Shown here piece after piece: positions 1 through 48,064 of a stretch of DNA of 48,064 bases. Below the pieces are notes generated by a model that was not told where the DNA came from, searched no databases, and saw only the letters and a list, made by a program, of their open reading frames with translations. Within the stretch, counting starts at the first letter, position 1; each line of letters opens with the position of its first letter. Both the position numbers and the translations under genes were made by a program. The stretch lies in assembly GCF_003173355.1 (NCBI RefSeq), contig NZ_QGMY01000010.1, positions 1-48,064 on the forward strand, in the 5' to 3' direction. Source of the stretch: Methanospirillum lacunae (GTDB lineage Archaea; Halobacteriota; Methanomicrobia; Methanomicrobiales; Methanospirillaceae).

Positions 1-62
1 GAAAGGTTCACGTACGGTTCTTAGAAGGGGGGAAGAGAGTAATCTCTTCTTCCTATTCGACT
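1..62 (+). mobile_element. 3' end of a group II intron (part of domain V plus domain VI)
   Basis: The first bases look like the GAAA tetraloop and descending strand of a group II intron domain V (1-20, including CACGTACGGTTC). A linker follows, then a domain-VI-like hairpin: GGAAGAGAG at 31-39 pairs with CTCTTCTTCC at 44-53, with one unpaired base. A55 is a plausible branch-point adenosine, 6-7 nt before a likely 3' splice site near 61-62 (TTCGAC/T). The rest of the intron, including any reverse transcriptase gene, lies left of the window. The call rests on motif resemblance alone, and the exact splice site is uncertain. Confidence 0.55.
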
Positions 63-307
63 ACAATGTTTTGTCAATTAACAATAGGGAGTTATATGGG
101 ATTAAATGTAGAAAATAATTATAAATATCGTTTTTATATGGGGTCTGTATTACCATATCCTGATGAGATATATTTCATACCCGCCTTGGACAAAAATCTA
201 CCCTTCTCGTCATTCTATTTAATCACTCATATCTGGGATCCATCCAATTTTTGAATAAACAGGTTTCGGATCAAGTATTACCATGCCCTCCCTATATGTA
301 AGAAACC
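63..307. other. Intergenic stretch after the intron, no convincing gene
   Basis: This A+T-rich segment separates the intron end from the first glycosyltransferase. A 62-codon frame (66-254) starts four bases after the intron. It has no recognisable motif, no ribosome binding site and an ordinary intergenic composition, so I do not call it a gene. It could be the 3' exon of whatever the intron entered. A run TTTTTATAT at 131-139 is TATA-like but lies about 170 bases before the next start codon. Confidence 0.4.
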
Positions 308-1387
308 ATGCGATGTGCTGTATTCCATGATTATTTTAGTTCAATTGGTGGAGGTGAGCAGGTTGCAACTATGCTTGCATACTGTCTCTCAGCTGATCTG
401 ATCACAACAGAATGTAAAGAAACAGCGTTACCTAAAAGCCTTGGTATCCCTATTTATTCGCTTGGAAAGATTATTCCATTTCCTGTTATGAAACAAATGT
501 CCACAGCATGGCTTTTTTCCCGATCAAATTTTTCAGAATCATATAATTTTTTTGTTTTTAGTGGAAATTGGGCATCACATGCTTCAAAATTTCATCATCC
601 CAATATCTGGTACTGCCATACTCCTGTTCGTGCATTTTATGATCTTGCTGATCTCTTTGAACAGAGGTTGCCGGTTTTTATGAGACCTCTTTACCGTGTC
701 TGGGTTAAACACCAACGTAACGTAGATCAGAAGGTGGTTGCAGATATTGACAAAATAATAACTAATTCTCACAATACCGCAGCCAGGATCCTTCATTATT
801 ATGGGCGTAAGGCCCGGGTTGTTTATCCACCTGTTGATCTGGACCGGTTTTCATTCAAAGAATCTGGAGGGTTCTGGCTATCAGTAAACCGGTTGTACCC
901 TGAAAAGCGGATAGAGCTTCAGGTAGAAGCATTTCGTTTGCTGCCTGAAGAGGAACTTCTGATAGTTGGCGGAGCAGGAAGCGGTGATCACGCGATTCGA
1001 TATGCATCAAAAATTATGACGAATCTCCCATCCAATGTGAAGATGCTCGGTTCTGTCTCTTCTGAAGAATTAACTGATCTGTATAGTACATGCCGGGGAT
1101 TGATATGTACTGCAATTGATGAGGATTTTGGAATAACTCCTTTGGAAGCGATGGCATCGGGAAAACCTGTGGTTGCTGTTAATGAGGGTGGTTTTCAGGA
1201 GACTGTTGTTCATGGAGAAACCGGGCTTCTTATTGAGCCTACTGTGAAGGCGATAATCAAGGCGGTCATAGAAGTAGGAGTCGATCCAATCAGGTACAAG
1301 GATGCTTGTATCAGGAGAGCTGAAGAGTTTGGTGGGGTGGACCGGTTTTGCATGGAGATCCGGGAAATTGTTTCAACTTTTTATTAA
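308..1387 (+). CDS. GT4 family glycosyltransferase (paralogue 1)
   Basis: A cytoplasmic GT-B glycosyltransferase expected to move a sugar from a nucleotide donor onto a growing glycan. The N-terminal half carries an acceptor-domain signature, [13 protein letters not shown], near residues 6-18. The C-terminal half holds [17 protein letters not shown] and the donor-binding E-x7-E motif in [18 protein letters not shown], near residues 271-288. Its 359 aa is normal for GT4. The start is the ATG at 308, with no clear ribosome binding site. It is clearly paralogous to the gene at 2534-3625, with the same order of motifs throughout. The sugar and linkage cannot be read from sequence. It is the first intact gene after the intron and the gmd pseudogene follows it directly. 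Confidence 0.88.
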
Positions 1388-1461
1388 ATTAATAGCGATA
1401 AAATATAAATAATTCATTTTTTGGCATGAGAGGTTTTTTCAACGTTGATATTTACCCGAGA

Positions 1462-2391
1462 ATGGATACAAAAGTTACATTAATTACTGGAATTACGGGA
1501 CAAGATGGGTCGATCTTTATATAACTTCTGTTAGTTAAAGAGATTTGAGGTTCATGGGCTCGTTCGTCGGGCATAATATCCTAAAGAACGATTTTTCTTA
1601 CATAACGTCAATCTTTCAGACCTTGATATGATCTCTCATGTTCTCCATAATATCAAATTCGATGAAAACTATCACCTTGATACACAAAGCCATGTCCGTG
1701 TGAGTTTTGAGACACTGGATATGACGGGAATGAGACCGGTCTTGAGATAACCCGATAACTTCAAGAAAACGGGTCAATCAATCCGGAAGTCCGATTTTAT
1801 AAGGCTTATTTAAGTGAGATGTTTGGGCATATTGCCCCTCCTTAGAATTCCGTTTACCTGTGCCAAGGTGCATTCATACTGGATACCACGCAATTACCGT
1901 GACGGATATGGCATGTTTTCATGCTATGGCATTCTCTTTAATCATAAATCATTGAGAGGTGGAGACACTTTCGTCACAGGAAAGATCACCCGGGGGATTG
2001 TAGCAATTCTATGGGGGAAAAAATTCACCTTGAAAATCTTGATGCCAACGCGACTGGGGTTTTTCTCCTAAGTATGTAGAACGGAGGTGATTTTTTTTGT
2101 AACAGGAAAAACCTGATGATTATATGATTGGGACCAGCGAGATCCACAATGTACAGAAATTTGTGGATTTTACTTTTAAATACGCTGAACTTGATTTTGA
2201 GAAGCATGTCCGAATTGATCCGAAGTACTTCCACCCGACTGAAGTAAAAGCATTTTAAGCAGACTCGCAGAAGTCAGAACAGAAGTTTGGGTGGAATGTC
2301 AGAATAATACTAGTGATTTGATGAAGGTCATGGGTGACGCTGCCATGGGTGTTTTGGACTTGATCTGGTTGGAGAAGGAGATGAAATAATC
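1462..2391 (+). pseudogene. gmd: Decayed GDP-mannose 4,6-dehydratase (gmd)
   Basis: The intact enzyme makes GDP-4-keto-6-deoxymannose, the precursor of GDP-fucose and GDP-rhamnose. The ATG at 1462 begins TLITGITGQDGS, the Gmd NADP-binding start, then hits a stop. Gmd-like pieces then appear in different frames. These are FEVHGLVRR; QSHVRVSFET near 1685-1715; a CAKVHSYWIPRNYRDGYGM and GILFNHKSLRGGDTFVTGKI region at 1855-1990; a KPDDYMIGT and EKHVRIDPKYFHPTEVKAF region at 2110-2258; and a tail reading LMKVMGDA and finally DLVGEGDEII near 2318-2391. Segments are missing between the pieces, including most of the STSE/YxxxK region. Multiple frameshifts, stops and deletions make function impossible. 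The 86-codon frame at 1814-2071 is part of this wreck. Confidence 0.9.
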
Positions 2392-2533
2392 AGTAGGGAG
2401 TTCCCTGTTAGGTGGTGGAGGAAGGATTGATCCCCAATATCATAATACTTTATTTGTCAGAGTTTTCTATTATGAGCGTATATCCATTAGGGTGTGATTG
2501 TATGAAAAAAACAGCTTCAGTTTCTGAAACATC

Positions 2534-3625
2534 ATGAAAACCGCAATATTTCATGACTATTTTGGTTCGATTGGAGGTGGGGAGAAAACTGTCGTCAGTA
2601 TGGCGAAAATACTTGACGCAGATATTTTTACGACTGATATAGATGCTTTTTCGATCTTCAATTCTAAAGTTCCGGTCCACACACTTCGCCGGACAGTAAA
2701 AAAAAGCCCACTTAAACAAATTTCTACATCACTATCCTTTTCGCATTGTGATCTTCATGATGAGTTTGATTTTTTCCTCTTTACCGGCAACTGGAGTGTT
2801 CATGCAGCAGCTGTTCACCATCCAAATCTTTGGTACTGTTATACCCCAACTCGTGCGTTTTATGATAATTATCAGAATTTTCTGAATACAATGCATCCGG
2901 TTGTCAGACCAGCTTTTGCTGCTTGGGTTGCTTTTCATCGGCGCTGGAATGAGAAGGCTATCAAGTCGGTTGATTCTATCATTTCAATATCAAATACTAT
3001 ATCAGAGAGAGTGCAAACGTACCTGAATCGGGAGTCCTTAGTAATTTACCCACCTGTTGACACCAGACGGTACTCCTGCGTTGAGTATGGGGATTTTTGG
3101 CTCTCTGTGAACCGATTATATCCGGAAAAACGACTTGAACTCCAGATTGAAACTTTCAGGTCTCTTCCTGATGAGCATCTGGTTATCGTTGGGAGTTATT
3201 CCCGAGGTGATCAGGCTGAGGGGTATGCCCGGAAGATACTACATAATCTCCCTAAAAATGTCACATATATTGGGGAAGTAACTGAAGAAGAACTTATTTC
3301 ATACTATGCCCGTTGTAAAGGGCATATCACTACCGCTTCTCATGAGGATTTCGGGTTAACCCCGGTTGAGGCGATGGCAAGTGGCAAACCGGTTGTAGCC
3401 GTCTGTGAAGGTGGATATCGTGAAACTGTAACAAATGCCACCGGAATTCTGACTTCGGCTGAAGTTCCAGTTCTGCGTGAAGCTGTCCATTTTTTATCTG
3501 AAAATCCAGAGTCATATCGTTCTGCATGTCTTCAACAGGCAACAAAGTTTGACAAAGATAATTTCGCAAAAAAAATTCGTGAGGCAGTATATAATGGAAT
3601 GGCTAAAAGGGAGAATTTTCCGTGA
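2534..3625 (+). CDS. GT4 family glycosyltransferase (paralogue 2)
   Basis: A GT-B retaining-type glycosyltransferase, paralogous to 308-1387 across its whole length. It shares FHDYFGSIGGGEK near the N terminus, [18 protein letters not shown] in the middle, and [21 protein letters not shown] near residues 269-287, which includes the E-x7-E donor site. At 363 aa it is full length for GT4. It starts at ATG 2534 with no obvious Shine-Dalgarno. Its stop codon overlaps the GTG start of the next glycosyltransferase, so the two are probably co-translated. With its paralogue it brackets the gmd pseudogene, which points to duplication and divergence here. Substrate unknown. Confidence 0.88.
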   Translation: MKTAIFHDYFGSIGGGEKTVVSMAKILDADIFTTDIDAFSIFNSKVPVHTLRRTVKKSPLKQISTSLSFSHCDLHDEFDFFLFTGNWSVHAAAVHHPNLWYCYTPTRAFYDNYQNFLNTMHPVVRPAFAAWVAFHRRWNEKAIKSVDSIISISNTISERVQTYLNRESLVIYPPVDTRRYSCVEYGDFWLSVNRLYPEKRLELQIETFRSLPDEHLVIVGSYSRGDQAEGYARKILHNLPKNVTYIGEVTEEELISYYARCKGHITTASHEDFGLTPVEAMASGKPVVAVCEGGYRETVTNATGILTSAEVPVLREAVHFLSENPESYRSACLQQATKFDKDNFAKKIREAVYNGMAKRENFP

Positions 3626-4545
3626 GTCCGAAATACCCTTTGATTTCAGTGATAACTCCTTCGTATAATCAGGGACAGTTTATCAGAGAGACAATTGAGA
3701 GTGTACTTTCACAGGATTATCCTGCAATTGAGTACATTGTTGTCGATGGTGGTTCATCTGATGGGACAGTAAATATTCTACAAGAGTATGGGGATCGGAT
3801 CATCTGGATATCTGAACCTGATGAGGGGCAGGCTGATGCGGTGAATAAAGGTGTAAGGCTGGCAAAAGGTGAATTTATTGGATGGTTAAATTCTGATGAT
3901 ATCTATGAACCTGGTGCTCTTTCCACGGTGATTGAGACGTTCCAAAAGAATCCTGATATTTCAGTGGTATACGGTGAGGCATGGCATATCACTAACTCCG
4001 GTCAGATTATTGCACGATACCCTATTGAACCGTTCAATTATCGCAGGCTGGCAGAGACCTGCTATATCTGTCAGCCTGCTTCTTTTATTCGCACTAATAG
4101 TTTTCTTGAGGCTGGTTTACTTCGTACTGATTTACACCTCTGTATGGATTATGAGTTCTGGATACGACTAGGGCATGAAAAACCATTTCTATACACTTCT
4201 AGAGTTCTTGCATCATCCCGTCTCTATCCTGAGAATAAGACGTTCTCACGAACTGATGAGGTTTTTCGGGAGGTAATGACCATGGTTTCTCAATATTATG
4301 GATATGTCCCGATTACCTGGGTCTATGGGTATCTTCAGAACCAGACAAGAGGGAAGTGGTCACTCCAATTTCCTGTTCAGGTGCTTATCACATTTATCCG
4401 AATGAATCGATCATGTGTATTAGGTGCCCTGCAGTACTGCGTCACCCTTTTCATTCCTTATCGAAATAATGGTCGGCTCACAGTAGATCTCATATCCCTG
4501 ATTAAAAAATCTCGGACTATGGATGATCTCCGAAAAAAATTATAA
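3622..4545 (+). CDS. GT2 family glycosyltransferase
   Basis: A GT-A fold glycosyltransferase. The N-terminal half has ISVITPSYNQGQFIRETIES, then the nucleotide-binding VDGGSSDGT (residues 41-49), the SEPDEGQADAVNKG loop (64-77) and an SDD metal-binding motif (91-93). The start is taken as GTG 3622, which overlaps the TGA of the preceding GT4 gene by four bases. The 307 aa has no membrane segments and is of ordinary GT2 length. The SEPDxGxxDAxNKG loop is typical of exopolysaccharide enzymes such as the WcaA/WcaE group. Together with the GT4 gene it probably adds successive sugars to one repeat unit. Donor unknown. Confidence 0.88.
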   Translation: MSPKYPLISVITPSYNQGQFIRETIESVLSQDYPAIEYIVVDGGSSDGTVNILQEYGDRIIWISEPDEGQADAVNKGVRLAKGEFIGWLNSDDIYEPGALSTVIETFQKNPDISVVYGEAWHITNSGQIIARYPIEPFNYRRLAETCYICQPASFIRTNSFLEAGLLRTDLHLCMDYEFWIRLGHEKPFLYTSRVLASSRLYPENKTFSRTDEVFREVMTMVSQYYGYVPITWVYGYLQNQTRGKWSLQFPVQVLITFIRMNRSCVLGALQYCVTLFIPYRNNGRLTVDLISLIKKSRTMDDLRKKL

Positions 4546-4666
4546 CTCCTTTATATTTAATTTTGGTGAATTTCTGCAACACTGCACTCATATGTAGGGA
4601 CGACGAAAAAATAATGAAGTACTAATTGTCCGAACGCCCGATAGGAGTATGTATCAGTGGATATGA

Positions 4667-5608
<942 letters not shown>

Positions 5609-5812
5609 TTCGATATAATTTTAGCCAACCCATTACTAAATGAACATTATTAAATCGTAGATTTTACGATTTCCAAAAAATAGTGTTTTTACTTAATAAT
5701 ATTATAGGGAAAAAACGAGTATTACATGTCTCAAATTAACTTTTGTATATGCTACTTTGTTAAACAAATGGATGCAAAAAAAGAATTTTTATCATTCTAG
5801 GAGAATTGAATT

Positions 5813-7084
5813 ATGGAAATAACCGTAGTCGGGGGAGGATATGTTGGACTGGTCACATCGGTTTGTTTTGCAGATATGGGGCATAGGGTCAGGATTATCG
5901 AGATTGACCCCCAAAAAGTGGAATTGATAAACAAGGGAATCCCCCCGATATATGAAGATAATCTTGAAGAGATACTAAAGAAAAATATAGGCAAGAATTT
6001 AACTGCCCAGTCAGATTACCAATTCATTGAAAAATCGGATGTTTTTTTTATCTGCGTCGGTACACCTCCTCAGGAGGATGGATCAGCCAATCTCCGCTAT
6101 CTCTCACAAGCTGCTGAATCAATTGGACAGGCTTTGAGAGATTCAACAATCTTTCAGGTAATCACTGTAAAAAGCACAGTTCCCCCTGGAACTACAGAAT
6201 CTGTTGTAATTCCGGCAGTTATAAAGAGTTCAGGGAGGACTAAAGACTCAATAGGATTCTGTATGAATCCTGAATTTCTCCGTGAAGGAAGAGCGATCAA
6301 AGATTTTAAAAATCCTGATCGAATTGTGATTGGAGGGAATTCAGATATTGCAATTCAGGTTGTGAGAGACGTATACTCAGGTTTTTCAGCACCAACTATC
6401 ACAACTTCATTAAAAGCAGCAGAAATGATAAAATACGCATCTAATTCATTTCTAGCAATGAAAATTTCCTTTGCCAATGAGATCGGAAATTTATGCAAAA
6501 AACTGGGAATAAATGTTTATGATGTGATGAACGGTATAGGATATGATCATAGAATAAATCCATATTTCCTAAATGCAGGGCTTGGTTTTGGCGGAAGTTG
6601 TTTTCCCAAAGACGTGATGGCATTAATACGGTTAGCTGAAAAGAACGATTTGGACCCTCTCTTATTGCAGTCGGTAATTGCCGTCAATGAAAAACAGCCG
6701 AATAAGATCATATCTCTCTTGAAAGAACGTATTGGATCAGTGAGTGGTAAACGGATTGCTATCCTTGGACTGGCGTTTAAAGACAATACTGATGATGTCA
6801 GGGATTCAAGGGCAATTCCGGTCATACAAAGTCTTCTCGATGAAGGAGCAGATGTCGTTGCATATGATCCCATGGCAATTGCTTCTATGAAAATCTATTA
6901 CCCGGATATCCAATATAGAAATACAGCTGGAGATGCCCTTGATGGAGCAGATGCCTGCCTCGTCCTCACCGAGTGGCCGGAATTCAGGGATATTGATACG
7001 TGTTTTGACCGGATGAAATCACGAGTAATTATTGAAGGTAGAAAAATTCTCTCGATTGAGGGAGTCGAAGGAATATGCTGGTAA
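5813..7084 (+). CDS. ugd: UDP-glucose 6-dehydrogenase
   Basis: Oxidises UDP-glucose twice, using NAD, to UDP-glucuronate. The N-terminal Rossmann site is GGGYVG (residues 7-12). The middle domain has the STVPPGTT and MNPEFLREGRAI signatures. The catalytic cysteine sits in GFGGSCFPKD as C263. The C-terminal UDP-binding domain contains GLAFKDNTDDVRDSRA. The 423 aa is the standard length. ATG 5813 is preceded by AGGAG at 5799-5803, one of the better ribosome binding sites in the window, so this may be the head of an operon that runs to 10785. A UDP-ManNAc dehydrogenase is the main alternative, but the GalU and decarboxylase neighbours support UDP-glucose. Confidence 0.92.
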   Translation: MEITVVGGGYVGLVTSVCFADMGHRVRIIEIDPQKVELINKGIPPIYEDNLEEILKKNIGKNLTAQSDYQFIEKSDVFFICVGTPPQEDGSANLRYLSQAAESIGQALRDSTIFQVITVKSTVPPGTTESVVIPAVIKSSGRTKDSIGFCMNPEFLREGRAIKDFKNPDRIVIGGNSDIAIQVVRDVYSGFSAPTITTSLKAAEMIKYASNSFLAMKISFANEIGNLCKKLGINVYDVMNGIGYDHRINPYFLNAGLGFGGSCFPKDVMALIRLAEKNDLDPLLLQSVIAVNEKQPNKIISLLKERIGSVSGKRIAILGLAFKDNTDDVRDSRAIPVIQSLLDEGADVVAYDPMAIASMKIYYPDIQYRNTAGDALDGADACLVLTEWPEFRDIDTCFDRMKSRVIIEGRKILSIEGVEGICW

Positions 7085-7087
7085 ATT

Positions 7088-7972
7088 ATGGTGCAAAAAG
7101 TCAGAAAAGTAGTAATTCCGGCAGCAGGTCTAGGTACCAGATTTCTCCCCATAACAAAGGCTCAACCAAAAGAGATGCTACCGGTGGTGGATAAACCTGT
7201 CATCCAGTATGTTGTTGAGGAAGCAGTTGCATCCGGTATAGACGATATAATCATTGTTACGGGTAGAAACAAACGGGCAATCGAAGATCACTTTGACCGG
7301 TGCATTGAACTTGAGCATGTATTTCCATCAAACCAAGGATCAGGTGCCTCAGATGCTTATGTTGATTTGAGTGATATTCCTAACATTCATTACATCAGAC
7401 AGAGGGAACCGAGGGGACTAGGAGATGCCATTCTACTATCAGAAAAACATTGTAATGATGAGCCCTTTGTTGTTCTTCTTGGAGACACCATCACAATAGC
7501 GCCTGAAAATGAGAAGACCTGTACAAGCCAAATGATTCATGCTTATACAAAATATGGTCAATCAATAATTGCAGTCGAACCGGTCCCAGAAAAGAAAATT
7601 CCGGATTATGGCATTATTGATGGTAATCTCATCGATAAAAATTTCTATGAAATTAAGAATATCGTAGAAAAACCTACCATAAGCGACGCCCCCTCAAATC
7701 TTGGTGCTATTGGATGTTACCTTTTCACTCCCGAAATTTTTTCATGTCTTAAACAGACCACTCCGGGTAAAGGAGGAGAGATTCAACTCACGGATGCGAT
7801 AAAAAAACTTTCTCATTCTATAGGGATGATCACTAACTGTCGCAGGTATGATATTGGTGATAAGATTGGATGGATGAAAGCTTTTTTTGAGCTAGCTCTG
7901 TCACGTAAAGAATTTCATGATGATCTCATGTCAATTCTACAAGAAAAAGTATGTACAAGGAGAAATGAATGA
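7088..7972 (+). CDS. galU: UTP--glucose-1-phosphate uridylyltransferase
   Basis: A nucleotidyltransferase that makes UDP-glucose from UTP and glucose-1-phosphate, the substrate of the Ugd encoded just upstream. The signature AAGLGTRFLPITKAQPKEML lies near residues 12-31, followed by DKPVIQYVVEEA. The loop EPVPEKKIPDYGIIDG and the IVEKP motif in the second half are typical of GalU rather than of dTDP- or CDP-glucose enzymes. Its 294 aa matches the family. It begins three bases after the ugd stop codon and overlaps the next gene by four bases (ATGA), so the three genes form one transcription-translation unit for the UDP-glucose to UDP-glucuronate route. Confidence 0.92.
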   Translation: MVQKVRKVVIPAAGLGTRFLPITKAQPKEMLPVVDKPVIQYVVEEAVASGIDDIIIVTGRNKRAIEDHFDRCIELEHVFPSNQGSGASDAYVDLSDIPNIHYIRQREPRGLGDAILLSEKHCNDEPFVVLLGDTITIAPENEKTCTSQMIHAYTKYGQSIIAVEPVPEKKIPDYGIIDGNLIDKNFYEIKNIVEKPTISDAPSNLGAIGCYLFTPEIFSCLKQTTPGKGGEIQLTDAIKKLSHSIGMITNCRRYDIGDKIGWMKAFFELALSRKEFHDDLMSILQEKVCTRRNE

Positions 7973-8976
7973 GTACTTCAATTTCGAAGTCAGAGGATAT
8001 TGAAATAATTCTCGCCGGTCTGAATAATGTCGATTTCAATGGTCAGACGATATTAGTAACCGGTGGATCCGGATTTCTCGGTTCCTGGATGTGTGAGGCC
8101 CTACTCAATAAAGGTGCAGAGGTCATTTGTCTTGATAATTATGCATCCGGAAGACCTGAAAATACAAATCACCTCCTTGATCACCCAGGTTTTACCAGAA
8201 TAGTCCATGATATATCAAAACCATTTGATCCTAAACGGCAAATTAATCTGGTATGTCATCTCGCTTCCCGGGCAGGCCCACTTGAATTTGAACATTATCC
8301 TATCCAGATTCTAAAATCAAATACCTTAGGGACAATGCATTCGCTTGGCATTGCAAAAAAGTATGGTGCTCGCCTCTTATTCACTTCTACCAGTGAGATA
8401 TATGGAGAAGCAACAGTGTTCCCAACACCTGAAACCTATCGGGGTAATGTTAATACTCTGGGTATCAGAGGATGTTATGATGAGGCGAAGCGGGCTGGTG
8501 AGGCCTATTGTATGGCATATCATCGTCAGCATGGTCTTGACGTCAGAATTGTCCGGATATTTAACACATACGGACCACGAATGCGCTCAGATGGGCATTA
8601 TGGAAGGGTAATTCCCAGATTTTTATCACAGGCGAAAAATAATCAACCAATCACCATATTTGGAGATGGAACCCAGACCCGTTCATTTTGTTATGTGACC
8701 GATCAGATCATCGGGTTGCTGAGGCTGGCAGGGCTTCCGGGGTTGGCAGGGGAAGTGGTGAATATTGGGAATCCAACGGAGCATACTGTTATCGGTCTTG
8801 CAAATATAATAAAAAATCTCCTGAATTCATCATCTTCTTTTATGTATAATCCGCACCCCCAGGATGATCCTATGCGAAGATTTCCAGATATATCTAAAGC
8901 TAAAAAGTTACTCCATTTTGAGCCACAAATTGGTTTAGAAAAAGGGCTTATCCGTGTCATTGAGGGTACATATTAA
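7969..8976 (+). CDS. UDP-glucuronate decarboxylase-like SDR (UDP-xylose synthase type)
   Basis: An extended SDR predicted to oxidise UDP-glucuronate at C4, decarboxylate it and reduce it to UDP-xylose. The NAD site TGGSGFLG is at residues 31-38, after a roughly 25-residue N-terminal extension. The catalytic region reads TSTSEIYG (139-146), with the Y-x3-K pair Y170 and K174 in CYDEAKRAGE. RIFNTYGPRM is the hallmark block of UDP-xylose synthases. The usual ACPASP stretch reads ASRAGP here, a small departure. Overlap with galU and proximity to ugd make UDP-glucuronate the natural substrate. A dTDP-glucose 4,6-dehydratase or UDP-sugar 4-epimerase is possible but less likely. The product could also be the 4-keto pentose if reduction is inefficient. 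Confidence 0.78.
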   Translation: MSTSISKSEDIEIILAGLNNVDFNGQTILVTGGSGFLGSWMCEALLNKGAEVICLDNYASGRPENTNHLLDHPGFTRIVHDISKPFDPKRQINLVCHLASRAGPLEFEHYPIQILKSNTLGTMHSLGIAKKYGARLLFTSTSEIYGEATVFPTPETYRGNVNTLGIRGCYDEAKRAGEAYCMAYHRQHGLDVRIVRIFNTYGPRMRSDGHYGRVIPRFLSQAKNNQPITIFGDGTQTRSFCYVTDQIIGLLRLAGLPGLAGEVVNIGNPTEHTVIGLANIIKNLLNSSSSFMYNPHPQDDPMRRFPDISKAKKLLHFEPQIGLEKGLIRVIEGTY

Positions 8977-9872
8977 TGAAAATAACGCTGGTTGTCCCCG
9001 CATATAATGAAGAGCAGGCAATAGGCCCTGTTATTGAAGAATATTATCCATATGTTGATGAAATCCTTGTAGTTGATGATGGTTCATCAGACAAAACTTA
9101 TGAAATCGCCTGTAGTTATTCTGATGAAAAAGTCTTTGTAAACAGGCACGAGCAAAATCAGGGAAAGGTCGGAGCACTAATGACTGGTGTAAAAAACGCC
9201 ACTGGAGACATCATTGTATTTACTGATGCAGACTGCACATATCCTGCCCGATATATCCCTGCTTTTGTCGAAGAACTGAATAAAGGTGCTGATCTGGTTT
9301 TAGGTTCCCGGGTAATTCAATCTGAAAATATTCCATTATTTAATCGGGTAGGTAATACAATCTTTTCCACACTTGCGACCTACATCAGTGGTAAGGAGAT
9401 TGTTGATGGACAGACCGGGATGCGGGCCTTTAAAAAAAGTATGTTTGATTCATTGCATGTCCAGGCAAAAGGTCTTGAATTTGAGACGAAGATGACAGTC
9501 CGTGCAGCAAAATTAGGATATATTATCGTTGAAATCCCCATTGAATATCGTGAGAGAGTTGGGGTTTCTAAACTTCATCCGGTGCGGGATGGATATCGAA
9601 TGTTTCGTGCGTTGATATCCATTGCCTGGAACGAAACATCACCATTAGCGAAAATGATTTCGGTGCCTGGAATTCTGTTTATTGGAATTGGAATGGTTTT
9701 TGGAATTTATAGTATATACGAACGTGTTTCTCATTATTATCTAACTCATGAGTTTTACCCATTGATATCTGGCTTTTTGATCTTATTTGGGTTACAACTT
9801 TCTTCGATTGGCCTCATCATCGATTATCTGGCAAAAAAATTGGATAGAATTGAAGAGCGGTTGAAAAAATGA
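8976..9872 (+). CDS. Polyprenyl-phosphate glycosyltransferase (ArnC/DPM-like GT2)
   Basis: A membrane-anchored GT2 enzyme predicted to transfer a sugar from a nucleotide donor to polyprenyl (dolichyl) phosphate on the cytoplasmic face. The catalytic domain begins VVPAYNEEQAIGPVIEEYYP, with VVDDGSSDKT near 34-43, a TDADCTYP metal site near 84-91 and an EYRERVGVSKLHP tail. Two hydrophobic C-terminal segments follow: one begins at SVPGILFIGIGMVFGIY and a second surrounds ISGFLILFGLQLSSIGLIID. The ATG shares its A with the preceding TAA stop, so it is coupled to the decarboxylase. I infer a lipid-phosphate pentose product from that context. A dolichol-phosphate mannose or glucose synthase is the alternative. 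Confidence 0.85.
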   Translation: MKITLVVPAYNEEQAIGPVIEEYYPYVDEILVVDDGSSDKTYEIACSYSDEKVFVNRHEQNQGKVGALMTGVKNATGDIIVFTDADCTYPARYIPAFVEELNKGADLVLGSRVIQSENIPLFNRVGNTIFSTLATYISGKEIVDGQTGMRAFKKSMFDSLHVQAKGLEFETKMTVRAAKLGYIIVEIPIEYRERVGVSKLHPVRDGYRMFRALISIAWNETSPLAKMISVPGILFIGIGMVFGIYSIYERVSHYYLTHEFYPLISGFLILFGLQLSSIGLIIDYLAKKLDRIEERLKK

Positions 9873-10432
9873 AAGAGGAATTATTTGAACCCTTGTTTAG
9901 GAAGATGAGAGTCAATCGCATTTTGCCTTGGATCCCAAAAAATGCAACGCTCTGTGATATTGGGTGTGGATTTGATGCTCAATTTTTAAAAATGATTTCG
10001 CCCTCTATTAAAAGGGGGTATGGGTTTGATCGAAAAGTTAACTCCAAACTTCAGGGAAATTTGACCATCCAATCTTATGATTTAAATAATCCTCTTCCAC
10101 TTCCTGATAATTCGGTTGATTGTGTTACATTGCTTGCAGTACTTGAACATCTTTCAAATCCAATTACAGTTTTTGCAGAAATCAGACGGATATGCCGCTC
10201 CAATGGAAGGATTATTCTTACAACACCGACACCTCTTAGTAAACCCATTTTAGAATTCCTATCCTTCCGAATGGGGCTTGTAAGTTCCCAGGAAATTTCT
10301 GATCATAAACATTACTGGTCGCTAGAAGAAATTCGTAATCTGTTAAAACAGTTCGACTTTCATGTTGTTGAACTAAATACTTTTTCTATCGGATTAAACT
10401 CGTTTGCGGTTGCAGAAAAAGTGACTGAATGA
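9869..10432 (+). CDS. Class I SAM-dependent methyltransferase
   Basis: A small Rossmann methyltransferase of 187 aa. The SAM-binding motif I is LCDIGCGFD near residues 28-36. An acidic partner lies in YGFDRKV, and NSVDCVTLLAVLEHLSNP is the usual post-II motif. NGRIILTTPTPLSKP belongs to motif III. It overlaps the upstream glycosyltransferase by four bases and the downstream membrane protein likewise, so it belongs to the lipid-linked sugar operon. The likely role is O-methylation of the transferred sugar or of a lipid-linked intermediate, but the sequence does not fix the substrate. Confidence 0.78.
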   Translation: MKEELFEPLFRKMRVNRILPWIPKNATLCDIGCGFDAQFLKMISPSIKRGYGFDRKVNSKLQGNLTIQSYDLNNPLPLPDNSVDCVTLLAVLEHLSNPITVFAEIRRICRSNGRIILTTPTPLSKPILEFLSFRMGLVSSQEISDHKHYWSLEEIRNLLKQFDFHVVELNTFSIGLNSFAVAEKVTE

Positions 10433-10785
10433 ATGTAATTATTATTATCATAATTGGGATTTTATTTGCCTCATTTGGACAGATACTCTGGAAAATTGGG
10501 ATGAATGAAATTGGAGTTGTGAGTGAAATATCTGTTGAGGGAATTACACATATTGTTTTAAACCCATATATTTTCGGAGGACTTTTTAGTTATGGTATTG
10601 GAACGTTGTTCTGGTTAATTGCTCTTTCAAGAGCTGAGTTATCTTTTGTATATCCATTTATTGCATTAACATTTGTTATAATTTTTATGGCTTCTTTTTT
10701 TCTATTCCATGAAAATATTAGTTTTCAGAGATTAATTGGTGCTGTGATTATTGTGATTGGTATTGTGGTACTGGTAAAAGGGTAA
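10429..10785 (+). CDS. EamA/SMR-type small membrane protein (ArnE/ArnF-like flippase subunit)
   Basis: A 118 aa protein with four predicted membrane helices: the N-terminal IIIIIIGILFASFGQILWK, then segments around 50-65, 70-92 and 95-117. The pattern is that of one half of a drug/metabolite transporter, with FASFGQILWKIGM near the start and ALSRAELSFVYPFIAL in the third helix. In Gram-negative bacteria the ArnE/ArnF pair moves undecaprenyl-phosphate-aminoarabinose across the membrane. Here it is coupled by a four-base overlap to a methyltransferase and an ArnC-like enzyme, so flipping of a lipid-phosphate sugar is a reasonable inference. Only one subunit is present, so it would have to act as a homodimer. 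The gene ends four bases from the convergent gene at 10790. Confidence 0.78.
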   Translation: MNVIIIIIIGILFASFGQILWKIGMNEIGVVSEISVEGITHIVLNPYIFGGLFSYGIGTLFWLIALSRAELSFVYPFIALTFVIIFMASFFLFHENISFQRLIGAVIIVIGIVVLVKG

Positions 10786-10789
10786 TTCT

Positions 10790-12649
10790 TCAATATAAAT
10801 CATTATGAGTTTGACTATTAGTTTCAAAATAGAACATTGTGTAAAACCCATTTTTGGGATCCTTAATGATCTTAATGGTAGGATCAAAATCCGGAGTGTT
10901 TGGAAGAGGAGCATTCCACACCTGATCAGTTAACTCACTGGGTGGAACAAAAATTGTTTCACCGTCATTAGTGATATGTGCTGATACGTTCATATCGGGC
11001 ATTGAAGGAAGTAGCCCTTTTTCATTTATTTTTAATAAACCGGTATCCTGATACAATCCAAGAAAAGTAATACCTGAAAAAATGATACATCCCATAATAA
11101 AATATTTTTTCCAGGTATTGCTCAATCGGGGATTAGGATATTTTATTTTTAAAAATGGGTACACAAATAATAGTAATGGAAAAGAATAAAGAAATCCAAT
11201 TCCAAATCTGGGTTCTGGCGCTGAAACGAACCAGAATAGTAACCCTACAATTGTCACTAATAATGGATATAACATTATCAGGAAAGAGTTATTCCAATCT
11301 AAAATGATGTCTGAATTGTAAATATTATATAAAAAAATGAGTGTTACTATACATGCCACAATAATTAGTCCAATGCACAAAAAAAACCTGGGCGTAGTAA
11401 TAATACGATGGAACCATTCATTCATCCATGAAATAGTACCTAATGACTCCATATAGTTTGGGCCAGGAAGTCTTGCCCATCCTGTTATGGCGTCTGCTTC
11501 AGCTTTTGTTTGTTGAGCAGAAACGGACCATGGAAAAAAAGATAACGAACCATATGATAATGGATAAATTGGGTTTCCAGATAGTAATATTCCCCTTATA
11601 ATCAAAGGGATAGTTAAAAGGAAAAATATTAGGTAGCAATATTCAGGTATTGATCTCAACATGGTTTTTAGATCTGTAAAAAAAGTAAAGAGACCTGAGT
11701 TTTTTATATGGTTTAAATTAATTATCCTGATGAAAACTGCCAACAGTGTCATCGGTATCATAATCACTGCAGATAATTTAATGGCAGTAGAAAAGAGTGC
11801 CAGAATGAATGGTGCCCAGGTACAAAAATCATAAAGATCCGTTTTTTCTTCGATCATTTTTATGAGAAAGAAGAATTGAACCAACGTTAAAATGAAAACC
11901 GGGTAATCTGGAGATGGATTTGATAAATAGAATCTGGATTCAAATATTACCGGAAGTATGGAAAGAAGGAGAAACATTTCATGAGCAGATAATGGGTTTA
12001 ATCCACCCTGTAATTGTTTAACGATACCTTTCAATGAGGAAGAAGACATTTCACTCCATCTGTCCTGTATGACTTCTGTCACCAGAGTTGAGTAAAAGAA
12101 GAAAAGAATTGCATTGATTATAAAAACTGGTCGATTAAACCATATTACACTCTGATCTATCATGGCACTGATGGGGAGCCATGCGCAATTAAACCCCAAC
12201 CTCCCATGCAGATTTGCGAGGCCTAATGGAATTGGGTATTCAATCATCCATTTTATTGCAGGAAGGTGGTAAAGGCCTGTATCTGTTCCATGAATCCAAT
12301 TATATACAGTACAGTAAAAAAGAAATAGAACACCAAAAAAAAGGGCTAATATTGAGAATTTCTGCTGAATTCTGATCTTATTCGTAATTAGATGAATACT
12401 TGTCATAACAATCCCTACAAAAAGGATTGCAATTGAGATTTCAGATGATATTGGAATAAATATATTTATCAAACTTGTTAATACGAAGATAATGATAAAA
12501 CCAAAGATTCCATAATTCCAAATCAGATATTTATGGATCGGATACTTTTTTAGAACGTAGGTCGCAAAAAATGAGCCATATCCAAATAATGAAACAATCC
12601 AGGCAAAAAAGAGGAGAATTAATATAATTAGCTGTAAGGCAGGGTTCAT
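10790..12649 (-). CDS. Large polytopic membrane protein, GT-C-like (paralogue A)
   Basis: A 619 aa integral membrane protein with at least ten hydrophobic segments, and soluble or extracytoplasmic loops near 110-170 and at the C terminus. A motif DTGLYHLPAIKW (residues 123-134) falls in the first large loop, where GT-C glycosyltransferases carry catalytic acidic residues. LHGRLGFNCAWLPISAMIDQ follows. Later blocks read LSGNPIYPLSYG, WARLPGPNYMESLG and APEPRFGIGFLY. A paralogue at 16151-17953 keeps all of these. I infer a sugar transferase using a lipid-phosphate donor, but I do not recognise a characterised family. The C-terminal VWNAPLPNTPDF segment is also shared. It converges on the lipid-sugar operon. 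Confidence 0.82.
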   Translation of the reverse strand: MNPALQLIILILLFFAWIVSLFGYGSFFATYVLKKYPIHKYLIWNYGIFGFIIIFVLTSLINIFIPISSEISIAILFVGIVMTSIHLITNKIRIQQKFSILALFFGVLFLFYCTVYNWIHGTDTGLYHLPAIKWMIEYPIPLGLANLHGRLGFNCAWLPISAMIDQSVIWFNRPVFIINAILFFFYSTLVTEVIQDRWSEMSSSSLKGIVKQLQGGLNPLSAHEMFLLLSILPVIFESRFYLSNPSPDYPVFILTLVQFFFLIKMIEEKTDLYDFCTWAPFILALFSTAIKLSAVIMIPMTLLAVFIRIINLNHIKNSGLFTFFTDLKTMLRSIPEYCYLIFFLLTIPLIIRGILLSGNPIYPLSYGSLSFFPWSVSAQQTKAEADAITGWARLPGPNYMESLGTISWMNEWFHRIITTPRFFLCIGLIIVACIVTLIFLYNIYNSDIILDWNNSFLIMLYPLLVTIVGLLFWFVSAPEPRFGIGFLYSFPLLLFVYPFLKIKYPNPRLSNTWKKYFIMGCIIFSGITFLGLYQDTGLLKINEKGLLPSMPDMNVSAHITNDGETIFVPPSELTDQVWNAPLPNTPDFDPTIKIIKDPKNGFYTMFYFETNSQTHNDLY

Positions 12650-12673
12650 TATTATGAATATGTTGGGTGAATT

Positions 12674-12688
12674 CTTTTTTATATTTTG
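12674..12688 (-). promoter_or_regulatory. Candidate archaeal TATA box for the 619 aa membrane protein
   Basis: On the minus strand AAAATATAAAAAA lies about 30-40 bases before the ATG at 12649. That would place transcription within roughly ten bases of the start codon, as expected for a short or absent leader in archaea. In such an A+T-rich region TATA-like strings are common, so this is only a candidate. Confidence 0.25.
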
Positions 12689-12751
12689 GTAATTTTTTCT
12701 CCCGATTCGACTAAATCATAGGGTTTTACAGTTAATCATAATAATATAGAA

Positions 12752-13120
12752 TTGCAACACCAGAAACTTAAGAATTTGTTTAATTCAAGTAGAGCAATTG
12801 AAAACAGTACAAAAATTCAGAATTTACTCAGAAAATTGGTTAAATTTTTTAATGACTCGGCTGATTGTATTTCTTTACGTTTAAAAATTGAGGATTTATT
12901 AGCATTTAACAAAAATGCAGTTATATGGGAGCCTTTATATAGTTACACTAAAACATCAGCCCATATAACTGCAAAATTGAATTCACTATTATTGGGAATA
13001 ATGTTTTTACCTGATTCAGACGTAAAAAGAAAATTAAACATGTTGCTGAGTGATGAGTTTAGGAGGGAACTAATCCTATTCATACATGTGAAAAAAACCG
13101 TGGTTTTTTCGCTATCTTGA
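12752..13120 (+). CDS. Hypothetical protein, doubtful
   Basis: An open frame of 122 codons that would have to start at TTG 12752 and has no visible ribosome binding site. The predicted product is helical and lysine- and leucine-rich (segments such as NLLRKLVKFFND and RLKIEDLLAF), with no signal peptide, membrane helix or known motif. It lies alone between two minus-strand genes. Composition is as A+T-rich as the surrounding intergenic DNA. It may be a real small accessory gene, a remnant, or chance. I cannot assign a function. Confidence 0.25.
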   Translation: MQHQKLKNLFNSSRAIENSTKIQNLLRKLVKFFNDSADCISLRLKIEDLLAFNKNAVIWEPLYSYTKTSAHITAKLNSLLLGIMFLPDSDVKRKLNMLLSDEFRRELILFIHVKKTVVFSLS

Positions 13121-13216
13121 TAAAATGAAATGAAAGACCTATTAAAAAATTAAACTCCTTACAGGCGGTGTTTAATGAATACTTACTTCTACTATCTTCT
13201 CACGATGTGATTTTCA

Positions 13217-14035
13217 TTAAGGATCATGATGTCTTTTTGTTAATATTATCATAGGATATTGACCATATTTACAGAAAAGTTTAGGAAACCTCTCTTCAAG
13301 ATAATACAGAATTTTCAGAATTTTTTTTCCCAATTTATTATTTGGAATTAACAATTTTTGAGTTGAACTATCGAAAGAACGCCAAGGAACCATTTTTATT
13401 GTGGCAATTTCATCAAATCTTCTCCACCATTTATTTGGATGTGGATAAAAATATAGATCATTTACTGTTCCTCCTTCCTTTTCTCTTTTTTTTCGATTAA
13501 TAATTCTCAACAGTCCCTTTGCTATCCAGTTATTAAGGAAAAATGCATTTGGATTTGAATATACAATAATTATATTTTTCCCAGGTTTAGTAACATCAAT
13601 TAATTTTCTAATAACTTCATCTTGATTATCTTTATCGATATGATAAATTGTGTGAAGACTAACTGAACAATCAAAAAAATTTTTCTTTAGATCAATGTCC
13701 AAAAAATTACCACAAATAAAGACTCCATGATCACCAATCTTCGCTTTCGCTTGATCTAATGCTCCTTGAGAAAGATCAACACAATATCTAAATAAAAAAT
13801 TTTTAGAATATTCTAAATATTCTTTATATTGAATAGGCCCAGATGCCATATCTAGGATATTAACTCCAAAATCAGGAATATATTTAAGAACTCTTAATCT
13901 ACATTTACTCACATATTCACGTGAGTTCTCTCTCAAATCTTCAAATCTTATAGCATCTTCTGTTTCATTTCCACTTATAATCCATCCGATTTCATCATAA
14001 AACGTTTTTACCGATATTTCCACATTATTTCTCAT
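13217..14035 (-). CDS. Class I SAM-dependent methyltransferase
   Basis: A 272 aa methyltransferase. The SAM site is NILDMASGPIQY near residues 59-70, where the usual GxGxG is replaced by MASGP, a variant seen in some glycan methyltransferases. A matching acidic residue lies in YCVDLSQGALDQAK. HTIYHIDKDNQDEVIRKLID corresponds to motifs II and III. The C-terminal third (WWRRFDEIATIKMVPWRSFD) is probably the acceptor region. It is a single gene, divergent from the GT-C protein at 14538 across a 502-base gap. It probably methylates a sugar of the same glycan; the target is unknown. Confidence 0.75.
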   Translation of the reverse strand: MRNNVEISVKTFYDEIGWIISGNETEDAIRFEDLRENSREYVSKCRLRVLKYIPDFGVNILDMASGPIQYKEYLEYSKNFLFRYCVDLSQGALDQAKAKIGDHGVFICGNFLDIDLKKNFFDCSVSLHTIYHIDKDNQDEVIRKLIDVTKPGKNIIIVYSNPNAFFLNNWIAKGLLRIINRKKREKEGGTVNDLYFYPHPNKWWRRFDEIATIKMVPWRSFDSSTQKLLIPNNKLGKKILKILYYLEERFPKLFCKYGQYPMIILTKRHHDP

Positions 14036-14506
14036 AAAAAAGCCTTATAATATAATATCATTGGTTAGATTAAATTTACGGACGATATAAAATTGCATTT
14101 ATTTGCTAGAATCTATCCAACTAGTCAATATAGCACCCTCCTAAACATACCAATCAGCGGTCAGTTTAATTTTCTTTTTATGTCTGAATCAGTTAATAAC
14201 GAGAATCCCAATAAAAGTGAGTGCATTTAAGTATCCAGTATTTGCTTTTATAATAATCAATTTTTATAATTTGTTCATTATCACCTATAGGCGAAAGTGA
14301 CACCAATACAAGGTTCTGTGAAAATCATTATTCATATTTTTATTACAGCATATTATAAATCATTACGTAAGAAAATTAATGCGTGAAACTTTGATTTTAC
14401 CAACTCAAGGAAGAATGAAAGAAAAAAAATCTCCCGATTATACCATTCTTAAACTTCGATGATAAAGCAGATTAGCGTTCATATATTGGTGGATGTATAT
14501 CTCCAT

Positions 14507-14515
14507 CTTATATTA
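14507..14515 (+). promoter_or_regulatory. Candidate TATA box for a leaderless GT-C transcript
   Basis: CTTATATTA is centred about 27 bases before the ATG at 14538, the spacing expected for an archaeal TATA box of a leaderless mRNA. No Shine-Dalgarno sequence precedes this ATG, which fits a leaderless transcript. Evidence is spacing and composition only. Confidence 0.3.
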
Positions 14516-14528
14516 GTAATTATTACTA
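14514..14528. repeat. Perfect 7-bp inverted repeat near the GT-C start codon
   Basis: TAGTAAT at 14514-14520 and ATTACTA at 14522-14528 form an exact palindrome with a one-base centre. It overlaps the TATA-like element and ends nine bases before the ATG. A dimeric regulator bound here would block transcription start. Chance palindromes are not rare in A+T-rich DNA, so function is uncertain. Confidence 0.35.
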
Positions 14529-14537
14529 GAGTTTAAG

Positions 14538-16112
14538 ATGGAATTATTAATGGACGGAAAAAAAAACTTTAAGGACCCCAACAACATTGTTATTTTTTTT
14601 GTTCTCATTTTTTTCCTCATATATTATTTAATATTTAGGTGGGATAGTGTTTTCTGGGCACCATTGACCCCTACAGATGCATCTCATTATGTTGAAATCG
14701 CAGTTCATTTAACTCAAGGAGAAATCTTCCAGTCAGGTGGGTTTCCTTTTGGGTTTCCAGCACTTCTTGCCCTATCAATTTTAATAATGGGACCTGGAAG
14801 TTTTTCTTTGCAATTCCCTATTATTATTTGTTTAGTCCTGTGCCTTCTCGTTTTATATTTAATAGCAAAAAAGAAAATTGGTGTTTTGAATTCACTAATT
14901 TTAGTTTTTTTGGTAGGATTCTCGCCGTATCTTTTAATCTATAAAGGATGGGTGATGTCAGAAATCCCTTTCACTCTTGTGTTTCTATTTTTTGTGTTTC
15001 TCCTTGATAGAAATTATAACCCATATAATCATACTGCAAATCCCTTTGAAAATATATGTATAGGTATATCGGTTGGAATAGGATGTATGATTAGATCTGT
15101 AGGATATGTCCTGATACCGATTTTATTAATCACTCAACTAATTCATTTATTTATTGAAAACGATTATTCAAAAAAGAAATTATTTTCTCTATTCACTCCA
15201 TATTTTGTGTTTGCTCTAATTTATATACCATATCTAATCATTTTTCGGTTTTGGGGACAGAAATACACCAGCCATACATATGGATGGTGGCAATGGGTTT
15301 ATGCTAATATTTCGGGGTATGCAACGTGTCTTACAGTTTATTTTCCCGGAGGTAATTATTACTGGATTAATTCCCTTTTCTATACACTCTTTGTCTGTTT
15401 TCTTCTCTATTCTTTATCTGTTTTTTTTCGAAAAGAATATCCCATAATTATTTCCTTTTTTATTTATCTAATAGTTATAACACTCTGGCCTTTTGACCAA
15501 AGAGAACGATTTATTCTTCCAGTCTTCCCCATCTTTATTTACCTTGCCATTCGGGGTATTGATCACATTCAAGAAGTAATTTCTAGGTGTTTTGATCACG
15601 GTAACTTGCGTAGCAGATTATCTAAAGTTATTTTACCCGTTATTTGTGTTATATTTATTTTTGCTACCCTCTATTGTGATATACCCCTCTTTGTCAATCA
15701 ATATCATATTTTTGGTGAACACCAAGCAATTATACAAAGAGATGAAGGTAATGACATTTTCCGTCCGTATGGTTACTTAAATTCATTAGATACGAATGAA
15801 AGTATGGAATTATTCCATTATATTAAAGGTAATATGGAAAAAACCAGTACAATCGCATTTCAGTTTAATGGATATCTAATGATGTATGTGGGTAAATTTA
15901 CACCATGTGGATATCCAATAACTTCTTCGAGAGATGTGGAATTGATTCCAATAGCACAAAAATGTCATTCAGATTTTATTATTATTCATAACATTGATGA
16001 GGATGCAATAAAAATTTTAAACAGTGACACTAGATATCACCGAGTTTTTTTAAATACTATCTATAGTGTCTATAGCCATAATATTTTGAATTCTACGGAC
16101 AATTCAAATTAA
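14538..16112 (+). CDS. ArnT/PMT-like GT-C membrane glycosyltransferase
   Basis: A 524 aa membrane protein with about ten to twelve predicted helices and a C-terminal extracytoplasmic region of roughly 140 residues. The first loop carries PTDASHYVEIAVHLTQGEIF (residues 45-64), the position of the catalytic D/E-x-x-x-Y region of GT39/GT83 enzymes, followed by GFPFGFPALLALS. The MSEIPFTLVFLFFVF helix and the DQRERFILPVFP segment before a late helix are also typical. Such enzymes move a sugar from polyprenyl phosphate to an acceptor outside the membrane, so this is the best candidate user of the lipid-linked sugar made by the 5813-10785 operon. Two similar-sized GT-C-like paralogues flank it. Acceptor and sugar are inferred, not shown. 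Confidence 0.8.
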   Translation: MELLMDGKKNFKDPNNIVIFFVLIFFLIYYLIFRWDSVFWAPLTPTDASHYVEIAVHLTQGEIFQSGGFPFGFPALLALSILIMGPGSFSLQFPIIICLVLCLLVLYLIAKKKIGVLNSLILVFLVGFSPYLLIYKGWVMSEIPFTLVFLFFVFLLDRNYNPYNHTANPFENICIGISVGIGCMIRSVGYVLIPILLITQLIHLFIENDYSKKKLFSLFTPYFVFALIYIPYLIIFRFWGQKYTSHTYGWWQWVYANISGYATCLTVYFPGGNYYWINSLFYTLFVCFLLYSLSVFFRKEYPIIISFFIYLIVITLWPFDQRERFILPVFPIFIYLAIRGIDHIQEVISRCFDHGNLRSRLSKVILPVICVIFIFATLYCDIPLFVNQYHIFGEHQAIIQRDEGNDIFRPYGYLNSLDTNESMELFHYIKGNMEKTSTIAFQFNGYLMMYVGKFTPCGYPITSSRDVELIPIAQKCHSDFIIIHNIDEDAIKILNSDTRYHRVFLNTIYSVYSHNILNSTDNSN

Positions 16113-16136
16113 AGGGTTATTTCAGACAATCCCTTT
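16111..16136. terminator. Candidate bidirectional terminator hairpin
   Basis: AAAGGG at 16111-16116 and CCCTTT at 16131-16136 are perfect inverted complements around a 14-base loop. The hairpin overlaps the stop codon of the 14538-16112 gene and lies between two convergent genes that are 38 bases apart. A T-rich stretch follows. Factor-independent termination in archaea depends mainly on T-runs, so this is tentative. Confidence 0.35.
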
Positions 16137-16150
16137 GTTATTGCAATTCT

Positions 16151-17953
16151 TTATTCGTTAGTGGTAAACATGATATATTGTCTGGTGATCCTATCCCGGG
16201 TTATCGATAAATTTTCATCAAAATATATTGAATTTGGAAGAGGGAGATTCCATGTTTGATCAGTATTTTCTGGAATAATAATTCTTTCTCCGCTATTGGT
16301 GGTATTTATAGTATATGAAACCTCTGGAAATACTGGGATTTCACCATTGTTATTAAATAATCCTACGTAATATGGCCCCATCAACGTAGCTGAGATAAGG
16401 AATTGTCCGATGAGAATTACAATAAGGATTTTAACCAAATAGGATGAAAATGGTCTTTTTAGTATTATATACGGAAATAATAAAATAACAATTGGCAACG
16501 CATATAGAAATCCTAAAGCGAATCGAGTGTCTGGAGCACTCATAAACCAAAAGGTGAGTCCCGCAAGGATTAATACAAGAGGATAGCATGAGATGATAAT
16601 TTTTTTACTCTCTTGTAATTCCATTTCAGGTTTCACTGAAAAATACAATACAATTCCTACTAAAATTAGTGCTCCACTGACTGTCACAATCAAAGGCATT
16701 TGGTGTACAATAAATTGGTCTATCCAATCCCATATCCAAGAGTTATTACCAAGTGAATCTTTATAATGAACTCCAGGAAGTCTAGCCCAGGCAGTAACAT
16801 CCTCTGCTGCAACTCTAGTTGTTTCAGCAGAAGTAGCCCATGGTAAATAACTTTGTGAACCTATTGCTATAGGAAAAATCGGATTACCAGAGAGAATAAT
16901 CCCCCTTATTGTCATGGGAATAAAAATGATCAGAAAAAAAAACCAACAATATCTAGGTATATTACGTAAAAAAGGGAAAATTGTTTTCGGTAGTATTGGC
17001 ATCTCAACTAATTCCCTCGTTGATCTGATTTTTATTTGAGAAAAAAACAAAAAAAGTGCAGACATTAATAAGAGTAATATCGCTGATAATTTTATTGCAA
17101 ATGCGAATGATGCAATTATGATTGAAATCCATGTTTGAAAATTATCGACTTCTGTTTCCTCTTCAACTAATTCAATTGCATTTCCTATCACTGTCAGTGT
17201 TAAGAGGAATATTGGAAAATCTGGTGAGGGGCTTGATAAGAATATTGGTGTCACATAGGTTACCGGAAGAATGGTCAATAAGAAAAACCAGTCCTTACAG
17301 TTCAGTGATCTAACAAACGTGGATATTTTTGAAGTAGATATTGAGAATATGTTCTGGCGGATTTCTTTGATGAATGGCTTTAAAATATCCCCAATAAGAG
17401 TTGTATAGAAAAAAAGAAGTATCCCATTGATCAAAAAAATGGGCCTATTCAATAATATACTCCCTTGATCAATTAAGGCACTTAATGGAAACCAGATACT
17501 ATTAAACCCAAATCGAAAATGAAGGTTAGCCAGGCCAAAGGGTGTTATATTATTGATAATCCATTTAATTGCAGGCAGATGATATAGTCCAGTGTCATAA
17601 TAGTTAGACCATCCAAAAATTACTGCATAATAAATGATGAATGTGACTAATCCATATAATACAATTATCTGATAATTTGGCTTTATTTTGATAAACTGTA
17701 TGGATCCAAGAATTAATCCAATTATTAGAATAATACTTGCAATTAAAAGAGAAATTGGTAAGAAAATATTAATAATTGTTATTAAAGAACTTAAAAAAAT
17801 GAGACCAAATAATCCTGATATCCAAATGATATTACTCGGAATAGGGCACTTCAAGGTGAAGAGTTTCGCAATGTAATGGCCATAACTATAAACCGCAACA
17901 ATCCATCCCACAAAAAGAATGTAAAAAATTATGAAGTATAAAATATTGTCCAT
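16151..17953 (-). CDS. Large polytopic membrane protein, GT-C-like (paralogue B)
   Basis: A 600 aa membrane protein, clearly paralogous to the 619 aa protein at 10790-12649. Shared landmarks in order are YDTGLYHLPAIKW (residues 119-131) in the first big loop, FGFNSIWFPLSALIDQG, ILSGNPIFPIAIGSQS, WARLPGVHYKDSLG, APDTRFALGFLYALP and the C-terminal TWNLPLPNSIYFDE. About ten helices are predicted. The conserved acidic D120 with Y124 and H125 resembles a GT-C catalytic loop. It converges with the ArnT-like gene. I infer transfer of a lipid-linked sugar to the surface glycan. An O-antigen-ligase-like or polymerase role is an alternative. No characterised homologue is recognised. Confidence 0.82.
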   Translation of the reverse strand: MDNILYFIIFYILFVGWIVAVYSYGHYIAKLFTLKCPIPSNIIWISGLFGLIFLSSLITIINIFLPISLLIASIILIIGLILGSIQFIKIKPNYQIIVLYGLVTFIIYYAVIFGWSNYYDTGLYHLPAIKWIINNITPFGLANLHFRFGFNSIWFPLSALIDQGSILLNRPIFLINGILLFFYTTLIGDILKPFIKEIRQNIFSISTSKISTFVRSLNCKDWFFLLTILPVTYVTPIFLSSPSPDFPIFLLTLTVIGNAIELVEEETEVDNFQTWISIIIASFAFAIKLSAILLLLMSALFLFFSQIKIRSTRELVEMPILPKTIFPFLRNIPRYCWFFFLIIFIPMTIRGIILSGNPIFPIAIGSQSYLPWATSAETTRVAAEDVTAWARLPGVHYKDSLGNNSWIWDWIDQFIVHQMPLIVTVSGALILVGIVLYFSVKPEMELQESKKIIISCYPLVLILAGLTFWFMSAPDTRFALGFLYALPIVILLFPYIILKRPFSSYLVKILIVILIGQFLISATLMGPYYVGLFNNNGEIPVFPEVSYTINTTNSGERIIIPENTDQTWNLPLPNSIYFDENLSITRDRITRQYIMFTTNE

Positions 17954-18067
17954 TTTTATATAATGTTGGAATAATGTTTAAACTGGAAAACTAAATACTC
18001 TTTGAAGTTTTTTATTAACATTAGATTAATTCTCACTTATGTTTATATATCATTTCTCAAACCTTTT

Positions 18068-19450
18068 ATGAATAATATGTTGATAATTCAAGTAAATACT
18101 TCTGATATTTCCTGTGGTGGGGCAGAACAAATCAGTTGGCGACTACATGATTATTATAAAAAAAATAATTATGAATCGTATTTAGTAGTGGGTAAAAAGA
18201 ATTCTTTTGAAACTACGGTTATTCAGATTCTAAATCAACATGTAAAATATGTTCAAATAATAGAAAATTGCCTTGGTAAAAAGGCCATAAATGATAAAGT
18301 TAATGGGAAAAGATCAATAACGCAAATGATTTATGATAGACGGTGGTTTATCGCTCAAACATTGCGTAGTATTCTAGATCCACAACTTATTATTTCTGAT
18401 ATAAAAGGGTATGAAGACTTTTCATATTCTGGCATCTGGGTTCTTTCATCACTTTTTTCAAATGGAAATGAAATATTTCATCTTCACAACTTACACGCCC
18501 GATATTTTGATTTAAATGCATTACCATTTTTATCTTCTCAATCTCCAGTAATCATAACTCTACATGATCTCTGGTGTTTTACTGGTCATTGTGCTATTCC
18601 TTTGAATTGTGAGAGATGGAAAACCGGGTGTGGTAATTGTCCTGGTTTACATCTCTACCCTCAAATACTCCATGATTCATCTCATAAAAATTGGTTGCAT
18701 AAGAAACATGTATTTGAGTCATGTAACCTGTATATTGCTACTCCAAGTAAATGGCTTATGGATCAGGTAGGACATTCATTTTTAAAAAATACAGCAATGG
18801 ACTGCCGTGTTATTCCTAATGGTGTTGATACATCAATATTTTATCCCCGCTCAAAGGAATATTCACGAAAAACTCTTGGACTGCCTAATAGTATAAAGAT
18901 ATTGCTTTTTGTCGCCAATGGAATCCGGAAAAACCCCTGGAAAGATTACATAACTTTTAAAAGGGCAGTAGAACTTTTATCAAATAAATATTCGGGAAAA
19001 ATACTTGTTATAGGTCTTGGAGATAATACTCCGTCCTTGTTAATTAATGATATTGAGTTTCGGTTTGTTCCTTACCTCAATGATCCAAGTATTATAGCCC
19101 AATATTATTGTGCTGCTGATCTCTATGTACATCCTTCAAATTTTGAGACCTTTTCACTCACGATATTAGAAGCGAGAGCATGTAAAATTCCGGTTATTGC
19201 TAGCAATGTCTGTGCCATTCCGGAACAAATAATTGATGGAGTATCTGGATTTCTTTATTCTCCTGGGGATTACCAAGATCTATCTGAAAAAATCCTTATG
19301 CTATTACAGGATTCAGAATTGGCCAGCCAATTTGCTGAGCGAGCATATTCTGATATTTTATCCCGGTATACTGTGGAAATAATGGCAGAATCATATCTTT
19401 CGTGGTACAAGGAAATTAATGACAAAAGAGAAATTGGTGAGAAAGTTTGA
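18068..19450 (+). CDS. WcaC-like GT4 glycosyltransferase
   Basis: A GT-B glycosyltransferase resembling the colanic-acid WcaC group. The frame opens at TTG 18002, but the first 22 residues are a poor start. I place the start at ATG 18068 (or 18077), giving about 460 aa beginning MNNMLIIQVNTSDISCGGAE. The N-domain has the block IIHLHD-like HLHNLHARYFDLNALP and the cysteine-rich LHDLWCFTGHCAIPLNCE and WKTGCGNCP. The C-domain has HPSNFETFSLTILEARACK with the E-x7-E donor motif. The stop overlaps the next GT2 start. The paired WcaC/WcaE-like arrangement suggests a two-step addition to one repeat unit. Confidence 0.85.
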   Translation: MNNMLIIQVNTSDISCGGAEQISWRLHDYYKKNNYESYLVVGKKNSFETTVIQILNQHVKYVQIIENCLGKKAINDKVNGKRSITQMIYDRRWFIAQTLRSILDPQLIISDIKGYEDFSYSGIWVLSSLFSNGNEIFHLHNLHARYFDLNALPFLSSQSPVIITLHDLWCFTGHCAIPLNCERWKTGCGNCPGLHLYPQILHDSSHKNWLHKKHVFESCNLYIATPSKWLMDQVGHSFLKNTAMDCRVIPNGVDTSIFYPRSKEYSRKTLGLPNSIKILLFVANGIRKNPWKDYITFKRAVELLSNKYSGKILVIGLGDNTPSLLINDIEFRFVPYLNDPSIIAQYYCAADLYVHPSNFETFSLTILEARACKIPVIASNVCAIPEQIIDGVSGFLYSPGDYQDLSEKILMLLQDSELASQFAERAYSDILSRYTVEIMAESYLSWYKEINDKREIGEKV

Positions 19451-20232
19451 AAATTTCGGTAATTACAGTCTGTCGTAATGCTGAAGAGGAAATCGAGAAA
19501 ACCATATTATCGGTAATAAATCAAACCTATCAAAATTTTGAATATATAATTATTGATGGAGTTTCAACAGATAATACACTCTCAATTTTATCACAATATA
19601 AAAAATTTATAAATGTACTGATATCTGAACCTGATCATGGTATTTATGATGCTATGAATAAGGGGATTACCTACGCCACTGGTGACATTATATGTTTCAT
19701 GAATGCTGGAGATTATTATTACTCATGTGATATTTTCCAAGAGGTGATTAATTCATTTAATAAATCCTTTCCCAAGCCTGATATTATTTATGGAGACACT
19801 CTCGTCCGATCAGAAGATAATAATGAAAACGTAGTGTCAGCACATCGGCGAACATTAACTGATTTTATATGGAGGGGGCCGATCTGCCATCAGTCAACTT
19901 TCGTGAATCGTAACTTATTTGGCCGAGGTTTTTCGAGACTATATCATATTTGTGCTGATTACGAGTGGTTATTATATTCGTTAATTTATCGGAACGCTCG
20001 TATTTCTTATATTCCCCGCCCTCTTTCAATCTATCAAATGGGAGGTTTCAGTGCTCAAAACCTATCATTGTATGATCAGGAACAATCAAGAATAATATTA
20101 AAATACTTGTTAATTTCAATTTTTCGCGTTTCACCTAAAGAAATAATTTCATTATACGATCAGGTTGGCTCAAAAAATTTCTTTATTAGGATTGCATATT
20201 TAATCAGATTAGGCTATTTAAATGTGAAGTAG
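19447..20232 (+). CDS. WcaE-like GT2 glycosyltransferase
   Basis: A compact 261 aa GT-A enzyme. Motifs are ISVITVCRNAEEEIEKTI (residues 3-20), IDGVSTDNT (36-44), the conserved loop SEPDHGIYDAMNKG (60-73) and the metal site NAGD (86-89). The loop is typical of the WcaE/PGL group of capsule and colanic-acid glycosyltransferases. It starts at TTG 19447, overlapping the TGA of the preceding WcaC-like gene by four bases, which argues for coupled translation despite the weak start codon. It ends 98 bases before a convergent gene in a T-rich gap that probably terminates both transcripts. Confidence 0.85.
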   Translation: MKISVITVCRNAEEEIEKTILSVINQTYQNFEYIIIDGVSTDNTLSILSQYKKFINVLISEPDHGIYDAMNKGITYATGDIICFMNAGDYYYSCDIFQEVINSFNKSFPKPDIIYGDTLVRSEDNNENVVSAHRRTLTDFIWRGPICHQSTFVNRNLFGRGFSRLYHICADYEWLLYSLIYRNARISYIPRPLSIYQMGGFSAQNLSLYDQEQSRIILKYLLISIFRVSPKEIISLYDQVGSKNFFIRIAYLIRLGYLNVK

Positions 20233-20330
20233 GAATAATGGATCGGTCAAAATTTTATGAAATTATTTACATCGGTCGTTCATAAATACTTTGAATTATT
20301 AAATAGTTTTATTATGGACAGTTACGATTT

Positions 20331-21584
20331 TTAGGTTTCCATAATTTTTTTAATTAAAGGATGAATATGTAAATTTAAATCCAATTTTTCCTTGAATAAT
20401 TTATAGCATCTTTCTTTACATCCTGAAAAGTTAATTTTCTGTAATATGTCTGGTATATCTTCAACATTGTTAATAGTGTACCCTGCTTGGTATTCCCTAA
20501 TATATTCTCCAATAATACCATTCTGATTTGTCAGTACGGGAATTCCATGTTGTAAGTATGTTGCAATCTTTCCAGAACTAAGACCTAAATATTTTATATT
20601 TTTACCCGTATATATTGACTCGAATGTTGGATTGTATAATGCAATTCCTAGGTTAACTGAAAAAAGCATCTCACTTAAGTCCTGCAGTTCATTATAGGAA
20701 TCAAATGAAATAAATATCGATTCAGTATCATATTGAAACTCCCAAAGGTCTTGATAATTTATTCCATATCTACTGTGTAAAACGAGAACCCAATTATCAG
20801 GCCATTTTTGAACTGTCATAATCAATTCTTCAATCATTGACCATTTGCTTATGGAACCTGCGAAGAGGGCAATCTTCTTTTCTTTAGGGATATTTAATTT
20901 TTCATGGAGATAGTGACTTTGTTTTCCGGTTCTGATTTCTCTCCCAGCAACTGGGATATTCACAATATTTGGCTGTGAAATTTGGTTTTCTTGAACTAAT
21001 AAAGACGAACGTAATGGATCCTGACAGACCGCAAATGCTATCTCTTTACAAGCGGAAATTTCTGGTTTTTTGAATTCCTCACTCGTTTCATCAAGAAAGA
21101 ATATTTCATATGATATCAAGGCGTAGGGAATATCAAATATTTTTGAAAAATAAGATGCTTCAATAATTCCATCTCTATCTATTCCGATAATAATTTTATA
21201 TTTTGTTCTATCCCACAAATAATTGGATATTAATATGAATACGATATTATTTTTTCGAATGACTTTTTTTTTAAACAAAAAATCTCTTATTAAATAAATG
21301 GACCTATTAATTTTTTCCTTCCTAATATTATTATTTCTTCCTATCTGTGCGATTTTAAGAACAATTGGAATTTTTTTATTAAAAAAATATTTTCTCTTGC
21401 TGCTTGAATTATATAATAATAATTTCGATCCTACACAAGGAGTTTCTTGAAAAAAATTCATCTCTGGAGAAACAATATCAACATTATATCCGATATCACA
21501 AAGGATTTCGACAATACCTGAAAGGTTAGGATTAGTATTTATATTTCCTTCAGGATGGATAATTAGTATTTTTGGCTTGGTCAT
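20331..21584 (-). CDS. GT4-like glycosyltransferase
   Basis: A 417 aa protein with a GT-B layout. The N-domain starts ILIIHPEGNINTNPNLSGIV. The middle has IALFAGSISKWSMIEELI, the interdomain strand and loop typical of GT-B enzymes. The C-domain has GKIATYLQHGIPVLTN and AGYTI, which take the place of the usual donor site; the classical E-x7-E is not well preserved. It is the last gene of the minus-strand series, 14 bases after the methyltransferase stop. A plain glycosyltransferase role is likely, but donor and acceptor are unknown. Composition is markedly A+T-rich compared with the methyltransferase and aminotransferase upstream, which suggests separate acquisition. Confidence 0.75.
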   Translation of the reverse strand: MTKPKILIIHPEGNINTNPNLSGIVEILCDIGYNVDIVSPEMNFFQETPCVGSKLLLYNSSSKRKYFFNKKIPIVLKIAQIGRNNNIRKEKINRSIYLIRDFLFKKKVIRKNNIVFILISNYLWDRTKYKIIIGIDRDGIIEASYFSKIFDIPYALISYEIFFLDETSEEFKKPEISACKEIAFAVCQDPLRSSLLVQENQISQPNIVNIPVAGREIRTGKQSHYLHEKLNIPKEKKIALFAGSISKWSMIEELIMTVQKWPDNWVLVLHSRYGINYQDLWEFQYDTESIFISFDSYNELQDLSEMLFSVNLGIALYNPTFESIYTGKNIKYLGLSSGKIATYLQHGIPVLTNQNGIIGEYIREYQAGYTINNVEDIPDILQKINFSGCKERCYKLFKEKLDLNLHIHPLIKKIMET

Positions 21585-21598
21585 AGAATAATTGTTTA

Positions 21599-22384
21599 TT
21601 ATTTGATTTTGGAACTATCATTCATTTTGCCTACAATAGCAATATTCCATGTTTTTTCAGAAATTGTTCCTTCAATATTAGAAGCCGGAAATATCCGCAT
21701 AATTTCTAATTGGCAATTTTCAAAAAAGTATGCAATTTCTTGAGCAAAGAAAAACCTCATCACATGCTCTTCCCTTGTTTCAGAAATAACCCGATCTCCT
21801 TGAATATCCCATACCTGAAATTTAACGGTAACACAATGTCGAAAACTATCAAGTTCTCCAGAAGAGGCACGGATGACTTTTCGGTCACCCTCTTCAATCA
21901 CTTTTACTTTATCACTAGGCTTCTCATGAAGTACTGAAGGGCCATACCAGACATCGCAAATAAAAAGTCCACCGGGTTTGAGATGTTCCTGCACAGTTTG
22001 TAAGGCATGTTGAATGTCTTCATTTTTAAGGTGATATCCAAGGACCGCGAACATCATAATGACAACATCGAATTTTTCAGATGTTCGAAAGTCACGGATA
22101 TCTGATTGATAAAACTTACAAGATAGTTCCTTTTCCTGGGCCTTCTTCCGGGCAATTTCAAGCATTTCTTCCGAGCGATCAACCCCACAGACCTGGTATC
22201 CTCTCTTTGCAAGCCGAAGTGTATGGTTACCTGTTCCACATCCTAGATCGAGAATAGATAGTACTGCCTGGTTTGCATGTTCCTTGATAATCTCCTCAAG
22301 AAGGTTGCATTCGGCATCGTAATCCTTGTCTTGATAGAGAAGATCATATGTATCTGCGTAGTCCTTTCCAAAGAGAGTATTCAT
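21599..22384 (-). CDS. SAM-dependent methyltransferase, DesVI/TylM1-like (aminosugar N-methylation)
   Basis: A 261 aa class I methyltransferase. It has GKDYADTYDLLYQDKDYDAE near the start, the SAM motif ILDLGCGTGNH (44-54), the acidic DRSEEMLEIARKKA, SDIRDFR, and a long MFAVLGYHLKNEDIQHAL block before a HLKPGGLF strand. This order matches DesVI/TylM1 enzymes that N,N-dimethylate amino-dTDP-sugars. It overlaps the DegT-type aminotransferase gene by four bases, so the pair would form an amine and then methylate it. That function is inferred from family resemblance and coupling. O-methylation remains possible. Confidence 0.75.
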   Translation of the reverse strand: MNTLFGKDYADTYDLLYQDKDYDAECNLLEEIIKEHANQAVLSILDLGCGTGNHTLRLAKRGYQVCGVDRSEEMLEIARKKAQEKELSCKFYQSDIRDFRTSEKFDVVIMMFAVLGYHLKNEDIQHALQTVQEHLKPGGLFICDVWYGPSVLHEKPSDKVKVIEEGDRKVIRASSGELDSFRHCVTVKFQVWDIQGDRVISETREEHVMRFFFAQEIAYFFENCQLEIMRIFPASNIEGTISEKTWNIAIVGKMNDSSKIK

Positions 22385-23514
22385 GATGACAGAATCTCCT
22401 TTACTGCATTACTCACCGTTGCTATCTGCTCTGAAGTGATAGTTAGTCCTGAGGGAAGATATAAACCCTGCCCCGCAATTCTCTCTGCGATTGGATATTT
22501 TTCATCTTTGAACAATCCCATTTTTTGGAATACTGGTTGTTCATGCATTCCAATAAAAAAAGGGCGTGTTTCAATTCCTTTTTCTAATAATCTCAAAGAA
22601 AATTCAGTATTGTCCATTCCCGTTTCTTCAGAAAGAACAAAAGCATACATCCAGTAAACACTCTTAGCCCATTGCTCCTCAATGGGTAACTGTAGACCAG
22701 AGAGTTCCTCAAGTTGATGAGAATATTCTTGCGCCATCCATCTTTTTTTAGTAATGATATCATCCATTCTCTCTATCTGGGCAACTCCAAGAGCTGCTTG
22801 TATGTTAGTGAGCCGAAAGTTATTGCCGAGGGATTCGTGATAGAACCTCCTGGGAGGCTGAAAATAAAGGTTCAGATACGCCCGAGCTTTCTTCGCCAAA
22901 ACCTCGTCATCGGTAAGGACCATACCGCCTTCTCCAGTAGTAATCAGTTTGTTTGCATAGAAACTGAAACAACTGAAGGTTCCAAAACTACCACATCTTC
23001 GCCATGTATTCGATGAATGGCATTGTGTCTGGTATTCAGCTCCATGGGCTTCAGCAGCGTCTTCTATGATTGCAAGATTATGATCTTCTGCTAGGTCTAA
23101 CAGAGGATCCATGTCTACCGGGTGCCCATAGATATGTACAGGCATAATTGCCTTTGTTTTTGATGTGATTTTTTCTGCGACGTGATCAACGTCCATCGTC
23201 CAGAGTTTGGGATCACTATCGACAAGTACCGGAGTCCCATTATTATTCACTATTGCAAGGGCACATGAGATGATTGTAAAAGTTGGCATAATCACCTCAT
23301 CGCCAGGTTTCAGACCTAAACAATGTACAGCGACATCAAGGGCTGTAGTGCCATTAGAGACTGCAATTCCATATTGGCGGTTACAATATGTAGCCCATTG
23401 TTCTTCGAACTGATCTATATATTTCCCGGCAGAAGATATCCAACCACTTTTGATGCAGTCGGTAATATTTTCCAGTTCTTTGCCACATAGGAAGGGTTCA
23501 CTTACAGGGATCAT
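22381..23514 (-). CDS. DegT/DnrJ/EryC1-family sugar aminotransferase
   Basis: A PLP-dependent aminotransferase acting on a keto sugar nucleotide. The frame opens at TTG 23526, but I choose ATG 23514 because the protein then begins MIPVSEPFLCGKE, the normal start for this family. Length is about 377 aa. The PLP lysine is in SFYANKLITTGEGG (about residue 189), with the cofactor aspartate in IIEDAAEAHGA (about 152). SNGTTALDVA near residue 53 binds the phosphate. A substrate-loop FRLTNIQAALGVAQ is present. No 4,6-dehydratase lies beside it, so the substrate may come from RfbG (38018-39103) or LegB-like (42583-43614). A perosamine-synthase-type reaction is a reasonable guess. Confidence 0.85.
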   Translation of the reverse strand: MIPVSEPFLCGKELENITDCIKSGWISSAGKYIDQFEEQWATYCNRQYGIAVSNGTTALDVAVHCLGLKPGDEVIMPTFTIISCALAIVNNNGTPVLVDSDPKLWTMDVDHVAEKITSKTKAIMPVHIYGHPVDMDPLLDLAEDHNLAIIEDAAEAHGAEYQTQCHSSNTWRRCGSFGTFSCFSFYANKLITTGEGGMVLTDDEVLAKKARAYLNLYFQPPRRFYHESLGNNFRLTNIQAALGVAQIERMDDIITKKRWMAQEYSHQLEELSGLQLPIEEQWAKSVYWMYAFVLSEETGMDNTEFSLRLLEKGIETRPFFIGMHEQPVFQKMGLFKDEKYPIAERIAGQGLYLPSGLTITSEQIATVSNAVKEILSS

Positions 23515-23703
23515 AATATTACCCAACTTCCATTATTTGTCATTTTTTCCCACTTCATATCCGAAAATACTGCACTAATGTAGGACTTAAGATCTCCTAA
23601 ATAATTTGCATTAAATTATTAATAATGAGATTTGGATGTGTTTTTTTCTCAATCTATTTCTAAATGATGATAAAAATCACACCTGTAAGTATCATTAGAG
23701 ATA

Positions 23704-24123
23704 TCAATTTCCGTTCTCTCCTTTAAATCTGACCTTATCCTGATCGCCACAGTATGGTCCTTGTTTGACCTCTACCATCTCTGTATCTTCAAGGAATTCA
23801 AAACCATGTCCACCAGATGCAAGAAGAATAACATCTCCTTTTATACATATCCATTCGTTAAGATATTTTTTGTCATCACTATAAAATGTGATTCTGACTT
23901 TACCTTTTCGGATAATGAGGGTCTCCTGGGTATACTGTATATTTCGCGTACAGAGGTTATGTACGTGTTCCTGAATGATATCACCTGTTTTGTGAGGGAG
24001 GAAACCCAACTGTTGGGAGAAGGAATTTGGGGTGAAGAACTCTATCTTATCAGAGGAATAGGATGCCGGAATGATAAGGGCTATCAATTGGTCTCCATTA
24101 GAAATTGACTTAATATTAGTCAT
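23704..24123 (-). CDS. Small cupin-fold protein
   Basis: A 139 aa protein with a single cupin pattern. Metal-type ligands appear in QEHVHN and the downstream Q-E of IQYTQETLIIRKGKVRI. The second cupin box is GDVILLASGGHGFEFL, and the C-terminal VEVKQGPYCGDQDKVRF recurs in polysaccharide-cluster cupins. It resembles small sugar-associated cupins but lacks the HxHK pattern of FdtA-type 3,4-ketoisomerases, so I do not call it one. It stands alone between two gaps and ahead of the aminotransferase, with which it may be co-transcribed. The reaction is unknown; it may be a sugar isomerase or a non-enzymatic sugar-binding protein. Confidence 0.65.
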   Translation of the reverse strand: MTNIKSISNGDQLIALIIPASYSSDKIEFFTPNSFSQQLGFLPHKTGDIIQEHVHNLCTRNIQYTQETLIIRKGKVRITFYSDDKKYLNEWICIKGDVILLASGGHGFEFLEDTEMVEVKQGPYCGDQDKVRFKGENGN

Positions 24124-24438
24124 ATTAATATGTTTTCCCTATGTAAATATTGAAATGGTCGGTGAATTTATTAGCATCCATGTTTTTTAAATTTAGTGTA
24201 GATATTACTTTTTGGCTCAATGCTCGTTTACCTTTTTATAACATTTGTGATATTGATCAAATTTAAAATTGGAAACAGGTGGTTGATTTTAGTATTAAAC
24301 CTTTTATGAAGAGATTCAGATATTCTTTATACGCATGTATACACATTTGATTGTCTATAAAAGATCAGTGGACATGGTCATTAATTTTCATAATAATTTC
24401 CCCGAGAAATAGTTGTCAGTTGTAATTGATCACATTCA
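24124..24438. other. A+T-rich intergenic region (315 bp)
   Basis: This lies between two minus-strand genes and should contain the promoter of the cupin gene. I see no open frame, no repeat and no RNA gene. Several TATA-like strings occur, but none is distinctive. Confidence 0.4.
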
Positions 24439-25683
24439 TTAGTCATTAATTTTCTTCTTCATGTTGGATATCGACTCGATGATTTCTCTTCCCTCATTAA
24501 TCAGTGCAGGTATATCATATTTTTCTGCGATAAGGGAATGCAACTTATTCCCTATTTTTTTTGCATATTCAGGGTTTGAAATCAATGAAATGATTGCACG
24601 AGAAAAACTATCAGGTTCATCAGCAATTAAAATATCTATTTCGTGAGTAACTGGAATTCCCTCTGCTCCAAGTGTTGTTGATACCACAGGAATTTTGCAT
24701 GCTCCCGCCTCTAATATCTTAAATCGTGTACCTGATTCAAATTTTAATGGTACAATTGCCACATCTGCATGGCATAGATAAGGAAGAACTATAGGTAACA
24801 TACCTGTTATTGTTATGGATGGATCTTTGATGTCCTCCAAAATTTTGTTTGAATTATTTCCTATAATATACAAATGGATATTTGGGATCTCCTTTTTTAT
24901 TAAGGGTAAAATTTTATCGATCACCCATCGGGCTGATTCCTCCATGGGACTATTCTCCCAAAAAGTTCCTGCAAGATAGATGCAAGGATGATGAAAATTC
25001 ATAATTTTAGGGGGAATGAGTTTATAATTATTTAAATCAATAACATTAGAAAAAACCTTGATTTGATCGGGTTTTTTTGCATGTTTGCGATAATAATCAG
25101 CATCGATTTCAGAGACTGCTGTGGTAATATCTGCTAATTGTGTGCCCCATTGTTCTTCTTCTTCTTTTTCCTTTCCTTTATGAGTGATCTCTTTAATCTG
25201 GATTGGATCTGTCAGATATGGGATACCTCTGAGGATAAATCGTGACCATACGGAATCAGTATCACAAACCACAGGCAATGATGTTTTTTCTTTTAGAAAT
25301 TTTACAAGAGGATATGAAATATTTCCGTATCCTAACCAGATAATATCTGGTTTTATCATCCGTATGATGTCTAAAAGATATTCTTCGTCATTTTTTTCAT
25401 TAAACACACTGAAATGTGTTAATTTAAATAAAAGGCGAAAAATAGAGTTAATTTTTTTTTCTGTCCATTTGAGATTAGTTGCTGATGGAGAGATAAAAAA
25501 AAAGTCACACCAAGATTTATAGTAATCTATTTCTGCTCTTGATACCGGGGTCCTACAGTAAATTGTCAAATTAGAAATCTGCGATAATGCTTTTATGGAG
25601 TTTTCAATGCGGAGGAAGGGGCCCCCAACTGCTGGGTATTGTAACACCGGAGTTGTGAATAATATGCGGGGTTTTTTATTCAT
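24439..25683 (-). CDS. GT4 family glycosyltransferase
   Basis: A 414 aa GT-B enzyme. It starts RILFTTPVLQYPAVGGPFLR. The linker region has PCIYLAGTFWENSPMEESARWV, where the strand and loop of the second Rossmann domain begin. The donor site lies in FESGTRFKILEAGACKIPVV followed by STTLGAEGIPVTHEIDIL, a typical E-x(5-7)-E-like nucleotide-sugar region. No membrane segments are seen. It is the lowest member of a run of minus-strand glycosyltransferases and related genes (to 28612) separated by gaps of 100-250 bases, so each may have its own promoter. Donor and linkage unknown. Confidence 0.8.
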   Translation of the reverse strand: MNKKPRILFTTPVLQYPAVGGPFLRIENSIKALSQISNLTIYCRTPVSRAEIDYYKSWCDFFFISPSATNLKWTEKKINSIFRLLFKLTHFSVFNEKNDEEYLLDIIRMIKPDIIWLGYGNISYPLVKFLKEKTSLPVVCDTDSVWSRFILRGIPYLTDPIQIKEITHKGKEKEEEEQWGTQLADITTAVSEIDADYYRKHAKKPDQIKVFSNVIDLNNYKLIPPKIMNFHHPCIYLAGTFWENSPMEESARWVIDKILPLIKKEIPNIHLYIIGNNSNKILEDIKDPSITITGMLPIVLPYLCHADVAIVPLKFESGTRFKILEAGACKIPVVSTTLGAEGIPVTHEIDILIADEPDSFSRAIISLISNPEYAKKIGNKLHSLIAEKYDIPALINEGREIIESISNMKKKIND

Positions 25684-25783
25684 TTTTGAAAAAAATTATG
25701 TTAAAAGTATCATTTATTATTTCTCTTATTTTTTGATCTGCCTAAAGATGTTAATGGACCAATATGGGGCATTGAATATCCAG

Positions 25784-27448
25784 TTAGGTTTCTGGTGGCC
25801 ATCGCTCTTCAGATAGGATTGGTATTCCTTTGATTATTGAATCAATAATGTAATCTCGTGCTTTATTTTTTCCTGGAAGTAAATCTGACAATGATTTGAT
25901 TTTTAATTGAGGTTCTTTTCCCCAGGTGTAATGCATAATATCGACTTTAGTATAATAATGATATTGATAGAATAAAATAAATTTATATGCCTTTTCGATT
26001 TGTTTTTCTTGTTCGATTAAAATTTCTCCGTTGAGGCATCTCTCCAGATCCGAAAAATACTCCTCCGAGAAGACAGGATCTATTGTAAATCCGAAACCAC
26101 GGTATGGGGAATGAGCAGTTGTAATTACGGGGATGCCTCTCCCTGCTAATTCTATTCCCACGGTTGTTGTATGAACTAAACCAACAGTGGTGAGCGGGAT
26201 TAAATCATAAACAGTGCAGTCTACTTTAGTTGGCAGTAAAAAAACATTGTTTGGAATGGTAACCTTATTCAGGGAAAGAGCGATCTCAATTCGTTCTTTT
26301 GTTTCTGGGATTTCTGGATGTAATTCACCAGGATGTGGTTTAATTATTAACTGGTATTCTGAATGGATAGCGAACCATTTTATTGTCTGAATAATCCAAT
26401 CAATCATATCTGAAAAAACGATTTGCTTGTTTAATGCTGCTAAATCCCATATTACGTTAGCGGCCAATATTGCGGTTTTTTTTCCCATATCAAATTTAGA
26501 AAAGTCAAAATGAACTGAGTTATGCGACTGTAATGAAGCCGTATCAAGTATCATCTCTCTACCGGTATATCGTGAATTGATCCAGTTTTTTACTTTCTCT
26601 ACTTGTTGTTTATTTAATGGTTTATTCACAAATGATTTCCAGGAAGGCGAAAAATCAAGGTTCATGGCAGCATTATTGTATGCATAGCACCAGCCGTCCG
26701 GTCGTCCCCCTATCCAATGGGAATAAAATGGAATATTTTTTTCTTCACAAATATGTTGTAATAGTGCCCACATTCCATAATAACTATCATTGGTTACCAC
26801 TCGATCAGGTTTGATCTCATTGATGAGATTTCGATATGCACAACTTAGTATCAGAAGATTCTGAAGGTACACTTTTCCAAGATTATTATAATCTGGAATT
26901 AAATGATAATCGCCGACTACGTAATTATTCACTAGAATGTCTTTTGCCCATTTTCCAAATAAAAAATTTCCTTCCTTATAATCTATCCAGTTATCATCCA
27001 AATGGGCTATTTTATTATGGACTTCTTTTAACTCCACAGAACTAATATATATTGACAACTTATATGGTTTAATGGGATTATTATGCCATAATAATTCAGA
27101 TTGTTTCTGACAGTAATGGCAACTCATGGTAAAACCCTTTGTATTCCATACTCCACCGAAAACATTGCATTCAAAACTTTGAATAGAATCGCAATATGTC
27201 GGAATTATTGTCGCATTTCGTAATCGGAGAGCATAACTTAAAATTCTGTCATGAATAAAACATGGGGGATATATACTGAATGAAGGACCAATTAGGATTT
27301 TAATAGAATGATTCGATTTTATAATTGGAAACTGGTTTATTTCCTGATCAATGTTGTCGAGTAGATGCAAATAATCTTCAGGTTTAAAAAGAACACTTTT
27401 TAAATTTTGGATATTTTTTTTATAAAAAGAGAAAACCTTTGATATCAT
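25784..27448 (-). CDS. Capsule-biosynthesis (KpsC/KpsS-like) GT-B protein
   Basis: A 554 aa protein of the capsule-synthesis superfamily. The C-terminal half carries LIIKPHPGELHPEIPETKE, then VGLVHTTTVGIELAGRGIPV and TTAHSPYRGFGFT, the IKPHP and TxxG-E-x-x-x-G-x-P motifs of that superfamily. The N-terminal half has an unusual cysteine set, C94 and a C110-x-x-C113 pair (SCHYCQK), which could bind metal. No membrane segments are seen. In bacteria relatives build the Kdo linker of capsules or transfer Kdo-like sugars. Here it may add the nonulosonate made by the 42583-47886 operon, but that is speculative. It is full length. Confidence 0.72.
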   Translation of the reverse strand: MISKVFSFYKKNIQNLKSVLFKPEDYLHLLDNIDQEINQFPIIKSNHSIKILIGPSFSIYPPCFIHDRILSYALRLRNATIIPTYCDSIQSFECNVFGGVWNTKGFTMSCHYCQKQSELLWHNNPIKPYKLSIYISSVELKEVHNKIAHLDDNWIDYKEGNFLFGKWAKDILVNNYVVGDYHLIPDYNNLGKVYLQNLLILSCAYRNLINEIKPDRVVTNDSYYGMWALLQHICEEKNIPFYSHWIGGRPDGWCYAYNNAAMNLDFSPSWKSFVNKPLNKQQVEKVKNWINSRYTGREMILDTASLQSHNSVHFDFSKFDMGKKTAILAANVIWDLAALNKQIVFSDMIDWIIQTIKWFAIHSEYQLIIKPHPGELHPEIPETKERIEIALSLNKVTIPNNVFLLPTKVDCTVYDLIPLTTVGLVHTTTVGIELAGRGIPVITTAHSPYRGFGFTIDPVFSEEYFSDLERCLNGEILIEQEKQIEKAYKFILFYQYHYYTKVDIMHYTWGKEPQLKIKSLSDLLPGKNKARDYIIDSIIKGIPILSEERWPPET

Positions 27449-27694
27449 ATTAAATAATCGAGAGTATCATAAAATTTATAGTTATTCAACTTTATCAATA
27501 TTATTAACGGATTTTTTGATCTTTAATAAGTGCAATTTCAAGTCTTGAATTACTATCTTAATTACATGATGAAATCAATAGATTTGAGCATGCTATTTTT
27601 TCTTTACGCCCATAAAGGATTTTTGATCACTTATAAAATTTATACAGTTAATTTTTTGTATATCATTGTTTCGAACACATAATTTATAGAGAGA

Positions 27695-28612
27695 CTACAT
27701 CTTTTGTAATTTCGTTATTATGCACACCAAATACCATTGAACTAAAATAATCATAAATCGTATACCCATAATTATTATTATAATTATATGAACCTTTTTT
27801 GAGGTTGTACTATCAAGTAGCGCATTTATGTAAGATATGAAGAATCTTGGAGGTAAATAGGGCCGAAATAGATAGGGATATTTTGGGAGAGGGTTACTTT
27901 TTCCGAGAGTATCAATCTTTTTCGCCCATCTTTTATGAAACAAGGTTTCTTTCACTATATTGTAATCAGTGTGATCAATGATATTAATTAACATACATAC
28001 TTCAGCAGGGTATTGAACATTAATAGAATTTTCATTCTTTTTTAAGAAATCTAATAAAAAAGGAGTTAATTCCTTCCTAAACAAGGAATATGTAAGGGTT
28101 CCTTTACCCCATGATTCATTAAAAAATAGAAATTTCGCTAACCTGAAATACTTATTTCGATTTGAATATATTGCAGGTTTTGTATTATCATAAATTACCT
28201 GATCATATGAATCAATAGTATTAAAATTAGAAAATGCCATTGAACAGGAATTTTGGTTTATCAAAGGGGAAAGACATTTTTCTATAAATGAATTATCCCA
28301 AAGATCATCATCCGATGCCAACATAAAGTAATCACCGGAAGATTTCTCTAATACAAATTTAAAATTAAACGCCATTCCATAATTCTCTTTCTGCCGAAAG
28401 TATTGAATCCGGTTATCCCGTGCCATAAACTCCCGAACTATTTCTTCTGTCTCCTGAGTTCGAGAACAATTATCCGAAACGATGATCTCAAGGTTCTTAT
28501 ATGTCTGTTCAGTGATACATTCCAATGTTCTCCGTAGACCCTCCGGTCGGTTATAGGTGGGAATCCCAATTGAAACCAATGGCATTACTTTATGAACTTC
28601 TAACAATCCCAT
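27695..28612 (-). CDS. GT2 family glycosyltransferase
   Basis: A 305 aa GT-A enzyme. It has VSIGIPTYNRPEGLRRTLEC near the start, VSDNCSRTQETEEIV, a QKENYGMAFNFKFVLE stretch and the metal site ASDDDLWDNSF. The frame starts at ATG 28612; an alternative ATG at 28585 would begin MPLVSIGIPTYN and fit the family better. A hydrophobic C-terminal segment (VHIIIIIIMGIRFMIILVQW) probably anchors it to the membrane. Family relatives include rhamnosyltransferases and other capsule glycosyltransferases. Donor unknown. Confidence 0.82.
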   Translation of the reverse strand: MGLLEVHKVMPLVSIGIPTYNRPEGLRRTLECITEQTYKNLEIIVSDNCSRTQETEEIVREFMARDNRIQYFRQKENYGMAFNFKFVLEKSSGDYFMLASDDDLWDNSFIEKCLSPLINQNSCSMAFSNFNTIDSYDQVIYDNTKPAIYSNRNKYFRLAKFLFFNESWGKGTLTYSLFRKELTPFLLDFLKKNENSINVQYPAEVCMLINIIDHTDYNIVKETLFHKRWAKKIDTLGKSNPLPKYPYLFRPYLPPRFFISYINALLDSTTSKKVHIIIIIIMGIRFMIILVQWYLVCIITKLQKM

Positions 28613-29106
28613 GCACTAACTCACTTTTACGTCGTCTCTCTTCCTGGGCCAAGCGCATGCTGTAGGGGCAAGGTTAACCTCATGTGGTCCAACTATATAC
28701 GTACCAGGTTTTCATTCTACTGCGTTTCGAGCTGTAAATATCCTTACTTGTTAGATGCGGAAAGAAGGGGGAAAAAGAAAGGACAACATCCATTGCCTAC
28801 TTCTTCAAATACCCAGAAACCGCCTATTTGGTACACCCAAGTGATGGATTAAAAATAAATAGCTCATCTTGTAACCGTTTTTCTCTTCGTCAGATCAACT
28901 AAAGAAAATCTTGTAATATCACCACAGTGTTATTTATCCTTCCTAACTGTGTGTAGTCCAAGGCTGCCTGCTACTCGTATGTATTTTACAGGTCACTCTA
29001 GTATTCTGAAATGTAACATCACCCAATATTCGACCATGATCATTATTCATCTGTGATCCGAAGGTTCATGGTATACGTATTAATTATCCTCACGAAAGAA
29101 GAACGA
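28613..29106. other. Gene-free segment of higher G+C (494 bp)
   Basis: This stretch between two minus-strand genes has no open frame longer than a few dozen codons in any direction that I can support. By eye it is less A+T-rich than its neighbours, which suggests imported DNA or a decayed gene. It carries no obvious inverted-repeat ends, no tRNA and no transposase motif that I could translate. I leave it unexplained. Confidence 0.4.
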
Positions 29107-29784
29107 CTAATTTATCCTTTTTAAATATCCATCCGGAGCAACAGTTAATAATATTTTTTCTTCAATTTTTTTATCTATTTGAAATTTGGTGTTCTCTTTT
29201 AAAAATTCCCAGACTGCCGTTTTTGGATTATTACCTTTATCCCAAGGTCTATCTGGGAATGAGCCTTTAGGTAGATCCTCAATAGCTGTATCAAAAACGA
29301 CGCAATAACTTCCGAGAGTAACTAACGGTGAATATAACTCCAATTCTCGTAATACATGCTGATGTGTATGATTAGAATCAAGGGAAACCAATATTCTTCT
29401 GCAACCCTGGGCCATTTGAATGACTTTGTCAACGATTTCCTGACTAGTACTATCACCCTCTAACAACACGATTCGTTTATACATTGGATGTTTTTCAATT
29501 GCCTCACGGTTATGGGGTCTAATATCAATATCTATCCCTATGACTATGCCTTCTTCCCCAATTAATTCAAGCATTGAAGCCGAAAAAATAAGGGACCCCC
29601 CATGTGCAATACCGGTTTCAATTATTAAATCAGGCTTAATATTCCAGATAATCTCTTGCATTGCCATTATATCTTGAGGTATTTGAATTATCGGACGACC
29701 AAGCCATGTAAAATCGTATCCATACTTATTCTCGCTTATTGTCCTAAAATAATCTCGAGAAACTTCTAGTAAAGTTGGATCCAT
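29107..29784 (-). CDS. CmcI-family SAM methyltransferase (cephalosporin hydroxylase-like)
   Basis: A 225 aa protein of the CmcI family, whose characterised members include rhamnosyl O-methyltransferases of mycobacterial glycolipids as well as antibiotic tailoring enzymes. WLGRPIIQIPQDIMAMQEII (27-46) is typical of the N terminus. The SAM site is ETGIAHGGS (56-64), with GIDIDIRPHNR next. The acidic-histidine set SLDSNHTHQHV (134-144) is the likely metal or catalytic site, and the family's VFDTAIEDLPKGSFPDRPW follows. Its place in a glycan locus makes O-methylation of a sugar the likely job. Methylated terminal sugars often stop chain growth, which would suit an ABC-exported polymer. Confidence 0.82.
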   Translation of the reverse strand: MDPTLLEVSRDYFRTISENKYGYDFTWLGRPIIQIPQDIMAMQEIIWNIKPDLIIETGIAHGGSLIFSASMLELIGEEGIVIGIDIDIRPHNREAIEKHPMYKRIVLLEGDSTSQEIVDKVIQMAQGCRRILVSLDSNHTHQHVLRELELYSPLVTLGSYCVVFDTAIEDLPKGSFPDRPWDKGNNPKTAVWEFLKENTKFQIDKKIEEKILLTVAPDGYLKRIN

Positions 29785-29820
29785 AATATTCGTTGAATTA
29801 TTTTTTTTAAAACCATTTAG

Positions 29821-31008
29821 TTATACTTGTATAATTGGGCACTTTATATTTTTATCTCGAAGAATCTTTCTCATTTCTATGACGTAAGAACCAGTTGGGA
29901 TAATGATTACACTATAATTTGAAATCTTATCAAAAATTTTTAAGGGTAATATCTTTTTACCCATAATGGTATGTTTTTGTTTGCTCTCATCTTTATCAAT
30001 GATCCCAATGATATTACATGCTTGTAATTCACTCATTCCAAGAATTAACCCCATATAACTTGAAAATCCCCATATATATGTGGGTAGTTGGTTTTGCATA
30101 AGTTCTTGAATATCCTTGGAATTAGCAGAGTAAGACATTAAAACATTTGTAACTGTATCAGAAAGGGTAAAATCGGGTATTTTCTGCTGTTTTAATCCCT
30201 TTTTTATTACAATATAAATACATTCTCCTTTCCCAAACCCACCTTTTATAAATGTAGTTCCCTTGAGGATCAAATCAAATCCATTATTTTTTGCTAAATT
30301 CGTGAGGTGATGATAATCAAAATGGTTGATATGTTCATGAGAGAAATCAAATAATGGATAATTATTAAAGGATGGATAATTTTTAGCATTTGGGACTTCA
30401 AGATAAACGATGCCTTCTTCCCCTAAATTTTGACTAATATATTGCAATGCTAAATTTAAGTCAAAAATATGTTCCAATACATTTGAGGCTATAATAACAT
30501 CAAATTTTGTGGAAAAAAGAGAAATCTGTTGAAAAGAACCTTGAATCGTATTAATTCCATAATTATGGTTCAAGTAATCGACAAATTGAGGAAGCAATTC
30601 TAATGCATAGAGATTAGTATATCCTTGGTTTTTTAGATTAATTAATAATCCACCTTTTCCACAACCAATATCTAGGATTTTGGATGTGCTTGGTTTATAC
30701 GATTGAATCAGTTGGGTAATTATTTCATATCGTATCAATTCTTCTGGAATGATGGATCCACTTCCAATGCAATTCCCGGTGAAATTATATTCTTTTTGTG
30801 CATAATATCTTTCGTAATCCTCTTCTTTTGAATCGGTATCGTTAAAGAGAAAACCACAACTAACACAAGCTACTAAATTATTATTTCCATGAATTGGGCA
30901 ATCATCAAACTGAATATAATTTAATGGGATTATCAATTTTACATCATTGCTTTCACAGATTGGACACTTTCTAAAGGAATTCATATTAATATCACATACC
31001 AAATTCAT
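29821..31008 (-). CDS. Zinc-ribbon SAM methyltransferase with C-terminal Rossmann-like domain
   Basis: A 395 aa three-part protein. The N terminus has a zinc ribbon, C15-x-x-C18 and C48-x-x-C51. A SAM-binding domain follows, with KILDIGCGKGGLLINL and ASNVLEHIFDLNLALQ. The last ninety residues (from about 305) form a Rossmann-like domain, with YIWGFSSYMGLIL, IIGIIDKDESKQKHTIMGKK and SVIIIPTGSY. This architecture is that of sugar C-methyltransferases of the TylC3/NovU kind, although the domains are more diverged than in the 36241-37473 protein. The start may be the second methionine (residue 9). The C-terminal domain resembles the N terminus of the adjacent radical-SAM protein. Confidence 0.78.
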   Translation of the reverse strand: MNLVCDINMNSFRKCPICESNDVKLIIPLNYIQFDDCPIHGNNNLVACVSCGFLFNDTDSKEEDYERYYAQKEYNFTGNCIGSGSIIPEELIRYEIITQLIQSYKPSTSKILDIGCGKGGLLINLKNQGYTNLYALELLPQFVDYLNHNYGINTIQGSFQQISLFSTKFDVIIASNVLEHIFDLNLALQYISQNLGEEGIVYLEVPNAKNYPSFNNYPLFDFSHEHINHFDYHHLTNLAKNNGFDLILKGTTFIKGGFGKGECIYIVIKKGLKQQKIPDFTLSDTVTNVLMSYSANSKDIQELMQNQLPTYIWGFSSYMGLILGMSELQACNIIGIIDKDESKQKHTIMGKKILPLKIFDKISNYSVIIIPTGSYVIEMRKILRDKNIKCPIIQV

Positions 31009-31108
31009 TCACTATTTATTTTGGGACTTGTACCTGCTATTAATATATTTCCATCGGAAGGTAGTTTCTTCTCTAATGAAGAATTTGGAGGTAATTAATA
31101 GAATTTTG

Positions 31109-32365
31109 TTACTCATTGTGATCTATTAAAGGTTCATCAAAAACGGTTTGATAATATCTGTGATATCCTCTCTCCATACATTTTTTACATTTTATACTTT
31201 TTCTCCGAATAGATTCTATCTCTGATGCTGAAATCTTCATAAAATTTTCAGCAACAATTCCTTCTGAATAACAATTACAAAAAGCTACACTTAAATCAGA
31301 GGATATTCTCATTATTGAATAATATTCACATGGAAATGATTTGGATTCTAGTGCCAGTTCATGCGTTTTTTCGACACTATTCACTATCATCTGTTGTGCT
31401 GTTTTTATTTCATTGGGAACTTCTTTTCCTCGTAATATGTTATCTACCATCTCCAATGATAATATATTTGCATGAATTGGTCTGCATACAAAATTTAATT
31501 TCTCACACAAAATTCGAAACTTATAATAGTCCTGTATTCTATTCTTGTATAATAAGAAAAAAATTTCAATTGTTGTAGATAATTGATGTTTATCTTTAAG
31601 TTCTTTAAGTTTTAACAAATTTGAGTATAATGTTGTCCATTTTCCCCCTTGGTGTGTAATCTCATAATTATCTCCCCACCCTGAAACTGAGATCCGAATC
31701 CATGTAGGCTCCGCAAGAATAGTTTTTGTAATATCCCCTGATATTGCTAAATTTGTAGAAATACCACATCCAATATTATTTTCATTACAAATGCGGATAA
31801 ATTTATCAATATCTGGGTTTAAGAGTGGTTCACCTAAACCAAATAAATCGATTGTTCCAACAAAGGGATCCTCTGCTAATATCTTTTTTAACAGTTGTCC
31901 AAATGTTTTTACAGACATATTACATGGTTTACGCAAACTCTTTGTAATCCCAAACGAGCAAGAAATACAGGATAAATTACAATAATTTGTTGGTTGAATT
32001 AGGTACTCAAATTTTTGAATAGTAGAAAGATTATAAAAGTCTTCCCCCTCAATTAAACCTGCATTTTTGCAAATTTGGGTTATTTCAGGACCGAAAGAAC
32101 GGGTAGTGATTATTATAAACGATTTATGCTTTTCATATTGAGAATTAAAAAAGACATCTGGTGTATAGCACCGTTCATGATAAATATCCTCATTAACCAA
32201 AGGTGAACTATCGATATACCCTACAAATTTTAAATTATTTCTTACTAATACCTTTTTAATTCCCAATCCTGCATTTCGTGCTCCCCAAAGATAGATGTTT
32301 TTATCTTTAAGCTGTTGAAAGGCTTCTGAAAATTTTATAGTATCATGATTTTGATTATTTATCAT
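31109..32365 (-). CDS. Radical SAM protein with N-terminal Rossmann-like domain and SPASM-like cysteines
   Basis: A 418 aa protein. Residues 20-115 form a Rossmann-like domain: NIYLWGARNAGLGIKKVL, FVGYIDSSP and KSFIIITTRSFGPEITQI. A radical SAM domain follows, with C129-x3-C133-x2-C136 in YCNLSCISC and the later FGLGEPLLNPDI. Near the C terminus, cysteines C346, C363, C365, C393 and C396 look like a SPASM auxiliary iron-sulfur site. The N-terminal domain resembles the ones ending two C-methyltransferases in this window, which probably contact the nucleotide sugar. A radical modification of an activated sugar, such as epimerisation, oxidation or dehydration, is my inference. It lies 13 bases from the next radical SAM gene. 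No characterised homologue is recognised. Confidence 0.8.
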   Translation of the reverse strand: MINNQNHDTIKFSEAFQQLKDKNIYLWGARNAGLGIKKVLVRNNLKFVGYIDSSPLVNEDIYHERCYTPDVFFNSQYEKHKSFIIITTRSFGPEITQICKNAGLIEGEDFYNLSTIQKFEYLIQPTNYCNLSCISCSFGITKSLRKPCNMSVKTFGQLLKKILAEDPFVGTIDLFGLGEPLLNPDIDKFIRICNENNIGCGISTNLAISGDITKTILAEPTWIRISVSGWGDNYEITHQGGKWTTLYSNLLKLKELKDKHQLSTTIEIFFLLYKNRIQDYYKFRILCEKLNFVCRPIHANILSLEMVDNILRGKEVPNEIKTAQQMIVNSVEKTHELALESKSFPCEYYSIMRISSDLSVAFCNCYSEGIVAENFMKISASEIESIRRKSIKCKKCMERGYHRYYQTVFDEPLIDHNE

Positions 32366-32378
32366 TAAAATCCCGGCT

Positions 32379-33800
32379 TTAATTTATGATATTATTAATT
32401 CGTTTCGCTCGTTCGCTATAATATTTCATACTGTTAAATTTTTCCCGATACTTAATAAGGTCCTCTATACTCATAGCATAAGGTTTGATATAAAATTCAT
32501 TGTGATTATCCGCATTAAATTGAATATCCCCTTTCCAAAAGTCATTTGAGGAATATGTAGAAATTAGGCATCCCCCGGTTTCAGCACGAAAATATAGGTC
32601 TGTTTCAGGAAATGGAATTAAATTTGCTACATAGTTCATATCCAGTTTGAGTTCTTTCATTAATTGAATTGTGTCCTCTAATGTAGATGTGGTTTCTTCC
32701 GGAAATCCCATAATAAATAAACCAAATGTGAATATATCATACTTTTTACATAGTTTTGAGGCCTCCTGAATATTCTTGCGTGACACTTTTTTTCCAATAA
32801 CATGTTCACGAATGTAATCATTTCCATGCTCTATAGGTAGTTTTACCATTACACAACCTGCTTTAGATAAAGCTTCAACGACTTCTTCTTGTATATTTCC
32901 AAGATATATCCCGTTGGTAAGAGAAAACTGAATATCCAGGCCTCTATTTAAAATTTCCTGACAAATATTAAGGACATGATTCCTATTCACAGTTAAATTA
33001 TCATCAATAAATTCAAAATATCGTTGTCGGTAACGATTATACAATAATTCTATCTCATCAACAACTAATTTAGGGCTTCGTAATCGTAATTTACCTCCCA
33101 TAAATTTTTTTACCGAACAAAAAGAGCATGAAAAGGGACAGCCTCTAGAAGATAAAATGGGAACGACAAGGTTAATGTTTTGATTTTTCGGATTCCAATA
33201 TGATGAATGATCGGAATAATAATTCTCCAACTGAATTAAATTCCATAATGGAATTCCATAATCATCAAGATTTAACGAGAAAAAATTCCGAGAATTTATT
33301 ATTATTTTGGATCTTTCTCTTAAAGCCAAGGCATCAATCTTCTTAATATTATCAATATCATTTACCTGCAGAGATGATGCTAATTCAGCCATTGTTTCCT
33401 CACCTTCTCCAAGACAGATATAAGATATTTCAGGGCAATTATTCAAGATATCGTAGGCAAAATATGTTGGGTGTAACCCTCCGGTAGAGATCGGGATTTC
33501 TGGGTATGTGTTATACAGGATTTTTGCAGTCTCCCGAACCCATAAAAATTTCATGGAATCAAAACAATTCAACCCTATGAGTCCCGGCCTTTTGAGATGA
33601 ATCTCTTTTTCAATTACATCAGCAAAAAACTCCGGTGGTGAAATATTATCGGGGATATGCAGTATTGAAAAATCAATGATGATTGGGTTATGCCCTTTTT
33701 TTTGTAAATATGATGCAATATATAATATCCCCACTGGAATGGTTTCTTTATTATTTCGAACCTCCTGGGTCCTGGGAAAAGAAACAAGAATTACATTCAT
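32379..33800 (-). CDS. B12-binding-domain radical SAM protein
   Basis: A 473 aa protein. The N-terminal 150 residues form a cobalamin-binding-type domain: VGILYIASYLQKKGHNPIII, LIGLNCFDSM, STGGLHPTYFA and CLGEGEETM. The radical SAM cluster site is C221-x3-C225-x2-C228 in SSRGCPFSCSFCSVKKF. FIDDNLTVNR and IMGFPEETTSTLEDTIQLM complete the TIM-barrel motifs. This architecture covers C- and P-methylases, ring-contraction enzymes and others. In a locus with two conventional sugar C-methyltransferases, methylation of an unactivated sugar carbon or another radical rearrangement is plausible, but unproved. The gene overlaps the upstream glycosyltransferase by four bases and precedes the second radical SAM gene, suggesting they act together. 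Confidence 0.85.
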   Translation of the reverse strand: MNVILVSFPRTQEVRNNKETIPVGILYIASYLQKKGHNPIIIDFSILHIPDNISPPEFFADVIEKEIHLKRPGLIGLNCFDSMKFLWVRETAKILYNTYPEIPISTGGLHPTYFAYDILNNCPEISYICLGEGEETMAELASSLQVNDIDNIKKIDALALRERSKIIINSRNFFSLNLDDYGIPLWNLIQLENYYSDHSSYWNPKNQNINLVVPILSSRGCPFSCSFCSVKKFMGGKLRLRSPKLVVDEIELLYNRYRQRYFEFIDDNLTVNRNHVLNICQEILNRGLDIQFSLTNGIYLGNIQEEVVEALSKAGCVMVKLPIEHGNDYIREHVIGKKVSRKNIQEASKLCKKYDIFTFGLFIMGFPEETTSTLEDTIQLMKELKLDMNYVANLIPFPETDLYFRAETGGCLISTYSSNDFWKGDIQFNADNHNEFYIKPYAMSIEDLIKYREKFNSMKYYSERAKRINNIIN

Positions 33801-35155
33801 AAATTATTTTTTCCCTTACAAATTGAATTAGTTAAATCACACAAAGTTTTCAGTTGCATATCATCAGGAAAAAAGGAGAAATAATGAAAAACACTCCCCT
33901 TTGATGGACTACAAAAAATCGGAGACATAGACTCTGTAATACCTAAAGTATGAATATCTCTATTATTTGGAAGTGATAATAAATTAGAATAGAGATGGGA
34001 TATTTTTGTTTCACCTAATGATAATAAAAATAATTTACATCCCATATTAGGGTGGTTTATAGGATTATTATTTGAATCTTTAAGAACATGGTTTTTTTGA
34101 GGTATTTTTAATAATTCGCGATATATCTTATGCCAGCGATTCCGAGTTTTTTTAATACTCATCTTATGAATAACTTGATCTATGGCATATTCTGCCATTT
34201 TTTGCCTGATATTTGGATTATAGTAAAGGAATTCAATAGCCTTTTGATATTCCTCAATGGTGGATGCAACAATACCTGATTTATATTGTTCAACAATAAA
34301 TCGTTCAGGGCCATTATCAAGAACCACAGGGACAACTCCACATGCCATTGCTTCTATAAGAACTTGCTCACCCGTTCCATAATTTTCTTTGCACAAGGGG
34401 TAACCAAATACATCAAGTTTTGACAAAATTGGTTTAATATTTTTTAGGGGTCCTGTAAAATCAAATATATTCAGGTACCCTTTATCATCTGCTTCTTTTT
34501 GCAGATGATTATGGTCATCTCCCCCGCAAACAATAAATTTTTTATCTGGAATTTGAATAGAATAACATATTTCTAAAAAATCGCGATGCATTTTTGAATA
34601 AGAAACAGTTCCAATATATCCGATATTAAAAAATGAATGATCTAAATGATGAACTCCTTCAACATGTTCATATCCTGCGGTTTCAAAAACAAGTTTTAAG
34701 TTTTTTTCTCTCCACTCTACAGTTTGTCTTTTGATGGCATCTGAGGATAAACTATATTCTGTAGATATTACAAAAAAGTCTGGATAAAGTAAAACCTGAT
34801 CTGTGAAAATGTTTGGTGGATGATGACCATTTACATGAGACCATATCACAGCTCTAAATTGGGGAAAAGAATCGATAGATAAAAATCGATATAGTAATGG
34901 ATGATTCCAGAAATGAATATGCACAATATCAGTTTCTTTTATTTTGCTTTCTAACAACTGATAATCGGTAATCCCATTCTCAAATAATTCGATTCCAAAT
35001 TTTTTAGACCATTCTTTTGTATCGTTGTTTGCATAATCAAGGCAGATTAATTGATGAAAAAAATCTTCTTGTTCATGAGATGATCCAATAAAATTACGTA
35101 GAACACGCCCAACACCTCCTCCCATGTGAGGAACAATATGTAATATTTTGTACAT
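33797..35155 (-). CDS. GT4 glycosyltransferase with C-terminal extension
   Basis: A 452 aa GT-B enzyme. It begins YKILHIVPHMGGGVGRVLRN, a clear GT4 start, with IVHIHFWNHPLLYRFL in the acceptor domain. The donor domain has GYIGTVSYSKMHRDFLE and LCKENYGTGEQVLIEAMACG with the E-x7-E site. The GT part ends near residue 375. About 75 further residues (from MGCKLFLLSLGETKIS) are unlike a GT4 domain and unexplained. ATG 35155 has an AGGA box ten bases upstream. The stop overlaps the B12-radical SAM gene by four bases. The link to the radical SAM genes suggests this enzyme uses the sugar they modify. Confidence 0.82.
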   Translation of the reverse strand: MYKILHIVPHMGGGVGRVLRNFIGSSHEQEDFFHQLICLDYANNDTKEWSKKFGIELFENGITDYQLLESKIKETDIVHIHFWNHPLLYRFLSIDSFPQFRAVIWSHVNGHHPPNIFTDQVLLYPDFFVISTEYSLSSDAIKRQTVEWREKNLKLVFETAGYEHVEGVHHLDHSFFNIGYIGTVSYSKMHRDFLEICYSIQIPDKKFIVCGGDDHNHLQKEADDKGYLNIFDFTGPLKNIKPILSKLDVFGYPLCKENYGTGEQVLIEAMACGVVPVVLDNGPERFIVEQYKSGIVASTIEEYQKAIEFLYYNPNIRQKMAEYAIDQVIHKMSIKKTRNRWHKIYRELLKIPQKNHVLKDSNNNPINHPNMGCKLFLLSLGETKISHLYSNLLSLPNNRDIHTLGITESMSPIFCSPSKGSVFHYFSFFPDDMQLKTLCDLTNSICKGKNNL

Positions 35156-35276
35156 TTTAGTTATCCTTTATTACCGTGGCCCATTTGATGAATTGTTGGA
35201 GAAACAAGATTTGGGTAATATTAATCTACAAAATGGTCTTGAATTTAGAAATATTATTTGATTATTATCAATCCAA

Positions 35277-36164
35277 TCATTTTTTTTCCCTCAAGAAATT
35301 CTCATCATTTTTCAATAGAAGATTATGTATTTTTTTCCCCTCCCCCCAAAAAGCCATTGGTTCATATTCTTGGTAAGGAAAATAACCTAGATTTAGGTTT
35401 AATCCAGATCCATGTGAGAGAATATATTCCTCCACTAATCGTCGAATGGAAATTGGATTCCCACTACAACAATTTATCACTCCATTACATTCTGGATGTT
35501 CTGCAACCAATGCAATTCGGTGGGCTACTTCCTCCACGGGAAGATAATCGCGTAGTTGCTCACCACCTGACATATTAAATATGTCATCTTTATGATCTAA
35601 TGCTGAATTAAGCTGAGCAAAAAGGCTATTTGGATTTTGGCCAGTTCCGTAAGTGTAAAAGAGACGGACCCATTGAAGTGTGAAGGAAATATTTTGTTGA
35701 TATATTTGTAAAAATTTACGTAGTGTGTCTTTCGCTATCCCATACGAAGTAATAGGTTCAGTATGGGTTTCTTCAGATAACTTTCCATATTGCATACCAT
35801 ATTCCAAACATGTTCCAGCAACTAAGACCTGTTTTACTCCAGATTTTACCATCTTTATAATAAAATGGTAACTCGCAGGAAGATTTTCCTCATAATGGAA
35901 CATTGCATGATAATTCGGAAGACCAGCCCAGGCCAAATGAATCAAGATTTCTGGTTCTCCGAACAACTCTCTTATATTTAAGTTTGGATCTTGCATATCA
36001 GCAATAACAAATTTAACCTTCCCCCACCAAGAAAGTAGTTCTGCCTTTTTCTGATGACGCGAAAAAGCGATGACGTTATGCCCTTTATTATGGAGTTCAT
36101 TAACGACATGATGGCCAATAAACCCTGTGGCTCCAGTAACCAATATAGTTTTCTTTTTACTCAT
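35277..36164 (-). CDS. NAD(P)-dependent sugar 4-ketoreductase/epimerase (SDR)
   Basis: A 295 aa extended SDR. The cofactor site ILVTGATGFIGHH lies near residues 7-19. The catalytic serine or threonine is in VLVAGTCLEYGMQYG, and SYGIAKDTLRKF supplies the Y-x3-K pair. LYFYTYGTGQNP-like LFYTYGTGQNPNSLF follows, then the C-terminal RDYLPVEEVA block. It resembles CDP-abequose/paratose/tyvelose-type and RmlD-type reductases. It is the last gene of the CDP-sugar group, 76 bases after the C-methyltransferase, which fits a final 4-keto reduction. The stereochemistry cannot be read from the sequence. Confidence 0.78.
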   Translation of the reverse strand: MSKKKTILVTGATGFIGHHVVNELHNKGHNVIAFSRHQKKAELLSWWGKVKFVIADMQDPNLNIRELFGEPEILIHLAWAGLPNYHAMFHYEENLPASYHFIIKMVKSGVKQVLVAGTCLEYGMQYGKLSEETHTEPITSYGIAKDTLRKFLQIYQQNISFTLQWVRLFYTYGTGQNPNSLFAQLNSALDHKDDIFNMSGGEQLRDYLPVEEVAHRIALVAEHPECNGVINCCSGNPISIRRLVEEYILSHGSGLNLNLGYFPYQEYEPMAFWGEGKKIHNLLLKNDENFLREKK

Positions 36165-36240
36165 TATTTGAGCCCATTTTTATCCACAATGATTTCCAAT
36201 TAACGTCCGATTAATTACTCCAATAATTGTCGTCGCTCTC

Positions 36241-37473
36241 TCATCTTAATATTGTGATAGAGGGGATTGGGGCGACTAAAATTCCACCCCATTCTGATAT
36301 ATATTTCAAGTTAGAAGAAATTTCGCTGGAGATATTCCAGGGAAATACTATCACAACATCCGGTTTATCCTCTTTAATCCTATTAGGATGATATATTGGA
36401 ATATGTGATCCAGGAAGAAAAAAACCCTGTTTATGTGGCGAAGCATCAACTACATATCTGATAAGATTGGTTCCTTTAATACCGCAGGCATTAAGTAATG
36501 TATTTCCTTTCGCAGCAGCTCCATATCCTATTACTAATTTCCCGTCTTGTTTTTTTTCAAGCAGAAAACTCATAAACTTTTCCGTAATTTCTTCGACTTT
36601 CTTTTGAAAATCAATATATCGTTCAGAAGTATTTAAACCATACTTTTTTTCTTCAGCAATACAATCAGTAACAGTTTTATTGCATGGATATCTTTTTGAT
36701 TCTGCATGACATGCATAAATTCTCAATGATCCACCATGAGTGGGTAATCTTTCAATATCATAGATTCGAAGACGATGTCGGGAGAAGAGTTCTAGTACTG
36801 TCATCAATGAAAGATAAGAATAATGTTCATGGTAGATAGTATCAAATTGGACTTTCCTCAATAACTCCAAAATGTGTGGAAATTCCATTGTGATGGTTCC
36901 TTCTGGTGATAAAATCAATTTAAGACTCTCAACAAACCCGTTGATGTCAGGTACGTGAGCAAGAACGTTATTACCGATAACCAAATCTTGAGTACCATTT
37001 TTATCAATAATTTCTTGAGCAACCCGAATCGAAAAAAAATCCCGAATCGTTTCAATACCTCGCTCCTCTGCAGATTCAGCCGGCCCTGTCGCTGGATCTA
37101 CTCCGATACAGGGAATACCATTCTCCACAAAAAATTGAAGCAGATACCCATCATTAGATGCTATCTCAAGTACCTTTGACTTTTGATGAAGCCCCAAACG
37201 AGGAATGATCATAGAGACGTATTCATATGCGTGATTTACCCAGGATATTGAATATGAGCTGAAATAACGGTAATCCCTTGAGAATATATCTATTGCTTGC
37301 TTATATTGATCAATCTGCATCAACCAACATGACTCACAAACCAGAACTCTTAACGGATAGTAGATCTCAGGTAAGTTGAGCTCTTTTGAGGATAAGTAAC
37401 CATTCGAAGGAGGAGCATGATTGAGATCGCAGACAATACGCGAAATTGGGGAACCACACAACCTGCAATTCAT
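36241..37473 (-). CDS. Sugar-nucleotide C-methyltransferase (TylC3/NovU-like)
   Basis: A 410 aa protein of the C-methyltransferase family that adds a methyl group to C3 of 4-keto-6-deoxy nucleotide sugars. The N-terminal zinc site is C3-x-x-C6 and C46-x-x-C49. The SAM motif is VLEIASNDGYLLQFF, and HEHYSYLSLMTVLELF is the usual active-site region with a histidine pair. The C-terminal third starts VIGYGAAAKGNTLLNAC and ends with a VDASPHKQGFFLPGSHIPI block, the family's Rossmann-like domain. It overlaps the 3,5-epimerase gene by four bases. In this gene order it probably makes a CDP-3-C-methyl-6-deoxyhexose. Confidence 0.88.
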   Translation of the reverse strand: MNCRLCGSPISRIVCDLNHAPPSNGYLSSKELNLPEIYYPLRVLVCESCWLMQIDQYKQAIDIFSRDYRYFSSYSISWVNHAYEYVSMIIPRLGLHQKSKVLEIASNDGYLLQFFVENGIPCIGVDPATGPAESAEERGIETIRDFFSIRVAQEIIDKNGTQDLVIGNNVLAHVPDINGFVESLKLILSPEGTITMEFPHILELLRKVQFDTIYHEHYSYLSLMTVLELFSRHRLRIYDIERLPTHGGSLRIYACHAESKRYPCNKTVTDCIAEEKKYGLNTSERYIDFQKKVEEITEKFMSFLLEKKQDGKLVIGYGAAAKGNTLLNACGIKGTNLIRYVVDASPHKQGFFLPGSHIPIYHPNRIKEDKPDVVIVFPWNISSEISSNLKYISEWGGILVAPIPSITILR

Positions 37474-38021
37474 AAAATTACCCCCAAAAAGTCGCTGTTA
37501 ATATACTGGTGATTTAGATCCCGCTCTGAAATTTCTCCAATTTGAATCGGCCACTTAATTGCAATTTTTGGATCCATAACTGAAAGGCCGTCCTCACATT
37601 CTGGTGAATAATAATTGGTATGAAAATATAGGAGCTCTGAATTGCTTGATAAAACTTGGAACCCATGAGCACACCCCTCAGGAATGACAATCATTTTGTG
37701 TTCCTCTTCTGATAGAATAACCCCAAACCACTTCAAAAATGTTGGCGAGTTCGTCCTGATATCGACCACTACGTCAAATACCTTTCCCCTGATGCACTGA
37801 ATTAGCTTCATCTCAGCTTTTGGAGGATACTGAAAATGCAGACCGCGTATAGTACCAGATGTTCGGGTATAAGAGTGGTTAATCTGAGCAATATGACGGT
37901 TACCCATAATCTTTACAAGTTCTTCTGCACAATAAAGACGTGAAAACCATCCCCGTTCATCTGATATGCGTTGTAATTCTACAATAAAAACGCCGGAAAT
38001 TGATGTCTCTATAAAGATCAT
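37470..38021 (-). CDS. RmlC-like sugar 3,5-epimerase
   Basis: A 183 aa cupin of the dTDP-4-dehydrorhamnose 3,5-epimerase family. It has DERGWFSRLYCAEEL, HSYTRTSGTIRGLHFQYPP with the catalytic histidine, KAEMKLIQCIRGKVFDVVVD with the conserved lysine, PEGCAHGFQVLS, and LLYFHTNYYSPECEDGL in place of the usual LYKTTDYYAP. The family normally acts on 4-keto-6-deoxy sugars. Sitting between CDP-glucose dehydratase and a C-methyltransferase, it probably epimerises CDP-4-keto-6-deoxyglucose at C3 and/or C5 before or after methylation. In related clusters this enzyme is needed to reach the right isomer. It overlaps both neighbours by four bases. Confidence 0.85.
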   Translation of the reverse strand: MIFIETSISGVFIVELQRISDERGWFSRLYCAEELVKIMGNRHIAQINHSYTRTSGTIRGLHFQYPPKAEMKLIQCIRGKVFDVVVDIRTNSPTFLKWFGVILSEEEHKMIVIPEGCAHGFQVLSSNSELLYFHTNYYSPECEDGLSVMDPKIAIKWPIQIGEISERDLNHQYINSDFLGVIL

Positions 38022-39103
38022 TTAACCAGATCCATGTATTCAATAATATCCTGAATTGATCTGGAAGAAACCAGATTACCGTTGTAGAGATAATCGTAAT
38101 ACCAATTCGCTGTCTTCTCAATTGCTTGTTGGTTTTTCCAGAGTGGTGACCATCCTAAAATATCGCGACTTTTTTCAACAGAAAGGTTAAGTACAGGTGT
38201 TTCATGAAAATCAGATGACTTCACAACAGGTTTTGCACACTTCTCAGGCCAAGCCCCAATAAATCGATCTATTAATTCCTGAACTGTCAGACAATCATTG
38301 CTATCAGGACCAAAATTGAATGCCGAACAGAATGTCTCCTCCCTTGTTGTTAGAAGTGTACTAGCTAGGAGCAGATATCCATACAATGGTTCAAGAACAT
38401 GTTGCCATGGTCTGATAGCTTGTGGATTTCGTAGAATTATCGGTTCTTTTGCAACAATGGAACGAAACATATCCGGGATAATTCGGTCAGATGCAAAATC
38501 ACCACCTCCAATGACATTTCCTGCACGGACAGTTGCAAGAGCAATTTGGTGTTCATTCAGTTTTTCAGGAGTAAAATATGAACATCTATAAGATTCGCAG
38601 ATGATCTCAACTGCTGCCTTACTGGCACTATATGGATCTGACCCCCCTAGTCGGTCACTTTCCTGAAAGCAGGAAGTTCTCCCTTCAACCGCATAGCACT
38701 TATCACTGGTTACAATGATTACTATGACTGGTTGCCCATTTTCTCTAATCGCCTCAAGTAGAGCGATAGTTCCCATAATATTCACATCATGGGTTTCTCT
38801 TGGATTAAGATACCCATAGGTGACTAAAGGCTGAGCGGCAAAATGAAAGATTACATCCGGACGAAATTCCATAAGAACTTTCTTAAGAATATCCCGATCT
38901 CTGATATCTGCCAATAGTTCATCATGTAAGTATTCCTTAATTCCAACTATATTATAATGGGATTCAGCAGCTGCAGGTAAGGAATATCCATATACATGTG
39001 AACCGATGAGGGAAAGCCATAGAGTAAGCCATGATCCTTTAAAACCGGTATGTCCGGTAATAAAAGTTTTTTTCCCGGTAAATATATCAATAGGAGAGGT
39101 CAC
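38018..39103 (-). CDS. rfbG: CDP-glucose 4,6-dehydratase
   Basis: A 361 aa SDR that converts CDP-glucose to CDP-4-keto-6-deoxyglucose. The cofactor site is KTFITGHTGFKGSW (residues 12-25), which distinguishes RfbG from dTDP-glucose dehydratases. FHFAAQPLVTYGYLNPRET follows. TSDKCYAVE and DPYSASKAAVEIICESYR give the catalytic threonine and Y-x3-K. ATVRAGNVIGGGDFASDRI and WQHVLEPLYGY are RfbG hallmarks. It overlaps rfbF upstream and the epimerase downstream by four bases, so the CDP-sugar genes form one operon. Length is standard for the family. Confidence 0.92.
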   Translation of the reverse strand: MTSPIDIFTGKKTFITGHTGFKGSWLTLWLSLIGSHVYGYSLPAAAESHYNIVGIKEYLHDELLADIRDRDILKKVLMEFRPDVIFHFAAQPLVTYGYLNPRETHDVNIMGTIALLEAIRENGQPVIVIIVTSDKCYAVEGRTSCFQESDRLGGSDPYSASKAAVEIICESYRCSYFTPEKLNEHQIALATVRAGNVIGGGDFASDRIIPDMFRSIVAKEPIILRNPQAIRPWQHVLEPLYGYLLLASTLLTTREETFCSAFNFGPDSNDCLTVQELIDRFIGAWPEKCAKPVVKSSDFHETPVLNLSVEKSRDILGWSPLWKNQQAIEKTANWYYDYLYNGNLVSSRSIQDIIEYMDLVK

Positions 39104-39885
39104 TGGGGGGGCACCTTCCAGAATGCCTTATTTTCTGCCCAAAGGTGATTTAAATATTGAACATCACGAAGTGTATCCATACATGCCCATTTTCCTGAGT
39201 GCCGATATATCATCAATTCTCCCTTTTCAGCAAGTAACTCTAATAATCCTGTCTCAAAATCACATAAATCATCCAAAGTTAGATAATCGAAGATTTTCCG
39301 ATTACAAATATAATATCCTCCGTTGACATAATGAGTTGATACCTCAGGTTTTTCCTTGAATTTCACAATCTGATCCCCTATTATTTTCATCTCGCCGAAC
39401 TGGGAAGCTGGAGAGACCCCGGTCAGAGTTACCATCTTTCCATGAGACTGATGGAAAGTAATTAACTGATCGAGATTGAGATCTGATAAGCCGTCTCCAT
39501 AGGTCATAAGAAAGAGGTCATCATGTACGAACTTTTCAATTCTTTTAATACGGGCACCTTTCAAACTTAATTCTCCGGTATCAACGAGAGTAACCTTCCA
39601 ACCGGCAACCTCATCATGACGGGGATAAAAGGTCATCTTACTCTCTGCTCCGAATTCTATGGAGACATCGGAGTTCATAAGTTCATAATGATAGAAATAC
39701 TCTTTTATCTGATCCCCCTTATAACCCAATGCTAAAATAAATTCCTGATGTCCGAATCGGGAGTATAACTGCATGATATGCCAGAGAATTGGTCTACCTC
39801 CAATAGGAACCATCGGTTTTGGACGAAATTCGGTTTCTTCTTTAAGACGGGTCCCCAGACCACCACAGAGTATTACGACCTGCAT
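39100..39885 (-). CDS. rfbF: Glucose-1-phosphate cytidylyltransferase
   Basis: A 261 aa nucleotidyltransferase that makes CDP-glucose from CTP and glucose-1-phosphate, the first step of the CDP-deoxysugar path. The N-terminal signature is LCGGLGTRLKEETEFRPKPM, followed by GGRPILWHIMQLYSR and ILALGYKGDQIKEYF. FLMTYGDGLSDLNLDQL gives the metal site and GEMKIIGDQIVKFKEKP the sugar-binding region. The WKVTLVDTGELSLKGARI stretch is specific to RfbF. The ATG at 39885 has an AGGAG box nine bases upstream (39896-39900), and the 318-base gap before it probably holds the promoter of the five-gene CDP-sugar operon. Confidence 0.93.
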   Translation of the reverse strand: MQVVILCGGLGTRLKEETEFRPKPMVPIGGRPILWHIMQLYSRFGHQEFILALGYKGDQIKEYFYHYELMNSDVSIEFGAESKMTFYPRHDEVAGWKVTLVDTGELSLKGARIKRIEKFVHDDLFLMTYGDGLSDLNLDQLITFHQSHGKMVTLTGVSPASQFGEMKIIGDQIVKFKEKPEVSTHYVNGGYYICNRKIFDYLTLDDLCDFETGLLELLAEKGELMIYRHSGKWACMDTLRDVQYLNHLWAENKAFWKVPPQ

Positions 39886-39974
39886 CAGGTTTTTGCTCCT
39901 AAAAATAATGTTCCCCGGGAAGATATGCTATTTCGGGTATGATATTTAGTTTTTATTCGCCCGTTTCAATAAAA

Positions 39975-40000
39975 GTATCTCGATCAGCGACTCGAGATAC
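39975..40000. repeat. 8-bp perfect inverted repeat with GATCAGCG in its loop region
   Basis: GTATCTCG (39975-39982) and CGAGATAC (39993-40000) are exact inverted complements around a ten-base loop ATCAGCGACT. It lies about 90-115 bases before the rfbF start. It could be an operator, an RNA hairpin in the wzt 3' region, or one of a small repeat family. Confidence 0.45.
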
Positions 40001-40129
40001 AACAACAACCATCACATAACAATGACATATTGTGAGTCTGTCGATGTAATCACAACCACTAATATTATGTTTGTCATTTTATGAATATACCTTCTTCATA
40101 ACTCGTCAAATAATTTGTCTTCCCTCAAT

Positions 40130-40147
40130 CCCGATCAGCGGTTCGGG
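40130..40147. repeat. 5-bp inverted repeat with GATCAGCG
   Basis: CCCGA (40130-40134) and TCGGG (40143-40147) flank TCAGCGGT. The core CGATCAGCG matches the core of the hairpin 150 bases away, so the two elements are related. It sits about 55-75 bases downstream of the wzt stop on the minus strand and could serve as a terminator stem, though no strong T-run follows. Confidence 0.4.
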
Positions 40148-40203
40148 CTTACCGGGTCTCTTCTGGAAGATGGCATAATATCCACCCTCAAGGATTATTG
40201 CTG

Positions 40204-41508
40204 TTATCCTATTTGATCCACATTCCATTCTAAAGATGGTCTGATAACTCCCGGTATCACACCGCCGTATCCTGATATTCGTGAAGGAACACCCTCAATG
40301 GGATCTGTTATATTAAACATAAGAGCATGTTTTTCCCAAAAACTAACCCTCATCCCAGTATGAATAAAGGTGAGAGCAAGATGGACTGAATACAACCCAT
40401 CGTTCATAAAATTAGCAGGGATCTCACACTTTGCAATATATTCACCGGATTTACATGATTGATCATAATTCCATGAGGGACTCGTGATAAATGCACATTG
40501 TCCCTGACTATCATATATATGAAAATTTGGGGAAGGGATTTTTGGAACATCGTTGAGTATTTTATATTGCATACAAATAAAGAATGATTTATTAATTGAA
40601 ATTTCAAAAACCTGCTCTCCCGAACGGTTTTCTATCCATGCTGCGCACAAGGTTCCTTGATGATCTCCTGGAGGGTTATCTACATGTGAATAATCAATAG
40701 TGGCAGGATTAACACAATTATTACCCATCTGATATGAAGCAATGACATCACTAGTATGTCCGATAAGTTTTATTTTTCCCGAATCTAACAATATGCACTC
40801 ATTGCATAGAGAAGATATCATAGGCATATTATGGCTTACGAATAAAACTGTCCTCCCACCTTTAGATATCTCTTGCATCTTTCCCAAACACTTTTTCTGG
40901 AAATCTGCATCCCCAACCGCTAAAACCTCATCAACCACTAAAATCTCCGGCTCCATATGGGCTGCTACAGCAAATGCAAGACGGACATACATGCCACTTG
41001 AATAACGCTTAACTGGGGTATCAATAAATTTATCTACTCCGGAAAATGAAACGATTTCATCAAATTTTGAATTTATTTCATTTTTCGTCATTCCTAATAT
41101 TGCACCATTTAAAAAAATATTCTCTCTGCCGGTCAGTTCAGGATGAAACCCAGTTCCTACCTCTAATAAACTTGCGATACGTCCTTTCACATTTATTTTA
41201 CCGGATGTAGGTGCTGTCACTCGTGATAATATTTTTAATAATGTAGACTTTCCAGCACCATTACGTCCGATGATGCCAAGAATATCTCCTTTCCTGACTT
41301 CAAATGAAATATCTTTAAGTGCCCAAAATTGTTCATTTGAACCGGTTTTAAATCCTAATAACTCAGAATTCACTTTTGTATTAGGGTCATCCCTCCCAAG
41401 AAATCTTGCCCATTTGCTTTGGAGGTCTTTTGATAATAATCCATGACTTATTACCCCAAGGCGATACTGCTTAGAAAGATTCTTTATCTGGATCACTACA
41501 TCATTCAT
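40204..41508 (-). CDS. wzt: Polysaccharide ABC exporter ATP-binding subunit with C-terminal substrate domain (Wzt-like)
   Basis: An ATPase of an ABC-2-type polysaccharide exporter, working with the permease next to it. I start at ATG 41508 (MNDVVIQIKNLSKQYRLG), which lies 16 bases after the permease stop with GAGGGAAG just upstream. The frame opens earlier, at 41577, which would overlap the permease. The Walker A motif GRNGAGKST is near residues 81-89. The signature YSSGMYVRLAFAVAAHMEP, Walker B EILVVDEVLAVGD and switch FVSHN follow. After residue 240 comes a roughly 190-residue beta-rich domain, as in Wzt proteins that recognise the chain end of their O-antigen. About 434 aa. Confidence 0.9.
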   Translation of the reverse strand: MNDVVIQIKNLSKQYRLGVISHGLLSKDLQSKWARFLGRDDPNTKVNSELLGFKTGSNEQFWALKDISFEVRKGDILGIIGRNGAGKSTLLKILSRVTAPTSGKINVKGRIASLLEVGTGFHPELTGRENIFLNGAILGMTKNEINSKFDEIVSFSGVDKFIDTPVKRYSSGMYVRLAFAVAAHMEPEILVVDEVLAVGDADFQKKCLGKMQEISKGGRTVLFVSHNMPMISSLCNECILLDSGKIKLIGHTSDVIASYQMGNNCVNPATIDYSHVDNPPGDHQGTLCAAWIENRSGEQVFEISINKSFFICMQYKILNDVPKIPSPNFHIYDSQGQCAFITSPSWNYDQSCKSGEYIAKCEIPANFMNDGLYSVHLALTFIHTGMRVSFWEKHALMFNITDPIEGVPSRISGYGGVIPGVIRPSLEWNVDQIG

Positions 41509-41524
41509 ATTTCTTCCCTCATGA

Positions 41525-42379
41525 CTACACAGTATCCATGAAGGTCTTTTCGACCTTGTTGAAAAGTAGTATTCCAAAGATCAGAATGATCACTGTCATG
41601 ATAATACTCATTTCCCATACCCAAGGTCGTATTGCTCCACTCCCGAGAAAAGCATATCTGAATACCTCAACAATTGCAGTCATTGGGTTTAATGCAAAGA
41701 TCCATTGCCATTTCTCCGGGATCTGTGAAAGTGGATAGACTATTGGGGTTGCATACATCCAGAGTTGTACCCCAAATCCCACTGCAAAGATAAGATCTCG
41801 ATACTTCGTTGTCAGACTGGATATGAGGATGCCCATTCCAAGACCTAATGCTGCCATTTGGATAAGGAGCAGAGGGATAACAATGATCCATAATGTTAAC
41901 TTAACCGATGATCCAACTAATATATAATAACCTAAGAATATCAGAAACAGACTAAACTGGATAAAAAAAGTCAACAGGTTCGTGATCACCACAGATATGG
42001 GTACTACCAACCGGGGAAAATATACTTTGCCAAATATTCCGGCGTTTTCAATAAAGGTATTCGAAGTCTTAGTCATACAATTTGCAAAGTATGTCCAAGC
42101 AACAATACCTGCCATGTAAAACAGGATTTGTGGTATCCCATCAGTCGGGATTTGTGCAATATTTCCAAATACTACTGTGAATACGATGGTTGTGAATAAT
42201 GGTTGTAAAAAGAACCAGACTGGTCCGAGTATTGTCTGTTTATAAATTGATACAAAATCTCGTCGGACAAGGAGGAGAATAAGATCCCTATAACGCCAGA
42301 TTTCAGCAAGATTGATATCAAGCCATCCGGCTCGTGGACGGATCTCTAAAGTCCAATTAGTGTCTGTTATCTTATTCAT
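41525..42379 (-). CDS. wzm: Polysaccharide ABC exporter permease (Wzm-like)
   Basis: A 284 aa ABC-2-type permease with about six membrane helices. The N-terminal cytoplasmic part reads WRYRDLILLLVRRDFVSIYK, then QTILGPVWFFLQPLFTTIVF, a hallmark of Wzm/TagG proteins. Later helices include NLLTFFIQFSLFLIFLGYY, LLLIQMAALGLGMGILIS and a C-terminal MTVIILIFGILLFNKVEK. The gene is followed 16 bases later by its ATPase partner. Together they export a finished polymer from the cytoplasm. No Wzx flippase or Wzy polymerase is recognisable in this window, so ABC-dependent export is the likely route for at least one polymer. Confidence 0.9.
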   Translation of the reverse strand: MNKITDTNWTLEIRPRAGWLDINLAEIWRYRDLILLLVRRDFVSIYKQTILGPVWFFLQPLFTTIVFTVVFGNIAQIPTDGIPQILFYMAGIVAWTYFANCMTKTSNTFIENAGIFGKVYFPRLVVPISVVITNLLTFFIQFSLFLIFLGYYILVGSSVKLTLWIIVIPLLLIQMAALGLGMGILISSLTTKYRDLIFAVGFGVQLWMYATPIVYPLSQIPEKWQWIFALNPMTAIVEVFRYAFLGSGAIRPWVWEMSIIMTVIILIFGILLFNKVEKTFMDTV

Positions 42380-42534
42380 TGAAATCAGATACTCAAAATT
42401 ATGAATTGATTAGAAACAATCCTATCTATTAAAGGAAATAAAATACTTATACCTTACATCCCGCACCATTGATGTAAGAACTAATATTTCTTATTTGCAT
42501 AACTGTGATGATACAATAAGCATAAATGAAAATG

Positions 42535-42559
42535 AAATCTCAAAAATTCATAGAGATTT
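42535..42559 (-). terminator. Candidate terminator after the nonulosonate operon
   Basis: AAATCTC (42535-42541) and GAGATTT (42553-42559) form a perfect 7-bp stem with an 11-base loop. It lies about 24 bases beyond the stop of the LegB-like gene at 42583, in the minus-strand direction, and the following minus-strand bases are T-rich (CATTTTCATTTATG). Archaeal termination does not require a hairpin, so function is likely but unproved. Confidence 0.4.
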
Positions 42560-42582
42560 TTTCCATGGGTGAGGATTATTAG

Positions 42583-43614
42583 TTATACCTCCAGTTCCGC
42601 TAATAAATGGCGAATTTCCTCTTTTGATAGCAATGGCAAATCTCTTGATGAATATATTCCTTCTGATAATTCTCTGAATCCTGCAGGAATATTAGGCTTT
42701 ATAGTTTTATTCCCATATGGTCTTTCCTTTGGCAAAATTAGGTACATGCTATCACTTTCATATGCAGCGATGGTTTCATCTGTAGTCATGAGTACTTCAT
42801 CGATTTTTTCACCACCCCTCAATCCTATGATTTGTGTTTCAATATCATTTGGAGTATATCCGTAATGTGATGCAAACATTTCCTTCATTACCTCTCCAAG
42901 GTCCTGTATCCTAATTACCGGCATTTTAAGGATAAATATTTCTTTTCCCTCAGCAAGTATTCCTGCTATAAGTATGAGTTTTGCAGCAGATGGGATATCC
43001 ATTATAAATCGTCTCATATCTGGATGTGTGATGGAAATGGGACCCCCCTTTCTTATTTGTTTTAGAAATGTCGGGATAACCGATCCACGGGAATTAAGGA
43101 CATTACCAAATCTAACACAGGAAAAGGCGGTTTTCTTATGTCCTCGATAAGAATTCGCAGAAATAGTGAGACGTTCTGCAAGAAGTTTGGTTGCACCCAT
43201 TACATTCGAAGGGTTTACTGCTTTATCTGTACTAACAGTAATAATTTTTCCGACTCCCTGAATCAGGCCTGCTTCGAGAACGTTTTGTGTTCCGAGCACA
43301 TTGGTCTTAATCGCGTCAAAGGGGTTAAATTCACAAATTGGCACATGTTTAAGAGCTGCTGCATGGAAGACGATATCAACATGTTCCATTGCCATAACTA
43401 ACCTTGCTTTATCTCTGATATCACCAATGAGTGGTCTCAATTTTTGTGAGTTAAGATCCTGTTCAAGATCAAAGAGAGCTGTCTCATTATTATCAAAAAC
43501 ACGGATAAATTCCGGATCAAGTTGAATGATCTCCCTAACCAGAACAGATCCAATGGATCCCACCCCGCCGGTTATCAATACCCTTTTTCCTTGGTAAAAA
43601 TCTTTGAGATTCAT
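42583..43614 (-). CDS. legB: UDP-GlcNAc 4,6-dehydratase, LegB-like
   Basis: A 343 aa SDR of the FlaA1/CapD/PglF family, which starts nonulosonic-acid synthesis by making a UDP-4-keto-6-deoxy-HexNAc. The cofactor site LITGGVGSIGS is at 13-23. HAAALKHVPICEFNPFDAI is the family hallmark. The catalytic segment STDKAVNPSNVMGATK (128-143) has methionine M139 where PseB has tyrosine; that SMK arrangement is typical of C5-retaining dehydratases and points to legionaminic rather than pseudaminic acid. RFGNVLNSRGSVIP and PDMRRFIM follow. It overlaps the aminotransferase gene by four bases and closes the operon. Confidence 0.85.
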   Translation of the reverse strand: MNLKDFYQGKRVLITGGVGSIGSVLVREIIQLDPEFIRVFDNNETALFDLEQDLNSQKLRPLIGDIRDKARLVMAMEHVDIVFHAAALKHVPICEFNPFDAIKTNVLGTQNVLEAGLIQGVGKIITVSTDKAVNPSNVMGATKLLAERLTISANSYRGHKKTAFSCVRFGNVLNSRGSVIPTFLKQIRKGGPISITHPDMRRFIMDIPSAAKLILIAGILAEGKEIFILKMPVIRIQDLGEVMKEMFASHYGYTPNDIETQIIGLRGGEKIDEVLMTTDETIAAYESDSMYLILPKERPYGNKTIKPNIPAGFRELSEGIYSSRDLPLLSKEEIRHLLAELEV

Positions 43615-44741
43615 TGATTTTCCTGATAAAACTCTCCCACTGCTTCAACAACTGTCCTTAAGTCTTCATCAGACATTCCAGGATATATGGGCAGACTTAC
43701 AATATTTTCAGCCACTGTTTCAGTAATGGGAAGCGATATCTCATATCCGAGTTTTTTCTTATAATAATGAGTAAGATGAACCGGTGGGAAATATATCTTG
43801 CTCATTATGCCCTTTGAGGTCAGAAATTCCATAAGTCTGTTTCTATCTAATAATCGGACTGAAAATAATTGATATACATGATCATACCCGTATGGGGATA
43901 GCATAGGCGATGCTTTAGGCGCATATTTTTTAAGAAGAGTGACATATTTTTCAGCAATCTTTTTTCTCATTTGGATCATTGTATCAACTTTCTGAAGTTG
44001 AGTTAACCCAAGTGAAGCAGCTATATTTGAAAGCCTGAAATTATATCCTAAGGTGATATAATCCATTGGTTCCTGGGATGAAAAATAATCCGATGTCTCA
44101 AGTCGTCCATGGGATCTGATAAGTTTCATCTTTTCATAGAGTTTCCGTGAGTCGGTTACAATTGCTCCTCCCTCTCCTGTAGTGATTATTTTATTCTGGC
44201 AGAATGAGAGCATGGCTGAATCTCCAAATGTTCCAACTTTCACTCCTTTTATTTTTGCGCCAAAGGATTCTGCAGCATCTTCAATCAGAATCAGGTTATG
44301 ATCATCTGCAATTTCCCGCAATTCATGTATCATGCAGGGGCATCCACCATAATGCACTGGAATGATTGCCTTTGTTTTCGGAGTGATGTGTTCAAGGACA
44401 CTTTCAGGGCTCAGACCAAGGGTTTTCTCTTCGATATCAGCAAATACCGGTTTCGCCCCGACAAACAATGGAGCGTTTGCTGTCGCGATGAAAGTAAATG
44501 ACGGAACAATAACCTCATCACTCTTTCCGACCTCATAGGCAAGTAGCGAAGCATGAAGTGCTGAAGTTCCAGAGTTGAAAGTCAGACAGTATTTTGTTCC
44601 GATATTTTCTGAAAGATCATGTTCAAAATGGGTAACTTCTGATCCAACTGCCCAATTCATCCCAGAAGAAAGAGTAGTCGTTATTGCATTGAGATCATTT
44701 TGATCCCAATACATCTTAAAAAGTGGTATATTCCAAGTCAT
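43611..44741 (-). CDS. legC: DegT-family aminotransferase, LegC/PseC-like
   Basis: A 376 aa PLP enzyme that aminates the 4-keto group produced by the adjacent dehydratase. The N terminus MTWNIPLFKMYWDQNDL lacks a signal. FNSGTSALHASLLAYE binds the phosphate, LIEDAAESFGAKIKG holds the cofactor aspartate and SFCQNKIITTGEGG contains the PLP lysine K184. YNFRLSNIAASLGLTQL is the substrate loop. Four-base overlaps on both sides show tight coupling with legB and the acyltransferase. The family also covers perosamine and other aminotransferases; context makes a nonulosonate role most likely. Confidence 0.85.
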   Translation of the reverse strand: MTWNIPLFKMYWDQNDLNAITTTLSSGMNWAVGSEVTHFEHDLSENIGTKYCLTFNSGTSALHASLLAYEVGKSDEVIVPSFTFIATANAPLFVGAKPVFADIEEKTLGLSPESVLEHITPKTKAIIPVHYGGCPCMIHELREIADDHNLILIEDAAESFGAKIKGVKVGTFGDSAMLSFCQNKIITTGEGGAIVTDSRKLYEKMKLIRSHGRLETSDYFSSQEPMDYITLGYNFRLSNIAASLGLTQLQKVDTMIQMRKKIAEKYVTLLKKYAPKASPMLSPYGYDHVYQLFSVRLLDRNRLMEFLTSKGIMSKIYFPPVHLTHYYKKKLGYEISLPITETVAENIVSLPIYPGMSDEDLRTVVEAVGEFYQENQ

Positions 44742-45160
44742 ATTGTGGTATTAACTTCATTTTTAGATATTTTCCGAATAACCTTTGCTGGTACACCATA
44801 AGCAATCACTCCTTGAGGAACATTAGCATTCACAAAACTGAAGGCCCCAATTATAGATCCTTCACCTATAGTTACTCCTGGCATTATCACCGAATGTGTC
44901 CCAATACAACACCTCTTCTTAAGAACAACCTTCCCTTGTTTCTTGTCAATTGTCGAGATAGAATAAATTGAGCAATGAGATCCTATTTGCACTAGTTCTT
45001 CTATCTCAACTCCATACTTAGCATTAATGTAGGTAAATGCTCCAATATCGGTTTTGTACCCTAGTTTAAAATTATCAACACATTTAACAATCCAGTGAAA
45101 TTTTGTTGGTTCGCCATCAATGATCTCTGGATAATTCCAGGTTTCGAATCTTTCATTCAT
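44738..45160 (-). CDS. Left-handed beta-helix acyltransferase (probable N-acetyltransferase, LegH-like role)
   Basis: A 140 aa hexapeptide-repeat protein. It begins with an ERFETWNYPEIIDG segment, then a beta-helix: IGAFTYINAKYGVEIEE, VQIGSHCSIYSISTID, KKRCCIGTHSVIMPGVTIG, EGSIIGAFSFVNANV and GVIAYGVPAKVIRKI. These repeats match O- and N-acetyltransferases of polysaccharide clusters such as WlbB/WbpD. The gene sits between the aminotransferase and the nonulosonate synthase, where LegH or PseH normally acts. N-acetylation of the 4-amino group is therefore likely, although LegH and PseH can belong to other acetyltransferase folds. It overlaps legC by four bases. Confidence 0.8.
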   Translation of the reverse strand: MNERFETWNYPEIIDGEPTKFHWIVKCVDNFKLGYKTDIGAFTYINAKYGVEIEELVQIGSHCSIYSISTIDKKQGKVVLKKRCCIGTHSVIMPGVTIGEGSIIGAFSFVNANVPQGVIAYGVPAKVIRKISKNEVNTTI

Positions 45161-45209
45161 AAGGATATATGTTTAAAATTGGAGCATAAAACTCAGTGAA
45201 TCAAACCTA

Positions 45210-46262
45210 TTATTTGAGGTCACTCCATTCTAACCATTCATCAGCTTCAAAATCACGATTAACTTGCCTACCGATAACATATCGGAATTCATCCGGATGT
45301 ATTCCGGTACCTGGTCTTTTGTAATCAATATCCCCAAAACTTATAACTTCTCCTTCCTTCATTGGTTGTCGAATAACGATTCTTCGTCGGAATTTTTTCC
45401 TCTTCTCCTCTTCTTCATCGGTTACCGTTCTGACTGCCGACCCAATAGATGTAAAAACATTACAACCTTCACGTACTATTATTTCCATCTCATTTGGATT
45501 TGCAGATATCGCGTGATCCCAACCATCCATTTCTTTATCTAATGTAAAATGTTTTTCAATGATACATGCTCCAATGGCAATGGCAGCAAGGGGGATCGCA
45601 GTACCAAGGGTGTGATCACTAAACCCTACAGGAAGGTCGAATGCCATTTGTAACATAGGGATATTTTTTAGATGGATGGTATTGTAGGCTGGAGGATATA
45701 TAGAAACACAGTGTAACAGAGCTATTGGCCCGGATCCATTCTTCTTCAGTGTATTCACCGCTCGTTCAATCTCTCCAAGAGTGGCCATACCGGTAGATAG
45801 AATTACTGGCTTTCCTTTCCCCCCGATATATTCAAGTAAAGGAATATGATTGATATCCATGGATGCAATTTTAAATGCCGGTATAGCTAATGACTCAAGG
45901 AGATCAACTTCTTCTTTTGAGAAACAACTGGAAAGAAAAGTCATGCCCTTTTCTTTACAGTAATGCAATATCTCCTTATGTTGCTGTGGAGTAAACTGGT
46001 ATCGCTCCACCATCTCCAACAAAGAGCCAAAATGCTTTTTTTTATCTGCATACTGGGTGTTTCGGCTGTATTCTGTTAGGGATATTAATGAACCTGCAGA
46101 CCATGATTGAAATTTTACTGCATCAACTCCTGATAACACCGCTGCATCAATCATTTGTCTACACAGATTCATATCTCCATTATGGTTTGATCCTATCTCA
46201 GCGATAATATAGGGTTTTTCACCAGAACCAATGGGCCGATTATTAATTATCAGTTTTTCCAT
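45210..46262 (-). CDS. legI: Nonulosonic acid synthase (NeuB/LegI/PseI family)
   Basis: A 350 aa PEP-dependent synthase that condenses a 6-deoxy-diamino-hexose with phosphoenolpyruvate to give the nine-carbon sugar. The TIM-barrel domain has YIIAEIGSNHNGDMNLCRQM, VDAVKFQSWSAGSLIS, MTFLSSCFSKEEVDLLES, IPAFKIASMDI, KPVILSTGMATLGEI, GFSDHTLG and the ACIIEKHFTLDKEMDGWDHA segment. A short SAF-type domain at the end (EVISFGDIDYKRPGTGI) completes the standard NeuB layout. The gene overlaps the preceding glycosyltransferase by 13 bases. It cannot be fixed as LegI, PseI or NeuB from the sequence alone, but the LegB type favours legionaminate. Confidence 0.85.
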   Translation of the reverse strand: MEKLIINNRPIGSGEKPYIIAEIGSNHNGDMNLCRQMIDAAVLSGVDAVKFQSWSAGSLISLTEYSRNTQYADKKKHFGSLLEMVERYQFTPQQHKEILHYCKEKGMTFLSSCFSKEEVDLLESLAIPAFKIASMDINHIPLLEYIGGKGKPVILSTGMATLGEIERAVNTLKKNGSGPIALLHCVSIYPPAYNTIHLKNIPMLQMAFDLPVGFSDHTLGTAIPLAAIAIGACIIEKHFTLDKEMDGWDHAISANPNEMEIIVREGCNVFTSIGSAVRTVTDEEEEKRKKFRRRIVIRQPMKEGEVISFGDIDYKRPGTGIHPDEFRYVIGRQVNRDFEADEWLEWSDLK

Positions 46263-47161
46263 ATGTTATCGAGATGTGGGTGGGCTACCATATCCCACCA
46301 TATGTGTTCAGATGGTAATTCATTTAATTTTTGAATATAAAGGAGTAGTTTATCCTGATCCTGTTTCATGATACTTAAAAATGTTCGAATTTTATCCTCT
46401 TGTTCTTCCAACTGGGTTTTATGTTGAGAAGGGATATGTGATAATGAACTGATAACAAGAAGATAATGGTTGAGAGCCATTTCTGCCGCTTTTAGAATAT
46501 ATTCCTGTGTAAAAGGCGGAATTATTCTGGCAGTGTTCATACCATACTGTCGGTATTTCATCCGCGGAATGATATCAAACGAGAACCGAGCCCCCCGAAT
46601 CCATGCAGATGTTGCAAGAAACCAGTCTACAAGAACACAATTATCAGGAATTGGTAAAATTTTTTCTAGAATATTTGTAGTATATATGGTATTTGAAAGT
46701 CCAAATACATTATTACATAAAGGGATTTTTGATGCTATTATCGATTCTTTAGGGTATTGGAATATACTACCCAATGGCTTCCCTGCTTCGTTGATAATGG
46801 TTAAGGCACACCCTCCAACATCGCATATTTTGAGCATATTACGTGCAGCTTCTACACGATTTGGTTCAAGAATATCATCACTGTCTACGAAAATTATCGC
46901 GTCATAATTTTTCATTATCTGTTTAATTGCTCGTTGACGTAATGATGAAGGTGATTCATCTGATTTTCGCTCTATGTATGTAATCCTATCGTTCGAACCA
47001 AAATACGGCTTTACTTCATTCTCCTGAATTCTGTCAAGGCCAACCCAGGTGTCAAAATCAAGATCAGACTGATCCCAAAGAGAACTAAAAAAGTCATTCA
47101 AAAAGCGTTTTCCTTCAGGATAAATGGTAGTAAATAGTGCAAGAGTTTTCTTGTTCATCAA
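46250..47161 (-). CDS. GT-A glycosyltransferase-like protein
   Basis: A 303 aa protein with a GT-A layout. The start is LALFTTIYPEGKRFLNDFFS, followed by a DSDDILEPNRVEAARNM metal-binding region near residues 93-109. A glycosyltransferase-type loop SPSSLRQRAIKQIMKNYDA precedes it. The remainder is mostly helical, with no membrane segment. It is embedded in the nonulosonate operon, overlapping the CMP-sugar synthetase by four bases and legI by 13. It may therefore be the enzyme that uses the CMP-nonulosonate, although sialyltransferase-type enzymes usually have other folds. It is not a NeuC/LegG-type hydrolase, since no such motif appears. Confidence 0.7.
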   Translation of the reverse strand: MMNKKTLALFTTIYPEGKRFLNDFFSSLWDQSDLDFDTWVGLDRIQENEVKPYFGSNDRITYIERKSDESPSSLRQRAIKQIMKNYDAIIFVDSDDILEPNRVEAARNMLKICDVGGCALTIINEAGKPLGSIFQYPKESIIASKIPLCNNVFGLSNTIYTTNILEKILPIPDNCVLVDWFLATSAWIRGARFSFDIIPRMKYRQYGMNTARIIPPFTQEYILKAAEMALNHYLLVISSLSHIPSQHKTQLEEQEDKIRTFLSIMKQDQDKLLLYIQKLNELPSEHIWWDMVAHPHLDNIWKN

Positions 47162-47886
47162 AGTAATCCATTCCGATTTTTCATGAGCATTTCTGCCATG
47201 TTCCAGTCATCTTCAGTGTCGATATCAACTCCATGATCCCAAGCTATCTCCCATCCGGTTTTGTTTTCGCAATGGAATGTCTTTTCGCGTCTTAATGCAT
47301 CTGCAGAGATCCACCAGATAGCCCCAGTAGGACAAAATAACTCTGGAAGATCCTGACTTCTTTCTTTAACTCTATCCTCAAAAATGGGATGCATCATTTT
47401 CCGACTATCTCTTTTCATTGCCCACCATGGATTTTGCCATCCATAATGGGTTATTGAAATTTGAGAATCTGCATCCTCCGTTCTGAATTGTGTAAAACTA
47501 TTTATTATATCCTCTTCAGTTCTTAAAGGGCAATTTGACATTAATTGGGCAATAAAATTAAATTTCGTTCCTTCAGGATCAATTTGATTTAAGGCATCTA
47601 ATGTTACTTCTGATACTGGAGTATAATCATCAGCAAGAGAATGAGTACGGATAAACGGAATTTCAGCACCAAATTGTTTTGAGACTTCTGCAATTTCTGG
47701 GTCATCCGTCGACACAATTACCTGCCTAAAGAGCCCTGATTTTAGAGCTGCCTGTATGGTGTATACAATGATAGGAAGTCCACAAAAATCGAGGACATTT
47801 TTCCGAGGTATTCGTTTTGAACCTCCTCGAGCAGGAATGATTGCAAGACATGAAAAACGATTATTTCCTTTTTGATCCTTATACAT
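47158..47886 (-). CDS. legF: CMP-nonulosonate cytidylyltransferase (NeuA/LegF/PseF-like)
   Basis: A 242 aa enzyme that activates the nonulosonic acid with CTP. The signature IIPARGGSKRIPRKNVLDFC (16-35) is characteristic of CMP-sugar synthetases. STDDPEIAEVSKQFGAEIP is the next conserved block, with LADDYTPVSEVTLDAL further on. A Kdo-type cytidylyltransferase is the alternative, but the neighbouring synthase favours a nonulosonate. The ATG at 47886 has AAGGTG five bases upstream (47892-47897), a good ribosome binding site, so this is the head of the six-gene operon down to 42583. A GGATAAAAAACC string near 47921-47933 is a candidate TATA element. Confidence 0.85.
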   Translation of the reverse strand: MYKDQKGNNRFSCLAIIPARGGSKRIPRKNVLDFCGLPIIVYTIQAALKSGLFRQVIVSTDDPEIAEVSKQFGAEIPFIRTHSLADDYTPVSEVTLDALNQIDPEGTKFNFIAQLMSNCPLRTEEDIINSFTQFRTEDADSQISITHYGWQNPWWAMKRDSRKMMHPIFEDRVKERSQDLPELFCPTGAIWWISADALRREKTFHCENKTGWEIAWDHGVDIDTEDDWNMAEMLMKNRNGLL

Positions 47887-47965
47887 AGTTGCACCTTATA
47901 TTAAAGAAACATTAAAGCATTGGTTTTTTATCCTAATATGAGATTCATATCACATTAAAATACTA

Positions 47966-48064
47966 TTATATCGGCCCTGTTTCAATATTGCTTGTAAATA
48001 TCGACACCGGTTCATTCTGAGTTGCTGGGCGAACATAGACCCAGTCAGCGGTCATGGTCCCTGC
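47966..48064 (-). CDS. C-terminal end of an unidentified protein (partial, runs off the window)
   Basis: The minus strand is open from the window edge to TAA at 47966-47968, encoding 32 residues that include TADWVYVRPATQNEP and end TSNIETGPI. By eye the codons are richer in G+C than the nearby intergenic DNA and read like real coding sequence. The frame continues beyond the window, so neither length nor family can be given. It lies upstream of legF with an 80-base gap, and its relation to the glycan genes is unknown. Confidence 0.5.
   Translation of the reverse strand, partial: AGTMTADWVYVRPATQNEPVSIFTSNIETGPI

Follow-up and report, generated by a model that had tools for sequence, protein, structure and literature searches.

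The run of six genes at positions 5813-10785 of the window, the whole stretch of 48,064 nucleotides analysed here and one entire contig of a Methanospirillum-like genome, probably encodes a three-component extracytoplasmic glycosylation system equipped with its own UDP-xylose genes, by which a neutral pentose would be linked to a lipid, flipped and used. The protein families, the catalytic residues of the UDP-xylose synthase (UXS) and the arrangement and conservation of the genes are read from sequence, and from these we infer the donor of the glycosyltransferase, the flipping, the transferase, the acceptor and the sugar. In the proposed pathway GalU would provide UDP-Glc, which Ugd would oxidise to UDP-GlcA, and the UXS-type SDR would decarboxylate the latter to UDP-xylose. 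With UDP-xylose as donor, the GT2 would then charge dolichyl (polyprenyl) phosphate with xylose at the cytoplasmic face, and a dimer of the SMR-like protein would flip the loaded lipid to the outside. There a GT-C enzyme (most likely GTCa, otherwise GTCb or the PMT_2 protein) would add the xylose to a glycan or glycoprotein of the surface; the sugar may be methylated by the methyltransferase. The core of the original prediction, namely UDP-xylose supply, lipid loading, flipping and a neutral pentose, is well supported by families, catalytic residues, gene order and co-occurrence; its 4-keto option is unlikely, and its placement of the GT-C proteins had to be corrected.

All six genes lie on the forward strand. 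The AglM-like UDP-glucose 6-dehydrogenase Ugd (5813-7084), converting UDP-Glc to UDP-GlcA, is followed by the UTP-glucose-1-phosphate uridylyltransferase GalU (7088-7972), the UDP-xylose synthase-type SDR or UDP-GlcA decarboxylase (7969-8976), the GT2 as predicted polyprenyl(dolichyl)-phosphate xylose synthase (8976-9872), a SAM-dependent methyltransferase of the Methyltransf_23 type (9869-10432) and the SMR-like protein as predicted ArnE/F-like lipid-sugar flippase (10429-10785). The spacings are, in order, 3, -4, -1, -4 and -4 bp, and the stop codon of the UXS gene overlaps the start codon of the GT2 gene, so that the description of six genes overlapping or a few bases apart stands, with all coordinates confirmed. 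A scan of 5500-11000 for promoters and terminators of bacterial type gave chance levels only, which says little for an archaeon.

Ugd exceeds the cut-off of NCBIfam TIGR03026 (460.7 bits), scores 515.7 bits with the AglM model, under its cut-off of 670, and is the sole close copy in the genome, the next best being 31% identical; GalU exceeds the cut-off of TIGR01099 (340.4 against 326.8 bits). Its sequence clearly marks the SDR as an enzyme of the UDP-xylose synthase type (EC 4.1.1.35, UXS1 type): its best PDB match is human UXS1 (2b69, 301 bits; next family 151 bits), with 46.2% identity over 303 aligned residues, and it has the Glu, YxxxK and Arg residues of the catalytic site, E143, Y170, K174, R175 and R304 corresponding to E204, Y231, K235, R236 and R361 of hUXS1. 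These catalytic residues are kept in all 31 sequences compared. An SDR of the ArnA type was rejected at about 73 bits, and because the enzyme is UXS-type the 4-keto product once considered as an alternative is unlikely, while the UXS-type assignment made beforehand held. Another archaeal SDR, Mth373 of Methanothermobacter, has been assigned as UDP-xylose synthase as well (PMC12820599), but it belongs to a different SDR subgroup, the corresponding structures 8w3u/9ar1 reaching only about 100 bits with the SDR of the window.

The SMR-like protein possesses four hydrophobic helices and is closest to the ArnF (51.8 bits, cut-off 99) and ArnE (40.8 bits, cut-off 92) models, both below the curated cut-offs, followed by EamA (34 bits); with this proviso the ArnE/F-like character that had been proposed was found again. 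It shares the features of the lipid subtype described for the SMR family (PMC9574504), i.e., about 110 amino acids, four TM helices, no central Glu in TM1 and ArnE/F as best match, and the acidic residue in TM1 is absent from 10 SMR homologues. A drug or guanidinium exporter was rejected, as neither a PF00893 match nor the TM1 acid was found. A profile search of the SMR set against the PDB gave no usable match. The protein would be a candidate for flipping the lipid-linked sugar.

The methyltransferase possibly methylates the pentose. That the final sugar goes beyond plain xylose, the pentose being methylated by the protein encoded at 9869 or epimerised by an SDR to arabinose while linked to the lipid or the nucleotide, so that the decoration is methyl-xylose or arabinose, would refine the explanation preferred here rather than replace it, and we regard it as somewhat unlikely. 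It is favoured by the position of the methyltransferase within the run, by a 49% identical homologue which adjoins the SMR gene and a LIC_10190 gene of the GTCa type in L110, a locus of a distant archaeal family, and by a TIM-barrel isomerase-like gene inserted into the operon of L104 and L105; against it, most copies of the module are without the methyltransferase, and no dedicated UDP-xylose 4-epimerase was identified.

The GT2 matches PF00535 with 119 bits, its best PDB matches include ArnC (9bhc) and the archaeal dolichyl-phosphate mannose synthase DPMS (5mlz), and two hydrophobic helices lie at its C-terminus, all in agreement with the ArnC/DPM type originally suggested. It resembles polyprenyl-phosphate-sugar synthases, and its own donor would be UDP-xylose. 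The ArnC model gives 80 bits (cut-off 529), and in the tree the group of the GT2 is separate from AglJ, DPMS and ArnC. The best NCBIfam model is AglJ (TIGR04182, 170.5 bits), which, together with three AglB in the genome and the assembly of the Haloferax N-glycan on dolichol monophosphate (PMC5744192), would speak for a GT2 that starts a multi-sugar N-glycan: like AglJ it would place the first sugar, xylose or a hexose, on dolichyl phosphate, other enzymes would extend the chain, AglB would move it, and SMR and GT-C would be incidental or do other work. We hold this to be distinctly unlikely, for the score is far under the AglJ cut-off of 325, the true AglJ (431 bits) is encoded elsewhere in the genome, which led to the rejection of the GT2 as AglJ, and in the module loci the GT2 is accompanied by SMR and a GT-C gene, AglB not being seen there.

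The preferred lipid-linked xylose pathway gains further from conservation. The order Ugd-GalU-UXS-GT2-SMR-(GT-C) was found again in other archaeal families, as the gene-order check of the original prediction had demanded, and because of this recurrence the arrangement is not due to chance. Ugd to SMR lie on one strand in L039, L135 and L136, as they do in L104/L105, where one gene is inserted. SMR is followed by a GT-C-type gene in L039, L136, L104 and L105, which is PMT_2-like or Glyco_transf_22-like in L104 and L136. Of 232 genomes of the order Methanomicrobiales, 12 carry the GT2, and 11 of these 12 also have UXS, compared with 30 of 232 overall (Fisher 3e-10), a base rate measured within the order; among good genomes GT2 is accompanied by UXS in 6/6. 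Wherever both are on the same contig in genomes of the order, they are at most 7 kb apart, and SMR adjoins GT2 in ten of the twelve loci (no adjoining SMR in L034 and L080). Five distant genomes with GT2 lack the linkage, and UXS is still present. Among cultured Methanospirillum, the closed genome G003 carries the module, and in G007 the GT2 was not found.

UXS without GT2 was encountered in 19 genomes of the order, and therefore UDP-xylose has other uses, too. As Ugd-GalU-UXS commonly occurs in the order unaccompanied by GT2 and the specificity of the GT2 is not readable from sequence, UDP-xylose (or UDP-GlcA) might here feed the glycosyltransferases with which the polysaccharide locus around the run operates in the cytoplasm, the GT2 being an unrelated GtrB-like maker of polyprenyl-P-glucose or -mannose nearby by chance. 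However, genomes that have GT2 but lack UXS are very rare, the two are linked at all loci of the order that could be resolved, and their stop and start codons overlap here, which makes this explanation as improbable as the N-glycan one.

The last step of the xylose pathway would fall to one of three membrane proteins downstream: GTCa (10790-12649, reverse strand, convergent to the run), a PMT_2-type GT-C protein (14538-16112, forward strand) as alternative candidate transferase, and GTCb (16151-17953, reverse strand). An ArnT-like protein and two further GT-C-like proteins had been described as following the run immediately; three membrane proteins are indeed present, and the protein at 14538 matches PF13231 (PMT_2; 31.6 bits, cut-off 26.1) as the only PMT/ArnT-type Pfam match of the three, but any kinship to ArnT would be putative, and GTCa and GTCb, encoded convergently on the opposite strand, are therefore not in one transcript with the run. 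The latter two are 40% identical paralogues and belong by score to the polytopic LIC_10190 family (NF047510; 174.2 and 158.7 bits, cut-off 100); both are candidate GT-C enzymes, GTCa being the candidate xylosyltransferase. LIC_10190 proteins carry an invariant DTGxYH motif. The family of GTCa occurs in only 3 of 232 genomes of the order, which, like its position on the opposite strand, weighs against the preferred pathway; a homologue lies co-directional and 3' of SMR in L039, and another adjoins the SMR-methyltransferase pair in L110. Profile searches with the GT-C set (F42) in the PDB yielded no usable match, and AlphaFold models of GTCa (3-row alignment, mean pLDDT 37) and the PMT_2 protein (mean pLDDT 42) were both too poor.

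Three-component extracytoplasmic glycosylation systems are established in bacteria (PMC11127046). Correspondingly, a GT2 of the lipid-P-sugar synthase type with TM helices adjoins a small 4-TM protein of the flippase type. A GT-C enzyme may be encoded with both, the candidates being proteins with PMT_2 or Glyco_transf_22 matches in the relatives' copies, the PMT_2 protein at 14538, and GTCa and GTCb. The GtrABC/Citrobacter pentofuranose system encodes synthase, small flippase and variable GT-C together; its pentose, however, derives from PRPP, while here UDP-GlcA would be decarboxylated, a pyranose donor is expected, the UDP-sugar supply genes belong to the same run and the host is archaeal (PMC11127046). 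With the dolichyl-P-mannose branch AglD/AglR/AglS of Haloferax the module would share an archaeal lipid-monophosphate sugar that, once flipped, serves a separate membrane transferase, but it differs in the sugar and in combining the genes for the nucleotide sugar with a candidate SMR-type flippase in one run (PMC5744192).

In the literature searched, no paper on lipid-linked xylose as a donor came up, apart from undP-xylofuranose in bacteria. More tentatively, and doubting it slightly more than we believe it, we suggest that several archaeal families possess a dedicated, self-sufficient dolichyl-phosphate-xylopyranose operon as neutral-pentose counterpart of Arn, with its sugar supplied by UXS, an ArnE/F-like flippase, interchangeable GT-C proteins including the uncharacterised LIC_10190 family as a new kind of GT-C transferase, and a (methyl-)xylosylated surface. 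If true, this would give an archaeal pathway for lipid-linked xylose, suggest a testable function for an ArnE/F-like protein of archaea and for the LIC_10190 membrane family, extend the Arn logic with a neutral pentose beyond Gram-negative bacteria, and predict pentose on the surfaces of sheathed methanogens.

As in Arn, a resistance pathway of Gram-negative bacteria, decarboxylation of UDP-GlcA would yield a pentose, which an ArnC-type GT2 would load on polyprenyl phosphate; an SMR-type protein would flip the product and a GT-C enzyme would transfer it outside. Here, however, UXS replaces ArnA, a single SMR gene stands in for the SMR-type pair, an archaeal dolichyl-type carrier is expected, the GT-C is a candidate and not an established ArnT orthologue, and the acceptor cannot be lipid A. 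Pfam and NCBIfam domains of the cluster proteins revealed no ArnA formyltransferase fusion, ArnB aminotransferase or ArnD deformylase, and for this reason the module, though it would operate in the manner of Arn, does not belong to that pathway. A true aminopentose pathway, in which an ArnA-like SDR gives UDP-4-keto-pentose for amination by the DegT aminotransferases at 22381-23526 and 43611-44741, is very improbable given the UXS1-type SDR, the lack of formyltransferase and ArnD domains in the cluster and the best scores of both aminotransferases with the LegC and PseC models. That no aminotransferase stands beside the run, as predicted, is true for the cluster; the two DegT-type genes are 12-33 kb away, and their products score nearer LegC/PseC than ArnB.

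In the source genome (3.74 Mb, 25 contigs, 99.9% complete), whose nearest relative with a name is a Methanospirillum MAG, the window is exactly one contig (C10), which as a whole looks like one surface-glycan locus. The predicted run of six genes is present on the + strand at 5813-10785, in the order Ugd, GalU, SDR, GT2, methyltransferase and a 118-aa four-helix protein, with successive spacings of 3, -4, -1, -4 and -4 bases. Convergent to it, 4 bases off, lies the gene of a 619-aa membrane protein (GTCa, 10790-12649, -), followed by a second methyltransferase (-), a PMT_2 membrane protein (14538-16112, +) and a 600-aa membrane protein with 40% identity to GTCa (GTCb, 16151-17953, -). The three GT-C-like proteins expected after the run therefore exist, but two of them are encoded on the other strand and are not on one transcript with it.

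The module Ugd-GalU-UXS-GT2-SMR, in which UXS stands for the UDP-xylose-synthase-type SDR and SMR for the small SMR-like membrane protein, is real and conserved. Among 232 genomes of the order, GT2 was found in 12 (E <= 1e-70) and UXS in 30 (E <= 1e-75), the latter in 11 of the 12 GT2 genomes (Fisher 3e-10, genomes not independent), and the sole exception is a 67% complete assembly; in good genomes alone the corresponding counts were 6/6 and 20/135 (5e-6, genomes again not independent). Wherever one contig holds both genes, as in 10 genomes, the two are found within 7 kb of each other, and in all five distant genomes with GT2 unlinked to UXS the latter is present elsewhere in the genome. At 10/12 GT2 loci of the order the SMR-like gene neighbours GT2; the window counts among them, with the methyltransferase standing in between. 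Conservation of gene order, a check set beforehand, was borne out across the phylum by the complete order on one strand in Methanospirillum OWC_0038 (L039), G570 (L135) and G572 (L136) and, with one inserted gene and small or overlapping spacings, in G329 (L104) and G300 (L105). This insert between UXS and GT2 of the fullest operons (L104:10518-11372, L105:10188-11084) encodes a sugar-isomerase-like TIM-barrel protein, which could alter the pentose. At two further loci, in other genomes (L033:5275-9199, L036:10616-14550), Ugd-GalU-UXS is followed by two more SDRs and a GT2 with a fused membrane domain of lysylphosphatidylglycerol-synthase type, perhaps a second lipid-linked use of the same sugar, and in several relatives (L029:234-4822, L031, L032) the module directly adjoins formylmethanofuran dehydrogenase-like subunit genes, as read from translations.

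Lipid-linked xylose is the best supported reading of the module and is considered reasonably probable, while GT2 donor, flipping and acceptor are steps that we infer. The predicted type of the SDR was upheld: human UDP-xylose synthase 1 was its best solved structure (301 bits; next different family 151, ArnA about 73), with 46.2% identity over 303 residues. Its E143, Y170, K174, R175 and R304 align with hUXS1 E204, Y231, K235, R236 and R361, which we take to be the catalytic set, and are invariant in 31/31 sequences compared, the human one included. UDP-xylose is thus the expected product and an ArnA-type 4-keto product unlikely.

GT2 combines a family-2 catalytic domain with two hydrophobic C-terminal helices, and its top matches with a solved structure are ArnC and archaeal dolichyl-phosphate-mannose synthase. 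Its best curated model is AglJ (170 bits, cut-off 325), but the AglJ orthologue of the genome is a different gene, with 431 bits. In a tree, one branch (support 90/95) split 23 module-type GT2s from AglJ, DPMS, ArnC and two paralogues, which is indicative only because branches are long. The source genome also encodes three AglB-type oligosaccharyltransferases (contigs C7, C18 and C16; L123-L125), that on C16 adjoining a GT2 with 175 bits to AglJ.

For the SMR-like protein (10429-10785, +) the best models were ArnF (51.8 bits) and ArnE (40.8 bits), both below cut-off, with a Pfam match to EamA; curated-model and Pfam searches gave no match to the drug-type SMR model. None of ten homologues has an acidic residue in the first helix. 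According to a review, the glutamate that is central in the cation exporters is often missing from SMRs of the lipid type (ArnE/F) (PMC9574504); the finding fits a lipid flippase without proving it. Profile searches against PDB with the SMR set and the F42 GT-C set gave no relative.

As terminal sugar transferase, GTCa is the best candidate in the window, although convergent, because methyltransferase, SMR and a LIC_10190-family protein recur together in G248, a genome of another, distant archaeal family. There GT2 lies beside SMR, a methyltransferase with 49% identity to that of the window and a GTCa homologue of 660 aa from the LIC_10190 family; these last three stand in a row (L110:10685-13640), which suggests a transferable sub-cassette for a methylated sugar. 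The gene 3' of SMR belongs to the LIC_10190 family in L039, to Glyco_transf_22 (above its cut-off) in L136, and in L104 and L105 to a family with PMT_2 matches and additional C-terminal sequence. Since LIC_10190 is rare (3/232 genomes of the order) while other module copies carry other GT-C types, the terminal enzyme appears exchangeable, as in bacterial serotype-converting systems.

The Arn likeness originally proposed holds for the working logic, which is alike, but not for membership: domain searches found no ArnB, formyltransferase or ArnD among the cluster genes, and all ArnC/E/F matches stayed below curated cut-offs. The module fits the general kind of three-component extracytoplasmic glycosylation, whose bacterial system uses a PRPP-derived pentose, a furanose (PMC11127046). 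UDP-xylose in archaea as such is not new, because Mth373, an archaeal UDP-xylose synthase from a different SDR subgroup, is already on record (PMC12820599). Literature searches by the names tried, covering papers available without subscription, yielded no paper on polyprenyl-phosphate xylose and otherwise only bacterial undP-xylofuranose, an absence that is weak evidence.

Elsewhere in the window, a GDP-mannose 4,6-dehydratase remnant (1420-2430, +), broken across three reading frames and about 41% identical to intact copies of relatives, precedes an intact GDP-L-fucose-synthase-like SDR (4670-5608). LegC/PseC-like aminotransferases, a PseB-like dehydratase and a NeuB/PseI-like synthase (22381-23526, 42583-47886) read as a putative nonulosonic-acid type sugar pathway of the same surface polysaccharide locus, and translations at 40204-42379 indicate an ABC-2 type polysaccharide exporter pair beside nucleotide-sugar genes.

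Follow-up and report, generated by a model that had tools for sequence, protein, structure and literature searches.

Gene content of the locus

The window, the whole 48,064-nucleotide stretch analysed from Methanospirillum lacunae (contig NZ_QGMY01000010.1), carries two adjacent radical SAM genes on the reverse strand, at 31109–32365 and 32379–33800. As an earlier note on this DNA had it, the two are exactly 13 bases apart and the second overlaps the gene of a GT4 glycosyltransferase (33797–35155), here by 4 bases. The GT4 protein has a conserved C-terminal extension and serves as the marker of a cassette whose other members also lie on the reverse strand. On the low-numbered side of the pair are a zinc-ribbon SAM methyltransferase with a C-terminal Rossmann domain (29821–31008), a conserved cassette member, and a protein of the CmcI/rhamnosyl O-methyltransferase family (29107–29784) that recurs at 55–65% identity in the cassettes of Smac51, G668, G640 and G587 described below. 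Beyond GT4 lie an SDR of the epimerase/reductase family (35277–36164), a C-methyltransferase of the Methyltransf_13/14 type (36241–37473; orthologues in G640 and G587 at 48–51%), an RmlC-type 3,5-epimerase (37470–38021), CDP-glucose 4,6-dehydratase (rfbG, 38018–39103) and glucose-1-phosphate cytidylyltransferase (rfbF, 39100–39885), the last three scoring above the cut-offs of TIGR01221, TIGR02622 and TIGR02623, respectively. The glycan export genes Wzt (with Wzt_C) and Wzm occupy 40204–42379. Since the locus has Wzm/Wzt and does not sit beside the archaellins, whose six matches in this archaeon are on other contigs, its target may be some other glycan of the cell surface than in the flagellin-linked cassettes described below. 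The rRNA of the host also marks it as an archaeon, fitting the archaeal SSU model at 1541 bits and the bacterial one at 1114, and from the 16S sequence we take it to be a Methanomicrobiales-like methanogen. Pseudaminic/legionaminic-type genes (Polysacc_synt_2, DegT, hexapeptide, NeuB and CMP-transferase) adjoin Wzm/Wzt at 42583–47886, and two ORFs of about 600 aa in the glycan region (10790–12649 and 16151–17953) have no Pfam match. Rfam returned no RNA element in the window.

Taken alone the adjacent pair is unremarkable, because the host genome holds 35 radical SAM matches, a number from which chance alone would yield about 0.35 adjacent pairs, and several other close pairs are present. Radical SAM genes lie within a few genes of GT4 in 8 of 9 GT4-family loci, with a rough binomial p of ~3e-9 that overstates the significance because the loci are assumed to be independent. 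It is the conservation of the arrangement, not adjacency, that exceeds chance.

Domains and nearest relatives of the two enzymes

The 418-residue product of 31109–32365 has a radical SAM core (Radical_SAM, 38.5 bits, above the Pfam cut-off) whose CX3CX2C motif (C129/C133/C136; 31958–31981) is invariant in 17 relatives. Equally invariant in the 17 are C346, C363, C393, C396 and H402 (31160–31330), the cysteines being spaced CX16CX29CX2C. The earlier note had called the protein SPASM-like on account of its C-terminal cysteines; these are present, but the invariant set is of four, whereas SPASM proteins have a seven-cysteine motif and two auxiliary clusters. With four predicted ligands and one auxiliary cluster, the enzyme is by its sequence of the BtrN-type twitch class. 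BtrN, which carries out a two-electron oxidation, has an auxiliary cluster with four cysteines; in MoaA, by contrast, an iron site is open (PMC9012708).

The earlier note overlooked a separate Rossmann domain made up of the first ~110 residues (taken as residues 1–118; 32012–32365). Once the AI-designed barrel 7mcd, the top match, is discarded as an artefact, the family N-domain profile matches the N-domain of UDP-QuiNAc 4-dehydrogenase (3nkl), VioB, PglD and PerB; it also matches the NAD-binding Rex, which counts against the explanation favoured below. TIGR03570 (NeuD) matches 7 of the 17 family members and PF17836 (PglD_N) reaches 22.8 bits in a class C member against a Pfam cut-off of 23.4. 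Taken by itself, the N-domain of the archaeal protein matches nothing in Pfam, another point against that explanation. Domains of the PglD/NeuD type bind sugar nucleotides, and by analogy we infer the same role here. The resemblance to the NeuD, PglD and VioB sugar acetyltransferases is confined to this domain, which is joined to a radical SAM core rather than to a hexapeptide acyltransferase domain. The same Rossmann domain forms the C-terminal fusion of the neighbouring methyltransferase at 29821–31008 (hhalign probability 98.6), as if it were a shared substrate-holding module. Further fusions of a NeuD/PglD-like Rossmann module are to an FkbM methyltransferase and, it appears, to a different radical SAM protein (L064:14330-15466; L063:6410-7735).

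Profile comparison of the twitch family with the PDB ranks BtrN first (1.3e-8), followed by a tetraether lipid synthase, AbmM, a sactipeptide-type enzyme and DesII; the best sequence relatives include BtrN, AbmM, DesII and BlsE, enzymes of sugar or sugar-like substrates. BtrN, a 2-deoxy-scyllo-inosamine dehydrogenase, shares the radical SAM core and four-cysteine twitch, but its PDB chain of ~270 residues lacks the N-terminal Rossmann domain, its substrate is an aminocyclitol and it occurs singly, not as a family in tandem. AlphaFold gives a good model of the window enzyme (pLDDT 83.8, pTM 0.86), whose structural neighbours mix sugar and nucleotide enzymes (DesII, Z 18.9; BlsE, 17.7; BtrN, 16.1; MoaA; viperins) with the peptide SPASM enzymes SuiB, which ties with DesII at Z 18.9, and anSME. 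The equal scores of these peptide-modifying enzymes count against the favoured explanation, and because the scores of the two groups are so close the fold cannot settle the substrate. DesII, the TDP-4-amino-4,6-dideoxyglucose deaminase, is a radical SAM enzyme too and acts on a nucleotide deoxysugar; it differs in belonging to an antibiotic pathway and in having an N-domain of six helices and a single cluster (PMC11434129).

The second enzyme (32379–33800, 473 aa) is, as the earlier note proposed, a radical SAM protein with a predicted B12-binding domain, scoring 57.6 bits with PF02310 and 79 bits with PF04055, both above the Pfam cut-offs, and we place it on this basis in the B12-dependent radical SAM superfamily. 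Its C221/C225/C228 motif (33117–33140) is invariant across four orthologues. The AlphaFold model was too poor (pLDDT 47.8) and was excluded from the analysis. Among PDB profiles the sugar diol-dehydratase AprD4 is nearest to the family (1.5e-24), followed by MgmA, TsrM, TokK and CysS, a group of methylases; the window protein keeps its B12-binding domain above cut-off, and it scores only 64.6 bits of the 500 required by the NCBIfam AprD4 family (NF033070) and 53 of the 400 for TIGR04295 (B12_rSAM_oligo). The enzyme is probably a C-methyltransferase or a deoxygenase.

Neither protein reaches a curated NCBIfam cut-off (N_Twi_rSAM, NF033640: 38.1 bits against 170), and most of the weak family matches are to maturases, which counts against the explanation favoured below. 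The best NCBIfam names of the pair, TIGR04317 and BchE, would suit the maturation of a cofactor or metalloenzyme, with a tungsten oxidoreductase maturase and a BchE-like tetrapyrrole cyclase lying in a glycan locus by chance. We consider this very improbable: the scores are far below cut-off (61.8 of 380 bits for TIGR04317, 189 of 481 for BchE, TIGR02026), the annotated ORFs of the window include no such target genes, and the glycan context is kept across two domains of life.

Distribution and variants of the cassette

Only four other genomes, all of them Desulfobacterota, yielded relatives with all three domains. Searching plasmids by tblastn led to Deltaproteobacteria bacterium Smac51, from cockroach gut, whose 65-kb plasmid carries six twitch paralogues (27–40% identity) and a B12 orthologue (34%) and was the sole return of a genome-contig scan. 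When 395 genomes of the Smac51 phylum were searched by profile, G745, G691 and G668 were added, with full-length relatives of at least 430 bits against at most 135 bits for all generic radical SAM proteins. No other full-length relative emerged from protein searches within the archaeal family (108 genomes) and the archaeal phylum (393), and viral contigs and phages gave none. The searches centred on two phyla, Halobacteriota (that of the window) and that of Smac51, each sampled by 200 to 400 genomes, and some searches scored no more than the few best candidates in a genome, so that the rarity of the family holds for these samples and the genome-contig patterns.

The loci of G745, G691 and G668 have rfbF, rfbG, RmlC, SDR, tandem radical SAM genes, GT4 and the zinc-ribbon methyltransferase in common with the window, and some of them also have CmcI and the B12 enzyme. 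In the stretch of the Smac51 plasmid that was read the rfbFG-RmlC-SDR set is absent, and homologues of GT4, the methyltransferase, CmcI and the B12 enzyme are kept among other sugar genes. GT4 and the methyltransferase are found in all four Desulfobacterota, the CDP-glucose genes with SDR in three and the B12 enzyme in three; counting the window, four of five full-length-family loci have the CDP-sugar genes. Every one of these loci is of glycan type with GT4, the co-occurrence that the earlier note had suggested looking for, and the relatives do not lie mostly outside glycan loci, a finding that would have told against its reading. The cassette is conserved between an archaeon and Desulfobacterota, that is, between two domains of life, and it appears to be rare and to have moved between lineages of anaerobes. 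The Smac51 cassette also contains a PPDK-like protein, a nucleotidyltransferase and an adenylylsulfate kinase-like protein (L013, 37992–44484), which suggests a phosphate-containing decoration.

The idea of an obligate one-to-one pair does not survive the comparison, given that the loci hold one to six twitch enzymes and that G691 showed no B12 enzyme close by. In a profile search of 317 genomes, B12 orthologues of at least 748 bits occur in three of the four Desulfobacterota genomes with the full-length family; the next best (480 bits) is in G550, in a different region of sugar genes close to a motB-like flagellar gene, and all others score at most 314 bits. The exception among GT4 loci is G627 (GT4 at 265 bits), where the fetched part of the locus contains no radical SAM gene.

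Each Desulfobacterota genome has several twitch copies (3, 3, 4 and 6), most of which fall into three orthologous classes across loci in a maximum-likelihood tree. Support is good for classes B (99/95) and C (100/99) and weaker for class A (91/94), which contains the window enzyme and is drawn open; the positions of two or three Smac51 copies and of the fourth one in G745 are less clear. Only class A is kept in the archaeon. The archaeal copy forms a long branch and lacks two near-invariant residues, the W177 and H271 positions both being Leu, and both features count against the explanation favoured below. The three classes agree with the conserved gene order of G691 and G668 and, in part, of G745, and the classes together with the conserved order argue for separate, fixed reactions.

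In G668 the cassette adjoins flgK, flgL, a TPR/GT2 gene, flagellin fliC, flaG, fliD and fliS, recognised by sequence reading rather than by family search, and the G691 cassette is likewise flagellin-adjacent as judged from gene order, size and homology. Searching with GT4 revealed two more cassettes, in G640 and G587, with another radical SAM family between SDR and GT4, 58–66% identical to a Brachyspira plasmid protein; that of G587 adjoins fliC and fliD homologues. The flagellin genes abutting the G668 and G691 cassettes, and the frequency with which SPASM/twitch and B12 radical SAM enzymes act on peptides, would fit enzymes that modify flagellin or another polypeptide, for example by C-methylation or cross-linking, rather than a sugar. 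This is improbable, in our judgement, for the constant partners are sugar genes, no flagellin lies beside the cassettes of the window, the Smac51 plasmid or the Brachyspira plasmid, the archaellins of the archaeon are elsewhere as noted, and no obvious precursor peptide ORF is found near the window genes.

The plasmid of Brachyspira hyodysenteriae WA1 carries a GT4 orthologue (392 bits), rfbF, RmlC, SDR and seven radical SAM genes in tandem, and part of this rfb/radical SAM block is absent from low-virulence strains (PMC4267127). Its radical SAM proteins are, unlike those of the window, of other subfamilies without the Rossmann fusion, and no B12 enzyme is among the genes compared; on its gene content we class the block as a variant of the window cassette. 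The block (L105, NC_012226 6000–26000) also has a HAD protein like G691:C89:151198-153375.

Proposed chemistry of the pair

The context supports well a glycan-modifying role for the pair, which we regard as highly likely, and the pair probably remodels a surface sugar in a way not yet described. The earlier note had suggested that it rearranges, C-methylates or epimerises an activated or transferred sugar; the conserved glycan context agrees with sugar modification, but 36241–37473 is already an ordinary C-methyltransferase candidate, so that the radical enzymes are not needed for C-methylation of the CDP-sugar. The best overall explanation, which we consider somewhat favoured, is a CDP-6-deoxyhexose cassette with a BtrN-like oxidation by the twitch enzyme and C-methylation or deoxygenation by the B12 enzyme, in which we infer the substrate, the binding of the nucleotide and all of the reactions.

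In this scheme rfbF, rfbG, RmlC, SDR and the C-methyltransferase would make a CDP-6-deoxyhexose, GT4 would transfer a sugar and, in the archaeon, Wzm/Wzt would export the product. The twitch enzyme would act on the deoxyhexose, as a nucleotide sugar or just after its transfer, or on the growing glycan, its NeuD-like N-domain holding the nucleotide part. A 5'-deoxyadenosyl radical formed by the core would take hydrogen from a carbinol carbon and the four-cysteine twitch cluster would accept an electron, as in BtrN, leaving a keto sugar that an SDR could re-reduce for a net epimerisation; the B12 enzyme would most likely C-methylate or deoxygenate another, unactivated carbon. We favour carbinol oxidation because of the four invariant twitch cysteines, the sugar-nucleotide-type N-domain and the lack of any further invariant cysteine beyond the seven cluster ligands in the 17-member alignment. 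Even so, the assignment of the twitch enzyme as an oxidoreductase is tentative, and dehydration or other sugar chemistry is unlikely.

The main competing explanation is a redox-neutral radical epimerase like NeoN and AviX12, in which the twitch enzyme inverts a carbon of a sugar or oligosaccharide by returning hydrogen from a side chain, the tandem classes serving different positions. The same glycan context and paralogue classes would suit it, and EpeE is among the structural neighbours of the twitch model. The lack of a spare invariant cysteine as hydrogen donor disfavours a Cys-type epimerase, C287 being Cys in 15 of 17 members and in a predicted helix; a residue other than Cys may be the donor, and we rate an epimerase overall as rather doubtful.

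Going further, we can picture, as a speculative but not far-fetched proposal, a dedicated radical SAM pathway in which up to six NeuD-radical SAM-twitch fusions would remodel different carbons of a CDP-derived sugar or assembled glycan and the B12 enzyme would add carbon, giving sugars beyond classical SDR chemistry from a cassette mobile among archaea, sulfate reducers and spirochaetes. To our knowledge, radical SAM enzymes acting on sugars come mainly from antibiotic pathways, and none of the open-access papers that we found describes such enzymes in loci for flagellar or surface glycans, apart from a listing of the Brachyspira genes. If the proposal is right, a conserved cassette with one to six sugar radical SAM enzymes in two domains of life would open a set of rare-sugar chemistries to study. 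It also offers a biochemical hypothesis for the Brachyspira hyodysenteriae block, whose absence correlates with reduced virulence (PMC4267127).

Two other loci came to light in the searches. On the Solidesulfovibrio plasmid pDCAR1 (L120, NZ_CP026539 70000–96000) radical SAM genes lie next to each other and to pseudaminic acid genes, but their products are related to the pair only remotely and the locus was set aside. In L103/L104 (G544:C72) many B12 and twitch radical SAM genes, among them an adjacent B12/radical SAM pair, are interleaved with GT2 and GT4 genes.
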